64,000 nucleotides of DNA, from NCBI GenBank assembly GCA_029266615.1, contig JAQSWN010000016.1:1-64000 (forward strand). Reading direction: 5' to 3'. Shown here piece after piece: positions 1 to 64,000 of the stretch (the first letter of the stretch is position 1; each line of letters begins with the position of its first letter). Source of the stretch: Polyangiaceae bacterium (GTDB lineage: Bacteria > Myxococcota_A > Polyangia > Polyangiales > Polyangiaceae). The notes under the pieces were generated by a model that did not search any database, was not told the origin of the DNA, and saw nothing but the letters and a program-made list of their open reading frames with translations. Both the position numbers and the translations under genes were made by a program.

Positions 1-810
1 GCCCGGTCGAAGCTTGAGCGGCGGCGGAAATAGCTTGAGCCCGAGCGGCCCTGCGAACACTTCCGCCACGCGGCGGTCCAGTGCGGCCACGTAATCCGTC
101 TGCGAGACCAGCACCGGCACGGTCAAAAAGTGGGATACGCGCGCTCCGACCCGGCGCTCCTTGCCGAGCGCCGCCAGCGCGCGGTCTACCGAGCCTAAGC
201 TGTCCACACGGGAAGAGACGAGCACGTGCGACAGCTGCAGGTATTGGGTCAGGGTGAGGCGCGTCTTCACGGTGGGGTGGCGTCGGCGCACCACGCAGAC
301 GTACTCGTCCGAGAAGAGCGCCTGTTCGTGGTGGTGCGGCGGGAGCTTGTCGTAAAAACCCAGCATCAGGTCGGCCTCGCCACGCAGAAGCTCGGGTGGC
401 GCTTCGTGTAAGCTCCATGGCCGCAGCGCGAGCCGCACACCAGGCGCGTCGCGCTCGAGGCGACGCAAAAGGGACGGCAAGAGCACCAGCTCCACGTAAT
501 CACTCGTGGAGAGGACGAAGCGGCGCGTGCTCGTCGCCGGCACGAAGCTCGAGCCGCTGAGCGCGCCTTGTAGCAAGCTCAAGCCTTTACGGATCGGCTC
601 CGACAGCTCTTTGGCGCGCACGGTGGGCGTCAGCCCGGTGCGATGTCGAATGAAAAGCGGGTCGCCGAAGAGCGCACGCAGCTGAGACAGTGTGTTGCTC
701 ATTGCCGGCTGGGTCACGCCCGCGCGCCGAGCCGCGCCGGTCACGCTCTGCTCCTCGAGCAACGCCTGGAACGCGACCAGCAGGTTCAAGTTCACGGCGC
801 TGATATTCAT
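1..810 (-). CDS. LysR-family transcriptional regulator (3' end beyond window)
   Basis: Reading from the ATG at 810 toward position 1, the frame stays open for 270 codons and leaves the window, so about 30 C-terminal residues of a typical 300-residue LysR protein are missing. The N-terminal helix-turn-helix is clear: residues about 15-45 carry the family pattern TGAARRAGVTQPAMSNTLSQ, followed by the usual RALFGDPLFIR segment. The remainder fits a LysR effector-binding domain. It is divergent from the rhodanese gene at 916, and the 105-bp spacer contains an inverted repeat that could be its operator. LysR proteins usually control their divergent neighbour and themselves, so the rhodanese gene is the most likely target. 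That target, and the effector, are inferences. Confidence 0.9.
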   Translation of the reverse strand, partial: MNISAVNLNLLVAFQALLEEQSVTGAARRAGVTQPAMSNTLSQLRALFGDPLFIRHRTGLTPTVRAKELSEPIRKGLSLLQGALSGSSFVPATSTRRFVLSTSDYVELVLLPSLLRRLERDAPGVRLALRPWSLHEAPPELLRGEADLMLGFYDKLPPHHHEQALFSDEYVCVVRRRHPTVKTRLTLTQYLQLSHVLVSSRVDSLGSVDRALAALGKERRVGARVSHFLTVPVLVSQTDYVAALDRRVAEVFAGPLGLKLFPPPLKLRPG

Positions 811-858
811 CCAGGGTATATCTCACATTAGTAACATCAGTTCGACTGAATATCCTGG
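811..858. promoter_or_regulatory. Inverted repeat between divergent LysR and rhodanese genes
   Basis: The arms ccagggtata (811-820) and atatcctgg (850-858) are near-complementary and enclose an AT-richer core in the only spacer between the two divergent genes. The left arm touches the LysR start codon, a position suited to autoregulation. This is the layout expected of a LysR operator. Binding is inferred. Confidence 0.35.
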
Positions 859-915
859 AGCGCGCATGGTCTGGGTCGAGAGGCGCTGTCGCCTCCGCCC
901 CGAAAGGAACCTCCG

Positions 916-1269
916 ATGCAGATCGAAACCGCCCCTCCCGCTTTCCGCATTTCAATCGATACCGAAGAGCTGCGCGTGCGTCTGGCCTCGAGCGCCCCGC
1001 CCGCCGTCGCCGAGATCTTGGGACCGCAGCACTTCTCGACCGGTCACCTCCCCGGCGCCGTGAACCTCCCGCTGGAAGGCTTTGGCGAAAGCGCGGCGCG
1101 AGTGCTCCCAGACAAGGACGAGGAGGTCGTGGTGTATTGCGCGAGCGAGGCCTGCCAGAACTCGGACCTGGCCGAGCGCCAGCTGCGCGCGCTCGGCTAC
1201 TCGAAGGTTAGAGTTTACAGGGGTGGCAAGGCAGCCTGGAAAGCTGCCGGGCTCAGCCTAGAAACGTGA
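916..1269 (+). CDS. Rhodanese-like domain protein
   Basis: This 117-residue protein is a single rhodanese domain. Family landmarks are the early ILGPQHFSTGHLPGAVNLPL segment (residues about 38-57), where GH-PGA-N is the classic CH2-A motif, and the active-site loop CASEAC at about residues 75-80 with a potential catalytic cysteine. The end, RVYRGGKAAWKAAGL, matches the usual rhodanese C-terminus. Such single-domain proteins transfer sulfane sulfur or act as persulfide carriers in the cytosol. The start ATG at 916 follows an aaggaacc ribosome-binding site. It is divergent from a LysR gene and convergent with the yebC-family gene downstream. The substrate is unknown. Confidence 0.9.
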   Translation: MQIETAPPAFRISIDTEELRVRLASSAPPAVAEILGPQHFSTGHLPGAVNLPLEGFGESAARVLPDKDEEVVVYCASEACQNSDLAERQLRALGYSKVRVYRGGKAAWKAAGLSLET

Positions 1270-1285
1270 GTGGAGGGCTCGAACG

Positions 1286-2035
1286 TCAGCCCGCGAACTT
1301 CGACAAATCTTCCTCGGACACGTCGAAATCGCTGAACACGTTCTGCACGTCTTCATGGTCGTCGAGCGCTTCGACGAGGTTCAGACATACCTCGGCATCG
1401 CGCTCAGTGACCGTCTTTTTGTTCTTCGGCACGAAGGCGGCTTTGCTGGACTGAATCGGCAGCTTCGCCGCTTCCAGCGCGGCCGTGACTTTGTCTACCT
1501 CGTGGGGCGGCGTGTACACCGCCCACACGTCGCCTTCGTCCCGGTAGTCCTCGGCGCCCGCTTCCAGTGCCGCTTCCATGAGCTGGTCTTCCGTGACCTG
1601 GCTCTTGTCCAGAGTGATCACGCCCAAGCGGTCGAACGCCCAAGCCGCGGCGCCCGAGCCGCCCATGTTGCCGTTGTGGCGCTCGAAGATCTTCCTGATC
1701 TCGGCGGCCGCACGGTTGCGGTTGTCGGTCATGCCTTCGACCAAGAACAACGTTCCGGCGGGGCCAGTGCCCTCGTACAGAACCTCGTCGTAGGAGGCGC
1801 CCTCGATTTCCCCCGTACCGCGCTGAATCGCGCGCTTGATGTTGTCCGCGGGCATCTGCTGCGCCCGGCAGTCCAGCACCGCCTTGCGCAGCCGTGGGTT
1901 GGAGTCCGTGTCCCCACCGCCGATACGGGCCGCGGTCACGACCTCGCGAATCAGCTTCGTGAAGACCTTGCCTCGGGCCGCGTCGGTTGCGCCCTTCTTG
2001 CGCTTGATGGTTGCCCACTTGGAATGGCCGCTCAT
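1286..2035 (-). CDS. YebC/PmpR-family DNA-binding regulator
   Basis: The 249-residue protein begins with the invariant family signature MSGHSKWATIKRKKGATDAA, which fixes the start at 2035 although the frame is open 15 codons further upstream. Length and domain order match the family: an N-terminal helical domain, then two alpha/beta domains with the conserved YEGTGPAGTLFLVE and GAEDYRDEGD segments. YebC-type proteins are cytosolic. Some act as transcriptional regulators and some members have been linked to resolving ribosome stalls at proline runs, which may matter here because proline-rich proteins are common in this window (for example at 59.3 kb). No operon partner is evident. Confidence 0.95.
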   Translation of the reverse strand: MSGHSKWATIKRKKGATDAARGKVFTKLIREVVTAARIGGGDTDSNPRLRKAVLDCRAQQMPADNIKRAIQRGTGEIEGASYDEVLYEGTGPAGTLFLVEGMTDNRNRAAAEIRKIFERHNGNMGGSGAAAWAFDRLGVITLDKSQVTEDQLMEAALEAGAEDYRDEGDVWAVYTPPHEVDKVTAALEAAKLPIQSSKAAFVPKNKKTVTERDAEVCLNLVEALDDHEDVQNVFSDFDVSEEDLSKFAG

Positions 2036-2164
2036 GCGGCGCCGTGCGTACCACGCCTCCAGAAGAAAATCAGCCTGCAACGGAAAAACGCCCCCCGGGG
2101 CCAGGTGCGGCGGACGACCGGTGCTACGCTCGGCGACATGGGACAGGGTCGATTAGGCGGAGCT

Positions 2165-2431
2165 ATGAATGGGAGTCAGGCCGGGGGCGGCCTGGCGCGA
2201 TATCGAGTCCACGCGCTGTTCGTGATGACGGCGCTCTACGTCGGGGTAAAGACGTTTGCGCACGACTACTGGTCAGTGGGCTTCGGTCTCTCGGTTCTGA
2301 GCATCATCCTTCTTACGCCGGAGCCAACGCACGAGCGCGAGCCCTGGCGGGGCCACGCGCTCCGCGTCGTATCGGCCTGCTTCGTGGTGGTGACGCTGGC
2401 GTCCATCCTCACCACACTGAGCGAGCTCTAG
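2165..2431 (+). CDS. Small membrane protein, hypothetical
   Basis: This is an 88-residue protein with two probable transmembrane segments (about residues 16-52 containing ALFVMTALYVGVKTFAHDYW and SVGFGLSVLSIILLT, then about 68-85 containing VVSACFVVVTLASILTTL) separated by a short charged loop (EPTHEREPWRGH). The start at 2165 follows an aggcggag ribosome-binding site. An in-frame ATG at 2138 is possible but less well placed. It is divergent from the yebC-family gene. I recognise no family. Hydrophobic patterning supports a real gene, but it is short and has no functional clue. Confidence 0.55.
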   Translation: MNGSQAGGGLARYRVHALFVMTALYVGVKTFAHDYWSVGFGLSVLSIILLTPEPTHEREPWRGHALRVVSACFVVVTLASILTTLSEL

Positions 2432-2534
2432 GCGGCGGAGTCGGGGTCTGGGCGAACCCGCACCAGCGATACTGGTGCGGCGCATGCCGTGCAGCGGACA
2501 ATCGCTGACGGCATGTCACCTGGCTTGGACTCGC

Positions 2535-4124
2535 CTAGCGGCTCTCTAGCCTGTCTTTGCGCAGGTAAGCGATGAGCTGCTTTTCCGATGCGACCATCGT
2601 ATAGCCCTGCTCCAGGAAGGCGGAGAGCTCCGCCCACTCGTCTAGCGGATCTCCCCCCATGTCGTGATGGTAGGTGGACCAGAGAATGAGCCCCGGCGGC
2701 CGGCGCTCGAGCTCCGCCATGAAGCGTCGAGTCACCTCACCCTGGCGGAGCTCCAAACGCCCGTAGCCGCGGTTGCAGGTGTTCGTGTTGAGCGTCGTCA
2801 CGGTGCCTATCGTCTTGTAGACGGGACCGGGGGCGGGGCGGTGGCAGTGCTCGTAGACGCTCCACGCCTGCCAACCCCAAGCGAGCACCGTGTCGTCGGG
2901 GCGCAGCAACGGCTCGAGCTTGCCGCACATCCTCGCGACCTTGTGGTCGTTTTGCACGAAGTACCAATGAAGCCAAAACCGCTCGTGCAATCCGGGAATT
3001 GCCACCGCGAGCCCTAGCAGGAGCGGCAGCCAGCGCACCCACCCATCCCGGCCGCGTCTTTCCAGTGCCCCGAACATCCTTCCCACGAGCCCGCTCGGGC
3101 GGAGTCCGATCACCGCGAGCGCCGGCCACAGCTGAGCGTTGTCGTGAGTGAAGAACCGTAAGGTCATGCTCACGCCGATGAGCGATGCGAGCAGGAACAA
3201 CCACGGTACGAGCGCGAGCCGGGACCTTCGCACGTCGAAACGCCCGGGGAGAATACCGAGCGCGCCCGCGACCAACATTCCCGGCATCTGGTCCGGTAGG
3301 CACTGCATGCCAATACCCACCGCGTTCAGGTACCCGCCCGTTCCCTTCACGACGAGACCCACGTACTCGGCCCCGAAGCTCTGCACGTGACTGAGCCCTC
3401 GTCCGAGCACGTCCAACCGCCCGTGGGCCCAAAACGGCAACGCCACGAGCAAAGAAGCCAACAGCGCTCCGCACAGTCCCCAAGCAGGTAGCGCGAGCGC
3501 GCGCACGAAATCTCGCCGCCACAGCTCGCGCAGCCACAACGCCCCGAACAGCAAGACCACCGGCCAGGCCGACGGCTTGATCGATACGGCCAAAAGCGAC
3601 AAGGCGCCAGCGCTGCTCCAGCAAGCGGCGTAGTGCCACTCGCTCTTCACGCGCGCACTTTGCGCCGCTAGCGCGGCCGCCAACGTGAACGGCAGCGCCA
3701 TCCAAAACGAGTAGTTGATGTCCGCGTCATTCGCGACAACAGAGGCGGCGGCGTGCACGATCGCGACGCGACGCCCCCAACGATCTCCGTAACAAGCCTT
3801 GGCAAGGCCGCCCGCCGCCAGCGAAGTGAGCGTGCCCCACACGACCCCGAGCAGCCAGACGCCACGCAACCCGAGCAGCCCGAGTGCGGGCGCCAGCAAC
3901 ACGAACGCGCCTGGCGGCTTCACCTCCGCCGAGTCCAGGTATGGCAACATGCCGCTCAGCAGCAGCCGCGCGTTGTAGACGATGCCCGTGACGTCCAGGT
4001 TTCTAAAGCCTGGGTCCACGACTCCGCGGCCGAGCCACAGCGCATTCAGCAGGAAGATGCCGAGCAGCACCTTGCGCCAGCTACCGCCAGGGCGGCTGGG
4101 CGGGACCGAGGAAGCGGAGGCCAA
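2535..4124 (-). CDS. GT39-like integral membrane glycosyltransferase
   Basis: A 529-residue protein with about ten hydrophobic segments. The N-terminal region has a helix (LLGIFLLNALWLGRGVVDPG) followed by the periplasmic loop FRNLDVTGIVYNARLLLSGM...YLDSAEVKPPG, which resembles the D/E-containing first loop of ArnT/PMT-type (GT39) and related glycosyltransferases using polyprenyl-phosphate sugars. The C-terminal about 130 residues are soluble. Such enzymes transfer sugars at the outer face of the inner membrane to lipid or protein acceptors. The start is a TTG at 4124 and the true start could be slightly different. There are no adjacent glycan genes, so the substrate cannot be guessed. Confidence 0.65.
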   Translation of the reverse strand: MASASSVPPSRPGGSWRKVLLGIFLLNALWLGRGVVDPGFRNLDVTGIVYNARLLLSGMLPYLDSAEVKPPGAFVLLAPALGLLGLRGVWLLGVVWGTLTSLAAGGLAKACYGDRWGRRVAIVHAAASVVANDADINYSFWMALPFTLAAALAAQSARVKSEWHYAACWSSAGALSLLAVSIKPSAWPVVLLFGALWLRELWRRDFVRALALPAWGLCGALLASLLVALPFWAHGRLDVLGRGLSHVQSFGAEYVGLVVKGTGGYLNAVGIGMQCLPDQMPGMLVAGALGILPGRFDVRRSRLALVPWLFLLASLIGVSMTLRFFTHDNAQLWPALAVIGLRPSGLVGRMFGALERRGRDGWVRWLPLLLGLAVAIPGLHERFWLHWYFVQNDHKVARMCGKLEPLLRPDDTVLAWGWQAWSVYEHCHRPAPGPVYKTIGTVTTLNTNTCNRGYGRLELRQGEVTRRFMAELERRPPGLILWSTYHHDMGGDPLDEWAELSAFLEQGYTMVASEKQLIAYLRKDRLESR

Positions 4125-4150
4125 GTCGGAGGCCGGTTACCATGATCGAT

Positions 4151-4180
4151 CGCGAGGGCCGAAGATTTTCTTCCCTCGCG
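4151..4180. terminator. Hairpin between nitrate ABC operon and GT39-like gene
   Basis: A perfect 8-bp stem (cgcgaggg / ccctcgcg) closes a 14-nt AT-rich loop about 20 nt past the end of the last ABC ATPase gene, which is read on the minus strand. It is placed as a terminator for that operon. No long T-run follows, so it is at best a weak intrinsic terminator. Confidence 0.35.
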
Positions 4181-4198
4181 GACCGATTCGGGTCCGAC

Positions 4199-5062
4199 CT
4201 AAGCGGCGTTCAGCTTGCGAGTGGGCCGAGACACCGAGGCAGGCGGCGAGGGAGCTTGGGGCAACGCGGTCGCGGAATGATCGGCCTGGCCTTCCAAAAA
4301 GCCGATGAGCCGCTCGCGTAGCTCGTAAAATTGCGGGTCGTCGAGCACGGTGTGGCGCTCGCGCGGGCGCGCAAGCGCGACGTCCATAATCTCCCCCACC
4401 CTCGCGCGGGGGCCGGAGGTCATCATCACCACGCGGTCCGAAAGGAACACGGCTTCATCCACATCGTGCGTGACGAGCAGGAGCGTCTTCTTGTCCTCCC
4501 GCCAGAGCTGGAGCAGGACGTCTTGCAGCTCGCAGCGAGTGATGGAATCCAGCATGCCGAACGGCTCGTCCAGCAGCAGCATCCGCGGGGACAGCGCGAA
4601 GGCGCGCGCCAGCCCGACGCGCTGCCGCATTCCGGCCGAGAGCTCTGCCGGCTTCTTGTGGAGCGCGTCCCCCAAGCCCACGCGGGAGAGGTAATAGCCG
4701 GCCTTCTCCTTGCGCTGAGCCGACGTTGCCTTGGGCATCGCTTGCTCCAAACCGATGACCACGTTTTCGAGCGCGGTCATCCAATGAAACAGGCACGGCG
4801 CCTGAAACACGACGCCGCGATCCGTGCCCGGCTCGGTGATTTCTCGACCGCCCATGATGACGGTGCCCTCCGTGGCGGAAGTCAGGCCTGCCACGATGGA
4901 CAGCACCGTCGACTTACCGCAGCCGGAGTGGCCAATGAGGCTGATGATCTCGCCCTCCGCCACGGTGAGGTTGAAGCCCTCCACCACCGGCACTTTGCCG
5001 AGCGGCCCGGGAAAAGCCTTGGCGAGGTTCCAAATATCCAGGAATTTCTTACTGTTGCTCAT
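4199..5062 (-). CDS. nrtD: Nitrate-type ABC transporter ATP-binding protein (second ATPase)
   Basis: A 287-residue ATPase with Walker [10 protein letters not shown] (about residues 43-51), signature-like [14 protein letters not shown], Walker [14 protein letters not shown] and the H-loop LVTHDVDEA. It belongs to the NrtD/SsuB/TauB group that energises nitrate, sulfonate or taurine import. The signature reads LSAGM instead of LSGGM, which is tolerated in some NrtC/NrtD proteins. The ATG at 5062 overlaps the stop of the upstream ATPase in an ATGA junction. Two different ATPases in one importer are typical of NrtC/NrtD, but this pair lacks the NrtA-like C-terminal domain found on cyanobacterial NrtC. 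Nitrate as substrate is inferred from the binding protein and context. Confidence 0.85.
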
Positions 5063-5922
5063 GGTGATACCTCCGCGACCTGCACGGCTTCGGCTTGCGG
5101 AGAGGCGCCGCTGCTCTTGGGTGCTGCTGCCTCTCGCTCGGCCCGCTTCTGCTTCCCGGACTCGAGCAAATACTCGAGGACGCCCAAACGAATCTCGCGA
5201 AAGCGAGGATCGTGGTTGAGCTCCTTGCGATCGCGCGGCCTCGGGATGTCCACCACTGTCGCGGGCCCGAGCGACGCGCGCGGACCCGCGCCGAGGGGGA
5301 TGATGCGATCCGAGAGCAAGATGCCCTCGTCCACATCGTTCGTGATGAGGAGCATCGTCTTGCCGCTCTCCTGACTGATGCGCTGAAGCTCTCCTTGCAA
5401 GACTCCGCGCGTGAGCGCGTCGAGCGCGCCGAATGGCTCGTCTAGCAGCAGCACTTCCGGCTCCATCGCGAGGGCGCGGGCCACTGAAACTCGTTGCCGC
5501 ATACCACCCGAAAGCTCCTTCGGGCGCTTGGCGGCGGCGGGACCGAGGTTCACCATCTCCACGAACTTCATCGAGCGGGCGCGGCGCTCCGCCTCCGTGA
5601 GCTTGGGGAACACTTGGTCCACGGCGAGCTGAACGTTTTCCAGCACGCTGAGCCAAGGCAAGAGCGAGTAGTTTTGAAACACCACCCCTCGCTCGGCGCT
5701 CGGCCCCGTGACCACCTTGCCGTCGACCTTCACCGTGCCCTTATCCGGGAAAATCAGCCCCGCGAGGAGGGAGACGAGCGTGGTCTTGCCGGCGCCGGAG
5801 TAACCGACGATGGACACCAGCTCGCCTCTTTCGATCGAGAGGTCGACGTTCTCGAGCACGTGGGTGCGCTCTTTGCTGTTGCCGTACCCCTTGTAAACGC
5901 CGGACAGCTCGATGAACGCCAT
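5059..5922 (-). CDS. nrtC: Nitrate-type ABC transporter ATP-binding protein (first ATPase)
   Basis: A 287-residue ATPase with Walker [10 protein letters not shown], a canonical [14 protein letters not shown] signature, Walker [13 protein letters not shown], and the switch region LITNDVDEG, where the usual H-loop histidine is replaced by asparagine (TND instead of THD). Such a change can mark a degenerate site in a heterodimeric ABC pair, and the partner ATPase downstream keeps its histidine. The start ATG at 5922 lies 2 nt after the permease stop, and its 3' end overlaps the next gene by 4 nt, so translation is probably coupled. The C-terminal tail (last ~30 residues) is Ala/Glu/Lys rich and nonconserved. 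Confidence 0.85.
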
Positions 5923-5924
5923 GA

Positions 5925-6707
5925 TCAGGCCACCTTGAAGCGACGCTCCACCAGGCTCATTACCCGGTCGAGCAAAAAGCCGATGAAGCCAATCGTGAGG
6001 ATGCACAAGATGATGTGCTCGTAGATGAGCGCGTTGTACTCCTGCCAAAGGAAGCCACCGACACCCGGCGCGCCCGTGAGCATCTCCGCTGCGACGATGA
6101 CGAGCCACGCGATACCGAGGCTCAACCGAAAGCCCGTGAACATGTACGGCAAGGCCGCCGGGATCGTCACCTTGACGAGCTTCTTCCACGGGGAGAGCCG
6201 CAGCACCCTCGCCACGTTGATGTAGTCCTGCGGAATCGACCGGACTCCGAGCGCGGTGTTCATGACCGTCGGCCACATTGAACACATCGCGATCGTGAAG
6301 ATGCCGGCTGGCTCCGGCTTTTGGAACAGCACCAACCCGAGCGGCAGCCATGCCAGCGGTGACACGGGCCGCAGCACCTGGATGATGGGATCGAACGTGT
6401 CCGTGAAGCCCTTGGACATGCCCAAGAGTAGGCCGATGGGCGTGCCGATCAGCACGGCTAGGGTGTAACCCTTGGCCACGCGAATCAGCGAGTACCAAGT
6501 GAAACGCAGAATTCCCTGGTCGAGCTCGCCCCGCTTCTCGAAGGGCTCCAAGACATAGGGCTTGCTGATTTCCCATGTCTTCAGTGGAGACGGGAGGTTG
6601 GGGGCCACGCTGGAGCTCGCGATGGCCCACAACAGGACGACGCAGCCTGCCCCAACGAGCGGGAGCAGCACGTACTTGACGAGATTCTCGACCAGGTTGC
6701 TCTTCAT
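5925..6707 (-). CDS. nrtB: Nitrate-type ABC transporter permease
   Basis: A 260-residue inner-membrane permease with about six transmembrane helices. The cytoplasmic EAA-type loop reads [23 protein letters not shown] (split around residues 165-190), and the segment [23 protein letters not shown] is characteristic of the NtrB/NrtB/SsuC permease family. The start ATG at 6707 follows a good cggaggaac ribosome-binding site. It sits between the binding-protein gene (15 nt upstream) and two ATPase genes, giving a complete importer. Nitrate or nitrite is favoured over sulfonate or bicarbonate by the NrtA-like binding protein and by nitrate reductase genes 25 kb away. Confidence 0.88.
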
Positions 6708-6722
6708 CGGGTTCCTCCGAGC

Positions 6723-8006
6723 TCAACTCTTCATGGAGTGCACAGCGAACGAGGTGGCGAACTTCTCCGGCTCTTTGGGATCGAAGACGGCGCCGTCGAA
6801 CAAAGTTTCCGGCGCGTCGCTCATGCCCCCGTGCGTGACGCCGAGCTCCTTCATCGCCTCTTCGTAGATGTCATGGCGCATGACCTGCTTGGCGACGCCT
6901 TCGTAGTCCGGGGCGCCCGTTACCATTCCCCAGCGGCGGAACTGTGACAGCCAGAACTTGGCGTACTTGGGCTGCGGGTAGTTGCAGTTACGGCTGCTGA
7001 AGATCATGTAGTTCTCGTCTTCTTTCTTGCGGCCGTCCCCGAAGTCGTAGTGACCCTGCAGCCGCGGGAGAATCAGCTCGGGTGCGCAGTTGATGTAGGT
7101 GGCTTTGGAAACGAGGGCGGCTTGCTCCGGGCGATTCTTCATGTCGTCCAGCCATAGGCTCGCCTCGTGAAGGGCCTTGATGACGGCCTTGACCGTCTTC
7201 GGGTTCTTCTGCGCGAACTCCTCCGTGAAGGCGCACACCTTTTCCGGATGATCCTTCCAGATGTCTTGCGTGTTGATGGCGGTAAAGCCGATACCATCCG
7301 CGATGGCCCGCGCGTTCCACGGCTCTCCGACACAGAAGCCGTCCATCTTGTCCACCTTCATGTTGGCCACCATTTGCGGAGGCGGGACAGTGACGAGAGC
7401 AGTGTCCGTATCCGGGTTGATGCCGCCGGCGGCGAGGAAGTAGCGCATCCACATCGCGTGGGTGCCGGGCGGGAACGTCATCGCGAAGGTCATTGGCGTG
7501 CCCTTCTTCTTCGCTTCGTCCACCAAGGGTTTGAGCGCTTTGGGATCGGCGGCGACCTTGCCCTTGAGTGCCGTCTTCAGCGTGATGGATTGCCCGTTAC
7601 GATTGAGCATCCACGGGATGACCATTGGCTTCTTGGGGGAGCCGAGTAGACCCATGGTCGACGCGATGGGCATGCCGATGAGCATGTGAGTCGCTTGGAT
7701 ATCCCCGTTCGAAAGCGAGTCGCGAATGGCAGCCCAGCTCGCGCCCTTCACGATGGTAGAGTTGATGCCGTACTTCTTGAACAAGCCTTTTTCGTGGGCA
7801 ATCACGATCGGAGAGCAGTCGGTCAGCGCGATCATGCCGAAGCGCAGGTCAGCGACTTCCGGCTTCGACGCGTCGACTACTCCGGCGCTCGCCGACGCCA
7901 CGGGCGATCCGGTCGCCGCGTCCGACTTGCTGCAAGCGGGCAACGCGAGCGCGGCCGGCAGCAGCGCTCCTGCTTTCAAAACGTCACGTCTTCCAAACGT
8001 CGTCAT
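6723..8006 (-). CDS. nrtA: NrtA/CmpA-family ABC substrate-binding protein
   Basis: A 427-residue protein starting [20 protein letters not shown], a Tat-like RR signal, followed by ALPACSK, which could be a lipobox, so it is probably exported folded and anchored at the membrane. The mature part shows NrtA/CmpA landmarks: [13 protein letters not shown], the [20 protein letters not shown] segment and [11 protein letters not shown]. These proteins bind nitrate, nitrite or bicarbonate for the cognate ABC importer. It has a strong gaggaggt ribosome-binding site and lies 23 nt after the barrel gene and 15 nt before nrtB. Bicarbonate is the main alternative ligand. Nearby ammonium and nitrate genes favour nitrate. 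Confidence 0.88.
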
Positions 8007-8029
8007 GGTCCCTTACCTCCTCGATACTA

Positions 8030-9157
8030 TCAAAACGCGACGGGCAGATCGAGCTGCACGACTTTGTATTCGAACTTGGACATCGGATCATCGATTGGCA
8101 TCGAGAACGCGACGCCAGGACGAAACCAAATGGACTCACCCAACTTGAAGTGCGCGCGTGGGCCAATCGCCCACGTCGTCTGATCGCGCAGACCGATCGG
8201 CGTCGCCGCAGCTTCGTCGGCCTTTACCGCGGCCGGCGTGCTCACGAAACGTTGGTGTCGAAGCTCGGCGCCCACGGAGAGTTGCGGGATGAAGAAGTAT
8301 CCGACGTGCAAGCCCATCGTCAGATTGGTCTTGGATGAATCCGGGTTCTTGGGGGCTGGTCCGCCGTCGCCTTTGACGCGCATGAGCTGGAGCAGCGTGG
8401 CCTCGACCTGCACCGTAAATCCGTGAGAAACGTAGGCAAAATCGACGCCGGGCAGGATCGTGAAGTCGTTCGGCGAGAACATGGCGTTGTCCATCGCCGA
8501 CCGCGTGCGAATGCCGAATGGACTGTTCGCCTGGATGTTGTTGAGCTTCGCGTCGTCACCGCCGCCGGAGCCGATGGGCAGCGTGACTCCGAGAAAGAAC
8601 GCGAGTCGCAGCGGCTTCGCCGGTTTCATCGCGTAGGTGACGCCGAGCACTGGGTTCAGGAAGTTCGTCGCCGAGTCGACGTCCTGCATGTTGACGCCAT
8701 AGTTTCGCGGCGGGCGCATCGACGCCACACCGAGTCGAATCATCGGCGCAATCGCGTCCGTCACCTTGTAGCTGAAGAGCAACATCGACGCGACGCTCGC
8801 GCCAGACTCTTTGCCAGCTGCATCCTTGAAGAACGCCCATGCCGTGTCCGAGCGCACCACGCTCCCGGCCACGACTGGACGCAGTTGCCACGGCAGTGAG
8901 TAGGGCGGCGGCTTCGGCTTCGCAGCCGCCGGCGCGGGCGCCGGCTCCGCGGTGGCGATGGGCGCGGGCTCCGAGGTGACGACGGGAGCGGGCTCCGTCG
9001 CGACCGGCGCGGGCTCGGCAGCGGCCGGCGCGGGCTCGGCAGCGGCCGGCGCGGGCTCGGCAGCAGTGGGCGGGTTTTCTTGAGCAAAGGCAGGAGTGCT
9101 GCTCGAGATCGCGAAAGCGAAGGTGAGCTTCAGTGAGCTCCGGGGAAATCTAACCAT
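8030..9157 (-). CDS. Putative outer-membrane barrel protein, first gene of the nitrate importer operon
   Basis: A 375-residue protein with a signal peptide (SLKLTFAFAISSSTPAFAQ, cleavage near residue 25), then a low-complexity Ala/Pro/Glu repeat region (about residues 28-75, units of AEPAPAA), then alternating hydrophobic strands ending in an aromatic-containing strand (EYKVVQLDLPVAF), typical of outer-membrane beta-barrels ending in F. It begins at ATG 9157 behind an aagga site and is 23 nt upstream of nrtA in the same direction, so it is probably the promoter-proximal gene of the operon. I do not recognise a named porin family. A role as a nitrate-permeable channel is inference from position. 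Confidence 0.65.
   Translation of the reverse strand: MVRFPRSSLKLTFAFAISSSTPAFAQENPPTAAEPAPAAAEPAPAAAEPAPVATEPAPVVTSEPAPIATAEPAPAPAAAKPKPPPYSLPWQLRPVVAGSVVRSDTAWAFFKDAAGKESGASVASMLLFSYKVTDAIAPMIRLGVASMRPPRNYGVNMQDVDSATNFLNPVLGVTYAMKPAKPLRLAFFLGVTLPIGSGGGDDAKLNNIQANSPFGIRTRSAMDNAMFSPNDFTILPGVDFAYVSHGFTVQVEATLLQLMRVKGDGGPAPKNPDSSKTNLTMGLHVGYFFIPQLSVGAELRHQRFVSTPAAVKADEAAATPIGLRDQTTWAIGPRAHFKLGESIWFRPGVAFSMPIDDPMSKFEYKVVQLDLPVAF
9003..9065 (-). repeat. Tandem 21-nt repeat coding AAEPAPA
   Basis: Three nearly identical 21-nt units (9003-9023, 9024-9044, 9045-9065) lie inside the barrel gene and code a seven-residue Ala/Glu/Pro repeat. More degenerate units continue to about 8932. The unit length is a multiple of three, so copy-number change would keep the reading frame and only alter the linker between signal peptide and barrel. 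Confidence 0.8.
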
Positions 9158-9800
9158 CTAAGTGTTCCTTGAAGCTGGGCGCACGTCGGCGACGGCCCGG
9201 TGGTCCCGGGATCGGTAGGGAGCACAACGTCCAGCGCTGGGGCCGTCTCGAATGAACGAGAGGGGCACTTGGCGACTTCGTTGTGTTGAATTGATAATCC
9301 CAAACACCCACATCCCGATCAACCCGCGCGCTCGGCTATTTGCGTTTCCCGGCCGTTTCTGAAACTCCCGAGAAATCGGCTATCGACGGCATGAAACAAA
9401 CCTTCGTCAACCGATGGGGTTACGCGTCACGGCGTGCGACGGCTCAGCGTTTCGGCGCCGCGCGCAAGCTCAGTAGCCGCCCACCTTGCCCTCCCGCGCC
9501 TCGCGTGGGTCACGCGCCTCGCGTGGGTCCCGCGCCTCTTCCCCTACGCGCTCGGCATTCTAGTCGCACTCCGCGCTCCATCCACGCGGGTTGCGGAGAA
9601 CCGCGGCGCATACCGCACGCTGCGACCCCGCCTGACCCGAGGGACCCCTCGCACCTCCGATCGTCTCCTGCTTACCAAGAGGCACGCTGCGGGTGCCAGG
9701 GGACACGCCGCGGGTGCCGCCGCCAGACGCGTCCCGAGGAACGTGCTCCCACGGGCGCGGACGGGAACGCCAGCTGCCTCTGGACGGTCGCGGGGCGCGG
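9158..9800. other. 643-bp intergenic region upstream of the nitrate importer operon
   Basis: The only annotated content is a short tandem repeat at 9495-9538. Candidate reading frames here are rich in Arg/Pro/Ser with no plausible protein pattern. The promoter of the barrel-nrt operon must lie within the part next to 9157, which is more AT-rich (about 9270-9310). I searched by eye for a sigma-54 GG/GC pair and did not find a convincing one. Confidence 0.6.
9495..9538. repeat. 18-nt tandem repeat, 2.4 copies, intergenic
   Basis: The unit cgcgcctcgcgtgggtcm occurs at 9495-9512 and 9513-9530, followed by a partial copy at 9531-9538. It lies in noncoding sequence between the nitrate operon promoter and the Roadblock gene. 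No function is apparent. Confidence 0.7.
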
Positions 9801-10277
9801 TCAGCCCGAGATCACGCGGCCGCGGTAGGTGCGGGGGACACCGTGAGAACCGGCGACGCTCGGCGGCGGTGGAGTAACGCTGCTGCGCGACGACGCGACG
9901 GGTGGCGCGGGGCTGCGGAGCAAGGCGACGATCTCCGGCTCCAGCCGCCGCGTCGTGAGCGTGAGGGCCATGCGGAGCGCAGCCGCATTGATGTCGTTCG
10001 CGGTGATGACGGCGAGCAGGCCATGGGCAAAGCGTGTGACGTAGAGCCGATGCTCGTCGAAGCGCAAGATGGCCGAGGACACTTCGTCCCCGTCCGCCGC
10101 GAGCGTCTCCACGAACCGCGAGAGACGGGCGCCGACTTCCACGAAGAGCTCGTCATGAAACACGGCGGGCAAGTCTTTGCCGATGAGCTCGCCGCTCTGC
10201 TGAAGCACGAAGCTTCCGTGCACACCGGCGACGTCCCGCAAAGCCGCGAGTGCGCGAGAGATGGCGGCCTGGTTCAT
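9801..10277 (-). CDS. Roadblock/LC7-domain protein
   Basis: A 158-residue protein whose first ~115 residues fit a Roadblock/LC7 fold: a starting helix (ISRALAALRDVAGVHGSFVLQQSGELI), a central helix (ELFVEVGARLSRFVETLAA) and strands ending TRFAHGLLAVITANDINAAAL. The C-terminal 40 residues are Ser/Pro/Arg rich and probably disordered. Roadblock proteins such as MglB regulate small Ras-like GTPases in Myxococcota. No GTPase gene is adjacent. Its ATG at 10277 overlaps the stop of the upstream PATAN gene (ATGA), so the two are co-translated and may form a complex. The partner GTPase, if any, is unknown. Confidence 0.8.
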   Translation of the reverse strand: MNQAAISRALAALRDVAGVHGSFVLQQSGELIGKDLPAVFHDELFVEVGARLSRFVETLAADGDEVSSAILRFDEHRLYVTRFAHGLLAVITANDINAAALRMALTLTTRRLEPEIVALLRSPAPPVASSRSSVTPPPPSVAGSHGVPRTYRGRVISG

Positions 10278-11041
10278 AGCCCGAGCCTCTCTCGTACTTG
10301 CGATAGGTCCGCGTCGGGCGCGGCGGTGAGGGCAAAGGTGTTGCCGCTCTTCTCGCGATAGATGAGCGTGCGTGAGCGCTGCTGCGTGACCTCCACGCTC
10401 ACGAGCCCGAGCATGCCGAGCCCGTCCCCCACCAGCTCCGCGAGGCGTGCCGCGTAGGCGGCGACCTGACCGAGCTCGGCGGCTTCGCCCTTCGAGCTCA
10501 CGACGTTGCCGCTTTGATCGAGACGCACCGCCGCGCGGACTTGCGCGAGCATCGGCGTGGGTTCGGAGCTCACGTTTCCCTCCAACCTAGAAGAGCCAGA
10601 CGTGGGGGCCGACGACGGAGGTGGAGGCGACGTCGTGCGCGTCACCGCGGTCCGCGTGCCCGGGAATGCGACCAGGTTGTGCCGGCCCGACTCGTCACGA
10701 TGCTGCGCCGCGATGAGGAGCAGATTCTGCCAATTGGAGCTGATGGAATCGCGATCGGGCCAGCCCGCGCTACACGGCTCGATGCTGCCGTCGTTCCAGC
10801 GAAGGATCTCGAGCGCCGCGCTCTCTCCAATGCCACGACGACTTACCGCGTGGACGATTTGCCCAGCGCGAAAGTACAGGTAGCCAACCTCGTTGCCCGA
10901 GCTCACGCGTAGTACGCGCTCACGCCCCGACAAGCACTCCATCTGCACGAGGTCCGCGAGGCTCGTACCGTGGAGGCTGGCGCGAAAACCGCTTTCGCGC
11001 ATCGTGTTGGGAGACTCTTCGCCACTGTTCATTGCAGGCAT
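10274..11041 (-). CDS. DUF4388 (PATAN) protein with C-terminal Roadblock-like domain
   Basis: A 255-residue protein. Residues about 18-115 match the PATAN/DUF4388 pattern: LHGTSLADLVQMECLSGRER, then strands leading to YFRAGQIVHAV and the helix ALEILRWNDGSIE. A Ser/Pro/Thr linker (about 125-160) leads to a C-terminal domain (about 160-255) that resembles Roadblock (AAVRLDQSGNVVSSKGEAAE). PATAN domains typically occur in regulatory or signalling proteins of Myxococcota and cyanobacteria. It overlaps the Roadblock gene by 4 nt, suggesting a heteromeric Roadblock assembly. It is divergent from the ammonium transporter gene, without evidence of shared control. Confidence 0.75.
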   Translation of the reverse strand: MPAMNSGEESPNTMRESGFRASLHGTSLADLVQMECLSGRERVLRVSSGNEVGYLYFRAGQIVHAVSRRGIGESAALEILRWNDGSIEPCSAGWPDRDSISSNWQNLLLIAAQHRDESGRHNLVAFPGTRTAVTRTTSPPPPSSAPTSGSSRLEGNVSSEPTPMLAQVRAAVRLDQSGNVVSSKGEAAELGQVAAYAARLAELVGDGLGMLGLVSVEVTQQRSRTLIYREKSGNTFALTAAPDADLSQVRERLGL

Positions 11042-11339
11042 TGTGACTCCGAAGCGCGCAAGCCGCGCGCCGTGGGATGGACGATGAACTCAGGACCACG
11101 GCTTTTCAAGGACGATCTGACGACTCGGATCCGTTCCTTCGCTCATCGTTCCCAAACAGGATGAGTGAGCAAGTCATCGTTCGGCATTCCACGAATCGGT
11201 ACGCGTAACGCGCGACAAAGATCGCAAATCGACGAGAATTTTGCGGAGACATGCGCGCGAAACAGAAGCGAAATGCGCGCCCGAGGAAGCTCAGAACATC
11301 GAGGCACGTGCCGCAACGCGCGCCACGTCTGCAGCGCAC

Positions 11340-12815
11340 ATGTTGGATCCAACAACCCTTCAGGAAGTTGCCAAGCAATCGGCGGACACGGCGCAAGGCC
11401 TCGGTCAGTTGACTGTGTCGGCAAACCTCGTTTGGACTTGTTTGTGCGCCTTCATGGTCATGTTCATGCAGGCGGGGTTTGCGCTCGTGGAAACCGGTCT
11501 CACCCGCTCCAAGAACGTCGCCCACACCATGGCGATGAATTTCTTGGTGTACGCCATCGGTATCATCGGCTTTTGGGCCATCGGCTTCGGCCTCCAGATG
11601 GGCGGCGTCGGAGCGATGGCAACTTACGGCGGAGACGCCTCGCTGTCGCAAGAGTTCACCGTGAACGTCGGCGGCAAGCAGTGGGGGCTGTTCGGAACCA
11701 CGGGCTTCTTTCTACCGCTCGCGCAATACACACCCGCCGTCGCGACGATGTTTCTGTTTCAAATGGTGTTCATGGACACCACCGCGACCATTCCGACGGG
11801 CGCATTGGCCGAGCGTTGGAAGTTTGGAGCGTTCATCGCATTCAGCTTCGTGATTTCGACTGTCATCTACCCGGTCTATGCTAACTGGGTTTGGGGCGGA
11901 GGGTGGCTCTCGCAGCTAGGCCACAACTACGGTCTCGGCCACGGCCACGTGGACTTCGCAGGCTCCTCCGTCGTGCACATGACGGGCGGCGTCACGGCCC
12001 TCATCACCTGTAAGCTCCTCGGGCCACGCCTCGGCAAGTACAACGCGGACGGCACGCCCAATCCCATTCCGGGCCACAACATCCCGATGGCGGTCTTGGG
12101 CACCTTCATTCTCTGCTTCGGCTGGTTCGGGTTCAATTCCGGGTCGACCTTGGCCGCGAGCGACAATCGCTTCGCGATCGTGGCCGTAAATACGATGCTC
12201 GCGTCGGCGGCGGGCGCGCTCGCGGCGACGTTCTACGGCAACCTCAAGTTCGGCAAGCCGGATCCAACGTGGATGTGCAACGGCATGCTCGCGGGGCTCG
12301 TCGCCATCACTGCGCCCTGCGCGTTCGTGAGCGCCGGCACCTCACTCTTCATCGGCGCGGTGAGCGGCTTCCTCGTCATCGCCGCCGCCCTCTTCGTCGA
12401 GACCACGCTCAAGATCGATGACCCCGTCGGAGCCATCGCCGTGCACGGGTGCAACGGACTTTGGGGGATCTTGGCGGTCGGCTTGTTTTCGAACGGCACC
12501 TACGGCGAAGGGCTGAACGGCGTCACGGGCCCGGTCAAAGGATTGTTCTACGGAGACAGCGGCCAGCTCTTCGCATCGCTCATCGGCATCGGCGCCAACA
12601 TCGTCTACGTCGGCCTCCTGGCGAGCGCCTCCTTCGTCGTCATCGGCCGCATGATGGGCGGGCACCGAGTCTCGCCCGAGGTCGAGCTCGCGGGGCTGGA
12701 CGTGCCGGAGATGGGAGTCGACGGCTACGTCGGCGACCCGGGAATCATCCTGCCGGACGAAGCCGCCACTCAACCCCCTGCCCTCTACCCCGTGCATACC
12801 GCAGGCAGTCAGTAG
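11340..12815 (+). CDS. amt: Ammonium transporter (Amt family)
   Basis: A 491-residue channel protein with the 11-12 helices of the Amt/Mep/Rh family. The pore hallmarks are present: DFAGSSVVHMTGG with D205 and H213 (equivalents of E. coli AmtB D160 and H168) and AVHGCNGLWG with H369 (equivalent of H318). The ATG at 11340 is preferred because residues upstream are polar and unlike the family. The first helix then starts around residue 30. It moves ammonium/ammonia across the inner membrane. No glnK lies next to it, unlike many amtB loci. Together with nitrate import and nitrate reduction in this window it suggests local clustering of nitrogen genes. Confidence 0.95.
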   Translation: MLDPTTLQEVAKQSADTAQGLGQLTVSANLVWTCLCAFMVMFMQAGFALVETGLTRSKNVAHTMAMNFLVYAIGIIGFWAIGFGLQMGGVGAMATYGGDASLSQEFTVNVGGKQWGLFGTTGFFLPLAQYTPAVATMFLFQMVFMDTTATIPTGALAERWKFGAFIAFSFVISTVIYPVYANWVWGGGWLSQLGHNYGLGHGHVDFAGSSVVHMTGGVTALITCKLLGPRLGKYNADGTPNPIPGHNIPMAVLGTFILCFGWFGFNSGSTLAASDNRFAIVAVNTMLASAAGALAATFYGNLKFGKPDPTWMCNGMLAGLVAITAPCAFVSAGTSLFIGAVSGFLVIAAALFVETTLKIDDPVGAIAVHGCNGLWGILAVGLFSNGTYGEGLNGVTGPVKGLFYGDSGQLFASLIGIGANIVYVGLLASASFVVIGRMMGGHRVSPEVELAGLDVPEMGVDGYVGDPGIILPDEAATQPPALYPVHTAGSQ

Positions 12816-12914
12816 CAGCGCCATAAGATCACCATCGGCCGGAGGGACTCCTCGCCCAAAGGCCACTCACGACAGCAGACAGACCGAAAACAACCCAATA
12901 CATACGCGGCAACC

Positions 12915-12979
12915 GACTGCCGCCGGGTTCACGCAGCCCGGCGGCAGTCACTAATTTGGGGCTTTGCCCCAAATTAGTG
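12915..12979. terminator. Two back-to-back perfect 13-bp hairpins downstream of amt
   Basis: The first stem is gactgccgccggg / cccggcggcagtc (12915-12927 with 12937-12949, 9-nt loop). The second is cactaatttgggg / ccccaaattagtg (12949-12961 with 12967-12979, 5-nt loop). Both are perfect, they share one base, and a short T-run (gcggggtttt) follows. The position, about 100 nt past the amt stop, fits a terminator or transcript-end structure. The second stem is AT-richer than its surroundings. Confidence 0.5.
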
Positions 12980-13047
12980 AGCGGGGTTTTCATTGCCATG
13001 GGGCTGGTGATAGCGCCTGGCGTCTGTCGCGTGCCAAGGGCGCGACG

Positions 13048-13315
13048 GGCGCTGGTCTCGCCAGTTCTTACACTACGGTCCTCGGGTGCCGATCGTGATC
13101 TGCTCGCGCCAAAGTCGGGGGACGTGGTTCCGGCTCGATGCGCCGAGGCGCCTCTCGCGACCCTTCGTAGCAGCAACTTCGAGCGAGAGAGTGTGTGAGA
13201 GTGACGGGAAAGGGGCGGAACTGGGCGCGTGTCCAGCCAGTTATTTGCACTACAATCTTCATGTGCCGCTCTTGACCGGCGGCCGGCGCCAGAGTCGGGT
13301 GATGTCGTTCTCGCT
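13048..13315. repeat. Imperfect ~85-bp direct repeat, two copies
   Basis: Copy 1 (about 13048-13134) and copy 2 (about 13228-13315) share ordered blocks such as ccagtt..t, cactac, gtgccg, gcgcca.agtcggg and a gtcgtt/gtggtt..cggct-like end. They are clearly diverged copies with a roughly 180-bp period. The intervening sequence is also GC-rich and noncoding. Function unknown. Confidence 0.5.
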
Positions 13316-13456
13316 GAAGCGTGGGCGCGGGCTCGCTTTCGAGGCAGATCGCACCGCCTCGTCGCGCTGTTGCTGGCAAAGCTCGGCATCCAAGAGGCCG
13401 TGACGGCTCGAAGGCGGAGCTAGAACGGCGCGACAGGTTGTCATTCATGCTTCGAG

Positions 13457-13726
13457 ATGCTTCGCTTTCGGATCATGGACGACCGCGAGTGGCTGGCCCG
13501 AAGCTTCGAGAACATGCTGGCGCCCGATCACCTGGATCAGGCGTTGTCTGAGCGCGCCTACGCGCACTTCAACGCGTTGCTGCTCAGCTACGGCACGGAG
13601 GCGAGCGTTGACCCAGCGATGAGCACGGACGCGGACGCCGCGTTGCAGCTGGAGACGACGCTACGCCGCGCTACCGCGCGCGCCATTCGCGAGACCGCGG
13701 CCGCGCTCCGCAGCGGCAAGTTGTGA
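13457..13726 (+). CDS. Hypothetical 89-residue helical protein
   Basis: The predicted protein (89 residues, or 83 from the Met at 13475) has a composition like a real soluble protein: DREWLARSFENMLAPDHLDQ, a middle LSERAYAHFNALLLSYG helix and a C-terminal helix rich in Ala/Arg/Thr/Glu (LETTLRRATARAIRETAAAL). It is convergent with the transglutaminase gene, whose stop lies 6 nt past its own. There is no recognisable family and no clear ribosome-binding site. Confidence 0.45.
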   Translation: MLRFRIMDDREWLARSFENMLAPDHLDQALSERAYAHFNALLLSYGTEASVDPAMSTDADAALQLETTLRRATARAIRETAAALRSGKL

Positions 13727-13732
13727 GCGCGC

Positions 13733-14608
13733 TCAGTCTTCGTGGGTGACGTCGACGGCGACGTTGAGGCTGTGCTGGCCGCCGCCCAAGACGATACCGC
13801 GCAGCGGGCTCACATCCGAGAAGTCGCGGCCCCACGCCACCGTGACGTGACGCTCACCTGGAAAGACAGCGTTCGTGGGATCGAAGTCAATCCAACCCAG
13901 CGACGGTAGAAACGCGGCCGCCCACGCGTGCGACGCGTCTGCCCCGACCAGCTTGGGGCGACCGGGGGGCGGCTCCGTTTCCAGGTAGCCGGAGACGTAA
14001 CGACCGGCGAGGCCGAGCGAGCGCAGGCAGCCCACGGCGAGCTGCGCGAAGTCTTGGCAGACGCCGCGACGCTCGCGGAGGACCTGCGCGAGCGGGGTGC
14101 TCACGTCCGTAGCGAGCGGCTCGTATTTGAACTCGCGAAAGATGCGCTCGGACAGCTCGCCGATGGCGTCTACGAACGGGCGCCCGGGCGAAAACGTCGG
14201 CGCTGCGTACTCGGCGAGCATCTGGTGGCTGCGCACCAGCGGCGAATCGAAGCAGAACTCGCGCGCGGCGAGGAACTGACGATCTTGCTCGAGTTGTTCG
14301 CGCACTTTCTCCCAGGAGAGGCGCGTGGCGGGCGTGAGCTCGAGCTGGGGTGGCGCGACCTCCACCCGAGTTTCGCTCTTCACTTCCAAGACGTCGTGCG
14401 GGGCCAATACCTCGCAGAAATGCGTGGGATTACCGAAGTAGTCGCGCCCCGCTTGCAGCTCCGCTTGTTCGGGCGAAACGGTGATGCGGCTCTCCAACAC
14501 ACGCTGATGAACGAGATTGCGCGGCTCGAGGTGCATCGCGTGGGTGGCGTGCAGCACGGGGCTCTCGTACTCGTAGCGCGTGGTGTGCGTAACGCGGTAA
14601 CGCCTCAC
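13733..14608 (-). CDS. Transglutaminase-like cysteine protease-fold protein (last gene of ATP-grasp/alpha-E operon)
   Basis: A 291-residue protein that begins with the bacterial transglutaminase N-terminal domain (RRYRVTHTTRYEYESPVLHA) and continues with the catalytic core. The Cys-His-Asp triad is visible as RRGVCQDFAQLAVGCLRSLG (Cys about 183), DASHAWAAAFLP (His about 225) and GWIDFDPTNA (Asp about 240). Start is GTG at 14608, overlapping the upstream stop as GTGA. In ATP-grasp/alpha-E operons such proteins are predicted to act as peptidases or amide-forming enzymes on a peptide tag. The actual substrate is unknown. The domain and triad are seen directly. Confidence 0.88.
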   Translation of the reverse strand: MRRYRVTHTTRYEYESPVLHATHAMHLEPRNLVHQRVLESRITVSPEQAELQAGRDYFGNPTHFCEVLAPHDVLEVKSETRVEVAPPQLELTPATRLSWEKVREQLEQDRQFLAAREFCFDSPLVRSHQMLAEYAAPTFSPGRPFVDAIGELSERIFREFKYEPLATDVSTPLAQVLRERRGVCQDFAQLAVGCLRSLGLAGRYVSGYLETEPPPGRPKLVGADASHAWAAAFLPSLGWIDFDPTNAVFPGERHVTVAWGRDFSDVSPLRGIVLGGGQHSLNVAVDVTHED

Positions 14609-17211
14609 GTGGCCTCCAAGTCTTCGTTGACCCAGTGCGGAGGCGAAACCGCGCGCTCCTTCGAAAGGTGCGAAAACCAGGTCGCGCTGATGTCGTCCGA
14701 CAGTTGCCAGAACAAGACGAGGACCTCCTCCAGCAACTGACGGAGCCCCGCGCCGTCTCCGGCGCAAGCTTGCTCGATGTCCGCTGTGAGCAGGCTGCTG
14801 TCCAGCGCGATCACGCGCCGCTCGGCCCGACTGCGCACGACCCCCTGACGGCCCGGCAAGCGGTGCAGGTGCTCTTTGGCGAGCTCCACCTGGAAGGCGA
14901 CGGAGCGAGGGTTGGTGGAGTCGGTCAGTAGCAGATCGACCACGGGCGCCGCTTGCAGGCTCGATAAGTAACGCGCGCGGTAAGTGAGCAAGCTGTCCGC
15001 GATCTCCAGGAGCGCTTCCATGTGTAGACGCGTCGCGCCCGGCGCGAGGAACGCCTGCAAGAGCTGGAGCATGTAGGTGCCGCGCTCGATGCGACGCCCT
15101 AGATCCAAGAAGGTCCACGCGTGACCGCGCACCATGTTGTCCAGCGTCGTGCCGCTGACAGCGGCCAAGCCGAAAATGAGCTGGTCCAGTGCTTCGATGG
15201 CGACCACGGGGCTCGTGAGCGCGCGGGCGTCCAGCCCGCTCAAGGTGCGGGTGAGGCGCCGCAGGACGTGCCACGCGTCGCGCGACAACCGGCTACGCAC
15301 GCTGAGGGTGAGACCATGGATGCGACCGAGCATCGACGGGAGGCCTTCGGTGGCGACCCGATCCGCGACGAGGCCGTAGAGCAGCGCCTCCGCGGGCGTC
15401 GCTTCTTGCGTAGGGTGTGGGACGCCGGCGTTGCCACCCGCGGTCCGCGGGATCACTCCGAGCCGACCGAGCGTGTCGATGATGGCCGAAAGTACGAACG
15501 GCGCGTCCGGACCCGCTTCCGAGCCGATGCGTTCGAAGCCAGCGCGCGCCAACCGCGCCGTGGAGTCAACGCGCTCCACGTAGCGTCCGAGCCAGAAGAT
15601 GTCGTCCAGCAAGCGGCTCGGCAAGTCCAGACCGCCGCGCTGCAGCTCCACGCGCTGGTCCGGCATGGCGGGGAGCGCTGGCTCCGCGCTGCCCGGAGCC
15701 GCCGGGATCCATACGTCTTTGCTGTGCGCGTTGCTCTTGATGGCGAGAAACAAGCCGTCCGGAGCTTCATTGATGCGCGCCAAGCCGCCGGGCATGACGT
15801 CGTAGTCGTCGCCGTCTCTTACCAAGAAGGAACGGAACGCCACCGTACCGGACGAGAGCTCTCCGCGGTCCAGCACCGGCAAGGCCGAGAGCTCCGGCCA
15901 CCGTTCCGCCACGAAGTCGCCCGAGTGCACCCGCAGTCGGTCGAACAGCTCGCGACGGGCGTCGGTCGAAAGATGGCCGGGGACGAACGGCTCCCCGCGC
16001 CGATCGCTGAAGGCGGGCTTGATGACGAACTCGTCCGGGTGCGCGAGGACCTCGCGGAGCGACGCCGGATCTCCGCACCAGAGCGTGGGCACTGACTCCA
16101 GCAGCAGCTCCTCGCCCAGCAAATGGCGGGCGAGCACCGGCAGGTAGGCCTTCAACGCCGGAGTTTCGCCGATGACGGCACCCAGCGGGTTGGCCAAGCC
16201 GACGTTGCCGGCGCGCGCCGCGAGCGTGAGCCCAGCGACGCCTCCGAGCGAGTCCTCGCGCAGCTCGAGGGGATCCGACCAGGCATCGCCGACACGGCGC
16301 AGCACGACGTCCACCTTGCGCAAGCCGGACAGGGTTTTTAGGTAGACGTAGCCGCCCCGTACACTGAGGTCCCGGCCCTCCACGAGCTCGTAACCGAGGT
16401 AGCGCGCCAGGTAAGCGTGCTCGAAGGAGCTTTCGTCCCGCGCGCCCGCGGAGAGCAAGACCACGCGCGGCTGCCCGCGGGTGCCGGGCGGCGCGAGGCT
16501 CTCCACCGTGCGGCGGAGCTTGTTGAAGAAGCCGGCGACGCGCTCTACGCGATATTCGCGGAACAGCTCCGGCAACGTGCGCCCCAGCACCAATCGGTTC
16601 TCGAGCGCGTAGCCGGCGCCCGTCGGCGCCTGGGTGCGGTCCGAGAAGACGCGGAAGCGGCCTTGCGGGTCGCGCCCCACGTCCGCGGCGTAAAGATGCA
16701 ACCACTGCCCGCCGAGCGGCTGCCAGCCGTGACAGGCGCGCAAAAACTCCGGATGCCCGAGCACGAGCTCCGCCGGAATGAGGCCGTCACGCACTAGTTG
16801 CTGGGGGCCATAACAGTCGCGGATGATGGCATCCAGCAAGCGCGCGCGCTGGCGAAGGCCCGCCGACAACGCGGCCCACTCTGCGCGGTCCAAGACGAGC
16901 GGCACCGCATCCAGCTGCCAGGGACGATTAGTCCCCTCGGGCACGCCCAGGATGTTGAAGGTGACCTCTTGCTGGGTGATGCGCTGCCGAACGAGACGTC
17001 CGAGCTCCTCCAGGTCCTTCGGATCTTTGCTCTCCAGGAACTTCGCGAGTGGGCGCTGGTGCTGGCGAATTTCCCCCGCGGCGTCGCGCAGCTCGTCGAA
17101 GCTCCCGGCGCGCCGCGATGGCGGAATACTCGAGCGGCGCTCCTGAGACTGCTCCACGCTGCCTCTTGTAAGCGAAGAAGCAGGCGCCTGTCGATTCTGG
17201 CCCTGGATCAC
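14605..17211 (-). CDS. Fusion of circularly permuted ATP-grasp and alpha-E domains
   Basis: An 868-residue protein. Residues about 60-500 form a circularly permuted ATP-grasp domain (COG2308/DUF404-DUF407 type) with FRVFSDRTQAPTGAGYALENR, a DVVLRRVGDAWSDPLELRED segment and the EFVIKPAFSDRRGEPFVPG nucleotide-binding region. Residues about 540-860 form an alpha-E domain beginning LLDDIFWLGRYVERVDSTAR. ATP-grasp enzymes ligate carboxylates to amines, and this group is predicted to make peptide-like amide bonds. Alpha-E has no known activity. Start GTG at 17211 overlaps the DUF2126 gene stop. The operon encodes a second, unfused copy of each domain, so fusion and split forms coexist. Confidence 0.88.
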   Translation of the reverse strand: MIQGQNRQAPASSLTRGSVEQSQERRSSIPPSRRAGSFDELRDAAGEIRQHQRPLAKFLESKDPKDLEELGRLVRQRITQQEVTFNILGVPEGTNRPWQLDAVPLVLDRAEWAALSAGLRQRARLLDAIIRDCYGPQQLVRDGLIPAELVLGHPEFLRACHGWQPLGGQWLHLYAADVGRDPQGRFRVFSDRTQAPTGAGYALENRLVLGRTLPELFREYRVERVAGFFNKLRRTVESLAPPGTRGQPRVVLLSAGARDESSFEHAYLARYLGYELVEGRDLSVRGGYVYLKTLSGLRKVDVVLRRVGDAWSDPLELREDSLGGVAGLTLAARAGNVGLANPLGAVIGETPALKAYLPVLARHLLGEELLLESVPTLWCGDPASLREVLAHPDEFVIKPAFSDRRGEPFVPGHLSTDARRELFDRLRVHSGDFVAERWPELSALPVLDRGELSSGTVAFRSFLVRDGDDYDVMPGGLARINEAPDGLFLAIKSNAHSKDVWIPAAPGSAEPALPAMPDQRVELQRGGLDLPSRLLDDIFWLGRYVERVDSTARLARAGFERIGSEAGPDAPFVLSAIIDTLGRLGVIPRTAGGNAGVPHPTQEATPAEALLYGLVADRVATEGLPSMLGRIHGLTLSVRSRLSRDAWHVLRRLTRTLSGLDARALTSPVVAIEALDQLIFGLAAVSGTTLDNMVRGHAWTFLDLGRRIERGTYMLQLLQAFLAPGATRLHMEALLEIADSLLTYRARYLSSLQAAPVVDLLLTDSTNPRSVAFQVELAKEHLHRLPGRQGVVRSRAERRVIALDSSLLTADIEQACAGDGAGLRQLLEEVLVLFWQLSDDISATWFSHLSKERAVSPPHWVNEDLEAT

Positions 17212-20200
17212 TGGATCCAGCGCAGATCCAGCGTCATCGGAAAGTCAGGATTCACCCGCACCTGTTGCGGCGTGAACGACCCCTGCGTGTGCCCGAAAGC
17301 GTTGAATCGCGCGATACGTCGGCCCTCAGCGGCCGCGGCATTGACTGGCCGGTCGAAGGCGGCCCGGCCTCCCGCATGGACGATGTGGTAGGTCGCGCCC
17401 GCGATCGAGCGCTGATTCCAGCGATCGTACAAGTCGAAGCGCAGCGGACCGTGAGTCCCGATCGTCGGGTGCAAGCAGGAGGGAGGTTGCCACGCGCGGT
17501 ACCGCACGCCGCACACGTACTCACCGCGCACGCCGGTGGGGGTGAGCGGTAGCTCCACTCCATTGACCGACACGTGGTGGCGCTCTGGCGCGACCCCGAA
17601 CACGCGCACCTGCAGCCGTTCCAAAGACGAGTCCACGTAGCGCGCCTGGCCGCCCGCGCCGCTCTCCTCACCCAGCACGTTCCACGGCTCCAGCGCGCCG
17701 CGCAGCTCCAGCTGAGTCGTGTCTTTCACGACTGTACCCAAAAGAGGAAAGCGGAACTCGAAATGAGGCTTGAACCAAGCCGAATCCATGGCCACGCCGC
17801 GACGAGACAGCTCGCCCAGCACGTCTTGGAAATCCACATCCACGAAGTAGGGCAGGAGAAAGCGATCGTGGACTTGAGTGCCCCAATGCACGAGCGGCTG
17901 CGTGTAGGGCTGCTCCCAGAAGCTGGCGAGCAGCGCGCGGATCAACAGCTGCGTGGCGCTCGACATGCGCGCGTGCGGCGGCATCTCGAACGAGCGCAGC
18001 TCCACGAGGCCGAGCCGCCCCGTCGGACCGTCCGGCGAGTACAGCTTGTCGATGCAGATTTCCGTGCGATGAGTGTTGCCGGTGAGGTCCACCAGCAAAT
18101 GCCGGAAGATGCGATCCACCAGCCAGGGCGGACAATTCACGCCTCGCGCCGGAAGCCGTGAGATCGCTAGCGAGAGCTCGTGCACGGACTCGTCACGGCC
18201 CTCGTCCGTGCGCGGCGCTTGCGACGTCGGGCCGATGAAGCGACCAGAGAAGAGGTACGAAAGCGACGGGTGATTGTGCCAAAATGAGACGAGGCTCGCC
18301 AACAGATCGGGCCGTCTTAAAAACGGGCTGTCACCTGCGGTCGCCCCGCCCATCACGAAGTGGTTCCCGCCGCCGGAGCCGATGTGAGCGCCGTCGAGCT
18401 CGAACTTCTCCGCCACGAGGTGCTCGGCGCGCGCTTCTTCGTAGAGCAGCTCGGTTTGGCTCACGAGCTCCGGGAAGGAGCGCACGTAAGGCACGTTCAC
18501 TTCGATGACGCCCGGATCCGGCGTGACCTTGAAGTTGCCGAGGCGCGGGTCGTCCGGCGGCGCGTACCCTTCGAGCTCGACGGGAATGCCGAGCTCCTTC
18601 GCGCAGACTTCAATCGCCGCGACGAGCTCCAGGTAACCTTCGAGCGTCGCCACTGGCGGCATGAAGATGTGCAACATCCCCTGACGCGGCTCCGCCACCA
18701 GCGCCGTGCGAACGACGCCAGTCGCAGACTCGAACGCGCTCGGCGACGTGCGGCGTACTCCATACGGATCCAACGTGGCTTTGGGCGCGGATGGCGGCTT
18801 GCTACCAGTGCCGCCATCTCCCTCACCGCCCGCGCCGCGGACGCGGCCACGATCGACGCGCGTCGGCTCGGCGCGGCCAGAATACTGCGGCGGTCCGGCT
18901 TCGCCTCCACGCGCCCCGACCGGGAAGGTGAACTGGCGCGGCAGCGGCGGGCGCTCCGCGAACGTATCGAGGGGCGGCTCGAAGCCGCGATCTTGCTGCT
19001 CGGCCCAGGGCTGCGAGTCCAACGGCAGGCGGAAACCAGCTGCCGAATCTCCCGGGATGAGGAAGCAGTGCTCGTCCCTCAAGAACCAGCGCCCGCTCAC
19101 CCAGCGCCGGTCCCAATGCGCCAGCGGCAGCACGTAACCGACCACGGTGTTGAGGCCCTGCTTGAAGACGCGCGCTAGCCGCGCGCGCTCGATGGGGTCG
19201 TCCAGGCGCGACTCCAGCGGGTCCACGTTGGTGGGAAGGCGTCGCTCACGCCAGAGATGGTACCAGGCGTCTTCGAACGCCGGCATGGTGCCCGGCTGCT
19301 CGACGGAGAGCAGCTCCGTGAGGCGCTTGACGAAGCGGCTCGCCTGCTCCGGCCCGTGGCCATAGTTGGTCCCGGTCATCGCGATGAGCGACGGGTCTTG
19401 CCAAGTGGGCACGCCGTCGTGCCGGAAGTAGCAAGCGAGCGCCCAGCGCGGCAGCGGCTCCCCGGGGTACCACTTGCCCTGACCGTGGAACAAGAAGCCT
19501 CCCGGCTGCCACGCACCGTGCAAGCGGCGCAGCAGGCGATCGCCCATTTCCTGTTTGTTCCCGCCCAAAGCAGCGGTATTCCACTCTGGCGCGTCCGGCT
19601 CGCGGCTGCTCACGAACGTGGGCTCTCCGCCCATGGTGAGCCGCACGTCACCTTCGAAGAGGCGACGGTCGACCTCGTTGCCGCAGCGAACCAGCGCCTC
19701 CCACTCCTCTTCCGTGTACGGCTTGGTGACGCGCGGGCGATCGATCACGCGCTCCACCTTCATCTCGAAGCCGAACTCGGTTTCGATTTCCTCCGCCGTG
19801 AGGATGCCGCCTTCGATGGGCGCGGCCGACGCGGGCTCCGGGGAGCAGGCAAGCGGGATGTGCCCTTCCGAAGCGAACAACCCGGACGTGGGATCGAGCC
19901 CAATCCAGCCAGCGCCAGGGACGTAGGCCTCGCACCACGCGTGCAGATCCGTAAAGTCCGACTCTGGCCCCGTGGGACCTTCGAGCGGCTTTTGGTCGGG
20001 GACGAGCTGAATCAAGTAGCCGGACACGAAGCGCGCAGCGATGCCCAGCTCGCGCAGGACATGTACGAGCAGCCAGCTCGAGTCCCGGCAAGAGCCGCGG
20101 CCTTTTTCCAGCGTTTCTTCGGGCGTTTGCACGCCCGGTTCCATGCGAATGACGTAGTCGACCACCTCTCGAACGGAGCGGTTCACGTCTACCAGGAAGT

Positions 20201-20627
20201 CCACCGTGCCGCGCGAGCGCAGGTCCAGCTTCGACATGAAGCTACGGAAGGCAGCGTTGCGCTCGCCCTTGGCGAGGTACGGCGCCAGCTCACGCTGCAG
20301 CGCAGCCGCATACTTGAACGGATACTTCTGAGCGCTGTCCTCCAAGAAGAAGTCGAACGGATTGATGGCTTCCAGGTCGACCACCAAGTCCACGTCGACC
20401 GAAAACTCCTTCACCGGCTCCGACACCACCACGCGGGCCAAGAAGTTGCCCTGCGGGTCTTGCTGCCAATTCAGGAAATGGTCACGCGGCGCGATGCGCA
20501 GCGAGTAACTGAGCACCGGCGTCCGTGTGTGCGGTGCGGGCCGGAGCCGCACGACCTGCGCCCCGAGCAGCACGGGCGTGGCGTAGCGGTAGCTCGTCTT
20601 GTGAGTGAGCGCGACACGAATAGCCAT
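17208..20627 (-). CDS. DUF2126-family protein with N-terminal transglutaminase domain
   Basis: An 1139-residue protein, usual length for the COG4196/DUF2126 family. Residues about 1-270 are a transglutaminase: N-terminal beta domain (IRVALTHKTSYRYATPVLLG), then GRGSCRDSSWLLVHVLRELG (Cys about 178), DLHAWCEAYVPGAGW (His about 230) and GLDPTSG (Asp about 243). The remaining ~850 residues are DUF2126, with segments such as RLTMGGEPTFVSSREPDAPE and NHPSLSYLFSGRFIGPTSQA. A Gly/Pro/Arg-rich linker occurs near residues 590-660. The C-terminal half includes the ELRSFEMPPHARMS region. It lies between the alpha-E gene (14 nt upstream) and the ATP-grasp/alpha-E fusion (4-nt overlap). Activity is predicted from the triad only. 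Confidence 0.88.
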   Translation of the reverse strand: MAIRVALTHKTSYRYATPVLLGAQVVRLRPAPHTRTPVLSYSLRIAPRDHFLNWQQDPQGNFLARVVVSEPVKEFSVDVDLVVDLEAINPFDFFLEDSAQKYPFKYAAALQRELAPYLAKGERNAAFRSFMSKLDLRSRGTVDFLVDVNRSVREVVDYVIRMEPGVQTPEETLEKGRGSCRDSSWLLVHVLRELGIAARFVSGYLIQLVPDQKPLEGPTGPESDFTDLHAWCEAYVPGAGWIGLDPTSGLFASEGHIPLACSPEPASAAPIEGGILTAEEIETEFGFEMKVERVIDRPRVTKPYTEEEWEALVRCGNEVDRRLFEGDVRLTMGGEPTFVSSREPDAPEWNTAALGGNKQEMGDRLLRRLHGAWQPGGFLFHGQGKWYPGEPLPRWALACYFRHDGVPTWQDPSLIAMTGTNYGHGPEQASRFVKRLTELLSVEQPGTMPAFEDAWYHLWRERRLPTNVDPLESRLDDPIERARLARVFKQGLNTVVGYVLPLAHWDRRWVSGRWFLRDEHCFLIPGDSAAGFRLPLDSQPWAEQQDRGFEPPLDTFAERPPLPRQFTFPVGARGGEAGPPQYSGRAEPTRVDRGRVRGAGGEGDGGTGSKPPSAPKATLDPYGVRRTSPSAFESATGVVRTALVAEPRQGMLHIFMPPVATLEGYLELVAAIEVCAKELGIPVELEGYAPPDDPRLGNFKVTPDPGVIEVNVPYVRSFPELVSQTELLYEEARAEHLVAEKFELDGAHIGSGGGNHFVMGGATAGDSPFLRRPDLLASLVSFWHNHPSLSYLFSGRFIGPTSQAPRTDEGRDESVHELSLAISRLPARGVNCPPWLVDRIFRHLLVDLTGNTHRTEICIDKLYSPDGPTGRLGLVELRSFEMPPHARMSSATQLLIRALLASFWEQPYTQPLVHWGTQVHDRFLLPYFVDVDFQDVLGELSRRGVAMDSAWFKPHFEFRFPLLGTVVKDTTQLELRGALEPWNVLGEESGAGGQARYVDSSLERLQVRVFGVAPERHHVSVNGVELPLTPTGVRGEYVCGVRYRAWQPPSCLHPTIGTHGPLRFDLYDRWNQRSIAGATYHIVHAGGRAAFDRPVNAAAAEGRRIARFNAFGHTQGSFTPQQVRVNPDFPMTLDLRWIQ

Positions 20628-20641
20628 ATTACGGACCTAAG

Positions 20642-21670
20642 CTAAAATTCGAAAAACTGACTCTGAATTGCGGAGCCGGCTTCGTTGAGCTGGCCCTGCA
20701 AAGAATCGACGTACTGGTGAAGCCCAAGCTCCATGATTTCGTCGATTTTCGCGTAGTCGAGCTCGGAACGGAGGCGTCCGAGCAAGCGCTCCGCTTCGCT
20801 CTCGAAAGAGCCGAGCGGCGCGCCGGAGATGCTGTGCAGGCTTTCCTGCGCGCGGCGCACGCAGCGCAGGATGCTGCGTGGGAAGTGGCGATCCAAAAGC
20901 AAGAACTCGGAAACGGCCGCCGGCGTAGTGACGTGCCAGATCTGACGGTACATCTGCAAAGCGCTCGCGGAGTTGAGCAGCGTCGACCAACCGACATGAT
21001 CCACCGCGACGCTGCCGTTCTGGGCTTGAGTCTGCGTCTGCCCCCGCCCCGGCGTTGCCGTTTGCGCCTGGGTCTGCGTTTGCGTCTGGTCCTGGGTCTG
21101 CGTCTGCGTCTGCGTCGGGGTCAGCAAGAAGTACTTCACGTCCAAGATGCGTGAGGTCTTGTCCGCTCGCTCCAGCATGCGCCCCAGATTGGCGAAGTGG
21201 TAGGCTTCGCCCCGCGACAGCGTAGCGTTGGTAACGCCTTCGAAATAGATTCCGGCACGTTTCACCTTGGCGCAGAAGTCGATGAGGTCCTCCGGCTGCG
21301 AGCCAGGGCGGGCCGCGTGCACCACCATCAAGTAGAACTCGTTGAGCTCCTGCCACATCTCCCGAGAAATGATGTCGCGGACACTGCGCGCGTTTTCCCG
21401 CGCTCGAGACACGCTCGTGAGAATGGAGCTGGAGTACTCGTCGTCGAACGTCAGAAACTGGGTGACGTTCTCGGGCGTGGCCTTCCCGTACTTCTTTTCG
21501 AAGAACTCTTGGTCCCCGGTCGTGTGCACGAGGGAGGCCCAATCGCGCTCGCCGTGAGCCGAGCTCTCCAGCATCAAGTTCAGGCTCACGTCGACGAAGC
21601 GCGCGACGTTCTCCGCGCGCTCCACGTAGCAGCTCGCCCAGTAAATGGCGTCAGCGACGCGGCTCAGCAT
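20642..21670 (-). CDS. Stand-alone alpha-E domain protein with Gln/Thr-rich insert
   Basis: A 342-residue alpha-E (COG2307) protein. The start at 21670 gives the family opening MLSRVADAIYWASCYVERAE. The second signature, LGRMLERADKTSRILDVKYF, is at about residues 158-180. An insert of roughly 37 residues (about 183-220), made of repeated Thr-Gln dipeptides, separates it from the C-terminal helical part. Alpha-E proteins are all-helical, have conserved acidic and arginine residues and always travel with ATP-grasp and transglutaminase genes. It lies 28 nt after the ATP-grasp gene and 14 nt before the DUF2126 gene. Confidence 0.88.
   Translation of the reverse strand: MLSRVADAIYWASCYVERAENVARFVDVSLNLMLESSAHGERDWASLVHTTGDQEFFEKKYGKATPENVTQFLTFDDEYSSSILTSVSRARENARSVRDIISREMWQELNEFYLMVVHAARPGSQPEDLIDFCAKVKRAGIYFEGVTNATLSRGEAYHFANLGRMLERADKTSRILDVKYFLLTPTQTQTQTQDQTQTQTQAQTATPGRGQTQTQAQNGSVAVDHVGWSTLLNSASALQMYRQIWHVTTPAAVSEFLLLDRHFPRSILRCVRRAQESLHSISGAPLGSFESEAERLLGRLRSELDYAKIDEIMELGLHQYVDSLQGQLNEAGSAIQSQFFEF
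21012..21122 (-). repeat. Low-complexity Thr-Gln coding repeat in alpha-E gene
   Basis: On the coding strand the sequence is built of hexamers acgcag/acccag with small variations, coding alternating Thr and Gln, interrupted by a Pro-Gly-Arg-Gly break. It is inside the alpha-E gene and stays in frame. Such runs are prone to slippage, so copy number may vary between strains. Confidence 0.75.
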
Positions 21671-21698
21671 TTGGCAGCTCCCCGATCTAGTGGCGCGG

Positions 21699-23129
21699 TC
21701 ACGAGGCCAACACCCAGGTATCTTTGCTGCCGCCACCTTGTGAGGAGTTGACGACGAGCGAGCCCTTCTTCAACGCCACGCGCGTGAGCCCCCCGGGGCT
21801 GACCTGGATTTCCTTGCCGTAGAGCACGTAGGGCCGCAGGTCCACGTGACGACCCTCGATGCGATCGCCGACGATGGTTGGCACGCGCGAGAGCGATAGC
21901 GTCGGCTGGGCGATGTAGCCGCGCGGGTTCTTCTTGATGCGCTCGGCGAAATCCACCCGTTCGGCTGCGGTGGAGTGGGGCCCCACGAGCATGCCGTAAC
22001 CACCCGCGCCGTCCGTCGCTTTCACGACCAAGGCTTCTAGATGAGACAGCACGTAATTGCGATCCTCTTCGTGCGTGCACACGTAGGTGGGAACGTTGGG
22101 GATGATGGCGTCCTGATCCAGATAATATTTGATGATGCGCTCGACGTAGCGGTAGATAGCCTTGTCGTCTGCGACTCCGGTGCCAGGCGCGTTGGCCAGC
22201 GCGACGCGCCCCTTCAAGTAAACGTCGAAGATGCCCGGTACGCCGAGCAGCGACTCGGGCCGGAACGCGAGCGGGTCCATGAAGTCGTCGCTCACGCGTC
22301 GGTAGACGACGTCCACCCGCTGGAGGCCGGCGGTGGTGCGCATCTGCAAGAAGCCGTCGCGCACGACCAGGTCGAACGGCTCGACGAGCTCCACGCCCAT
22401 TTGCTGCGCTAAGAAGGCGTGCTCGTAATAGGCGCTGTTGTAGCGCCCAGGGGTGAGAACCACGACGCGCGGATCCGACACCGCGTCCGGCGCAAGGTGC
22501 CGTAGCGTCTCCAGCAGGCGCAGCGGGTAGTCGTCCACCGGGCGCACACGGAGGCTCTCGAATATTTTCGGGAAGGTGCGCTTGAGCACCTGGCGGTTTT
22601 CGAGCACGTAGCTCACGCCGGAGGGACAACGCAGGTTGTCTTCCAAGACGTAGAACTCGCCGTTCTTGTCGCGCACCAGGTCCGAGCCGGTGATGTGACA
22701 CCAGATTCCGCGTGGAGGCTTCACCCCCTCACATTGAACACGGTAGTCCGCGCAGGTGTGTACGAGGTCCGCCGGAACGACGCCGTCCTTGATGATCTTC
22801 TTTTCGCCGTACACGTCGGCGATGAACAGGTTCAGCGCTTCGATGCGCTGCTTGAGGCCGCGCTCCAGTCGCTCCCACTCTTTGGCGGAGATGATGCGAG
22901 GAATGATATCGAACGGGAAGATGCGCTCCCCTTCCCCCTTGAGCGTGAAGGTGATGCCCATGCTGAGCAGGGCGCGCTCGGCGGCGGCTTGCCTTCCGAG
23001 TAGCTCTCCCTCTGGGAGGCCGTTGATGCCATTGACGAGGCGCGAGCAACCGGGGCGCGGGGCGTCCGTTGCTTCGAAGATCTCGTCGAAAAAAGGGCCA
23101 GTCTGCGGGTCGTAACCGTGGAATTTCAT
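21699..23129 (-). CDS. Circularly permuted ATP-grasp protein (first gene of five-gene operon)
   Basis: A 476-residue protein of the DUF404/DUF407 (COG2308) family. Landmarks are DLVHTCADYRVQCEGVKPPR, SYVLENRQVLKRTFPKIFES, VVVLTPGRYNSAYYEHAFLA, DVVYRRVSDDFMDPLAFRPE and the nucleotide-binding loop LVVKATDGAGGYGMLVGP. The ATG at 23129 is chosen because the protein then starts MKFHGYDPQTGPFFDE as in relatives, with cgaggg upstream. A start nine codons earlier is possible. It is promoter-proximal in the operon ATP-grasp, alpha-E, DUF2126, ATP-grasp/alpha-E, transglutaminase. The family is predicted to form peptide or amide bonds with ATP. The product is unknown. Confidence 0.9.
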   Translation of the reverse strand: MKFHGYDPQTGPFFDEIFEATDAPRPGCSRLVNGINGLPEGELLGRQAAAERALLSMGITFTLKGEGERIFPFDIIPRIISAKEWERLERGLKQRIEALNLFIADVYGEKKIIKDGVVPADLVHTCADYRVQCEGVKPPRGIWCHITGSDLVRDKNGEFYVLEDNLRCPSGVSYVLENRQVLKRTFPKIFESLRVRPVDDYPLRLLETLRHLAPDAVSDPRVVVLTPGRYNSAYYEHAFLAQQMGVELVEPFDLVVRDGFLQMRTTAGLQRVDVVYRRVSDDFMDPLAFRPESLLGVPGIFDVYLKGRVALANAPGTGVADDKAIYRYVERIIKYYLDQDAIIPNVPTYVCTHEEDRNYVLSHLEALVVKATDGAGGYGMLVGPHSTAAERVDFAERIKKNPRGYIAQPTLSLSRVPTIVGDRIEGRHVDLRPYVLYGKEIQVSPGGLTRVALKKGSLVVNSSQGGGSKDTWVLAS

Positions 23130-23609
23130 ATCCCTCGGGCTTTCCTGCGCATCCAAACTTGGTCCCTGGTTCCCAGGAGCTTCGCGAATATTTCAGGTTT
23201 GTTTCGCACTGAACAGCCTCGTGTCGCGCCGCGTCCGCGAATCTCGCTCATCACGTCGCGAAGCTGCTCCCGTCGCCGCTCGGGCGCCATGCTTTTGCCA
23301 AAACGTCGTTCACATCGGCGCAATTCACGGCTTCGACCCTCAGGCCAATCGAGCGTAGCCGGCGCAGACGACCCGCACCACGGCCGGCCAGGCTTCGTGC
23401 GCACCCTCGAGAGAGTCGCACCGGCGTGTCGTTCCGGTGGCCGCGCGATCCATGCCCAGGGCGCTGGCAGCCGCTGCAGCCACCACCCCGAGGTCGCGAT
23501 CGACTCATGCGACTGCGCCCGAGGTAGACGAGGGACGACCTTGCATTCATCGGGGCGGGGCACGCTCCGCTATCCCGGCCCCGCCGATCATTCTGTCAAA
23601 GCGGGTTGC
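23130..23609. other. 480-bp intergenic region upstream of ATP-grasp operon
   Basis: No convincing gene on either strand. Open frames encode Arg/Pro/Ser-rich sequence. The region must carry the promoter for the five-gene minus-strand operon and the 3' end of the DUF1592 gene transcript. No strong hairpin was found by eye. Confidence 0.5.
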
Positions 23610-25262
23610 TCAAGGCGCGCGCCGCTGACGGAAATGCGGCTCCGCGGCGAGTGACGCGAGGTAGTCCACGAAGCCCACCTGACGGTCGATGAAGGCGCCG
23701 CGCTTGGTCTCGCCCAGGCACGCCTCCGCGACGCCGTTCACGTAGGTGGACACGAGGCCGGTCGTGCACTCGTAGGGAGCCTTCTGCGCCGCGAGTCCCT
23801 GCGCGAGCTCCTCTTGGCTCGCGAACTCGAACAGGTGCTGCGCCGGATCTGGGTAACCGGGCATGTAGCTCACGGCGTTGATGGGCAGACCGCCGTCCAA
23901 GTCGCGGTAGCGCCCCGTCTCGTCGAAATGCTCGAAGCCGAAGCCGATGGGATCGAAGCGGGTATGGCAGGATTTGCAGCCCGCGTCGTTCAGGTGAATC
24001 TCTTCGTAGTGCTGGCGCGTGGTGAATTGGCCCGGCATCGGATCGCTCAGCTTGGGCACCGTCGGCGGCACCGGCGGGACGACTCGACACAGCAGTCGAT
24101 CCATCACCAGCACGCCGCGCTTCGTCGGGGACGACGCCTTCGGTCCCGACTGGGCAGCGAGGATCGCCCCCTGGGCGAGGATTCCGATGCCGCGCCCCGC
24201 GGGTCGCGACGTGACGGCGAAGGATGAGGCCGGCGCCGGAAAGCCGTAGAAAGTGGCGAGGGTCGGCGTGGGCGTCGTAAACGGTGCGGTGAGCAGCTCG
24301 TTCAACCCACCGTTTTGGGTGACGACGACCTCGCCGATGAAGCGACGCGTCTCGGCAACCATCTCGTCCCGCAGAGTTTCGAAGTTGGGGATGTTCGCCT
24401 TCGTGACGCTCGCGGTGCGGCCGTAGTGCAGCCAGGCGTCGAAGAAGCGCTCTATCGTACGGAGGCCCGGTTCGCTCAACAAGAGCTCGCGCGCGGTTGC
24501 TTCGAGCGCCTCGGGCGTCGCCAGCTGCCCCGCTTCGGCCTTGCCCAATAGCGCTTCGGTGGGGGCGGTGCCGGTGTAGTCGTACGCGAGCTGGGTCGCG
24601 ATCTCCGCGGGCGTGAGCTGGTACGTGCCGTTCTGCGCAACGCCGATCTCGCGCCGGTAAACGGCGTGAGGCGACTGCACGAGCGCGCGTGTGAGCCACG
24701 CGATGCCCGCCGGAAAACCCTTCGCCGTCGATGCCTGGGTGAAGAGCGCGAGGTACTTGGTCTTTTCGTCTGGGGTGAGGGCGCGCCGGAACAGGCGCTT
24801 GCCGTACTTGTCCAAGAATTGACCGGCACACGTCGCGTCCGGCGCACTGGTGGAGCACGGCAACATATTGGCGAGCGCGGGGCCGCTCACGGCAGCTCCC
24901 GCCGCCTTGCCCGCTTCGTCGAGCTCACCCGCGGTCTGGTTACTGACGCTGAGGAGCGTCGCGTCGTTGTCGAAGCCGTGCTTGGAGATGGGATCCGCGC
25001 TGAGCTTGAGGGTCCACGCGCTCTTCGCCTCGGGGAAGACGTCTTCGAGCGTGTGCAGTAGCTCGTCGCGACTGAGCCGACGCAAGCGAGGCAAGCCGAT
25101 CTTCGACTGACCGCAGACAGAGCTCGGATCGGGGCCGGGCTCGGAACCGCCGACGCCGGACGTACCGGCCATTCCCCCGGGCTGCTGGGAGTCGTTCTTG
25201 TCGCCGCTTCCGCCACAGGCGGCGAGGGTGAGCAGGCCAATGAGACCGAGGAGGCGCCTCAT
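23610..25262 (-). CDS. DUF1592/DUF1588/DUF1585 multidomain lipoprotein with haem-type CxxCH motif (pair A)
   Basis: A 550-residue protein with a lipoprotein signal (MRRLLGLIGLLTLAACGGSG). Domain order follows the Planctomycetes/Myxococcota family: DUF1587-like (about 50-120), DUF1595 (about 150-205, GKRLFRRALTPDEKTKYLAL), DUF1592 (about 210-350), DUF1588 (about 360-460, with CKSCHTRFDPIGFGFEHFDE containing a CxxCH haem-attachment motif) and DUF1585 at the end. The start ATG at 25262 overlaps the DUF1552 stop by 4 nt. These proteins are thought to be surface or periplasmic, possibly electron-carrying. Their biochemical role is unknown. Confidence 0.88.
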   Translation of the reverse strand: MRRLLGLIGLLTLAACGGSGDKNDSQQPGGMAGTSGVGGSEPGPDPSSVCGQSKIGLPRLRRLSRDELLHTLEDVFPEAKSAWTLKLSADPISKHGFDNDATLLSVSNQTAGELDEAGKAAGAAVSGPALANMLPCSTSAPDATCAGQFLDKYGKRLFRRALTPDEKTKYLALFTQASTAKGFPAGIAWLTRALVQSPHAVYRREIGVAQNGTYQLTPAEIATQLAYDYTGTAPTEALLGKAEAGQLATPEALEATARELLLSEPGLRTIERFFDAWLHYGRTASVTKANIPNFETLRDEMVAETRRFIGEVVVTQNGGLNELLTAPFTTPTPTLATFYGFPAPASSFAVTSRPAGRGIGILAQGAILAAQSGPKASSPTKRGVLVMDRLLCRVVPPVPPTVPKLSDPMPGQFTTRQHYEEIHLNDAGCKSCHTRFDPIGFGFEHFDETGRYRDLDGGLPINAVSYMPGYPDPAQHLFEFASQEELAQGLAAQKAPYECTTGLVSTYVNGVAEACLGETKRGAFIDRQVGFVDYLASLAAEPHFRQRRAP

Positions 25263-26701
25263 GCCAGCACCTCCGCCATCATGCCGGTCGAGTCTGGGAA
25301 CGTGCCGGTGGTGCCCATGGCTTGGCACAGCGAACGGTACAGGTCACCCGCCGGACGGTCCTGCGGGAACGTCACCACGCGACCTGGTTTCAAGGCGCCT
25401 CCGCCGCCGCCAATGATGACGGAGGGGATGTACGTGTTCACGCCTTCTGCGCCTGACGTGGTGATTAGCTTGGTCTCGGTCGTGTGCCACGCGCCGTCGC
25501 CAATCTCGCTCATGACGTAGACGATGGTGTTGTCGATGACCTTCTTGCTCGGGTCCGCCGGATCCGGCTCCAACAGCCCCGCGAGCGCGTGCGTGTAGAG
25601 CTGCTCCATGAACCAACGCTGGCACTTGGCGAATGCCTGGCGCGCCGTCACTTGCAACGTTTTCGCCGGATACGCATCCGCCTGCGGCGTGGTGTGCGAC
25701 AGCAAGCTGTGGTGAGGCCCCGGCGACTGCATGAATTTGAAGTCGAACTCGCAGTTCGTGTACATCGGCTGAACGGCCACGACCTGACGCGCGTTGCACT
25801 TGATGGCCGCGCCCGCGACCGCCAGCTGCGCCGCGAGCAGCATCGGGAAGTTCTCCTCCTTGAGGAAGAACTCGTCCGACTGCCCGGCAGCGGCGGTGCG
25901 CAGCGCCTCGAGCGCGGGTAGCGAGGGCGCGCTGTCGCAACTAATGGCGCCGCCGCCTCCTCCTGCCTTGAGCGACGCGATGGCGTCGAGGTGCTTCTTG
26001 AGCTTGGTTTGCTCTTCGGTGAGGCCGTTCAGCTCCTGCGAGAGCGTTTGCAGCTCCCCTTCGGTCAGAGAGCGGAGTGAATTGGTCAGCTCCACGTCCG
26101 GATCCGGACCGGTGTCCGGCTTGGGGGCGGAGATGCCACTGAACACGGCGTCGTACGCGGCGAGCGGGTTCTTCTCTGGAACGACGGGGGTGCCGTCCCA
26201 CATCAGCTTGCCGTCTTTGTCCAAGCCGAAGGGGCGGTGCGCGCAAGCGCCGAGAACGAGCGGCTTGACGTTGAGGCCAGCGGCGATTTGATGCTCCAGA
26301 GTCACGCGCGGCGCGCCTTCGTCCGGCAGCTTCTCGTCGGGCCCGCTCAAGCCCGAAAGCGCTACGGCGAGCGCCTCGTGGGTTTGGGCACCCTTGGGGT
26401 AGCGAATGCCCTGCACGACCGTGGTGTAGGCCTTCAGCTGCTCTTCGAACGGGCCGAGGATGCCGACGCCCGGGGCGCTGAGTGAGAACTGGGTCGGGTC
26501 GTTCGCCATGACCTGGGGCGAGAAGTGCTCCGGGGGCGCGCCGTGCGGCATGTAAAACAAGAGGAACCGCTTCGATGCGGGTGTCGCCTGCGCCAGCGCG
26601 ACGCTCGATAAGCGCGACGCCGCCGCGGCCGAGAGTCCCACCCCTAGCGCGCTGAGGAAGATGCGGCGACGAACGCGGAAGGCAGCGTTGCTGTGACCCA
26701 T
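25259..26701 (-). CDS. DUF1552-family secreted protein (pair A)
   Basis: A 480-residue protein with a twin-arginine style signal (RVRRRIFLSALGVGLSAAAA, AxA-like end LAQA). The mature part has the DUF1552 opening FLLFYMPHGAPPEHFSP and the later DNTIVYVMSEIGDGAWHTTE and IPSVIIGGGGGALKPGR segments. DUF1552 is related to DUF1501/alkaline phosphatase-like folds but no reaction is known. The start at 26701 has an aaagga site, better than the ATG seven codons upstream. Co-transcribed with the DUF1592 lipoprotein gene downstream (ATGA overlap). The two products probably act together outside the inner membrane. Confidence 0.88.
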   Translation of the reverse strand: MGHSNAAFRVRRRIFLSALGVGLSAAAASRLSSVALAQATPASKRFLLFYMPHGAPPEHFSPQVMANDPTQFSLSAPGVGILGPFEEQLKAYTTVVQGIRYPKGAQTHEALAVALSGLSGPDEKLPDEGAPRVTLEHQIAAGLNVKPLVLGACAHRPFGLDKDGKLMWDGTPVVPEKNPLAAYDAVFSGISAPKPDTGPDPDVELTNSLRSLTEGELQTLSQELNGLTEEQTKLKKHLDAIASLKAGGGGGAISCDSAPSLPALEALRTAAAGQSDEFFLKEENFPMLLAAQLAVAGAAIKCNARQVVAVQPMYTNCEFDFKFMQSPGPHHSLLSHTTPQADAYPAKTLQVTARQAFAKCQRWFMEQLYTHALAGLLEPDPADPSKKVIDNTIVYVMSEIGDGAWHTTETKLITTSGAEGVNTYIPSVIIGGGGGALKPGRVVTFPQDRPAGDLYRSLCQAMGTTGTFPDSTGMMAEVLA

Positions 26702-27149
26702 GATGTCCTTTTGTCGTAGCACGAGGAGGTCACTCAGCCAGCGTAATGCTCGAGAATTTCGGGCTTGGTACCGCTCCCATGCGGCACCGGTTTCAGTATC
26801 GATCCGCGCCAGCGCGGTGGAAAGTGATGGCGTCCTTGAACGAGCCTCGCCGCTTGCACGTTTTCGTCACGCCCGCGCTCGGGGCGGCTCGGGGGAATGC
26901 CCCGCATTGAGCCGCTGAGAGTAAGGGGGCAAGCCCCTAGCCCACGGCCCCGAGTCAGCGCCAACTCTGCAGGTCGAGGTCGCGCGTCTCGCGTCGCGAC
27001 GGCCCAGGGCGCGCTCGGAAGCCGCCGCGTTCGACCGCGCTCGACCTCTCACCTCCGCTCCAACTGTTGGGAGTGGTGATGGGCGGCGGGCGACGCACGC
27101 GGATCGCGCAGGCGGTGTAACCGCTCAAGCTTTCCCGCATAGGGCCGCT
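26702..27149. other. 448-bp intergenic region between divergent DUF1552 and P460-like genes
   Basis: No convincing gene; short frames are Arg/Pro-rich. Promoters for both divergent genes must be here. I see no strong inverted repeat or terminator. Confidence 0.5.
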
Positions 27150-27605
27150 ATGAGCCCCGCTACCGCTCTCGGATGCCTCCTCGCTTGCCTGCTTCTCGTG
27201 GCCGGCTGCGGTGACAATCAGGACGACGCGGGCGCGAGAGCCCTGCTGCAGAAGATCCGGGCGGACGGCTACACGACGTGGGACCGCGCTCCCGGCTACG
27301 AGGAGCGGAGGCCAACCAATGCTCCGCATTCGGAGGCCGTCGACATCTACGTGAACGACCGCGTGGCCGAGGTGCTCGCGCTCGGCGAGCCGACTACGAG
27401 CTGGCCGGTCGGTTCCATCATCGCGAAAGATGGCTTTGACGGCTCCAAGCTCGAGATCATTGCCGTGATGGAGAAGCGGGCCGACGGCTGGTATTGGGCC
27501 GAGTACGACGACGACGGCGACCCAGACTACTCCGGTCGGCCCGAGACCTGCACCGACTGCCACCGGAGCGGCAGCGACTACGTGCTCGCTTTCGGGCTGC
27601 CCTAG
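27150..27605 (+). CDS. Cytochrome P460-like lipoprotein
   Basis: A 151-residue protein with a lipobox signal (LLACLLLVAGCGDN). The mature part follows the cytochrome P460 pattern: GYTTWDRAPGYEERRPTNAPH, IYVNDRVAEVL, WPVGSIIAKDGFDG, VMEKRADGWYWAEYD and a terminal CTDCHRSGSDYVLAF carrying the CxxCH haem c motif. P460 proteins bind a cross-linked haem and can oxidise hydroxylamine. The cross-linking lysine cannot be assigned with certainty here. It is probably exported and membrane-anchored. A second protein of the same type is encoded at 30227, three kilobases away. Converges with the TfoX-like gene. Confidence 0.8.
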   Translation: MSPATALGCLLACLLLVAGCGDNQDDAGARALLQKIRADGYTTWDRAPGYEERRPTNAPHSEAVDIYVNDRVAEVLALGEPTTSWPVGSIIAKDGFDGSKLEIIAVMEKRADGWYWAEYDDDGDPDYSGRPETCTDCHRSGSDYVLAFGLP

Positions 27606-27618
27606 GCGGCAAGGCCGG

Positions 27619-28116
27619 TCACGGCCGCGAGCGAGACGTACGAGGACGTTGACGTTGACCCGGTGGTGCCGTCGCCCGGTTGGTAGCGGGGCGGGCCCCA
27701 AGCTCGAGGCGCTCACCCGCAACGAACGCACGCGCTCGCTCCGCGAACGTGTACCAGCGCGCTGACGGCTCGTTCACCACGAGCCAGCCCTTCATCACGC
27801 GGCCGGGTCCCCTCGCAAGCGGCTCACCGTGGCCCGCTATCGTCGCCGACTCGACTTCCGCGGGCGGGAGCTTCACCGCGAGCGCCCCGCGAACCAACAT
27901 CGCAAAGATCTTCCCGTCGACCTTGAGCGCGTTTCTGCCGAACTTGCCGCGCTTCTCAGCGGGGAGAGTGACGTGCGGCTGGCCTGCGAAGCGGCGCGCG
28001 AGCGCTGCGTACGCCGCCTCCACGCCTGTATCCGAGGGCGCGGCGCCAGGAGGCCCCGGGCGCGGGACCGTCTTTCGCGACCGCGACGGGCCCGGTAGGC
28101 GCAAAGCTTTCGTCAT
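27619..28116 (-). CDS. TfoX/Sxy N-terminal-domain-like protein
   Basis: A 165-residue protein. The first ~35 residues are Pro/Arg rich. Residues about 40-130 resemble the TfoX N-terminal or YjbR-like fold: KFGRNALKVDGKIFAMLVRG, LAVKLPPAEVESATIAGHGE and MKGWLVVNEPSARWYTFAER. The C-terminal 25 residues are Arg/Pro rich. TfoX proteins regulate competence in some bacteria, but this small domain is widespread in proteins of unknown role, often beside SRPBCC or ArsR genes, as here. Start at 28116 is divergent from the ArsR gene, with tandem dyads between them. Confidence 0.6.
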   Translation of the reverse strand: MTKALRLPGPSRSRKTVPRPGPPGAAPSDTGVEAAYAALARRFAGQPHVTLPAEKRGKFGRNALKVDGKIFAMLVRGALAVKLPPAEVESATIAGHGEPLARGPGRVMKGWLVVNEPSARWYTFAERARAFVAGERLELGARPATNRATAPPGQRQRPRTSRSRP

Positions 28117-28195
28117 CACTCGACCAGCTCTCGAGCTGCCAGGGATTGCTGAACCACGGTTCCTCCTTCGTCGCTGACGACTGGTAAGGTGACAT

Positions 28196-28227
28196 ACAAG
28201 CGGACAGTTGTACAAGCGCAGACTTGT
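28196..28227. promoter_or_regulatory. Two tandem 16-bp dyads, probable ArsR operator
   Basis: Two directly adjacent 16-bp units, acaagcggacagttgt (28196-28211) and acaagcgcagacttgt (28212-28227), agree at 13 of 16 positions. Each is a dyad with ACAA/TTGT ends. They lie 32 bp upstream of the ArsR start and 80 bp upstream of the divergent TfoX-like start, where an ArsR autorepressor usually binds. Protein binding is inferred. Confidence 0.6.
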
Positions 28228-28258
28228 GTGTAGCGCCGCGCCGCACTACGGTTCGCAC

Positions 28259-28567
28259 ATGGGCAGTGAAGCCATTCTCAGAGCGCTCGCGGAGCCGCGC
28301 CGGCAAGCCATCCTCCGGCTCGTGCGGGACCGACCGCGCTCGGTCAGCGAGATAGGGGCCCATTTCGACATCAGTCAGCAGGCCGTGTCGCAGCACTTGC
28401 AGGTGCTCGCCGAAGCGGGGTTGGTCGTCGCCCAGCCTTCGGGGCGGCAGCGGCTCTACGTCGTCGATCCGAAGGGGCTCGAGGTTCTGGAGCGTTTTCT
28501 GGCGGAGCTGTGGCCCAAAGGGCTGGACCGCCTCAAGCGGGCGGTGGAGACACGCCGTGGCCGATGA
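28259..28567 (+). CDS. ArsR-family winged-helix repressor
   Basis: A 102-residue protein starting MGSEAILRALAEPRRQAILR, the usual opening for SRPBCC-linked ArsR proteins, with HTH SVSEIGAHFDISQQAVSQHL and wing GLVVAQPSGRQRLYVVD. No metal-binding CxC motif is present, so it is not an arsenic sensor. It overlaps the following SRPBCC gene by 11 nt, a very common pair in which the ArsR protein represses the operon and responds to an unknown ligand, perhaps one bound by the SRPBCC protein. The start at 28259 is set by the family pattern. In-frame codons upstream run through the tandem dyads. Confidence 0.92.
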   Translation: MGSEAILRALAEPRRQAILRLVRDRPRSVSEIGAHFDISQQAVSQHLQVLAEAGLVVAQPSGRQRLYVVDPKGLEVLERFLAELWPKGLDRLKRAVETRRGR

Positions 28568-29009
28568 CGTCTTCGAGGGGTCGGTATTCATCGACGCGCC
28601 GCCGGAAGAGGTCTTCCGGTACTTCACCGAGGCGGAGGCGCTGGCGGCGTGGATGGGGGACCGCGCCGTGGTCGAGCCGCAGCCAGGGGGCCGTTTCATC
28701 GTCCACCTCGAGGACCGCGTGGTGGAGGGCCGCTACGTCGCCGTCGAATTTCCGCGCCGCGTCGTCGTTACGTGGGGGCGCCATGGCTCCGTGCGTCTCC
28801 CTCCCGGTGGCAGCACGCTCGAGGTTTCTTTCTCTAGGGAGAGCGGCGGCACTCGCGTGACCGTGATCCACGATGGGTTGCCCGGCGCAGAGCGCGAGCT
28901 CCACGCTGCAGGTTGGGCGCACTACCTGCAGCGACTCGCCGCCGTCGCAGGGGGCGCGACGGTTGACGCCCACCACGTTCCCCCGCACCTGATTGAAGGC
29001 GCCGACTGA
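28557..29009 (+). CDS. SRPBCC (AHSA1-like) protein
   Basis: A 150-residue protein of the START/Bet v1 SRPBCC fold. Typical features are the opening VFIDAPPEEVFRYFTEAEAL with AWMGDRAVVEPQPGG, and the closing HDGLPGAERELHAAGWAHYL helix (the AHSA1 pattern GW..yL). It begins with GTG at 28557, 11 nt inside the ArsR gene, giving coupled translation. SRPBCC proteins bind hydrophobic ligands in a cavity. The ligand is unknown. Transcription is probably repressed by the ArsR protein. Confidence 0.9.
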   Translation: MADDVFEGSVFIDAPPEEVFRYFTEAEALAAWMGDRAVVEPQPGGRFIVHLEDRVVEGRYVAVEFPRRVVVTWGRHGSVRLPPGGSTLEVSFSRESGGTRVTVIHDGLPGAERELHAAGWAHYLQRLAAVAGGATVDAHHVPPHLIEGAD

Positions 29010-29141
29010 GCCTCCGCTGAGGGCAGCGCCGAGCGCGCAACCTGACCACCCGGAGCGCGTAAGTCGTGGCCGATCCGTCTGGTTCGTGGCCGGAACGACC
29101 CTGGCAGACCGTGGCCGGAACCCTAGGTTTGAGTCACGACC

Positions 29142-30104
29142 ATGACCCAATACCGCCGTCATCTTCCCTCTTCCGAGCTGGGGCCCTGGCTGAGCGACGG
29201 AGGGCTGGAAACGACGCTGATCTTCCAGGAGGGGATCGAGCTTCCCTTCTTCGCCGCCTTCGATCTCCTGAAGAGCGAGGGCGGGCGCGCGCAGCTTGCT
29301 CGCTACTACGAAGGCTACGGTCAGCTCGCACAGGAGCGGCGCCGGGGGTTCATTCTGGAGACGCCCACGTGGCGGGCCAGCTCGGATTGGGGCGACCGAC
29401 TCGGGTACGACGCTTCCGCGCTCGCTGAAGCCAATCGGCAGGCAGTCACGTTGATGCTCGAAGTGCGCGAGCGCTTCGCGACCGCGGAGTCGCCGTTCGT
29501 CATCAGCGGCAACTTGGGCCCACGCGGCGACGGCTACCGCGCGGACCGGCGCATGAACGTCGAGGAGGCGCGCCGCTACCACGCCGGACAGATCGAAACC
29601 TTCGAGCCGACGCAGGTCGACCTCGTGACTGCGGTCACCATGAACTACGTGGACGAGGCCATCGGCGTCGTGCTCGCGGCTCGAGACGCCGCGATGCCAG
29701 TCGTCATCTCCTTCACTACCGAAACGGACGGCATGCTGCCGAGCGGCGAGACATTGGCCGATGCCATCACGCTGACCGACGCTGCTACCGCAGGCCACGC
29801 CGCGTACTTCATGCTCAATTGCGCGCATCCCAACCACTTCGAGGCCGTGCTGCGCGCAGGCGGTGACTGGACGTCACGCCTGCGCGGGGTGCGAGCCAAT
29901 GCGTCCCAGCGCAGCCACGCCGAGCTGGACGAGAGCCCGGAGCTCGACATGGGCGACCCCGCGGCGCTCGCAGCGCAATACGACGCGATCCGCGCGCTGC
30001 TCCCCCAGCTCGCTGTCTACGGCGGCTGCTGTGGCACCGACCTGCGCCATATCCGAGCCATCGCCGAGGTGCTCGAGTCTCCCTCCGGCGGCGCCGGAGT
30101 TTGA
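29142..30104 (+). CDS. Homocysteine S-methyltransferase family protein
   Basis: A 320-residue protein of the MmuM/BHMT type. It opens LSDGGLETTLIFQEGIELP (family DGG.ET.L), and zinc-binding cysteines are visible at C227 (MLNCAHP) and C296/C297 (GGCCGTD). These proteins transfer a methyl group from S-methylmethionine or a similar donor to homocysteine (or selenocysteine) to give methionine. Length is typical. There is no adjacent methionine gene, so donor specificity is unclear. ATG at 29142 is well supported by the protein pattern. Confidence 0.92.
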   Translation: MTQYRRHLPSSELGPWLSDGGLETTLIFQEGIELPFFAAFDLLKSEGGRAQLARYYEGYGQLAQERRRGFILETPTWRASSDWGDRLGYDASALAEANRQAVTLMLEVRERFATAESPFVISGNLGPRGDGYRADRRMNVEEARRYHAGQIETFEPTQVDLVTAVTMNYVDEAIGVVLAARDAAMPVVISFTTETDGMLPSGETLADAITLTDAATAGHAAYFMLNCAHPNHFEAVLRAGGDWTSRLRGVRANASQRSHAELDESPELDMGDPAALAAQYDAIRALLPQLAVYGGCCGTDLRHIRAIAEVLESPSGGAGV

Positions 30105-30226
30105 TGAACGAGGAGCGGGCGGAGATTGGGCGAGAGGAATTCATTTTCCTCGTGGGGGAGCGGTAACCGGTCCATCCGAGGGGCGTACCCGCTGGTACTT
30201 CGCACCACCCTAGCCTCGGGGCCTCG

Positions 30227-30838
30227 ATGAACCTGACCAGAATACTTCCCTTCGCCGCAGCCCTTGCCATCTCGCCTGTCGCGCTCGCCTGTAGCGATGA
30301 AGCGGATGCAGCCGGCGTGACGCCGGACGCGGGAGGAGCCAGCGCGGGGGCGACCGGCGACCCGAGTGGCGCCAGCGGCGCGGGGATGGGAGGAGCGGAC
30401 ACCGAACCGCTGGATCCGCAGGTCCCGCCAAGCAACGCCGCCGAAATGGCGCAGTGGCTCGCGGCTTTCGAGTCGAACGGCTGGGCCGAAGATTGGATTT
30501 GTGAAGACGACTTTACCGAGAAGACGGACGGGGCAGCCGCGATTCACGTCCACGGCGCGAACCGGGTCTGCAATAACCGAGCGCTAGCCGCGGCATCGCT
30601 GAGTGACGACGCGCAGCTTCCCTCCGGAGCGGCAGCACTCAAGTTCGTGGAGCGGGGAATCTACGTTGAAGTCAAGGTCGGCGAGGAGAGCGATGGCGGC
30701 AAAGGGTGGTTCTGGTACGCACCGAACGGCGAAGTGTCGGGCACCGGCCTGGCCTCCTGTACTGGGTGCCATAGCGCTGCTGGCGCCGACGACGATCACC
30801 CGGGCCTCGGTGACTACGTCTACTTTCAGGTGAAGTGA
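30227..30838 (+). CDS. Second cytochrome P460-like exported protein
   Basis: A 203-residue protein with a signal or lipobox (ALAISPVALACSDEA), a Gly/Ala/Ser linker (about 25-55), and a mature domain with IHVHGANRVCNNRALAA, an LPSGAAALKFVERG strand, a VEVKVGEESDGGKGWFWYAP segment and a CxxCH haem motif in LASCTGCHSAAGADD. The layout matches the P460-like protein at 27150, though sequence identity looks low. Probably periplasmic or surface-anchored. A role in redox or in oxidation of nitrogen compounds is possible but not shown by context. Confidence 0.7.
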   Translation: MNLTRILPFAAALAISPVALACSDEADAAGVTPDAGGASAGATGDPSGASGAGMGGADTEPLDPQVPPSNAAEMAQWLAAFESNGWAEDWICEDDFTEKTDGAAAIHVHGANRVCNNRALAAASLSDDAQLPSGAAALKFVERGIYVEVKVGEESDGGKGWFWYAPNGEVSGTGLASCTGCHSAAGADDDHPGLGDYVYFQVK

Positions 30839-30866
30839 CGGGGCACTTTGCGTTCTTATCGAAGTG

Positions 30867-30918
30867 CACTGAACATCTGCCAATAGTTGGACCTACGTTC
30901 AGTGGTTTGTTACTGAAC
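30867..30918. promoter_or_regulatory. Three ACTGAAC boxes upstream of small wHTH gene
   Basis: cactgaac (30867-30874) and its exact reverse complement gttcagtg (30897-30904) form an 8-bp inverted repeat with a 22-bp spacer, and a third copy, actgaac, lies at 30912-30918. They end 4 bp before the start of a small winged-helix gene. This looks like an operator for that protein. Inference only. Confidence 0.4.
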
Positions 30919-30922
30919 ACGC

Positions 30923-31198
30923 ATGCAGATGCCCGTCACCCAAGCCCTGTTGGTCCTCGTTTTCCGCGGAGCCCGCGCCGGCAAGAAGCCGAACCTAACC
31001 GCGTTCTGCCGGCGCTTCGGCCTCAGCGTTTCTCAGCTGCAGCACGCCTTCGACCAGCTCGAGCACGCGGAGTTGCTGAGCTTCTCGGCCCGGGGAGAGA
31101 GCCTCACCCTCAAGGGTCTAGCGGTGGCGGCGAGCCTTTCGCGCGGCGTGAAGGTAACGCAGCGCCCGCTCGCCTCGTGTCGCTCGGCCGCCGCGTAG
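30923..31198 (+). CDS. Small winged-helix DNA-binding protein
   Basis: A 91-residue protein with a helix-turn-helix-like region (NLTAFCRRFGLSVSQLQHAF followed by DQLEHAELLSFSA and a small wing RGESLTLKGLAVAASL). It resembles short MarR- or DeoR-like single-domain regulators but belongs to no family I can name. The ATG at 30923 follows three ACTGAAC boxes and could be self-regulated. A second ATG two codons later is possible. Downstream, the nitrate reductase operon begins after 205 bp, so control of that operon is conceivable. Confidence 0.6.
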   Translation: MQMPVTQALLVLVFRGARAGKKPNLTAFCRRFGLSVSQLQHAFDQLEHAELLSFSARGESLTLKGLAVAASLSRGVKVTQRPLASCRSAAA

Positions 31199-31403
31199 CT
31201 CTCAGTTGCTCGAGCGGTCGGAGCGCAGCACCTGCCGGCCCCGCGACCCCAATTGACCCGATGCACTCGCCATTGTTTCCGGAGCGTGCAGTCAAGCCCT
31301 CCACCGCGACCGAAAATCTATCGAGCATCGATACTTTTCATCGCCGCAACACCGGCGGGATACGGACGAGAAACACGCGCCGCGGGACAACAGAGTCGCC
31401 CGC

Positions 31404-33542
31404 ATGTCCCGCCCCGCGCCGCACTTGGTGCCGGTCCCCTCCGAGACCGTAAAGACGCACTGTCCCTACTGTGCGTTCCAATGCGGAATGGAGGTCACCA
31501 CCATTCGCGGGGCGAGCCCTTCATTGCGCATCGTCGCCAACCCCGACTTCCCGGTCAATCGCGGGCAGATGTGCATCAAGGGCTTTACGTCCGGCGCTCT
31601 GCTCGATCATCCCCAGCGCATTCTGTCGCCGATGCTGCGTCAAGGCGGGCGGCTCGTGCCCACGTCGTGGGACGATGCCCTCGACTTCGTCGCGGAGCGG
31701 CTGCTCACCCTCCAGCGCGCGCACGGCAAACCGAGCGTCGGCGTCTTCGGTAGCGGCGCGCTCACCAACGAAAAGGCTTACCTACTCGGCAAGTTCGCGC
31801 GCGTGGCGCTGGGAACACCGAACATCGACTACAACGGTCGGTACTGCATGTCGTCGGCAGCGGCGGGGCAGAACCGCGCGTTCGGCATCGATCGCGGCCT
31901 GCCATTTCCGGTCTCGGACATCGCGGAGACGCAGACGCTCATGCTCTGGGGCTCCAACTGCGCCGAGACGATGCCGCCCATCATGCAGTGGGTTTACGCG
32001 CAAAAGGAGCGCGGCGGCAGCCTGATCGTCGTCGACCCGCGGCAGACCGATACGGCGCGCAGCGCGACCTTGCACCTACAGCCAACGCCCGGCACGGACC
32101 TGCTGCTCGCCAACGGCTTGCTCGCGATCGCGCTCGAACGAGACCTCGTCGATCACGACTACGTCGCGCGCCGCACCGAGGGATTCGAGGACTTGCGGCG
32201 CCAGCTGCTCGGCATCGACACCACTTACGTCGAGCGGGTCACCGGCGTCTCGCTGGACAAGCAGCAACGGGCGGTGGAGATGCTGGCGCGCGCCGAGAGC
32301 AGCATGCTGCTCTCCGGACGTGGCGCCGAGCAGCAATCCAAGGGCACGGAGACCGTGCTCGCCTTCACGAACCTGATGCTTGCTCTCGGCAAGGTCGGTA
32401 AGCCCGCGAGCGGCTACGGGTGCTTGACCGGTCAAGGTAACGGCCAGGGCGGTCGTGAGCACGGCCAAAAAGCCGATCAATTACCCGGCTATCGCCTCAT
32501 CGAAGATCCGGAGCACCGGGCAGCGATCGCGCGCGTTTGGGGCGTGCCGCCCGAGTCCCTGCCCGGCAAGGGCAAGAGCGCCTACGAGCTCCTGGACTCC
32601 ATGGGCCCGAAGGGCGGCGTGAGGGCGATGCTCATCTTCGGCTCCAACGTCGTCGTGGCGTCGCCGCACGCTAGCAACATCCAGAACAAGCTGGATCAGC
32701 TCGAGCTTCTCGTCGTGTGCGATGCGTTCGAGAACGAGACCGCGCAGAGCGCGCACGTCGTCTTGCCCATCGCGCAGTTCGGCGAGGAAGTGGGGACGCT
32801 GACGAACCTCGAGGGCCGCGTCATTTTGCGTGAGCAGGTGCGCCCAGCCCCCACGGGCGTGAAGACCGACTTGGAAATACTTTACGAGCTCGCGCGGAGG
32901 CTCGGCCACGAAGAGGGCTTTCACTTCGACAGCTCCGAGGCCGTGTTCGACGAGCTGCGGCGCGCCACCGCGGGCGGGAAGGCAGATTACAGCGGCATCA
33001 GCTACGAAAAAATCCGCGCAGAACAGGGCATTTTCTGGCCGTGCCCGGGCGAGGGGCATCCGGGCACGCCGCGCTTGTTCCAGGAGCGCTTCGCGTTCCC
33101 GAGCGGTCGAGCGCGGCTGCACGTCGTACCGCACCGGCCTGCGGCGGAGCTGCCGGACGCCGACTACCCGCTCTTCTTTACGACCGGCCGCTACAAGGAG
33201 CACTACAACTCCGGCGCCCAGACACGCCGTGTGCCGCAGCTGGAGGACGCCAAGCCGGAGCCGCGCGTGCAAGTTCACCCGCGGCTCGCGCAGGAGCTCG
33301 GAGTCGTGGAAGGGCAAGGGCTGCTCGTGGAGAGTCGACGCGGCAGCGTGACGTTTGCGGTAACCGTGAGCCGGGACATTCGTCCTGACACGCTGTTCGC
33401 CCCCTTTCACTGGGGTGGAAAGCAGGCCGCGAACCTCCTGACCGTTCCGGCCCTTGACCCTTACAGCCGCATGCCGGAGTTCAAGGTGTGCGCGGTTCGA
33501 GCGCGGCCGGTCGGCGCAGACGGCCCGAAGAGGCAGAGATGA
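31404..33542 (+). CDS. nasA: Assimilatory nitrate reductase catalytic subunit
   Basis: A 712-residue molybdopterin oxidoreductase. The N-terminal [4Fe-4S] cysteines are C20, C23, C27 and C57 (HCPYCAFQCG...RGQMCIKG). NGRYCMSSAA has C148, the expected molybdenum ligand in Nas/Nap-type enzymes. Later bis-MGD-binding segments include LMLWGSNCAETMPPIMQW, TGQGNGQGGREHGQKADQLP and FFTTGRYKEHYNSGAQTRR. It reduces nitrate to nitrite in the cytoplasm. It lacks the C-terminal [2Fe-2S] domain found on some NasA/NasC proteins, and its job is presumably taken by the next gene, whose start overlaps this stop (ATGA). Formate dehydrogenase is the alternative, but the partner and Cys ligand favour nitrate. Confidence 0.88.
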   Translation: MSRPAPHLVPVPSETVKTHCPYCAFQCGMEVTTIRGASPSLRIVANPDFPVNRGQMCIKGFTSGALLDHPQRILSPMLRQGGRLVPTSWDDALDFVAERLLTLQRAHGKPSVGVFGSGALTNEKAYLLGKFARVALGTPNIDYNGRYCMSSAAAGQNRAFGIDRGLPFPVSDIAETQTLMLWGSNCAETMPPIMQWVYAQKERGGSLIVVDPRQTDTARSATLHLQPTPGTDLLLANGLLAIALERDLVDHDYVARRTEGFEDLRRQLLGIDTTYVERVTGVSLDKQQRAVEMLARAESSMLLSGRGAEQQSKGTETVLAFTNLMLALGKVGKPASGYGCLTGQGNGQGGREHGQKADQLPGYRLIEDPEHRAAIARVWGVPPESLPGKGKSAYELLDSMGPKGGVRAMLIFGSNVVVASPHASNIQNKLDQLELLVVCDAFENETAQSAHVVLPIAQFGEEVGTLTNLEGRVILREQVRPAPTGVKTDLEILYELARRLGHEEGFHFDSSEAVFDELRRATAGGKADYSGISYEKIRAEQGIFWPCPGEGHPGTPRLFQERFAFPSGRARLHVVPHRPAAELPDADYPLFFTTGRYKEHYNSGAQTRRVPQLEDAKPEPRVQVHPRLAQELGVVEGQGLLVESRRGSVTFAVTVSRDIRPDTLFAPFHWGGKQAANLLTVPALDPYSRMPEFKVCAVRARPVGADGPKRQR

Positions 33543-34975
33543 GCAAGAAGAAGCTATTTATCGTGGGTAACGGCATGGGAACGTGCCGGTTGCTCGACGA
33601 GCTCGCGGCGCGGGGGGCGGCTTTTCAATACGAGATAACCGTGTTCGGCGAGGAGCAAGGCGGAGCTTACAACCGCATCATGCTAGGCAAGGTGTTGGCG
33701 GGCGGCTCGCCGGACGACATCGTGACCAAGCCGCTCGAATGGTACGATCGCCACAACGTGCGGCTGATCGATCGCACGCGTGTGGTGAAGCTGGACACGC
33801 TGCGCAAGCAGGTTGAAACCGCGGACGGTCAACTGCGCAGCTATGACGTCGCCGTGCTGGCTACCGGCAGTCAACCCGTGGTGCCCTCGCTCGAGGGCAT
33901 GAACGACGAGAACGGCGAGCTCAAGCCCGGCATCTTCGTGTACCGCACCATCGGCGACTGCATGCGCATCCGGGAACGCGCGCGCTCGGGGGACAGCGCG
34001 ATCGTGGTGGGCGGGGGGCTCTTGGGCCTGGAAGCAGCGAAGGTGCTCGCCGATCGCGGGCTGCACGTGACGGTCGTGCAGCTGAAAAAAACGCTGATGA
34101 ACGCTCAGCTCGACGAGATCGGCGGGGAAATGCTGGAGCGGCAGATCGAGCGCTCCGGCATCTTCGTGCGCACCGGCCGCACCGTCGAAGCCGTTTACGC
34201 CGAAGAGCGCGTGAAGGGCGTGTTCCTGGACGACGGAACGAATCGCCCCGCGGATCTCGTCGTGCTCGCGTGCGGGGTCAGGCCGCGTACGGACGTCGCC
34301 AAAGCCTCCGGCTTGCCGGTGAACCGCGGCATCATCGTCAACGATACGCTCGCGACGGAAGTGCCCAGCGTGTACGCCCTCGGCGAGTGCGCCGAGCACC
34401 AGGGCAAGACGTACGGCATCGTCGCTCCCGTGTGGGAGCAGGCGGCGGTCTTGGCGGACGTGCTTACGGGCCGGAACGCCGCGACCGCGTACCGCGGGTC
34501 GAAGCTGTACACGCGGCTCAAAGTCGCGGGGGTGGAAGTCGCCACGATGGGCATTAGCGAGGCCGAGCGTCCCGAAGACGACGTGCTCCAAATCGTGCAA
34601 GACCGCAAAGACGCCTACCGCAAGCTGATCGTGCGGGATCGCCGGCTGGTGGGGGCGATTCTGGTGGGAGACACCTCGGCCGCCGGTACCCTCGTGCAAT
34701 GCTTCGATCGCGGCGACCTCCTGCCCGAGGATCCGCTCGAGCTTTTGTGTCAAACGACCGCGGCGGCCGACCCGGCGACGCGCATCGTCTGCAATTGCAA
34801 CAAGGTGACGGAGGGCCAAATCTGCGACGCGGTCGCGCAAGGCGCCGACACCATCGAGGCCGTCGGCGTCGCGACCAAGGCATGCACCGGCTGCGGCTCG
34901 TGCAAGACCGAGGTGACCCAGATCATCGCCCGGGCGCCCAAGCGCGGAGCTCTCCCGCTGGTGGCCGCGAGTTGA
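33539..34975 (+). CDS. nasB: FAD/NAD(P)H-dependent nitrate reductase electron-transfer subunit with [2Fe-2S] domain
   Basis: A 478-residue flavoprotein. The FAD site GNGMGT is at residues 10-15, the NAD(P)-binding motif IVVGGGLLGLEAA at about 153-166, and a bacterioferritin-ferredoxin-like [2Fe-2S] domain at 410-470 with C418, C420, C449, C452 and C455. It corresponds to the N-terminal half of NirB or to NasB/NasC-type electron donors. It has no sirohaem domain, so it cannot reduce nitrite by itself. It probably carries electrons from NAD(P)H to the nitrate reductase encoded just upstream (ATGA overlap). Its stop overlaps the MarR start. Confidence 0.88.
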   Translation: MSKKKLFIVGNGMGTCRLLDELAARGAAFQYEITVFGEEQGGAYNRIMLGKVLAGGSPDDIVTKPLEWYDRHNVRLIDRTRVVKLDTLRKQVETADGQLRSYDVAVLATGSQPVVPSLEGMNDENGELKPGIFVYRTIGDCMRIRERARSGDSAIVVGGGLLGLEAAKVLADRGLHVTVVQLKKTLMNAQLDEIGGEMLERQIERSGIFVRTGRTVEAVYAEERVKGVFLDDGTNRPADLVVLACGVRPRTDVAKASGLPVNRGIIVNDTLATEVPSVYALGECAEHQGKTYGIVAPVWEQAAVLADVLTGRNAATAYRGSKLYTRLKVAGVEVATMGISEAERPEDDVLQIVQDRKDAYRKLIVRDRRLVGAILVGDTSAAGTLVQCFDRGDLLPEDPLELLCQTTAAADPATRIVCNCNKVTEGQICDAVAQGADTIEAVGVATKACTGCGSCKTEVTQIIARAPKRGALPLVAAS

Positions 34976-35418
34976 AAGCGCCGCGCGTCCCCCAAACGGA
35001 TCTGCGCGCGCTGGCGGCGTTCCGCTTCGAGCTGCGCTGCTTCCTTGCGTTCAGCGAGCAAGCCGCGCGCGCGGCTGGCGTGGAGCCGCAACAACATCAG
35101 CTGCTCTTGGCCATTGGCGGCCTGCCCGTCGGTCAGCGACCCAATATCCGCAAGCTGGCCGAGCGTCTTTGCGTGCAGCACCACACCGCGGTCGCGCTCG
35201 TAGACAAAGTGGAGGAGCGCGGCTTGGTGCGGCGGGAGCGCAGCCTCGAGGACAAGCGGGAGGTGCTGGTCCGCTTGACGGACGCGGGAATGGAGCTGCT
35301 GCAGCATCTCTCGCGCGAACACCGCGACCACTTGCAGAACGTAGGGCCGGAGATGGTGGCGGTCCTCGGTGCGATTTTGGACGCCCGGGGCTGGGACGCC
35401 CGGGAAAAGGCCGGCTGA
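34972..35418 (+). CDS. MarR-family transcriptional regulator
   Basis: A 148-residue protein with the MarR winged helix: QHQLLLAIGGLPVGQRPNIR (helix 2), KLAERLCVQHHTAVALVDKV (recognition helix), GLVRRERSLEDKREVLVRLT (wing). Start is TTG at 34972, overlapping the nasB stop as TTGA, so it is co-transcribed with the nitrate reductase genes and may regulate them. The typical ligand of a MarR protein is a small phenolic or redox signal. Regulation by nitrate is not established for this family. The absence of NasR/NasT-type genes nearby makes a local MarR regulator noteworthy. Confidence 0.88.
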   Translation: MKAPRVPQTDLRALAAFRFELRCFLAFSEQAARAAGVEPQQHQLLLAIGGLPVGQRPNIRKLAERLCVQHHTAVALVDKVEERGLVRRERSLEDKREVLVRLTDAGMELLQHLSREHRDHLQNVGPEMVAVLGAILDARGWDAREKAG

Positions 35419-35552
35419 ACCCGCGACAAAGTCCGCAAAAATGCAGCACTTTTGCGGCCTCCTCGACACCGTTGCAGGTTTGTGTCGAAGGCCCTTGCAG
35501 GGTCCCCTACCCTTGAGGTAAACCCCCGCACCCTTTCGGTTTCGACCCCGAC

Positions 35553-35636
35553 GCAGCGGTGGTGGAACTGGCAGACACACCAGCTTGAGGTGCTGGCGCC
35601 GTAACTGGCTTGGAGGTTCAAGTCCTCTCCGCTGCA
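35553..35636 (+). tRNA. tRNA-Leu (anticodon GAG)
   Basis: Seven-bp acceptor stem gcagcgg/ccgctgc, D arm, anticodon stem ccagc/gctgg with loop ttgaggt giving anticodon GAG, a long variable arm (class II) and a T arm with loop ttcaagt. These fit tRNA-Leu reading CUC/CUU codons. CCA is not encoded. An intrinsic terminator follows immediately. Confidence 0.96.
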
Positions 35637-35637
35637 C

Positions 35638-35669
35638 AAAAACCGCCTGATGAAAGTCAGGCGGTTTTT
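35638..35669 (+). terminator. Intrinsic terminator after tRNA-Leu
   Basis: A perfect hairpin, aaaaaccgcctga / tcaggcggttttt, with a 6-nt loop (tgaaag), begins 2 nt after the tRNA 3' end and ends in a T-run. It is a textbook rho-independent terminator and could work on both strands. Confidence 0.92.
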
Positions 35670-35968
35670 CTTATTTGGGCGTAGGTGCGATCCGGAGCTC
35701 ACCGGCACGAGTACCGAGTCCAACGAACCGGTCATGGCTCGCGAGGACGGCGCGACGCGAGTCTGCAGGCCAGCCGTCCCGACCAGCGTCCAGCGGCCAA
35801 CGGGCCGCCCGCGCCGCATGCGCCGCTCGCGGCTCCGGAGCCTCTAACTCGAGCCGAGGCACGCTCACGATGATCGTGTTGATCCGCGGCTCACGCCCCG
35901 GAAGCACGCGGTCGAAATCGAGGGCCGGCTTAAACGGGCGCGCAAGTCGGGCGTATTAATACGAGGCG
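35670..35968. other. About 300-bp gap after tRNA terminator
   Basis: I see no gene here that I would trust. A minus-strand frame (35671-35907 with an extension to about 35955) encodes a 78-residue Arg/Ala/Pro-rich peptide that contains one protein-like run (RINTIIVSVPRLELE), but no start signal, so it is left out. The 10-bp palindrome gtattaatac (35953-35962) is directly upstream of the SnoaL-like gene. Confidence 0.45.
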
Positions 35969-36373
35969 ATGAGCGCACCGCTGGCAGAGCACCCCAACGT
36001 GGTCGCGTATCGACGCATGATCGATGGCTTCAACTCCAATGATCTGACTGCTGTGGCAAATCTCGTCGACGAGGGAGTCGTTTACACGATCCCTGGTCGA
36101 AGCCCCATCGCGTGCGCAACGACGGGGTTGCCAGCGCATTTGGCCGCCCTCAAGCACGCGAAAGACAGGAGCGGCGGAACGCTGAAGCTGGAGCCGCGCG
36201 CAGTAGCGGCCGATGGCGACTACCTTGTGGTGTGGGGTAGGATTACGGCGGAGCGGGAAGGGCGAAGGCTCGATTGCGAGCACTGCGTGATGTATCGTTT
36301 CCGATCAGGAAAAATCGTGGAAGGGCGCACCGTTCCCATAGACCTTTACGCGTTCGACGCGTTCTGGTCGTAG
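35969..36373 (+). CDS. SnoaL-like (NTF2-fold) protein
   Basis: A 134-residue protein with the NTF2-like pattern: an N-terminal helix (VVAYRRMIDGFNSNDLTAVA), LVDEGVVYTIPGRSPIACAT with the usual pocket strand, a central sheet (LKLEPRAVAADGDYLVVWGR) and a final strand RFRSGKIVEGRTVPIDLYAF with the common KIVE motif. Such proteins are small-molecule enzymes or binding proteins, often polyketide-related. No catalytic assignment is possible. Start ATG at 35969 with an aggcg ribosome-binding site and a 10-bp palindrome just upstream. Confidence 0.85.
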   Translation: MSAPLAEHPNVVAYRRMIDGFNSNDLTAVANLVDEGVVYTIPGRSPIACATTGLPAHLAALKHAKDRSGGTLKLEPRAVAADGDYLVVWGRITAEREGRRLDCEHCVMYRFRSGKIVEGRTVPIDLYAFDAFWS

Positions 36374-36401
36374 GCAGAGTGGCTAGGAGAGCTGACGCGA
36401 G

Positions 36402-36836
36402 ATGTCATATCAATCGTGTGCCGTGGAAGGCCTGTTCGTCGTGCGGTGGGGCAAAAACCCCGCACTTCCGGACGTGGAGAACTATGCGCGAGATCTAGCG
36501 GCAGCCCGCGCCAAGCAAGGTCGGCCCCTCGTCGGCCTCTTCATCATGCCGCCGGACAGCGCCGCGCCGGACGAGAGCTTCCGCAAAGCACAAGCCAAGA
36601 AGCTGCCGGAGATCATGGAGAACCTGACCTACGCGGTCGCGGTCTTCGAGGGCACCGGCTTCATCTCCAGCTTGAAGCGAAGCGCGCTCGTGGGAATTTT
36701 GCTGCTCGCGCCCAAGAAGTACTCGATTCACGTGCGGTCTACCGTCGAAGAGGCGCTGCTCTTCAACCCCGCTGGGCCGATCGATTTCGACGCCAAGCGC
36801 ACGCTCGCAGAGCTGAAGCGCCGCGAGCTCTGCTGA
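36402..36836 (+). CDS. Hypothetical STAS/SpoIIAA-like protein
   Basis: A 144-residue soluble protein. The pattern (CAVEGLFVVRWGKNPALPDVE, a helix ENYARDLAAARAKQGRPLVG leading to strand LFIMPPDSAAP, then MENLTYAVAVFEGTGFISSLKRSALVG) is that of an alternating alpha/beta fold resembling the SpoIIAA/STAS-like proteins frequent in Myxococcota, but I do not recognise a specific family. It starts 28 nt after the SnoaL-like gene with an aggaga site, so the two may be co-transcribed. Confidence 0.65.
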   Translation: MSYQSCAVEGLFVVRWGKNPALPDVENYARDLAAARAKQGRPLVGLFIMPPDSAAPDESFRKAQAKKLPEIMENLTYAVAVFEGTGFISSLKRSALVGILLLAPKKYSIHVRSTVEEALLFNPAGPIDFDAKRTLAELKRRELC

Positions 36837-36853
36837 GCGCCGCCGCTCGGGCG

Positions 36854-38605
36854 TTACCCTCCGAGGAGTGAACGAATGTCGCTCGAGCGCTTGAGCGACA
36901 TGAAATTCGCCAGGGTTTGAACGCGACGAGCGAGCGTCGGCGCCAGCTCATCCGCGTCGATGATGGCGTCGATGACGGTGGGGAGCCGCGTCTCCTGAAA
37001 GGCTTCTTCCAGCGCCTGACGCAGGTCCGCCGGGCTCGTTACCTGCACCCCGCGTGCGCCGAGCGACCGCGCCACCCCGGCCGAATCCACCCGCTGCTCG
37101 AACTGGGAAGCGCCCAGATCTCGGCCGCGCATGAGCTTGTCGCCTTGGTGCACCATACCGTGCCCGTTGTTGTTCAGGACCACCCAAACGATCGGCAGCT
37201 TTTGCTCCACGGCCGTGTGGACCTCGAAGCCGTTCATCGCGAACGCCGCGTCGCCGACGAGGGCGACGGAGCGACGCCCCGGTGCGGCCAGCGCGCCACC
37301 CACCACTCCCGCGACCGCGCTACCCATGGACGCGAGGCCGAGGTCGATGAAAAACGTGTCGCTACGACGTACCTCGAAGTAGTGCACGCCCCAAATGATC
37401 GAGGTGCCGTTGTCCACGAACAGCAACGCATCGTCCGGCATGGCGCGGCGCAGCTCGGTCATGAGGCGCTGCGGCTTGAGCGGGCTCGCCTCCGAGAGCG
37501 TCGCGGACTCCGCCAGATAACGGGGCGTGGACGCGCGCAGGTCTTGTAGTGGCCCGGGGTCGCGCGACGTGAGGTCCGCTCCCTCCGCCAGGCGCGTCAG
37601 CTCCGCGAGCGCGGTACGGGCATCGGCCGCGACGGCCACGTCCACGTTGTGATTCCGACCGATCACGGTCGGATCCACGTCCACCTGGATGAGGCGGTGC
37701 TGAGCGGCTATCGGCAGCGACCACGCGTTGGTCACGAACTCATTGAGGCTGGAGCCGACGACGAGGAGGGCGTCGATCGCGCCCGACTGCAGGTACTTCT
37801 CCGCGAGCTCGTGCCCACCGAAGCCGAGCACGCCGAGCCACAGCGGGTCCGTTTCCGGAAAGACGCCCTTACCCTTCGGCGAGGTCATCACCGGAATACG
37901 GGCCACGCGCGCGAAGCGAGCGAGCGCCTCCGAGGCGCCTGCGAGCGCGACGCCATGGCCAGCCAGGATCGCGGGGCGCCGCGCCTGCGCCAGTATTTGA
38001 TAGGCAGTCTGCAGCGCGCTCCAATCCATGCTGCGTGAGGATTTGCGGGGCGGCGGGCTCAACGCGCGGCTAGACACCGGCCGACGCAGCATGTCGGCCG
38101 GCATATTGAGGTGCACGGCGCCGGGGCGGCCGCTCTTCGCCACTCGAATCGCCGTCTTCACCATGTCCGGAATGCGCTCGGTGCTCGGAAACATGGCCGA
38201 CAGCTTGGTGACGGGCTCGAACAAAGACACGATGTCTATGCCGAAGACCGAGCTCTCCTGGATGGCGCCTTTGCCAAACACGTTGGTGCCGACCTGCCCA
38301 GTGAGAAACAGCACTGGCAGCGAATCAGCCTGCGCGCTGGCGATACCGGTGAGTGCGTTGGTTGCTCCCGGCCCCGTCGTCGCGACGCAAACAGCCAGGC
38401 CGCGCCGCACCCGCGCGTGCGATGCGGCCATGAATGCGGCGCCGCCTTCGTGCTTGGCGAGCACGAGCTTGATCGTCCTACGCTCCTGCATCGCTTCGAA
38501 GACGGCCGTGAGCGGTCCGCCCGGCACGCCAAAAATGTATTCGACGCCTTCTGCTTCGAGCAAGTGCAAGAGGGCGTGGATGGCAGGGATGTGCTCTGAG
38601 TCCAC
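36854..38605 (-). CDS. Thiamine-diphosphate-dependent enzyme, acetolactate-synthase-like
   Basis: A 583-residue protein (GTG at 38605 behind agggaaagaa; a TTG at 38638 adds 11 residues). Pyrimidine-binding domain: YIFGVPGGPLTAVFEAM and catalytic glutamate E53 in AKHEGGAAFMAA. Middle domain: SGAIDALLVVGSSLNEF. The pyrophosphate-binding domain contains VALVGDAAFAMNGFEV...NNNGHGM (GD-x-NN motif). Overall it resembles acetolactate synthase large subunit or related ThDP enzymes. No ilvN or ilvC gene is adjacent, so a decarboxylase or carboligase outside branched-chain synthesis is possible. It converges with the hypothetical gene at 36402. Confidence 0.88.
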   Translation of the reverse strand: MDSEHIPAIHALLHLLEAEGVEYIFGVPGGPLTAVFEAMQERRTIKLVLAKHEGGAAFMAASHARVRRGLAVCVATTGPGATNALTGIASAQADSLPVLFLTGQVGTNVFGKGAIQESSVFGIDIVSLFEPVTKLSAMFPSTERIPDMVKTAIRVAKSGRPGAVHLNMPADMLRRPVSSRALSPPPRKSSRSMDWSALQTAYQILAQARRPAILAGHGVALAGASEALARFARVARIPVMTSPKGKGVFPETDPLWLGVLGFGGHELAEKYLQSGAIDALLVVGSSLNEFVTNAWSLPIAAQHRLIQVDVDPTVIGRNHNVDVAVAADARTALAELTRLAEGADLTSRDPGPLQDLRASTPRYLAESATLSEASPLKPQRLMTELRRAMPDDALLFVDNGTSIIWGVHYFEVRRSDTFFIDLGLASMGSAVAGVVGGALAAPGRRSVALVGDAAFAMNGFEVHTAVEQKLPIVWVVLNNNGHGMVHQGDKLMRGRDLGASQFEQRVDSAGVARSLGARGVQVTSPADLRQALEEAFQETRLPTVIDAIIDADELAPTLARRVQTLANFMSLKRSSDIRSLLGG

Positions 38606-38835
38606 TTCTTTCCCTACGGCCGTTCCCCATCGCCGCAAACTCCCCGGAGTTGCTTTTCTTCCGAAACCTCGTGTGCGCGGAGGTGGGGAATGCGTCCTGC
38701 GCGAGGCGATTTGCGCCGTTCGTCAACGCGGCAGCTCCTCGCCCGAACGAACACGGGTGATCGGCAGTGATGCACAGCGATGGTCCCTGGAACCGGTTCC
38801 AGCTCCCGAGACTTCCGCGCGCGGTTCCGCGACGT

Positions 38836-38887
38836 GAGTTTCACCCGCCGGGCGCATGATGATGTCAAAATGCGCTGGGGTGAACTC
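38836..38887. promoter_or_regulatory. Imperfect inverted repeat upstream of His-rich/TonB receptor operon
   Basis: The arms gagtttcaccc (38836-38846) and ggggtgaactc (38877-38887) are an imperfect dyad separated by 30 bp, placed 31-82 bp upstream of the start of the His-rich protein gene. The spacer contains atgatgatgtcaaaatgcgc. This could be an operator for a metal-responsive regulator, but no regulator gene is adjacent. Confidence 0.3.
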
Positions 38888-38917
38888 TCCCCCGAAGTGT
38901 GCTATCCGTCCGCCCCG

Positions 38918-39370
38918 ATGCTTCTGGCCGGCGCCCCGCAATCCCACCGCCGTCGCTCTGCGACGCGAGGGACGCTGCGCGCCTTGGCTACGCTCGTCGC
39001 GGTCCTCGTGGGGCTGAGCTCGCTCGGCCAGTTCGCTCACTTCTTTCTCGTTGCGCACGCGGTCTGCGTGGAGCACGGGGAGCTTCTGGAGCTGGACGAG
39101 CAGGAGAGCCACGTCGCCAGCCACGCGAGTCCTGGCTCGGACCAGCCGGCCCACGCGGAAAGCGAGCTTGCGGCAGAGCACGAGCACTGCCAGCTCCTCG
39201 CGCGAGGCCAGCGCGAACAGGCGGAGCCTACCCCGCCCGCGGTCGCGGTATTGCCGGCGTCCGCCGCGGTTTTCACGGTTCCGCTTCTTTGCCGCAGCGT
39301 GGTCTTCGACGCGGTGCCTCCGCTGACGCTCGCGCCCAAGACCTCTCCGCCCGTCGCGCCCGTGGGCTGA
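38918..39370 (+). CDS. Hypothetical exported His/Cys/Glu-rich protein
   Basis: From the ATG at 38918 the protein has 150 residues: a basic N-terminus (HRRRSATRGTLR), a hydrophobic helix (ALATLVAVLVGLSSLGQFAHFFL), then a His-rich region with HAVCVEHGELLE, HVASHAS, HAESELAAEHEHCQLLARG, followed by a Pro/Ala/Leu tail. The clustered His, Cys and Glu suggest metal binding in the periplasm. It lies 105 nt upstream of a TonB-dependent receptor gene in the same direction, so a role in metal uptake or storage is plausible. No family recognised. An upstream ATG exists, but the segment before 38918 is unlike a signal peptide. Confidence 0.6.
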   Translation: MLLAGAPQSHRRRSATRGTLRALATLVAVLVGLSSLGQFAHFFLVAHAVCVEHGELLELDEQESHVASHASPGSDQPAHAESELAAEHEHCQLLARGQREQAEPTPPAVAVLPASAAVFTVPLLCRSVVFDAVPPLTLAPKTSPPVAPVG

Positions 39371-39475
39371 CGTTCGCCGTTCGCGTGCCGCCGTGTGCGG
39401 CGCGCTATCTCCTCGTATTCGCGGCGACCTGCGCTCGCGAATACGCGGGCACCTACCTCGCATCGGAATTCCATC

Positions 39476-42004
39476 ATGCTGCGCGTTTCCACGCGCGCCC
39501 GCCTGGCAGTGCTGGTCTGCGCCTGCCAATTGAGCGTCGCGCCGTCCGTTCGTTCTCAGACCATCTCCCTGCCTCGCCCCACGCAAAGCCCTGCGGCGTT
39601 CGTGGCCGGTCCTGTCGCGCCCGACGCGACGGTTTCCTTGCTGGTTACCGTCGGCAAAGACGGCAGCGTCCTCGACGCCAAGCTCGCCGAGCCCGGCGAC
39701 GCGACACTGGACGCGGCCGCACTGGAGGTGGTCACTCACTGGACCTTCACCCCGGCGACGCGCGATGGCGAGCCGGTGCAGGCCCGCATTCGCGTCCTCG
39801 TTCCGCTTATCGCTCGCTCGAACGCCGCGCCGACGCCACCTGCGCCGGCCGTACCACGCTCCCGCGAGCTCGAAGTCGAACGCGAGCCCGAGCCAGCGCT
39901 GGAGCACACGGACGTCCACAAGCCGGAAGCGCCGAGGGAAGTCACCGTTGTCGGCCACCATGCACCGCCCCCCGCGGGGGCTTCGGACCTGCGTTTGGAC
40001 GTCGGAGAGCTGGCGCGTGTTCCCCGCCGTACGGCCGCGGAGCTGCTGCAGCTCGCGCCCGGAATCTACCTCTCCAACGAAGGCGGCGAAGGCCACGCGG
40101 AGCGCATCTACCTGCGCGGCTTCGACGCGCGGGAAGGTCAGGACATCGAGCTTTCGGTAGGAGGGGTGCCGATCAACGAGAGCGGCAACTTCCACGGCAA
40201 CGGCTTCGCGGACACGGGCTTTCTGATTCCGGAGCTGGTGCACGGCCTGCGCGTGTTGGAGGGCCCTTTCGACGTGAGGCAAGGCAACTACGCCGTGGCG
40301 GGCAGCGCGGACTACGAAATGGGTTTGGATCAGCGCGGCTTGACCGCCAAGTACACGCTCGGTTCCTACGACACTCACCGCGCCCTAGCGCTGTTCGCCC
40401 CACCCGAAGGCGCCACGTACGCCGGCGCGGAGCTTTACCAGACCGCAGGTTACGGCCAAAACCGCGACGTGAAGCGCGCCCGGGGGATGGCACAATACGA
40501 AGGAAAGCTCGGGGAAAACGGCACCTTTCGCTTGAGCGCCGCCGCGTACGGGGTGAGCTACCACAGCGCGGGCGTGCTCCGGCAAGACGACCTAGAGGCC
40601 GGCCGCGTTGGCTTTTTCGACACCTACGACGCGCGTCAGGGCGGCAGCGGGTCGCGCTATCACGTCTCTGCAGATCTCGAGCAACGCTCGGGCGGCTTTC
40701 ACTTCGGACAGCAGCTGTTCGCGATCCGCCGTGGCCTGCGTCTACGCGAGAATTTCACGGGCTTTCTGCTCGACAACCAAAGCGCGATTCAGTCCCTTCA
40801 CGGGCAGCGGGGTGACTTGCTGGACTTGTCGGTGGACGAGACCACCTACGGAGCACGCGGCTACGCCCACACGTCCTTCATTGCGTGGGGCGCAAAGCAA
40901 GACGTGGAGATCGGCTACTTCGCTCGGGGCGACACCACGAACAGCCAACGGCAGCGCGTGGACGCAGCCAGCATCCCCTACCGCACCGACGTCGATTTGG
41001 GAGCGAACCTCGGCAATTTGGGGCTTTACGGCGAGCTTACCGCACGCCCGGTGCGGCGAGTGAGCGTGAAGCTGGGCGCCCGGAGCGACCTGTTCTGGTA
41101 CGACGTGCAAGATCGCTGCGCGGTGCAGAGCGTCTCGCGTCCCTCTGCAGACGATCCGCCCGGAGACGCCAGCTGCCTCGATCAGCAGCGCTTCGGTCAG
41201 CATCGGGAGCCCTCGCAGCGGTCGTCGACGGCGAGCAGCAAGATCATGCCGCGCGCGACGCTGACGTTCGGTCCGTTCGACCACTTCAGCTATTCGTTGA
41301 GCTACGGCACCGGCGTGCGTTCGATCGATCCGGCGTACGTCAGTCAAGACATCGCGACGCCGTTCGCGAGCATCCGCGCGGCGGACGGCGGCGTCGCTTA
41401 TGCGCGGGACTTCGGCAGCGTGAGCGTGGCCGCGCGCTCCATCTTCTTCCTCACCCACGTGGACCGAGACCTCGTGTTCAGCGAGACCGAGGGACGGAGC
41501 GTGCTCGCGAACGGTACGACGCGCACGGGTTGGAACGGGCTGGTTCGTCTACGGGGGAGCTTCTTCGACCAAAATGCCAACATTTCGCTCGTCAAATCAC
41601 GCTTCGACGACACGGGGCTGCTCGTCCCCTACTCGCCGGATTTGGTGGTGCGCTCGGATACGGCGCTCTTCGGCGACCTGCCGGTCGTGTTTCGGGGCTC
41701 GGCCGTGCGCGGCACCTTCAGCGTCGGCGCCGGCTACGTGGGTCACCGCGCGCTGCCCTACGGCCAGCGCAGCGACACCATCTTCACCCTGGACTCGGGC
41801 GCGAGCGCGCGATGGCGAGCGTACGAGGTGGAGCTCCAAGTCACCAACCTGCTGGACTCACGCTACCGCGCCGCCGAGCTCAACTACGTGTCGGATTTTC
41901 GATCGCAGCCGCTCCCCACGCTCGTGCCCGCCCGGCACTTCGCGGCGGGGGCGCCGCGGGCGGTGTTCTTGTCGTTTGCCGTGACCCTCGGAGGTGAGCC
42001 ATGA
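39476..42004 (+). CDS. TonB-dependent receptor with N-terminal TonB_C-like domain
   Basis: An 842-residue protein with a signal peptide (LAVLVCACQLSVAPSVRSQ). Residues about 45-105 form a TonB C-terminal-like domain (VSLLVTVGKDGSVLDAKLAE, LDAAALEVVTHWTFTPATRD), which is normally found on the energiser TonB, not on a receptor. A Pro/Glu linker (about 115-150) follows, then a plug (LARVPRRTAAELLQLAPGIY, IYLRGFDAREGQDIELSVGG) and a 22-strand barrel ending AVFLSFAVTLGGEP. It should import a scarce ligand across the outer membrane. The next gene starts inside its stop (ATGA). The ligand is unknown; a metal is suggested by the His-rich neighbour. Confidence 0.88.
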   Translation: MLRVSTRARLAVLVCACQLSVAPSVRSQTISLPRPTQSPAAFVAGPVAPDATVSLLVTVGKDGSVLDAKLAEPGDATLDAAALEVVTHWTFTPATRDGEPVQARIRVLVPLIARSNAAPTPPAPAVPRSRELEVEREPEPALEHTDVHKPEAPREVTVVGHHAPPPAGASDLRLDVGELARVPRRTAAELLQLAPGIYLSNEGGEGHAERIYLRGFDAREGQDIELSVGGVPINESGNFHGNGFADTGFLIPELVHGLRVLEGPFDVRQGNYAVAGSADYEMGLDQRGLTAKYTLGSYDTHRALALFAPPEGATYAGAELYQTAGYGQNRDVKRARGMAQYEGKLGENGTFRLSAAAYGVSYHSAGVLRQDDLEAGRVGFFDTYDARQGGSGSRYHVSADLEQRSGGFHFGQQLFAIRRGLRLRENFTGFLLDNQSAIQSLHGQRGDLLDLSVDETTYGARGYAHTSFIAWGAKQDVEIGYFARGDTTNSQRQRVDAASIPYRTDVDLGANLGNLGLYGELTARPVRRVSVKLGARSDLFWYDVQDRCAVQSVSRPSADDPPGDASCLDQQRFGQHREPSQRSSTASSKIMPRATLTFGPFDHFSYSLSYGTGVRSIDPAYVSQDIATPFASIRAADGGVAYARDFGSVSVAARSIFFLTHVDRDLVFSETEGRSVLANGTTRTGWNGLVRLRGSFFDQNANISLVKSRFDDTGLLVPYSPDLVVRSDTALFGDLPVVFRGSAVRGTFSVGAGYVGHRALPYGQRSDTIFTLDSGASARWRAYEVELQVTNLLDSRYRAAELNYVSDFRSQPLPTLVPARHFAAGAPRAVFLSFAVTLGGEP

Positions 42005-42786
42005 AAGTGTGGACCGCGCTCGGTGTGGGCTGCTTGCTGCTCGGACAAGTGGGGTGCGTCGGAACCACCGGCGGCGAGCTGTTCGAGCTCGAGGCGTACG
42101 GGGCCGGCGCGAGCGACGCGGACGGCAGCCTGCGATTTTCCAACGGTCGGGGGTACGACGTTCAACTGGACGAAGCGCGGCTTTTCGTCGGCGGTTTGTA
42201 CCTTAATCGGTCCCGCCCTGCCTCCGTCTCCTCGGACACGAGCTGCACGCTCGCCGGCATCTACGTGGCGCAGGTGTTGAGCGGCCGCGAAATAGACCTG
42301 CTCTCGGCGACGCCGCAGCCGTTTCCGGCGGGGGGCTTCGCGACGAGCGAGCCTGCGCTCAGCGGGGAGGTGTGGCTTGCACGTGGCGACGTGAACCAGA
42401 CTGGTAACTCCGCCCCCGTCCTACGCGTGCGCGGTCACGCCGAGCGCGCAGGGCAGACTTATCCGTTCGAAGGAGCGTTGAGTATCGGAACGAACCGCAT
42501 CGTGCCGGCTACGGATCCGGCCTTGCCCGGCCAGCATCCGCTCTGCAAGCAGCGGATCGTGTCCCCCATTCCAACGGACCTAGCGGCGAGCGCCGGGCAG
42601 AGCTTGCTGCTTCGCGTCGACGCGAGGGGCATGTTCGCCAACGTGGACTTCGCGACCCTGAGCGAGTCGGGCGACACGTACGTCTTCTCCGATGCGAGCG
42701 GCGACAACCAAGCGAGCGACAACCTGTACGCGGGTCTGCGGCGAGCGGCCGGCGTCTATTCTTTTTCGTGGCTGGAGCAAAACTGA
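42001..42786 (+). CDS. Lipoprotein of unknown function in TonB receptor operon
   Basis: A 261-residue lipoprotein (signal LGVGCLLLGQVGCVG). The mature domain alternates strands and short loops, with SLRFSNGRGYDVQLDEARLF, VWLARGDVNQTGNSAP and TDLAASAGQSLLLRVDARGM. Two cysteines (TSCTLAG and HPLCKQRI) may form a disulfide. It is translated from an ATG overlapping the receptor stop and its own stop overlaps the next start (TGATG), so it belongs to the operon. A periplasmic binding or surface partner of the receptor is suspected. I recognise no family with certainty. Confidence 0.72.
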   Translation: MKVWTALGVGCLLLGQVGCVGTTGGELFELEAYGAGASDADGSLRFSNGRGYDVQLDEARLFVGGLYLNRSRPASVSSDTSCTLAGIYVAQVLSGREIDLLSATPQPFPAGGFATSEPALSGEVWLARGDVNQTGNSAPVLRVRGHAERAGQTYPFEGALSIGTNRIVPATDPALPGQHPLCKQRIVSPIPTDLAASAGQSLLLRVDARGMFANVDFATLSESGDTYVFSDASGDNQASDNLYAGLRRAAGVYSFSWLEQN

Positions 42787-43934
42787 TGAACATTTATCGA
42801 AATATTCCAACATTTTTGAGTCTCTTGGTGCTCGGGGCCTGCTCTCCCGAGAAGGGCAGCGAAGAGGCTCGCGGCGGCGTGCAGGTCGCCATCTCGGGCG
42901 AGGACATCGCGACCGAAGGCATCTCCTTCCCAACCGGTAGCGAAGTGACGTTCGTGGATGGCTGGGCCATCGAGCTTTCGCACGTGCTGGTCACGGTCGG
43001 TAACGTCACGCTGTCCGAGACCCCGGATCTCGTGCCTTCGGATCAGTCGCGGACGGGCGCGGTCGTCGCGAGCGCCGCGGGTCCGTGGGCAGTCGACCTG
43101 CACGTTGCCGGCACCATCGACGCCGCCGGCGGCGAAGGGCTGGCGACGCCGCTCACGCTCATTGAAAACCAGAACCAACGTGGCGGGAAGGCCTTCGCCC
43201 CCGAGGACCGCTACGCCTTCGGTTACGAGGTCGTGCCCGCGAGCGCCGAGGCGCAGGTCGTCAACTTCGAAGGGGACGAAGTAGCGGAGGCCGCCTACGC
43301 GGAGATGATCGAAGCGGGCGCGACCGTGCTCTACATCGGCACCGCCACCTTCCGCGGCGAGGACTGCAAGGTCGCGGACGAGAGCTACGACTTCGACAAG
43401 CTGCCGCGAGAGGTGCCGTTTCGCCTGGCATTCCGCACTCCGACGAGCTTTCTGAACTGCCAGAACCAAGACGTCGAGGGAAACGCCTTGGATGACGAGG
43501 AGTACCCGCGTGGAGTCGCGATCCCGAGCAACCGAAATGCGCTCGCGCAAATCACGCTGCACCTCGAGCACGCCTGGTTCAGCTCTACCGTGCACGACCC
43601 AGCGCTCCGCTTCGATCCGCTCGCAGCGAGGCTGGTCGGAAAGCCGGCGGGCACCGTCGTGACGCTGGAGGACATCGCCGGCGTCGACCCGAGCGCGTTC
43701 ACGGATAGCGAAGGGACGCCGCTACCAGCGCGGAGCTGCGACGGCAGCGCCCTACCGAGCGGCCAGCAGCTGCGCTTCGACAGCGGCTCCGTTCCGCTCG
43801 ACCCGAGCGCGAAACCGAGCGAAGCGCTGCGCGACTACCGCGACTTCGCGGGGTACGTGCAGAGCACGCAAGGACACCTGAACGGAGGCGAGGGATTGTG
43901 CTTTCCGGAGCGACACTATCCCTCCCCGCCTTGA
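42786..43934 (+). CDS. Second lipoprotein of unknown function in TonB receptor operon
   Basis: A 382-residue lipoprotein starting MNIYRNIPTFLSLLVLGACS (lipobox LGAC). It has many acidic strands (FVDGWAIELSHVLVTVGNVT, VVNFEGDEVAEAAYAEM), two later cysteines (EDCKVADESYD and FLNCQNQD) and a conserved-looking terminal cysteine (GLCFPERHY). It starts within the stop of the preceding lipoprotein gene. With the receptor and the first lipoprotein it forms a tightly coupled three-gene block. The preceding His-rich gene may be a fourth member. Function unknown; ligand capture or delivery is a guess from context. Confidence 0.7.
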   Translation: MNIYRNIPTFLSLLVLGACSPEKGSEEARGGVQVAISGEDIATEGISFPTGSEVTFVDGWAIELSHVLVTVGNVTLSETPDLVPSDQSRTGAVVASAAGPWAVDLHVAGTIDAAGGEGLATPLTLIENQNQRGGKAFAPEDRYAFGYEVVPASAEAQVVNFEGDEVAEAAYAEMIEAGATVLYIGTATFRGEDCKVADESYDFDKLPREVPFRLAFRTPTSFLNCQNQDVEGNALDDEEYPRGVAIPSNRNALAQITLHLEHAWFSSTVHDPALRFDPLAARLVGKPAGTVVTLEDIAGVDPSAFTDSEGTPLPARSCDGSALPSGQQLRFDSGSVPLDPSAKPSEALRDYRDFAGYVQSTQGHLNGGEGLCFPERHYPSPP

Positions 43935-43947
43935 GCGGCTCGTGCTC

Positions 43948-45399
43948 TTAGGTCAGCTCTGACAGCGCGCCCGTGATCAGCGCCGGATCCGGCTGGGTGC
44001 CGAAGCTGTCGATCTCCGCCCCGAACGCCTGCGCGATCGAGACCAGGATCTTGCTGTTGGTAATGGTCTTGGACGCCGGATCCGTCTCCTGGCACCAGGA
44101 GTTTTCCGGTGGACAATCCGGCGCCATGCGCAGGCGACGGCCCATTCGGAACTTGCCGTTGGCGCCGCCGGCCAGAATCGTCGGCACGTTGCGCGTGCTG
44201 TGGAGCGCCGGGTTACCCATGTCGCTGGACGCGTAGATGAGCGTGCTGTCCAGCGCGCCCAACTCGTCCAGCTTCTGCATCAGCCGGGCGACTTTGGAGT
44301 AGGAGTAGCGGTTGAACTGCGCCAACGGCAGCCACGTCGAAGGTACGCCGTCGCCCGGGTGGCCGTTGTTGCCGATTGGCGAGGCGTTGTACGTGTGGGC
44401 TACGCTGCCGTGGTTGTCCTTGGGCAGGCCAAGCGGGTTGTTGTCGTACGACAGGTCGTTCAAAAGGAACGTAGCGAAGCGGGTCAGGTCGCAAGCGAGG
44501 GCGTGAGCGAGAATGTCGATGTGCGCGTCGGTGATCGCATCGAAGTACTGCTCGCCGCCGTTGTACTGCTTGAGCTGCGGGAACTTCGAGCTGTCCGGTC
44601 GGGTCGGGACCTTGCACAGGGCGCCGCTGCCACTGCTGCCGCCCAGCTGCTTTTCCAGCTCGCTGAGCGACTGCAGGTGTTGGTCCAGCTTGGCCTGCTC
44701 GGGCGGCGCGAGCTTGGCCCGCAGCCGCTGGATATCCCACTTTTGATAGTCGATGACGGACTGGCCCAACTTGCGCTTGCGAGCCGCCGCCGCCACGTCC
44801 TCCGGCTTGTCGCTCACGACCACGCCCTCGAACAAGAGGTCGAAGGCCTTGGCGGGGTCGATGATCTTGGGCAGCGGTACGCCGCCTTCGCCGTAGGAGA
44901 GCGTTTGACCGACCTCGGTGCTGTCGTTGCCGACGCCGAGCGACAGACTGGTGATGCGCGTCGCGCTGCCCAGCCCACTCTTCACGGCCAGGTACTGGTC
45001 GATGGAGATGTTCTGGGGTTGGGTACCGCCGTCGATGCGGCTGCCGGTGAAGATGGTTCCGCCGGTCGAGTGGCCGTTGGCGTTCGACATCAAGTCGATG
45101 CCCTCGATGACGAGGAGCTTGTCCTTGAAGCTCTTGCCGAACGTGGCCGCGTCGTCGAACGGCTTGAGCGAGCAGTTTTCGTAGCCGAGGTCGAACGCCG
45201 TCTCCGTGTCCGCGGCCTTCATGGCCCAGTACTCGGCCGAGACGCCGTGCGGGTGGTACATGCCGACGAACTTGAGCGGCAACGTTTCCCCCGCGGCTTG
45301 AGCCACGGAGTTTTCCAGGAGACGCGCGAAGGGAAGTGCGGCGAAGCCGGCGCCCATGGCGCGTAGGAAGGAGCGACGCGTGCGGGACATCGGCCTCAT
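43948..45399 (-). CDS. DUF1552-family secreted protein (pair B)
   Basis: A 483-residue protein with a twin-arginine signal (SRTRRSFLRAMGAGFAALPF). The mature part has DUF1552 segments KFVGMYHPHGVSAEYWAMKA, DKLLVIEGIDLMSNANGHST and GGTIFTGSRIDGGTQPQN, and ends with LIYASSDMGNPALHSTRNVP followed by a QAFGAEIDSFGTQ tail. It is paralogous to the protein encoded at 25259-26701. The start ATG at 45399 shares one base with the stop of the upstream DUF1592 gene (TAATG). No enzymatic activity is known. Confidence 0.88.
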   Translation of the reverse strand: MRPMSRTRRSFLRAMGAGFAALPFARLLENSVAQAAGETLPLKFVGMYHPHGVSAEYWAMKAADTETAFDLGYENCSLKPFDDAATFGKSFKDKLLVIEGIDLMSNANGHSTGGTIFTGSRIDGGTQPQNISIDQYLAVKSGLGSATRITSLSLGVGNDSTEVGQTLSYGEGGVPLPKIIDPAKAFDLLFEGVVVSDKPEDVAAAARKRKLGQSVIDYQKWDIQRLRAKLAPPEQAKLDQHLQSLSELEKQLGGSSGSGALCKVPTRPDSSKFPQLKQYNGGEQYFDAITDAHIDILAHALACDLTRFATFLLNDLSYDNNPLGLPKDNHGSVAHTYNASPIGNNGHPGDGVPSTWLPLAQFNRYSYSKVARLMQKLDELGALDSTLIYASSDMGNPALHSTRNVPTILAGGANGKFRMGRRLRMAPDCPPENSWCQETDPASKTITNSKILVSIAQAFGAEIDSFGTQPDPALITGALSELT

Positions 45400-47081
45400 T
45401 ACTGCGCCTTCCGGAAGTTGAAGGTGGGGCTCGTGACATACGAGCTGAGCGTGCCCGCGATGCTCGATTCCGTGACGGTAGCCATGCCGGATTTCCAATA
45501 CTCCACGAAGCCGTCCTCGCTCATGCGAGCGGCTTCATTGCTGGTGCCCGCGAGCGCGCGGAACATATTGCGCGCGAAGCATTCGTGAACTTGCGGGCTC
45601 TTCGCCATCGCCTTCACCAGCTCGTTGCTGTCCGCGTAGCCGCCGTCGAAGTCCGTACCGACGACGTTGACGCTGCTGTTGACCGCTTGCTCGTTGTCGA
45701 GGGTGCGCGCCATGCCCATGCCGTCGAACCCCTCGAACGCGAAGCCGAAGTTGTCGATACGGTTGTGGCACGCCGCGCAGGCAGTCGTCGCGTGCGCCGA
45801 AAACCGGTCCCGAGTGGTTTTCTTGGGATCAGGCGGCGGCGGGACGATCGCGGTCGACAGGTCCACCGGATCGGGCACGGGACTGCAGGCGACCCGGCGC
45901 ATGACCGCGACGCCGCGCAGCACGGGCGCGGTCTCGTGCGCGTGAGCGAACACGGAAAGGAACGCGGCCTGATTGAGCAAGCCGAGCCGCTGCGGAGTGC
46001 TCGCGAAGCCGGTGCTGTCCATGGCCGTGGCCTTGTACGCGGCGAGGAGCTGGGGCTGCGCCACCGTCCAATCCGCGGAAAGCAACGTCGCTACGCTGCC
46101 ACCCTTTTGATCTTGCACGAGCTTGCCGAGGAAGCTGCCCGTCTCCGCCTCCATTTGCGGGCGCAGAGTTTCGAAGTTTTGGTAGATGTTGGAGTCTTTG
46201 GCGGTAGCAGAGATGCGATCCGTCCCTAGCCACTCCTGAATGACACGCCGGACGCGCGCGCTCGGCAGTGAGGACGAATAGCCAGCGCCGTCTTGGAACA
46301 GCCCGGCCGCCACCAAGGCTGCGCGCCCCTCGGTCGTGTCCAGCTCTCCGGCGAGGGCTTTGTTGACGAGGGTATCGGTGGGCGGACCGCCCATGATCAG
46401 GTAGCTGATGGAGCTTGCTAGCTCGTACGGGGTAAGCTTGACGGTCGCGGCAGGCGCGTCGCCAATTTCGGTATGGTACAGGAACGCCGCCGACTGCAGC
46501 ATCGCTCGCGTCGCAAGCTCGATACCTTCGGCGTAGGTGCCGCCGTCCAAACCGACGTTGAACACGGTCGTCAGCTGCTGGACTTCGTCGTCCCCGAGCG
46601 GGCGGCGATAGGCCTTCTTGCCGAAATCACGGATGAAGGCGTCCGCGCATTGCGCGGGCGTGCTCGGGGCGGCGCAGGGCGCGGCCTTAGTGCGGACGTC
46701 CGCCGCCAGCTTGTTCGCTGCGTCCGCCAGTTGACGAGCGAGCACGGGATCCACGCGCTGCGCCTCGTTGACGGTGAAGCCGCCTTGCCGAGAGTCCGGC
46801 ACGAAGTCCGCGCTGACGCCGTTCGCGGCGTCCCCAACCACGGCGTTCACCGTGTTCTGGTACTCGGAGTCGGTCAGGCGGCGAATACGCGCCGGCAGCA
46901 GAGACAACGCGTTGGCACCAGGGGGCAACGTCGCGCTTCCGGCTAGGTTTTGTGCACCACCGGCACCGCTACCACCCGTACCGGCTCCGGGCGGGGCATC
47001 TTCTATGGATGCCTGGCAACCCAGCGCGAGGAGGGAAAGTAGCGGAGCCGCGACCAGGCCGGTCCACGGCAGAGCTCGCAT
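45399..47081 (-). CDS. DUF1592/DUF1588/DUF1585 lipoprotein with CxxCH motif (pair B)
   Basis: A 560-residue lipoprotein (signal LVAAPLLSLLALGCQAS). Domain order is DUF1587-like (LPARIRRLTDSEYQNTVNAV), DUF1595 (KKAYRRPLGDDEVQQLTTVF), DUF1592 (LTPYELASSISYLIMGGPPT through TLRPQMEAETGSFLGKLVQD), DUF1588 with TTACAACHNRIDNFGFAFEG containing the CxxCH haem-type motif, then DUF1585. It is the paralogue of the protein at 23610-25262, but here it is the first gene of its pair. The ATG at 47081 is chosen for its signal peptide. Function unknown. Confidence 0.88.
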   Translation of the reverse strand: MRALPWTGLVAAPLLSLLALGCQASIEDAPPGAGTGGSGAGGAQNLAGSATLPPGANALSLLPARIRRLTDSEYQNTVNAVVGDAANGVSADFVPDSRQGGFTVNEAQRVDPVLARQLADAANKLAADVRTKAAPCAAPSTPAQCADAFIRDFGKKAYRRPLGDDEVQQLTTVFNVGLDGGTYAEGIELATRAMLQSAAFLYHTEIGDAPAATVKLTPYELASSISYLIMGGPPTDTLVNKALAGELDTTEGRAALVAAGLFQDGAGYSSSLPSARVRRVIQEWLGTDRISATAKDSNIYQNFETLRPQMEAETGSFLGKLVQDQKGGSVATLLSADWTVAQPQLLAAYKATAMDSTGFASTPQRLGLLNQAAFLSVFAHAHETAPVLRGVAVMRRVACSPVPDPVDLSTAIVPPPPDPKKTTRDRFSAHATTACAACHNRIDNFGFAFEGFDGMGMARTLDNEQAVNSSVNVVGTDFDGGYADSNELVKAMAKSPQVHECFARNMFRALAGTSNEAARMSEDGFVEYWKSGMATVTESSIAGTLSSYVTSPTFNFRKAQ

Positions 47082-47332
47082 GAGACTGATCTGAACCAAC
47101 GCGCTGACGTTCGCAAGCGTTACTTGCGCCGCTATGCCGGCAGAATTGCGCTCGGAATCGGTTCCATGAAGTCACTCTCGGGAGTGAGCGCACGCTGTCC
47201 TACACGTGACGACACCCATTTTGCTGCGCGTTCCAGCAAGTCGGCGAAAGGGGTCAGCGGATCGTTGGTTCACGGCGCACAACCGTTGGCGACCGACAAT
47301 CAAATTGAGACGCGCGCTCAGCCCGAAATTTT

Positions 47333-48466
47333 TCAGGCTCGCGCGCGCGCTTCGAGAATGCTCGCGAGCACGGCGAGTACCTCACCCATCTCGAACGGCT
47401 TGCGAACCCAGGCGCTCACTTCGTGAGCGAGGTCCTCCGGCACACCACTAGCGACACCGCTAATGAGAATGATGGGGATGCCCGGATGCGTGCGTCGGAG
47501 CGCTCGGAAGGCGCCGGCGGTGTCTGCGGCCAAGGGGGAAAGATCCACCAGTGCCGCGTCCAGCTCGTCGCCGCTTGCGAGCAGCGAATCGAACTCTCGG
47601 CGGCTGGCGGCGACGCGCGGCTCGGCGCCGCGCGCTTCCAGGGCAAGCTCCACCAAGGAGCGAACTGCGGCGTCGTCCTCCACCACGAGCACGCGGGCAC
47701 CCATGACCGTGGGCGCGATGACCTTCGGGGACGTGCCGGTGCGAAGCTCGGCGATAGGCCAGCGCAAATCGAAGCAGGCACCGGGGCTCGTGCGCGAGAC
47801 GCTGAGAGAGCCCCCCTTGGCGCGCGAGAGCGCGGCCGAGTGGCGTAAGCCCACGCCCGCGCCGCCACGACGCGTGGAGACGGGAGCGGTGAGCAAGGTC
47901 GCGACGCGCTCTGGATCGATGCCCGGACCTTGATCGCTCACCCCAAAGACGAGCGATGCGCCCTCTTCGCGGACGGTGAGCGAGACGACGCCGCCGCGCG
48001 GCGAGAAGTCGATCGCGTTCAGCAACAGGTTGGTTAAGATTTGCAACAGCGCGCCCACGTTGCCGAGCAGCGCCGAGCCCGAATCCGAAAGCTGCAAGTC
48101 CAGCTGAACCCCGAGCTGCTCCGCCTGGGGACGTACGCCCATGAGCGCGCTCTCCGCCACGCTCAGGCCGCTCGCTTGGGCCGAGGACTCGGGCGCCTCC
48201 GCTCCGATGGCGCTTCGCGAGACACCGTGGCCGAGCCGCGCGTGGGTGCGTGCGACCTCGATGGCGTCGCGCGCGGGACCGGCGGGCAGCCGCGAATGAG
48301 CAACGTCCAACCACCCGAGCACTACCGTCAAGGCGTTCGACACCTCGTGCAGTGCACCGGCGAGATCCGCTTCCTGGTCAGGAGGCGGGGGCTGGAGGCT
48401 TCTAGGTGCGCTCGAAAGAGGCACGGGCGAGAGGGTATTATGGCGGGCCAATTGCCGCCACTCCAT
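47333..48466 (-). CDS. Hybrid histidine kinase with C-terminal receiver domain
   Basis: A 377-residue cytosolic protein. H-box LHEVSNALTVVLG with phospho-accepting H40, N-box ILTNLLLNAIDFSPRGG, G1 GVSDQGPGIDPE and G2 RRGGAGVGLRHSAA define the kinase; there is no sensor or membrane segment before it. A receiver domain follows (about 255-370), with RVLVVEDDAAVRSLVELALE, AALVDLSPL (phospho-Asp) and the ILISG and RKPF residues. It may get its input from another protein. It lies 81 nt downstream of the lipoprotein gene at 48548 in the same direction and could be part of that transcript. Confidence 0.88.
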   Translation of the reverse strand: MEWRQLARHNTLSPVPLSSAPRSLQPPPPDQEADLAGALHEVSNALTVVLGWLDVAHSRLPAGPARDAIEVARTHARLGHGVSRSAIGAEAPESSAQASGLSVAESALMGVRPQAEQLGVQLDLQLSDSGSALLGNVGALLQILTNLLLNAIDFSPRGGVVSLTVREEGASLVFGVSDQGPGIDPERVATLLTAPVSTRRGGAGVGLRHSAALSRAKGGSLSVSRTSPGACFDLRWPIAELRTGTSPKVIAPTVMGARVLVVEDDAAVRSLVELALEARGAEPRVAASRREFDSLLASGDELDAALVDLSPLAADTAGAFRALRRTHPGIPIILISGVASGVPEDLAHEVSAWVRKPFEMGEVLAVLASILEARARA

Positions 48467-48547
48467 TCCCGGGGGTGGCGCTCGGCCCGATTCGATTTGT
48501 ACGGCTGCGGCCGTCCGCCAGATCAGATGGGACTAGAATTGCCCGTC

Positions 48548-50383
48548 TTACTTTGGGGCGTCGATCGTGGAGGGGAGCAGCAGCCGAAAAGCTCCGTCCG
48601 GATCCGCACGGGTTTCCGCCACGGGTACGATGCTCTCGGCTGCGTCCGGATCCCGCGTGTATTTGTAGTCTTTGTCCAGGTAGGCGTAGGCGCGGATCGC
48701 GGCCGACCCCAGCGCCACGTTTGCCCCATCTTGCAAAACGGAAGCCTGACCGGCAACGACGGCCGGCAGCGGGAGGGCGAGGCGACCTAGATCCTGATCG
48801 CCCTTTCCGAGCTCCAGGCCGGTCCGCACGAACCAACCGAAGCCGAGCTCTTGCGGAGCGAGGACGGTCAGGTTCACGCGGGCGTCCCGGAGATCGTCCA
48901 CCGGGAGGACGAAGCGGCCGGCTTCATCCACGAAGCCGCCGATCGAGCGAGCGCTGAAGGGCTCCACCCCAAAAGCCTCGTCGAAAGGCCGCACGGTGCG
49001 TTTCACGGGCGCGGCCTGGACCTGAGCGCGCTGCGCCCGAGACTGCCCAGTGATCTGAGGCGCGCGCGAAAGCTCCAGCAACTTACCGAATTGAATCGGT
49101 ATGTCGGCGGGCACGTCCCACTCGACTTGCAGGGCGGACAGCGCCTCTTCCCCAATTCCAAGGACAGGCGGCACCGCTTGAACGAAGTATTTGCCGGGCG
49201 GGAGCGGGACCTCTAGCACGCCGTCGTCGCCGACGTTCACGGTGGTCTGGAAAAAGCCGAACACGCCGGCGTCCACCCCGTAGATGGTCTGCGAGACGAA
49301 CGTCAGCTCCCCAGCCATAGGCCGCCTGTCGTCCTGGGTGACCAGCTGCCCCCGCACCGTCACCGGCAGCGGGTACTGCGTGAAGATGGTCACGTTCACC
49401 GGCTCGTCCTGGTTCTGCAGCAAGCCGAGGGCGGAGCGCTCGAGGTAGATGGTAGGGGCCACGACCCCGCTCGGCGGGCGAAGCCGCAGAAACTCCCGCG
49501 CGGCGTCGACGTTGCCCGCGCCGGTTCGCTCCGTGACCGCGGAGTACGCGAGGGGTACCGAGTAGTCCAGCATGCCCCGGGTCGAGCCGGGGGGGCCGAG
49601 CACGACCTCGGTCGAGATGGGGTTCCCACCGAGCGGCTCGAGGATGTCCGCGGTCCAGCCGATGAGACTGGGCGAGGATTGCGGCCACAGAAAGTGAAGC
49701 TCCAGCGCGGCGACGGTCGCTAGGTTGAAGCGATACACGCCGTTCGGTACGTTGTCCTCGACTCCGATAGGGACCCGGCGAAAGAGCTGAGGAGGAACGA
49801 CGCAAGCACCCTTCTGGCGCTTCGGCGGCACGAGGTACACGTCGTACTCGCCGCTTGGTACCTGCAAGTCGAAGGTGTAACCGGTCAGCGTCACGGGCGC
49901 AGCGACCGTCTTGGCGTAATAGGTCTGTGGGGAGAGCCCAAGCCATCGTTGGCGCAACGAAAACGTCGCGGTCACTGGCAGCGTACCGTCGGTCGAAGGC
50001 AGGATGGCTCGATTCGGGTCGTCGCTGACGAACTCTGGGTAGCAGTGGCCGTTCGGCAAGACCAAGCTGCCGGTCACGACGGCGGAGCCGGGCCAAACGA
50101 GGTCCTTGGCCCCGCCCGTCGTCTGCGTATCTGCCAGATGCATGACGAACGTCAGGTTCGGAACGGGGCTTTCGGCCGCGGGCGACGCCGTGAGAAGCAC
50201 CGATTCCAGCTCGCCATTGAGCGACTGACACAAGCCGCCGACGCAGCTCTCGCCTCGCCCGCAACCGTCTTGGCTGGAGCAGGAATTCTTGGGTCGCGCG
50301 TCTTCTTCACTGCTCGCCGCAGCGACGGTGCAGCCGAGGTGCCCGAGCAGGAGCGGCCAGCTCAGCCAGTGCCATGCGCTCAT
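48548..50383 (-). CDS. Large lipoprotein with carboxypeptidase-regulatory-like region
   Basis: A 611-residue protein with lipobox LLGHLGCTVA, then a short Cys-rich segment (CSSQDGCGRGESCVGGLC, about residues 35-53) that resembles EGF/DUF-type Cys motifs seen in Myxococcota lipoproteins. A CarboxypepD_reg-like beta domain is recognisable around residues 340-420 (VTVRGQLVTQDDRRPMAGEL, VGDDGVLEVPLPPGKYFVQA). The start ATG overlaps the stop of the frameshifted gene before it (ATGA), tying both to the giant TPR gene upstream. Probably exposed on the outer membrane. No activity known. Confidence 0.72.
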   Translation of the reverse strand: MSAWHWLSWPLLLGHLGCTVAAASSEEDARPKNSCSSQDGCGRGESCVGGLCQSLNGELESVLLTASPAAESPVPNLTFVMHLADTQTTGGAKDLVWPGSAVVTGSLVLPNGHCYPEFVSDDPNRAILPSTDGTLPVTATFSLRQRWLGLSPQTYYAKTVAAPVTLTGYTFDLQVPSGEYDVYLVPPKRQKGACVVPPQLFRRVPIGVEDNVPNGVYRFNLATVAALELHFLWPQSSPSLIGWTADILEPLGGNPISTEVVLGPPGSTRGMLDYSVPLAYSAVTERTGAGNVDAAREFLRLRPPSGVVAPTIYLERSALGLLQNQDEPVNVTIFTQYPLPVTVRGQLVTQDDRRPMAGELTFVSQTIYGVDAGVFGFFQTTVNVGDDGVLEVPLPPGKYFVQAVPPVLGIGEEALSALQVEWDVPADIPIQFGKLLELSRAPQITGQSRAQRAQVQAAPVKRTVRPFDEAFGVEPFSARSIGGFVDEAGRFVLPVDDLRDARVNLTVLAPQELGFGWFVRTGLELGKGDQDLGRLALPLPAVVAGQASVLQDGANVALGSAAIRAYAYLDKDYKYTRDPDAAESIVPVAETRADPDGAFRLLLPSTIDAPK

Positions 50384-50879
50384 CGCGGGGTTGCCTCGTC
50401 CTCCAACGGGCACACGGGCGTGGTGGTCCCGTCCGAGGGAAAGTTGATGATCACGTCCCAGTAAGCTACCGCGACGTCCGAGGGGTCCAGCGGCGGGCCG
50501 TTCGCATCTGGCAACGTGGAGGCGTGCCCGACCCGGAGAGTGATGACGTGGCAGTAGCCGACCAAGTCCCGCAGCACCTGATAGTTGAATTTCACGAGCC
50601 GCTCTTCCGGGTCGTCCAGTGTGGAGGGCGGCATGGCGACGGAGTTGATGAGACGCTTACCTATGTAAGACTGCGTTACGAGCTGCTCGCCGACGTCTTC
50701 CGACGCAACTGGGATGCTGAACTCCAGCAGCTCTCCGTAGGGTCGTCCACCAGGCAGCCGGGCAACATCGCGACGGCGAGAACTGGTAGCGATAGTCGTG
50801 CCAATGCCGAAAGGGCGGCGTTTGCCCCGCGAGCGGGTGCGCAGCATGACGGCCGTGTCGCGACGGGCGACTGGCTCAT
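50380..50879 (-). CDS. Putative lipoprotein with an apparent frameshift
   Basis: The ATG at 50879 starts a clear lipoprotein signal (LSLPVLAVAMLPGC, lipid Cys 42) followed by LVDDPT. After the cct codon the natural continuation (YGELLEFSIPVASEDVGEQL ... VIINFPSDGTTTPVCPLEDE) is in another frame, reached if one base is added at the GGG run 50740-50742. Read through this, the protein is about 166 residues, ending at 50380. The start overlaps the TPR gene stop and the 3' end overlaps the next lipoprotein start, so the chain of overlaps is intact. Sequencing error, a real mutation or a recoding event would all fit. Confidence 0.62.
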
Positions 50880-53800
50880 GGCCGTGTCCCTCGCCCGGAC
50901 TGGTAGCGGGTGTGGGCGTATTCGGCGCCGAGCGCGAGGGAGTAGAGGTTGTGCGCGGCCGCGTTGTCACGCACGAGCGTGCGAAGGCTTCGCTCCGGCG
51001 TATCCAGGTCGTAGCCGTCTTCAACGGCGATTTGCCGAAGCGCGACGCCGAGATCGCCAGCCGCGAAGAAGCCGGCGCGGCGCACGGCCAGCTTAGCGGC
51101 GCCTAGCGCCGAGTCGTAATCGAGCGCGTCCGGTTGATCGCACAGCTCGCGCAGGCGGCGCTGCAGCCGCACCGGAATGCTCTCCCACAATACCTCGGCG
51201 AGGTTGAGCGTCGCTCCGGCGTTCCCGGCTCCGCCCCGCGGCGGACCGAACGCGAACGCGAGCCCGCGCAGCACGGCGCGGCCTTGAGACTCTGGCGAGC
51301 CAAAGAGCAAAGCATATTGAGGAGTTGCCGCGGCCAGCATGGCGCCCAGGTGAAAGCGTAGCTCCGGACTGTCTTGGCGCACGTCGCCCGAGAGAATAAC
51401 GGCGGGGGGTGAGAGCAGTGCGAGGCTGACCGTCACCGGTCCGGCGCTCCGCCGTTGGAATAGCGGCGTTCGGAGGAGACCGAGGGCCCTCGCCAAAGCC
51501 GCATAGCTTCGCGCTAGGGCGGTAGGCGCACCGGCCGGAACGCGCTCCAACCCGGTGACGCCGTAAGTGCTGGGGTCACGGCGGAAGACGTGTTCCGCCC
51601 CTTCCCAGACGAGCGACAGCGCTTCGAGGGCGCGGCTCGACTGCTCGCGGAACAAGAGCGCGCGCACGGCGTCCGGCTGCTCCGGCTGATCCGAGAGCGG
51701 CGGCGCTTCGCTCACCTGCCCCTCCGTAAGCACCGAAAGGACGTGCTCGGCTGCGCGCGCATAGACCGGATCGCGATCGAGCAGGGCCGCTTCGTGGAGC
51801 CGCGCCACCGCTTGCACGTCACCGGGTTGCAGCAGAGCGAGTCGCCGGGCCACGCTCACGACGTCGTGCGCCCGCGACGGATGCGGTTCGAGCTGCCGGA
51901 GTAGCTCCACCCCTGCTTCGATCGAGCCTCGCCGCAGCGCGTCGTACAAGGCTTGTTCCCCAGTGGAGTCTTGACTGACGAAGGTCGCCGACAGGTTCAG
52001 GGCGGCTTGCACGTCAGGGCGCGAATCGAAGGCGGGTCGCGGCTCCGGCAGCCTAACCTGTGGAAAAGATTGCTCGGAGCTAGTTCGGGCCGCGGCGGGG
52101 ACTCGCTCTTCGTGTACCTCCGGTGCGAGCGAGTAACGGCCCGAAATGTTGGGGCGAAGGAAGCCCATGCTGCGAGGCGCAGTCGCCCCGCGCGGGCTGG
52201 GCGGTGGCGCCGACGGCACCGCGAGGTTCGCTTCGGCGTCGCGCGGAACGAGCGGAGAGCGCGGAACGAGCGAGTCGATGAGCGGCGCGGAGGGGGCCGG
52301 CGCGCGCTCCCCACCGGACGTGCTGTCGACGGACGCCCCCACCCGCTCTTCCACGACCGGCGCGCGCTGCGAATAGCGACCGCGCTCGCTGAGCGGGCTT
52401 CCGACTACCGTCGGCGAACGGCCGCGCTCGCCGATCGAATCCGCCTGAATCGTCGGCGCGCCGCGCTCGTACACCGGCGGCTTGGACGAGACCGCGCGCG
52501 CGGCGGGTGGCGCCGAGCGTCCGCGCGCGCGCGGAGTGAGCTCCGCGCTGAGCGCGAGGGCTGCGTCGCGCGTCTCCGGATCGCCAAGCGCCGAGTCCAG
52601 GTACGCGAGGGCCCGGTCCAGCTCGTTCACGCGCTTCGCTGCGAAGGCGGCCGCCAACGCGACGCGGCTCTTGGCGCGCAGCTCGCGAAGATCTCCGGCG
52701 AGCGCGCGATCGAATAGCGGCAACGCCTGCGCTGGCTCACTGGCTTCCAAGCGCTCCGCCATGCCCAACGCGACGAGCGGGGTCTCGCCCAGCTCCGCGC
52801 GGGAGCGCGCTAGCTCGCGCAGACCGGCTCCGCCACCGTTCGCGCGGTCCAGCGACTCCGCCGTCAAGAACGCGCGCAAATCGCTCTGCTCGACGCTCAG
52901 TTCGTTCACGTTCAACGCGCCGAGCTCCGTGGCCGCGGCGCGCGCGTCCGCGTCACTGCCCGGGCCACCGCGGGTTCGGTACTCCAAGTAGCGCGCGACG
53001 AGCTGCGCTTCGATCGCTCCGGGCGCGAGCCGCGCCGCGCGCATCGCCTGAGACAGCGCGGTGGCGCCGTCGCCGGTCGCGACCGAGATCCGCGCCGCCT
53101 CCACCAAGAGCGCCGCGCGCTCGGAAGCAGGCCGCGCCGAGGCCGTGGCCAGGTCGTCGAGCGCTTCCGCGAGCGCGACGGGATTCTCTCGGCGCCGCTC
53201 GACCTCCACCCCGAGCTCGAGCATGCGCTCGGAGCGCGCCCAGGTTCCCATGCTCTCCAGCACGCGGCGCGCGGCCTCGACGTCGCCGCCTGCGAGGTAA
53301 GCTTCGCAGGCGCGACGCGACAAATCCGCGGCTTCGTCGCGTTCCGACGCAACCGCGCTCGCACGGAGCCAGAGCGCGGCGGCCCGCAACGGCGACCCCA
53401 AGCGCTCGTGCAGATCCGCGAGGACGCGCAGGACGCTCAGGTTGTCTCCCGTCGACGTAACGAGGGCTTCGAGCTCGGCCGCGGCTTCGTCGGGACGGCC
53501 TAGTCGTTGCTCGAGCACGGCCGCTCGCCGCAAGCGAATGCGGCGAACGTCGTCCACCATGCTCGCGAGGGTCGCGCGACGGCCGAGCAGCACGACCAGC
53601 GCCTCATAGTCTCCCTGCCGCTCCGCTTTGCGTTCGAGCGCGGCGATGGCTTGGGCGTCGTCGGGCTCCAGCTCGAGGACCGCCGTCCAGCGCGCGAGCG
53701 CGGCGTCTTCGTCGTTCTGCTCTTCCAAGAGCAGCGCCAAGTCTCGCAGCAGCGCGAGCCGTTGCTTGTCGTCTCTCGCGCGCTCCAGCCACTGCCCGAG

Positions 53801-56800
53801 CGCTTCCAGCTCTGTCTGGCGATCCCGGGCCTGACGAGCCAGGGCAACCAGGTCCGACCAGAGACTTTCGCTGTCCGGCGTCTCTGCCAAGGCGCGCCGC
53901 ATGATCTCGATCGCGCGCTCCGGCTCTCCTCGCGCACCAACCAGCGCGGCCAGCTCCGCCCCCAGCCGCGATTGTCGCGCCGGTTCCAAGCCGAGCGTCT
54001 CCATGCCGAGCGTGAGGTGCGCCTCCAGCTCGTCGTGGCGGCCCTGCTGCCTCAGCAACTTCGCGAGGCGCTCGAAGACTTCCGCCTGCTGAGTGTCGGG
54101 CAAGTCGTCCACGGCGGCCGCGCGGCGCAACGTCGCCTCCACCTCCGCGGGGTCATTGGCCGAGTCCGCCAAGTCTAGCAAGGCTTGCCCACGCTCACGG
54201 GGAGGTACGGCTTCCAACACCGCGTTCATCAGCTCCGCGTCACCGACGGCGCGCGCGCGCGCCTCCGCGCGTCGCATCAGTTCCGTGTTCTCGGGCCCTT
54301 TGCAGGCCGCGCGCACGAGGAGCTGCGCCTCGGCTCGTGCATCGCCGAGGGCGCCGGCCAAACGGCCCCCCAGCTCCAGCAGCGCGGCACCGGCGCCGCT
54401 CCACTTCTGCCCGGACAGCTCGACCAGCTTGGCCACGGTGGCGGGCGCGTCCGGAGAGCGAGCCAGCTGCCCGACGTCGTCGAAGAGCGCGGCGTACTCC
54501 TCCAAATCTCCGTCGCTGCCGTACGCGCGAGCGAGCGCGGCGAGGGCGAGGTCCGGCGCGTCGAAGGTGCCGAGCGCGGACTGCGCGGCGGTGATGCCCA
54601 TGCGCGCGCCCTCGGGACCGTCCACCTTGGCGAGGAGGGCTTGCGACGCGCGATCGAACCGCAACAACAGCGTCTCTCGTTCCTCGGGCGCCAGTACGAT
54701 GAGCTCGCCGCACGCGGCCGACAACGCGCGCAGCAGCTCGGAGTCCCCGCGCACGGAAAGCGCGCGGAGCAGCACCTCGATGCGCTGCCGCACCCCCTCT
54801 TCACTCGGACCGGCGAAGAGCGCCGCCTTGCGGAGCCAGCCCGCGCGTGCGTCGACGGATGCAGCCGCGGTCGCGACGCGTTCGATGGCGCGCACGACGT
54901 CCGACGCGCGTTCGGAGTGCTGCGCGAGGCGGGCCATCGTCACGTACGCGACGCCCTCCGAGGGCACGGCCTCGAACGCGGCGATGGCGTGGCGCAGCGC
55001 GCGTGAAAGCTCGCGTCGGCGCTCGAACTGGCGCGCCGCGCGGTAGTGAACGGCGCGCTCTCCGTAGCGGCCCAGCGCGGCTCGGCCGAGCGCGTCATAG
55101 ATGCGCTCCAGCGCGTCGAAGTCTTCGTCGCCGGCAGTGCGCTCGGCCAAAGCAAGTACGTCCGCGCGTGCAGGGTCGAGCTCGAGAGCGCGCGCCGCGG
55201 TCTCGAACGCATCTTGCATTCGCCCCGCCGAGAGCGCGACGCCGGCCGCCACCGCCAAGAGCCGCGCCGCGTGAGTCGGCTCGGTGCGAGAAACGGAGAG
55301 CGCTTTGAGGCGGCGAAACGCGGCGTCGTGACCGATGAAGGCGGTCACGTCCGCCGCGAACAGCTCCGGGCCGCGCTCCGGGTCGAGCGCCATGGCGCGT
55401 TCCCATGCCCTCAAGGAGCCTTCCGTATCGGACGCCAAATCGTAAAGAGCCGCGCCGAGCTCGCGAAACGCGTGCGCGGTGCCGAGCTGATCGGCCTCGG
55501 GGTGAGCGCTCAGCACCTCCGCGCGCGTCTCCAAGATCGCGAGATCTCCGTCGGACCCACGCGTGGGTAGCGCGACCTCCAGCTCCGCCAGCACCTCCCC
55601 CGGCGCCGCCCCCTCTTTCACGGCACGGAGCAGCGCGCGGGCTGCGCCATCGGCGTCGCTCGCCGCGCGACGGCGACGCGACAGCTCCAGCAGGAGCACC
55701 GGGCGTTCTGCGCCGGGCGAGCCTGCGGAGAGCCAGCGCTCCAGCACCGCGATGCCGAGCCCGCGCTCCCCGGTCGTATCCGCGACCATCAACACGGCGT
55801 CGCGAAGGCGCGTGGAGCGAGGCCCCACCACGTCCAACGCGCGCCGCGCGAGCGCGCCCGCTCGCATCGGCTCTTTGGGGGCCAGCTCGCGCAGCGTGTC
55901 CGCGATGTCGTCGACCAGCTCCGCCAAAGACTGGTGCTGGGATAGCAGCCACGCCAGAGTGTCCGCGAGGCGCGATGCGTCCCCGGATTTCCGCGTGCGC
56001 AGGAGGCGCGAGCGCGCGGCGTCGAGGTCGCCGGGACGGAGCGCGATACGACGCTGCGTCCACGCGAGCGCCAGGATGTCCTCGCCCAGCCGATCGTAAA
56101 CGTTGGCCAGCTCCAGGCACGCTGCCGCGCGAGGAACGACCATACCCATCGCGCGCTCGAGCGCTTCCGCCCCAGTGCGATCGCCGCTCAGCACGAAGGC
56201 GCGAGCGCGCACCGCCGCCGGGCGTGCCAGAGAAGGGTCGGCGTGCACCGCCTGTTCGGCCGCGACGCGCGCGCGCTCCAGCTCTCCACCGTCCAGCAGT
56301 GCTTCAGCGGCCAAGCTCCCCAACACCGCGCGCAGCGAAGGCGAAAGGCCCGAAGAGACGCGCAGCAGCGCGCGAGCGCGCACGCCGTCCGCGCCGCGTT
56401 GGGCCGCGAGGAGCGCGGCCGAGCACGCCACCGCCGGCCAGGCGCCAGCGTCGTCGAGCAAGGGCGCGAGCTCGCGCAGCGCGCCATCCAGATCTCCACG
56501 GCGACGCTTGGCGCTCGACAGCGCAAGCCGCAAGCGGCCGCGCTCCAGGTCGGAGCCGGCGCGCGTCGCCTGCAGCGCGAGGTGTTGCTCCAGCTCCTCG
56601 GTTCGACCCAAGCGCGCGAGCAGGCGTTCGTAGGCCAGCTGGTAGCCGCGCTCTTCCGGGACCATCTGCGTGAGCTCGCGCAGCACGGCCAGGTATTCGC
56701 TCGACTGCGACGGCCTACCGCTCAGCAGGGCCGCCAGCCGCGAGAGCACCTCAAGGCGTTCGTCGCCCTGGGCGTTGGTAAGCTTGCTCTGAGCATGGAG

Positions 56801-58300
56801 TAGCGCTTCGTCCTCGCGCGCTACTTGAGGCGCGAGGCGCATGCCCGCGTCGCGCAGCGCTTCGTCTTCTATGCCTACTGCGCCGAGCTTGGCGAGCGCC
56901 CAACTGGCGAGCCCCGCGTCGCCCAAGCGCTCTTCCGAAAGCGAATACAGCTCGCGCAAGCACAGCACGCGCTGCTCCGCGAAGCCTTGCGGCTTGGCCT
57001 CCGCGATGCGCACGAGCGCCTCCGTGAACGCAGAAAAGTCCCGCGTCGCGAGCCCGTGCGAGCGCAAAGACTCTTTGGCTTCCACCGAGCCGGGATCCAC
57101 GACCAACGCCTCCAGCCAGCACTCGACGGCTCGGTCGGCGCGCCCCAGCGAGCCCGCGTAGAGCCGCCCCAGCGCCAGGCGAGCGCGCGAAAGCTCGCGT
57201 CCGGCGAGCAAGTCGCAGCCGAGCTCGAGCCGCGCTGCGAACAGCTCGTGCATGCCGACCCGATCCAGCAGCTCGTCGAAGCCGAAAGTGGCGTCGCTGG
57301 TCGGCTCGCCGCGGCGATCGATGGCGATGAGCACGCTCTTCAAGTCCAGCTCCGCGTCGAGCCGAGCATCGAACGCCGCGCCTACCGCACGAGGCAAGTC
57401 CCCGTCACGCAGCGCGTCGCGCAGGCGTCGCAGATGAATCGAGCGGGCTTGCTCGGGCAGCGCGCGCGCTTGCTCGCGGCGCACCTCGTCCGCCGCGCCG
57501 ACGCGACCGCGCCCGGAAAGAGCTTGCGCGAGGCGCTCCACCGCGGGCCCGAAGTGCGGCGCAATCTCGAATGCGCGCATCAGGTTTTCGAAAGCCGCGG
57601 GCCGCTCACCGAGCGCCTCGCGCCGTTCGGCTGCGTCCAAGTACGCTTGCGCGGCCTCTTCCGCGGACACTTGCTGGCTCCACGCCGCGACGGCGGCGAG
57701 CTGCTCCGCCGGCTGGGGGTCGCCGGGCCGTTCGCGCGACGCAGTGGCGAACGCTTCCCGCGCGGCACGGGCGTCGCCTCCCCGCGCCATCAACTGACCA
57801 ATGCGCATGGAGAGGGCCGGCACGTCCGCCCCCGGTAGCTCCAGCAGCGGCCGCAGCGTCGCCCCCGCGAGCAGCGGCTCGCCGAGACCGGTGAACCACG
57901 CCGAAAGCTCTTCTCGCAGGAGCGGCTCCTCACCGAGCAAGAGCGCGCGACGCGCGAAGCGCGTGGCCGCGTCCAGCTCCGTTCCGCGCGCGGCGAGCGC
58001 TCGTGCCAGCGCCGCGGCCGACGCTCGCTCCTCGTGGTCGCTGCCGGCGCGGTTGGCGGCTCCCAGCTTCGCCGTCAGTGACGCCAGCTCCGCCCGCGGC
58101 CCCGACTTTCGTGAAATGCCGGTGTCGAGCGCGTAACGAGCCAGTGCCAGGGAGGCCGCGGACCGAGGTCCCTCGGATTCCGTGGGAGCGAAGGTTCGAC
58201 GCGCTGCATCGAACGGCGCGTGCCCCACCAGCACAGCTTCCCCTCCCGCTCCCGAGCCCTCGCCAGAAAGCGCGGGATCTTTCGAGTCAATTGTCGTCAT
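50876..58300 (-). CDS. Giant TPR-repeat protein (2474 residues)
   Basis: A 2474-residue Ala/Arg/Leu/Glu-rich protein built almost entirely of helical repeats with the tetratricopeptide spacing, e.g. AYLDAAERREALGERPAAFE and LAALLSGRPSQSSEYLAVLR. A less regular Ser/Pro/Arg-rich segment (about residues 1930-2090) interrupts the repeats and is followed by a more globular C-terminus. No signal peptide is evident at its acidic N-terminus (MTTIDSKDPALSGEGSGAGG), so it is probably cytosolic or anchored through partners. TPR arrays mediate protein contacts. Its stop overlaps the start of the frameshifted lipoprotein gene (ATGA). I cannot assign a specific role. Very high GC matches its neighbours, so it is not an obvious import. 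Confidence 0.85.
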   Translation of the reverse strand: MTTIDSKDPALSGEGSGAGGEAVLVGHAPFDAARRTFAPTESEGPRSAASLALARYALDTGISRKSGPRAELASLTAKLGAANRAGSDHEERASAAALARALAARGTELDAATRFARRALLLGEEPLLREELSAWFTGLGEPLLAGATLRPLLELPGADVPALSMRIGQLMARGGDARAAREAFATASRERPGDPQPAEQLAAVAAWSQQVSAEEAAQAYLDAAERREALGERPAAFENLMRAFEIAPHFGPAVERLAQALSGRGRVGAADEVRREQARALPEQARSIHLRRLRDALRDGDLPRAVGAAFDARLDAELDLKSVLIAIDRRGEPTSDATFGFDELLDRVGMHELFAARLELGCDLLAGRELSRARLALGRLYAGSLGRADRAVECWLEALVVDPGSVEAKESLRSHGLATRDFSAFTEALVRIAEAKPQGFAEQRVLCLRELYSLSEERLGDAGLASWALAKLGAVGIEDEALRDAGMRLAPQVAREDEALLHAQSKLTNAQGDERLEVLSRLAALLSGRPSQSSEYLAVLRELTQMVPEERGYQLAYERLLARLGRTEELEQHLALQATRAGSDLERGRLRLALSSAKRRRGDLDGALRELAPLLDDAGAWPAVACSAALLAAQRGADGVRARALLRVSSGLSPSLRAVLGSLAAEALLDGGELERARVAAEQAVHADPSLARPAAVRARAFVLSGDRTGAEALERAMGMVVPRAAACLELANVYDRLGEDILALAWTQRRIALRPGDLDAARSRLLRTRKSGDASRLADTLAWLLSQHQSLAELVDDIADTLRELAPKEPMRAGALARRALDVVGPRSTRLRDAVLMVADTTGERGLGIAVLERWLSAGSPGAERPVLLLELSRRRRAASDADGAARALLRAVKEGAAPGEVLAELEVALPTRGSDGDLAILETRAEVLSAHPEADQLGTAHAFRELGAALYDLASDTEGSLRAWERAMALDPERGPELFAADVTAFIGHDAAFRRLKALSVSRTEPTHAARLLAVAAGVALSAGRMQDAFETAARALELDPARADVLALAERTAGDEDFDALERIYDALGRAALGRYGERAVHYRAARQFERRRELSRALRHAIAAFEAVPSEGVAYVTMARLAQHSERASDVVRAIERVATAAASVDARAGWLRKAALFAGPSEEGVRQRIEVLLRALSVRGDSELLRALSAACGELIVLAPEERETLLLRFDRASQALLAKVDGPEGARMGITAAQSALGTFDAPDLALAALARAYGSDGDLEEYAALFDDVGQLARSPDAPATVAKLVELSGQKWSGAGAALLELGGRLAGALGDARAEAQLLVRAACKGPENTELMRRAEARARAVGDAELMNAVLEAVPPRERGQALLDLADSANDPAEVEATLRRAAAVDDLPDTQQAEVFERLAKLLRQQGRHDELEAHLTLGMETLGLEPARQSRLGAELAALVGARGEPERAIEIMRRALAETPDSESLWSDLVALARQARDRQTELEALGQWLERARDDKQRLALLRDLALLLEEQNDEDAALARWTAVLELEPDDAQAIAALERKAERQGDYEALVVLLGRRATLASMVDDVRRIRLRRAAVLEQRLGRPDEAAAELEALVTSTGDNLSVLRVLADLHERLGSPLRAAALWLRASAVASERDEAADLSRRACEAYLAGGDVEAARRVLESMGTWARSERMLELGVEVERRRENPVALAEALDDLATASARPASERAALLVEAARISVATGDGATALSQAMRAARLAPGAIEAQLVARYLEYRTRGGPGSDADARAAATELGALNVNELSVEQSDLRAFLTAESLDRANGGGAGLRELARSRAELGETPLVALGMAERLEASEPAQALPLFDRALAGDLRELRAKSRVALAAAFAAKRVNELDRALAYLDSALGDPETRDAALALSAELTPRARGRSAPPAARAVSSKPPVYERGAPTIQADSIGERGRSPTVVGSPLSERGRYSQRAPVVEERVGASVDSTSGGERAPAPSAPLIDSLVPRSPLVPRDAEANLAVPSAPPPSPRGATAPRSMGFLRPNISGRYSLAPEVHEERVPAAARTSSEQSFPQVRLPEPRPAFDSRPDVQAALNLSATFVSQDSTGEQALYDALRRGSIEAGVELLRQLEPHPSRAHDVVSVARRLALLQPGDVQAVARLHEAALLDRDPVYARAAEHVLSVLTEGQVSEAPPLSDQPEQPDAVRALLFREQSSRALEALSLVWEGAEHVFRRDPSTYGVTGLERVPAGAPTALARSYAALARALGLLRTPLFQRRSAGPVTVSLALLSPPAVILSGDVRQDSPELRFHLGAMLAAATPQYALLFGSPESQGRAVLRGLAFAFGPPRGGAGNAGATLNLAEVLWESIPVRLQRRLRELCDQPDALDYDSALGAAKLAVRRAGFFAAGDLGVALRQIAVEDGYDLDTPERSLRTLVRDNAAAHNLYSLALGAEYAHTRYQSGRGTRP

Positions 58301-58504
58301 GGCCGATCAGCGGGAGGAGACTATAGGCCAGCCAGAACGCCGCGCGCGCTCATCACGTCGCAGTCCCGGCGATATAGCCGGCCCGCCGCGAGCCCCGCGA
58401 TCGGGGGCGCTACCGCGAGCGGGCCTTAGGTATCGGGGCTTGTCGCCGGGGTAAGGCCCGGTCTAGCCTGCCGATCGGCTCCCCCCGGGGTAGCCGGAGG
58501 CTCA

Positions 58505-59728
58505 ATGTTCAACCGTACTCGTTCTCCCCTTCTGCCGCGCTTCGTGGCAGCCGTCACCGCCGGCGCGCTCGTCAGCGCTAGCGTCGTGCCCGTGTTCGCG
58601 GCCGACCCGGCGACGCCCGCCGCTCCCACGAAAGAAAAGGCGGCTGCGCCGGCACCGGCCCCTGCGCCCAAGCCCGCGGAAGCAAAGCCCGAAGCTGCCA
58701 AGCCCGCCGACGCGAAGGCGCCCGCGGCCAAGCCAGCTGACGCTGCCAAGCCCACCGCTGTCACCACTGCGGCCAAGCCCCCCGCGCCCAAGCCCGTCGA
58801 CAAGAAGACGAAGGACGCCGCGCGCAAAGCTTACGGCGAGGGCGAAAAAGCGTACGCCGCCGGGGACTACGCGGGTGCGTACACGGGCTTCGCCAAAGCG
58901 AACGAGCTCGTGCCGGCGCCGCAAGCAGCGTACTGGGCGGCCAAGTCGTTGGACGGCCAAGGCAAGGCCGAGGAAGCGATCGCCGCCTACGATCGGCTGC
59001 TCGCGGATCCCGAGATCAGCAAGCTCGGCGACGATAAAACCAACGACGCCAAGACGCGCCTGGCGGATCTCAGGTCCAAGCAAAGCGGCGAAGTTTTGGT
59101 GTCGACGGCTGCCGTCGGCGCGACCGCGCCCGTCGCCGCCACCGTGTCGGTGGACGGCACGCCGCAAACCGGCGAAACCCCGCTCACCCTCAAGCTCTCG
59201 CCCGGCCCGCACAAGATCACCATCGTCGCTGCTGGCTACGAGCCCAAGGAGCTCGACGTCGACGTCAAGGGCAGCGAAAAGGTCGAGCAAAAGGTCGAGC
59301 TTACGGCCAAAGCACCACCGCCGCCCCCGCCGCCAGAGCCGGTCGTCGAGGCCCCCGCGCCGCCTCCGCCGCCCCCTCCGCCTCCGCCGCGTAGCAAGGT
59401 GCCCGCGTACATCACGCTCGGCATCGCAGGCGCCGGCGCGGTCGTAGGTACCATCTTCGGTATCAAGGCACTCGGCGCGAAGAATGACTTCGACAAGCAG
59501 CCGGGCAGCTCGGCCGCTGACGACACCGAGCGCAACGCCCTGATCGCCGACATGGCGTTCGGCGTCGCAATCACGCTCGGAGTCACCGGCGTGGTCCTCC
59601 TCACGAGCGACGACTCCGCGTCGAGCAACAACGCCAAGCTCGAGAAGCTGCCGAAGAAGGCCAGGCTCGTGGTCGCGCCCTACGCCACGCCCAAGGGCGG
59701 CGGCGCAGGCGCCGTCTACTCGTTCTGA
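58505..59728 (+). CDS. Exported TPR/PEGA-domain protein
   Basis: A 407-residue protein with a signal peptide (FVAAVTAGALVSASVVPVFA), an Ala/Pro/Lys-rich segment (about 34-100), a TPR-like helical region (about 105-175, ARKAYGEGEKAYAAGDYAGA), a PEGA domain (about 210-260, ATVSVDGTPQTGETPLTLKL then GPHKITIVAAGYEPKELDVD), a long Pro-rich run (about 275-298) and two membrane helices (about 301-322 and 347-367). PEGA domains are common in Myxococcota envelope proteins. It is divergent from the TPR giant, has a cggaggc ribosome-binding site, and ends with a duplicated 16-nt sequence over its stop codon. Confidence 0.85.
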   Translation: MFNRTRSPLLPRFVAAVTAGALVSASVVPVFAADPATPAAPTKEKAAAPAPAPAPKPAEAKPEAAKPADAKAPAAKPADAAKPTAVTTAAKPPAPKPVDKKTKDAARKAYGEGEKAYAAGDYAGAYTGFAKANELVPAPQAAYWAAKSLDGQGKAEEAIAAYDRLLADPEISKLGDDKTNDAKTRLADLRSKQSGEVLVSTAAVGATAPVAATVSVDGTPQTGETPLTLKLSPGPHKITIVAAGYEPKELDVDVKGSEKVEQKVELTAKAPPPPPPPEPVVEAPAPPPPPPPPPPRSKVPAYITLGIAGAGAVVGTIFGIKALGAKNDFDKQPGSSAADDTERNALIADMAFGVAITLGVTGVVLLTSDDSASSNNAKLEKLPKKARLVVAPYATPKGGGAGAVYSF

Positions 59729-59758
59729 GCCGCGCCTCGGCACGTTCTGAGCCGCGCC
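59721..59758 (+). repeat. 16-nt direct repeat spanning PEGA gene stop codon
   Basis: cgttctgagccgcgcc is found at 59721-59736 and 59743-59758. The first copy contains the TGA stop of the PEGA gene and the second forms part of the terminator hairpin. It looks like a recent local duplication. Confidence 0.75.
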
Positions 59759-59790
59759 GCCGCAAGGCTGCGCGGCTCGTTTCGTTTGTT
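59749..59790 (+). terminator. Terminator-like hairpin downstream of PEGA gene
   Basis: A 9-bp stem gagccgcgc / gcgcggctc (59749-59757 with 59770-59778) is followed by gtttcgtttgtt. It sits 20 nt past the PEGA gene stop and probably ends its transcript. It also lies downstream of the convergent threonine synthase gene. Confidence 0.6.
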
Positions 59791-59867
59791 CGCTCAACCC
59801 TGCGGCCGCCAGGCGCGATTGCGCGGGGCGCCTTGAGCTGCCGCGCGGCCGCGCAATCAGACCGCGA

Positions 59868-60965
59868 TCAGCCGAAGCGTTGGGTGATCGCGTCGACCAC
59901 CTTGTCGAAGCTCGGGGGGAGCAAGACGGGCGGGTTCTTGAGCTTGCCGGTCACGCCGGGGACCGAGCCCTCGTGGTACTTCACCTTGAACTCGGTGAAC
60001 TTGAGGCCGTTGGCGGTGGAGACGCACACCACGCGCTCGCCCTTCTTGATCACGTTGCGGCTCACGAGCTTCTCCAGCACGGCGAGACCAACGGCCGTGT
60101 GCGGGCAAGTGTACATTCCGGTGCGATCTGCGCGCGCAGCCGCCTCGCACAGCTCCTCCTCGCTCGCCTGCTCCACGATGCCGTTCAGCTCCTCGAGCGC
60201 CACGATGGCGCGCGGCGCGCTGACGGGGTTTCCGATCTGGATCGCGGTGGCTTGGGTCGGCTTGGCCTGGATCGGCGTGACCGTTCGCTTCCCTTCGCTC
60301 CAGGCGCGGTAGAGCGGGTTGGCGTTTTCGGCCTGCGCCACGACCAAGCGCGGGTACTTCGTGATGACCCCGAGGTCGCGCATCAGCTTGAAACCGGCGT
60401 GGAGCGCGGAGGCGTTGCCGAGGTTACCGCTCGGGAGGATGACCCAGTCCGGCACTTGCCAGTCGAACTGCTGCACGATCTCCATCGCGACCGTCTTCTG
60501 CCCCTCGAGGCGCAGCGGGTTCATCGAGTTGGCGAGGTAGACCATGCCCTCCGCCGCGAGACGCTGGACGATCTCCATGCAGCCGTCGAAGTCGGTGTCC
60601 AGGCCGAGCACCATCGCTCCGTGCGCGATGGGCTGAACGAGCTGGGCGGTAGAGATTTTGTTGTGCGGCAGCAGCACGACGACAGGTAGCCCCGCGGCGG
60701 CGCCGTACGCGGCGAGCGCAGCGCTCGTGTCGCCGGTGGAGGCGCAAGCGATCGCTTTCACCTTCAAGCCTTCCTGAATGGCCATGCGCACGACGCTGAC
60801 GAGGACGGTCATGCCCAGGTCTTTGAAAGAGCCGCTGTGGCTGTTGCCGCACAGCTTGACCCACAGGTCTGGAATGCCGAGCTCCTTACCGTAGCGATCG
60901 GCCCAGAACAGGTTCGTGCCGCCTTCGTACATCGAGACGATCATCTCGTCCGGCACCTGCGGCAT
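59868..60965 (-). CDS. thrC: Threonine synthase
   Basis: A 365-residue PLP enzyme. [13 protein letters not shown] contains the PLP lysine K48, followed by [20 protein letters not shown], the phosphate-binding [13 protein letters not shown] and [17 protein letters not shown]. It converts O-phosphohomoserine to threonine. The PLP lysine lies about a dozen residues nearer the start than in short-form enzymes such as the Thermus one. The frame upstream remains open and reads WGKREWV before the Met, which looks native, so the N-terminus may be truncated or the start may be an unusual codon. The start lies 20 nt from that of a divergent gene, leaving almost no promoter space. Confidence 0.85.
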
Positions 60966-60985
60966 GACCCACTCGCGCTTGCCCC

Positions 60986-62050
60986 ATGGTGCTCGAGCCG
61001 GCCGAGGCAGGCGCGCGCCGCGTCGGCGGCTTGCCCCTCGCGCTGCGTCTGAGCCTGGACGCCCAAGCGGCGGGCGCGGGCTGTATCGTCATCTCGGAGC
61101 CCGCCCCGGGGCTGCGCTCGCTCCTGGCAGACGCGCGGCTGCGCATTCCGGTCGCGTCGTCGGTGCCGCCCGGCTCGCCGCGCTTGGTCGCAAAGGCGAA
61201 CTTGCTCGCCCACCGCGGCACGCTCCGGGAGCTCGCGCAGGGCTTGCCCCGCGGCGCCGCGATCCAGGTCGCGACGGCGTCCAAGCCGCCCAACGTGCCG
61301 TACGCTTTCGCGCCCCTTCTCGTCACGTCGGACGAATCCGCGGCCGCGGCGGAGCGGGCGCTGTTTCATTCGTTGCGCAAGCCGCAAGACGGTTGGACGT
61401 CGCGTCACCTCAATCGCTACATCTCGCTCTTCCTGTCGCGACTCTTGGTCAAGACCCCGCTGCGTCCCAACCAGGTATCGGTGGCAATATTGGGGATCGG
61501 GGTCGCCGGTGCGATCACGGCCGCGCAGGGCAGCTACGGCTCGCTCGCGCTCGGCGCGTTCCTCTTTCAAGCCCAGAGCGTGTTGGACGGCTGCGACGGC
61601 GAGATGAGCCGCGTCTCCCACCGTGGCTCCCGCCTCGGAGAGTGGTTGGACACGATTGGTGACGACCTCACTAATTACGGTTTTTTCGGGGGCGCGGGCA
61701 TCGGTCTGTATCGCGCCACCGGCCAGACGCTCTACCTCGCCGCAGGAGGAATTTGCGTCGCGTGCGGCGTGCTCGCGAGCGGCTTGGAGTACCGCTACTT
61801 GATCAAAATCGGCTCCGGGGACTTGCTGAAGTATCCGCTGAGCCAGGCCAGCAGTGGGGGCGGTAAGCTCGCTTTCCTGGCTCCGCTGTTCAAGCGAGAC
61901 ACCTTCGTGCTCCTCACGCTCGTCGCGGCGCTCCTCGGCGCGCTCGGCCCGATGCTGTGCGTCTTCTCGCTCGCCGCGATCGGCATCCTCTTTTCGGTGC
62001 TGAAAACGGAGCTCCGGCTCGCCCGCGAGGCGCGCGCACAGGCGGGGTGA
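60986..62050 (+). CDS. CDP-alcohol phosphatidyltransferase with nucleotidyltransferase-like N-terminus
   Basis: A 354-residue membrane protein. The CDP-alcohol phosphotransferase motif DG-x2-SR-x8-G-x3-D-x3-D is complete with D204, G205, R209, G218, D222 and D226 (Ser replaces the usual Ala). About six transmembrane helices follow or surround it. The N-terminal ~135 residues ([40 protein letters not shown]) resemble a reduced nucleotidyltransferase domain, as in inositol-phosphate cytidylyltransferase/DIPPS fusions. It probably makes a phospholipid or a di-inositol-phosphate-type solute. The substrate alcohol cannot be told from the sequence. Confidence 0.85.
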
Positions 62051-62054
62051 TTGA

Positions 62055-63484
62055 GTGCGCCTGGGGCTAGCCGCGCCGTGCTTGCTAGCGCTCCTGGGAG
62101 CGAGCCGGGCTGCGTTCGCGACCTTGCCTGCGGAGGGACACTCGATCGTCACCAACGACTACGGCATCGACCTCTATCAGGGCGCGGTGTTGTCCGCGAA
62201 CCGTGTCACCGGCTTGGGCGGCGCGTTCGTGGCCATCGCGGACGGCACGGAAGGCCAGGCCATCAACCCTGCGGCCACCGCGGCCCGCACCCCCTACTCT
62301 TATGGGCACTTCGATTACGACATGGGCGTCGGCGTCACGTTCCCATCCGGCATCAAGAATACGGATTTCTGGAACTCCGGAAATCGCACCGAGCTGCCCC
62401 AGACCGAAGGCCTCAATTTCCTGTTCTTGAACTTGGCGCTTCAGCTGCAGTTCGGGCGCTGGGGCTTCGGTCTCTCTACGGACTTCCAGCAGTATTCTCT
62501 GAGCCGCGGCGTGGATCCCGCCGGGGGCGCGGAGAAGGATCGCCTGCTCGGCCGCATTGCGATCGGCAACTTGCAGGTGGCGCACTCTTTTTGGAAGGGT
62601 CAGCTGCTGCTCGGCGTCGGTCTGCGCACGACCGGCCTTTCCGTCACCAAACAGGACGGTACCCTGCTCGGTAGCCAAGAGCTGTTCTCGACGGTCGGCA
62701 CCGGCTTCGTCACCGGCTTCATCTGGCGCCCGACGGATTGGCAGATCCGCGTCGGCGGAGCTTACCGAGCCGGCTTCGATACCCGGGCGTCTCCGGAAAG
62801 CACGTTCGTTCTCTACGAAGACGACTTCAACAATCGGCTGTATTTGCCTTCGCGCGTGACGCTCCCTTGGGACGCGAATCTCGGGTTCGCCGCGCAGCTC
62901 GGCCCTCGTCCGCTGAACCCACGCTGGGTGGACCCCTCGAGCGTGCTGGAGCCGATGCGACGCTACCTCGGTTGGCGTGCCCACGAGCGCGAGCGCCGCC
63001 TGCGGAACGCCGAAGTCGCAGCGTCGCCATTCGAAACGGAGCGCGAACGTCGCCGAAGACTACGCAAGCTGCGCGCGGAGCTGCGCGCGGAGGAAGACCT
63101 CGACGACACCGAGCGAGCCCGAGTAGAAAAGGACTTGGTCCGGCGCCTGCGCGAGCGGTACCACGCGCAGGCGCGCTTTTTCGTGCTCGTCACCACCTCA
63201 CTCATGATCTCCGGCACCGTAGACAACGCCGTGGGCATCGAATCGATGCTGGACCGTACCGTGCAGCGCTCCGGATCCGCGGCGGAACATATCTCGAGCC
63301 TTCCCGCTTCGAGAGCAACGAGAAGGGCTCACGCTTGCACGCGACGTTCGGCTTCGATCAAAAGGTGTTCGCTTGGGACGTGTTCGGTGCGTGGCCTCCC
63401 GACGCGGAGTGGCGAGTGGGCGGCTCCATCGACGCGAGCCGGAGCTACCTCGCTTGGGGTATCTCGGTGGGGATGTGGCATTGA
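62055..63484 (+). CDS. FadL-like outer-membrane protein with coiled insert and apparent frameshift
   Basis: The GTG at 62055 gives a signal peptide (LAAPCLLALLGASRAAFA) and a FadL/UPF0164-like opening NRVTGLGGAFVAIADGTEGQ then INPAATAARTPYSY. Beta strands continue to about residue 290, then a highly charged Arg/Glu helical stretch (about 310-360), then VTTSLMISGTVDNAVGIESM. The expected end (IRGGTYLEPSRFESNEKG to YLAWGISVGMWH) is in the +1 frame, reached by adding one base at 63271-63275 (ccggatcc). The spanned length is 1430 nt, one short of a multiple of three. Its end overlaps the next start (TTGA). Probably an outer-membrane channel or transporter; the substrate is unknown. Confidence 0.62.
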
Positions 63485-64000
63485 AGCGCGCGCTCTGGTT
63501 GGCCTTGGCGCTGTGCGCCTGCTCCAAGCCGGAAGAGAAGCCGCGCCGAACGGAGCCTTGGCCGGCGCAGTCGAGCGCAGGCAGCGCGACCGCGGTGTCG
63601 AAAGCGCCGCGCCGCTTCCGGTTCGCGAAGGACAGCACCGTGCGCTTCAGCGTGCCGGGCAAGAAGGGCAAGGTGTCGGGCCGGTTCGCGATCGCGCAAG
63701 GCAGCTTGGAGCTGGATCCTCGAGAGCCGAAGAACACGCGCGCAACGTTGGACGTAGACCTCACGACCCTCACCATCGACACCGACGTCCCCGCCGGGCT
63801 AGACCTGGGAGGGGCGGCCGCGGCGGTTGGTCTGCAATGGCTCGAGTTGGGCGCGGAGGTGCCGGCGGAACGACGCGAGCAATTCAAGCTCGCCCGGTTC
63901 GAGCTCGCCGATGTCGAGTCGACGAACGTTTCGGACGCGAGCGCGCGGCGGCGGAGCGGCGTCACGCGGGTTACGGTGGTGGGAACCCTGCAGGTGCACG
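63481..64000 (+). CDS. YceI-like lipoprotein (3' end beyond window)
   Basis: Starting at TTG 63481, which overlaps the preceding TGA stop, the protein opens with a lipoprotein signal (RALWLALALCACSKPEEK), a linker, and a YceI-like domain: FRFAKDSTVRFSVPGKKGKV, SGRFAIAQGSLELDPREPKN and TLDVDLTTLTIDTDVPAG. YceI proteins are lipocalin-like beta-barrels that bind polyisoprenoids or similar lipids in the periplasm. The frame is open to the window end (173 codons). Linked to the FadL-like protein by overlap, so they may work on the same lipid. Confidence 0.8.
   Translation, partial: MKRALWLALALCACSKPEEKPRRTEPWPAQSSAGSATAVSKAPRRFRFAKDSTVRFSVPGKKGKVSGRFAIAQGSLELDPREPKNTRATLDVDLTTLTIDTDVPAGLDLGGAAAAVGLQWLELGAEVPAERREQFKLARFELADVESTNVSDASARRRSGVTRVTVVGTLQVH

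Follow-up and report, generated by a model that had tools for sequence, protein, structure and literature searches.

A five-gene ATP-grasp, alpha-E and transglutaminase operon in a Polyangiaceae bacterium contains a conserved ATP-grasp homolog lacking ATP- and metal-site residues

Results

Organization of the operon and its surroundings

The window analyzed here, a 64-kb stretch of DNA from contig C233 in an 8.9-Mb Polyangiaceae genome (444 contigs, contamination 7%), harbors a five-gene operon on its minus strand. P1 (23129-21699; 476 aa) encodes an ATP-grasp protein (Pfam CP_ATPgrasp_2, 2.2e-167), P2 (21670-20642; 342 aa) an alpha-E protein (Alpha-E, 3.9e-91), P3 (20627-17208; 1139 aa) a protein in which transglutaminase-like domains precede DUF2126 (Bact_transglu_N, Transglut_core, DUF2126; E=0), P4 (17211-14605; 868 aa) an ATP-grasp domain fused to alpha-E (CP_ATPgrasp_2, 1.4e-134; Alpha-E, 3.4e-66), and P5 (14608-13733; 291 aa) a stand-alone transglutaminase-like protein (Bact_transglu_N, Transglut_core). 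By their coordinates, P1 to P3 are separated by 28 nt and 14 nt, and each of the last two junctions is a 4-nt overlap. Coordinates and Pfam matches thus bear out the genes, order, domains and junctions described in an earlier note on this DNA; its statement that every component is doubled does not hold, as there is only one DUF2126, and the fused ATP-grasp comes from a sister family that has lost most or all of the ATP- and metal-site residues. Because DUF2126 is itself a putative amidoligase, judging by its Pfam name, the ligase-type domains of the operon come to three, with one left unpaired. The genome has one DUF2126 match and three alpha-E matches, with additional ATP-grasp matches on contigs C222 and C267; on C222, an alpha-E domain fused to a hemerythrin domain adjoins another ATP-grasp (L043, 8945-10504).

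Genes for an ammonium transporter (Amt; 11241..12815, plus strand) and for a nitrate-type ABC transporter lie beside the operon both in the window and in the sister genome G278. The latter comprise NrtC (4199-5656) and NrtB (5925-6707), both over the NCBIfam cut-off, and an NrtA-like binding protein identified by Pfam NMT1_2 only (6723-8006), all on the minus strand. Upstream of P1, a minus-strand block (23163..23212) is identical at 48 of 50 bases in G278, where the sequence beyond it has diverged, and is a possible regulatory element. The upstream neighbors (23610-26722) encode a DUF1587/1592/1588/1595 protein and a DUF1552 protein.

An intact ATP-grasp protein and its alpha-E partner

P1, which is 51-66% identical to 24 relatives, retains its site residues: E163, N165, R167, D321-D322-K323, a GAGGYG loop and D430. 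Each of E163, N165, R167, D321, D322, K323, G376, G377, G379 and D430 is present in 50/50 aligned unfused proteins. E163 and N165 may be metal ligands, as in glutathionylspermidine synthetase; homology to that enzyme did not place them, since the only matches were PDB entry 3n6x and one chance-level chain. The 3n6x match spans P1 residues 10-474, with the P1 site residues intact, and P4 differs in the same comparison.

Both ER motifs are present in P2 and in the alpha-E domain of P4, and are conserved in both versions of alpha-E, although the fused version lacks residues that are nearly fixed in the unfused type (e.g. R91, N93, R95). P2 is also interrupted by 36 residues of TQ-rich repeats (21014-21121, minus strand).

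The fused ATP-grasp family has lost residues of the ATP/metal site

In alignments, P4 shows neither the E-x-N and DDK elements nor the glycine-rich loop of the ATP/metal site. Residues were counted over 50 unfused and 113 fused proteins (35 and 84 in a first set), each scoring above 150 and aligned over more than 380 residues, and labeled fused or unfused according to which of the window's own domains phmmer matched better; the counts do not include the fused relatives present in a set of 117 plasmid records. Eight ATP/metal-site residues were considered: 50/50 unfused proteins keep all eight, and among the 113 fused proteins the number retained is zero in 88, one in 22 and two in three. N165, D321, D322, K323 and D430 are each found in 0/113, E163 in three, R167, G376 and G379 in six each, and G377 in 13. 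The replacements are themselves conserved, position 165 being arginine in 110/113 and position 167 glutamine in 93/113, next to an aspartate at 164 in 112/113. Residues common to both types, G171, Y174, R179, E236, R277, R278, G316 and R432, are present in 113/113 fused proteins, K469 in 111 and K370 in 100.

Four aligned fused proteins served as the query for our 80 named loci, the best 80 of 567, in which domains were then mapped; since the retrieval patterns include P[ST]GA[GA]YAL[EQ], fused proteins with active-type residues could have been missed among them. A profile search across the order, which makes no such demand, contributes 29 of the 113 fused proteins, all from one order.

In a tree of 68 proteins (thinned from 119), the fused and unfused families split at 100/100 support, and P4 sits on the longest terminal branch of all (1.19). 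Both ATP-grasp types occur in 15/15 genomes picked from the named loci; neither these genomes nor the named loci are independent samples, because Pseudomonas accounts for 7/15 and 31/80, respectively. Against G278 (L161), dN/dS is 0.039 for P4 (0.038 for the ATP-grasp part, 0.035 for the alpha-E part), 0.015 for P1, 0.058 for P2, 0.066 for P3, 0.020 for P5 and 0.151 for Amt. This comparison uses L161 alone; L162-L164 were set aside because dS is near saturation and because the transglutaminase of L162 and L163 may not be an orthologue. Three fused matches from the order-wide search (G258, G288, G289) contain one stop inside the matched stretch; at two of these loci (L176 in G258, L191 in G288), an open frame still spans both ATP-grasp and alpha-E.

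Decay of the second copy is ruled out by the open frame of P4 and its dN/dS of about 0.04 against G278. The earlier note had named two findings that would tell against it: relatives with degenerate second copies (P4 itself is not degenerate), and ATP-grasp catalytic residues missing on alignment, which is what the second copy exhibits. We read the fused ATP-grasp from its sequence as a probable conserved pseudo-enzyme, and make no claim that site loss in this family is new to the literature.

Transglutaminase-like domains and DUF2126

The Cys-His-Asp triads, described earlier as looking intact in both transglutaminase-type proteins, are indeed present and conserved. The triad of P3 (C180, H229, D245) is kept in DUF2126-fused relatives at 108/108, 107/108 and 106/108, and that of P5 (C184, H227, D243) in stand-alone relatives at 105/105, 105/105 and 103/105. 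P5 weakly matches PDB entry 3isr; in P3, only the transglutaminase part matches solved structures above chance level.

DUF2126 may have a GS-like fold. Across 107 full DUF2126 proteins, many polar residues are kept in 104-107, including E709, N711, H853, R854, E856, E876 and R878, a pattern as would be expected of an enzyme. A second, shorter DUF2126 is present in many loci of the window's class (L024-L063; 39 loci fetched for DUF2126, plus L043); in the 17 analyzed, those seven residues are found in 17/17, but others such as H756 (Q in 14) and E881 (R in 13) are not kept. DUF2126 may be dispensable, because none is seen in seven of the 80 named loci, three of them (L086, L087 and L112) with long flanks, or in a same-genus sister genome (G186, 88% complete). 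At the G186 locus (L166), alpha-E is followed by a transglutaminase, the fused gene and another transglutaminase; no DUF2126 separates the first transglutaminase from the fused gene, and the 88% complete genome has no match elsewhere.

Distribution and gene order

Genes encoding the DUF2126 protein, the fused protein and a transglutaminase occur together in 73/80 named loci, in a different order in L134, and an unfused ATP-grasp lies within 15/80. The exact five-gene order on one strand is found in 9/80, from several phyla: L068 (Gemmata), L074, L076 and L078 (Pedosphaera), L079, L105, L111 (Dechloromonas), L123 and L137, of which L074 and L105 have one additional transglutaminase at the end. 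The ATP-grasp/alpha-E pair follows the trio in L073 and L106, and is divergent in L089. Within the window's own order, where some mapped loci stop at contig ends, the fused gene is present in 30/31 and the exact order in 6/30 (L161, L164, L168-L171); L163 has an additional transglutaminase behind alpha-E, and the pair is divergent in several loci. The operon thus looks like two modules, often though not invariably adjacent. The locus is not special: its arrangement is widespread, and belongs to a known kind of bacterial gene set.

This kind of set is also plasmid-borne. The Enterobacter roggenkampii IncFII plasmid p1_120063 has a complete set (L145, 4153-13344) whose five annotated products and gene order match those of the window, all on one strand, with a fused protein 35% identical to the window's. 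On a Caballeronia plasmid, the five genes are interrupted by an opposite-strand metallopeptidase gene. Putative zinc-binding metallopeptidases adjoin or lie within the gene set in L026 (7042-8148) and L146 (9228-10289), and Peptidase_Mx was found in three of 104 neighbor proteins from 28 chosen loci. In this Pfam scan no family occurred in more than three proteins among the 25 of 112 families listed.

Relatives also have another version of the set. In 21/40 loci of the window's class (L029 and 20 others of L024-L063), the transglutaminase protein matches the glutamine-amidotransferase-like (GATase_4-type) Ntn domain of L029 (5997-7808), which Pfam confirms. None of these 21 loci contains a fused ATP-grasp, and no such Ntn domain was found in the 80 named loci or in the 30 loci of the order with a fused gene.

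Association with nitrogen metabolism

Published data on relatives hint at a nitrogen link. A Burkholderia cenocepacia cluster (BCAM1233-1236) encoding DUF404/407, DUF403, a transglutaminase-like protein and a large transglutaminase-like protein, which resembles the window's set by description, depends on NtrC and sigma-54 (PMC5491218); the fused gene is not mentioned in the accessible part of that report. In Pseudomonas putida, the proteasome-type PP_2685 and the type 2 CP ATP-grasp PP_2688 are reported to be higher on nitrate than on ammonium, with log2 values of 4.4 and 4.0 (PMC8050072). According to the portion available of another study, PP_2686-2688 are 11-15-fold up in nitrogen-limited wild type and still induced 14-20-fold in an rpoN mutant, PP_2685 is nearly flat in wild type (1.12), and NtrB/NtrC are termed only putative (PMC7801951). 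Excerpts of reports on Anbu describe expression upon nitrogen starvation, and also unchanged expression under various conditions; in marine metagenomes, DUF403/404/407 are reported to cluster with urea metabolism.

Among relatives, sigma-54-like sites with at most one mismatch lie upstream of 6/32 unfused ATP-grasp genes and 35/91 DUF2126 genes, where 1.7% is expected from first-order resampled sequence and start codons are approximate; Pseudomonas supplies 31/35 of the latter. A sigma-54 promoter in the window was ruled out: the candidate at 23286-23300 departs from the consensus at two positions and lacks conservation in G278, and the window contains fewer sites of this type than its shuffles do (47 vs. 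66). Nitrogen genes as a general neighbor were likewise rejected, since the Amt query matched one and the NrtA query none of the 80 named loci; NrtA and NrtB matches do lie near the gene set in G174 (L027). Expression of relatives, together with the neighboring nitrate and ammonium transporters, suggests a role under nitrogen limitation, which we offer as a lead and not a result.

Discussion

Iyer et al. are said to have described, in 2009, neighborhoods of amidoligase, alpha-E and transglutaminase genes, predicted to function in peptide synthesis or tagging, and the window shares with these neighborhoods its CP ATP-grasp, alpha-E and transglutaminase proteins; the GS-like ligase of these neighborhoods may have its counterpart in DUF2126. 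One version of such systems includes an Ntn-hydrolase peptidase, in contrast to the window, where Pfam detects none among the five genes.

The Anbu operon of Yersinia and Pseudomonas also combines ATP-grasp, alpha-E and transglutaminase genes, and its Yersinia ATP-grasp is reported to release phosphate from ATP (PMC6376114). Unlike that operon, the window's set has DUF2126 and a fused pseudo-ATP-grasp, and no PF00227 gene was found in its genome assembly. The Rim/Rlo systems offer a working analogy, pairing an ATP-grasp ligase with a peptidase; their peptidase is however an aspartic one, the Rlo transglutaminase is inactive and membrane-bound, and alpha-E and DUF2126 go unmentioned in the available portion of that report (PMC12239564).

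What does the fused ATP-grasp contribute? The earlier note proposed that the doubling reflects two successive ligations or two target classes, and two active ligases might be suspected from the CP_ATPgrasp_2 matches of both P1 and P4. Isolated site residues do survive in fused proteins (E163 in three, R167 and G376 in six each, G377 in 13), and because R277, R278, R432, K469 and K370 are kept, some ligand binding may persist; yet five of the site residues are absent from all 113 and no protein keeps more than two of the eight, so that a second active ligase seems very improbable to us. The part of that proposal which stands is a predicted amidoligase, alpha-E and transglutaminase system with intact triads, but not its doubling into two successive ATP-grasp ligations. 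Strong purifying selection on P4 and the conserved replacements D164, R165 and Q167 might instead indicate a new enzyme, with a DRTQ...GYALENR pocket carrying out ATP-independent acyl transfer or hydrolysis. We consider this unlikely: the same residues are equally compatible with binding, and conservation of the motif across the 80 named loci is to some extent built in, as the search pattern held part of it. We know of no enzyme with a site of this kind.

Another proposal, published for the related Anbu operon, would have ligases tag proteins, transglutaminase-like enzymes remove the tags and a proteasome-like particle degrade the tagged proteins. PF00227 genes, either Anbu or HslV, occur in 60/183 genomes of the order, including some with a fused gene (G159, G174). 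No match was found, however, in the window's own genome, an assembly of 444 contigs with 7% contamination, or in six of seven further genomes of the genus, the seventh being marginal. For this locus, we rate tagging and degradation as improbable, marginally more so than a new enzyme.

A pseudokinase-like role for the fused ATP-grasp is a tentative proposal that we hold with somewhat less than even confidence: an old and widely kept dead partner of an active sister, it may hold the acceptor or switch the amidoligase complex. Since the scaffold and several pocket residues are kept and the metal/phosphate site is lost, P4 most likely binds a substrate or partner without ATP.

The interpretation that, with modest confidence, seems to us the best overall is a single machine that would form and cleave amide bonds, built from two modules and operating under nitrogen limitation. 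The first module would be the ATP-grasp/alpha-E pair, in which P1 is the predicted working ATP-grasp, activating a carboxylate as an acyl phosphate and joining it to an amine. The second would be the trio encoded by P3 (DUF2126), P4 (pseudo-ATP-grasp/alpha-E) and P5 (transglutaminase); here the DUF2126 half of P3 may provide a second, unrelated ligase, and P4, with its attached alpha-E, would act as an allosteric subunit or adaptor. Through Cys-His-Asp chemistry, the transglutaminase-like domains in P3 and in P5 would then cleave or transfer the product. In the likely setting of nitrogen limitation, an amide-linked amino-acid compound or tag would be made or recycled. Against this interpretation, the sections available of the Anbu reports describe pull-downs without detectable interaction of Anbu with other operon proteins, and dispensability for growth under non-stress conditions.

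Gene sets of this kind span several phyla, and our literature search found no activity, substrate or product for any DUF2126-bearing set. Expression data on the relatives in P. putida KT2440, an innocuous laboratory strain, offer a condition under which to look. The loss of the site in P4 shifts the question from two ligations to the role of a conserved, apparently dead ligase.
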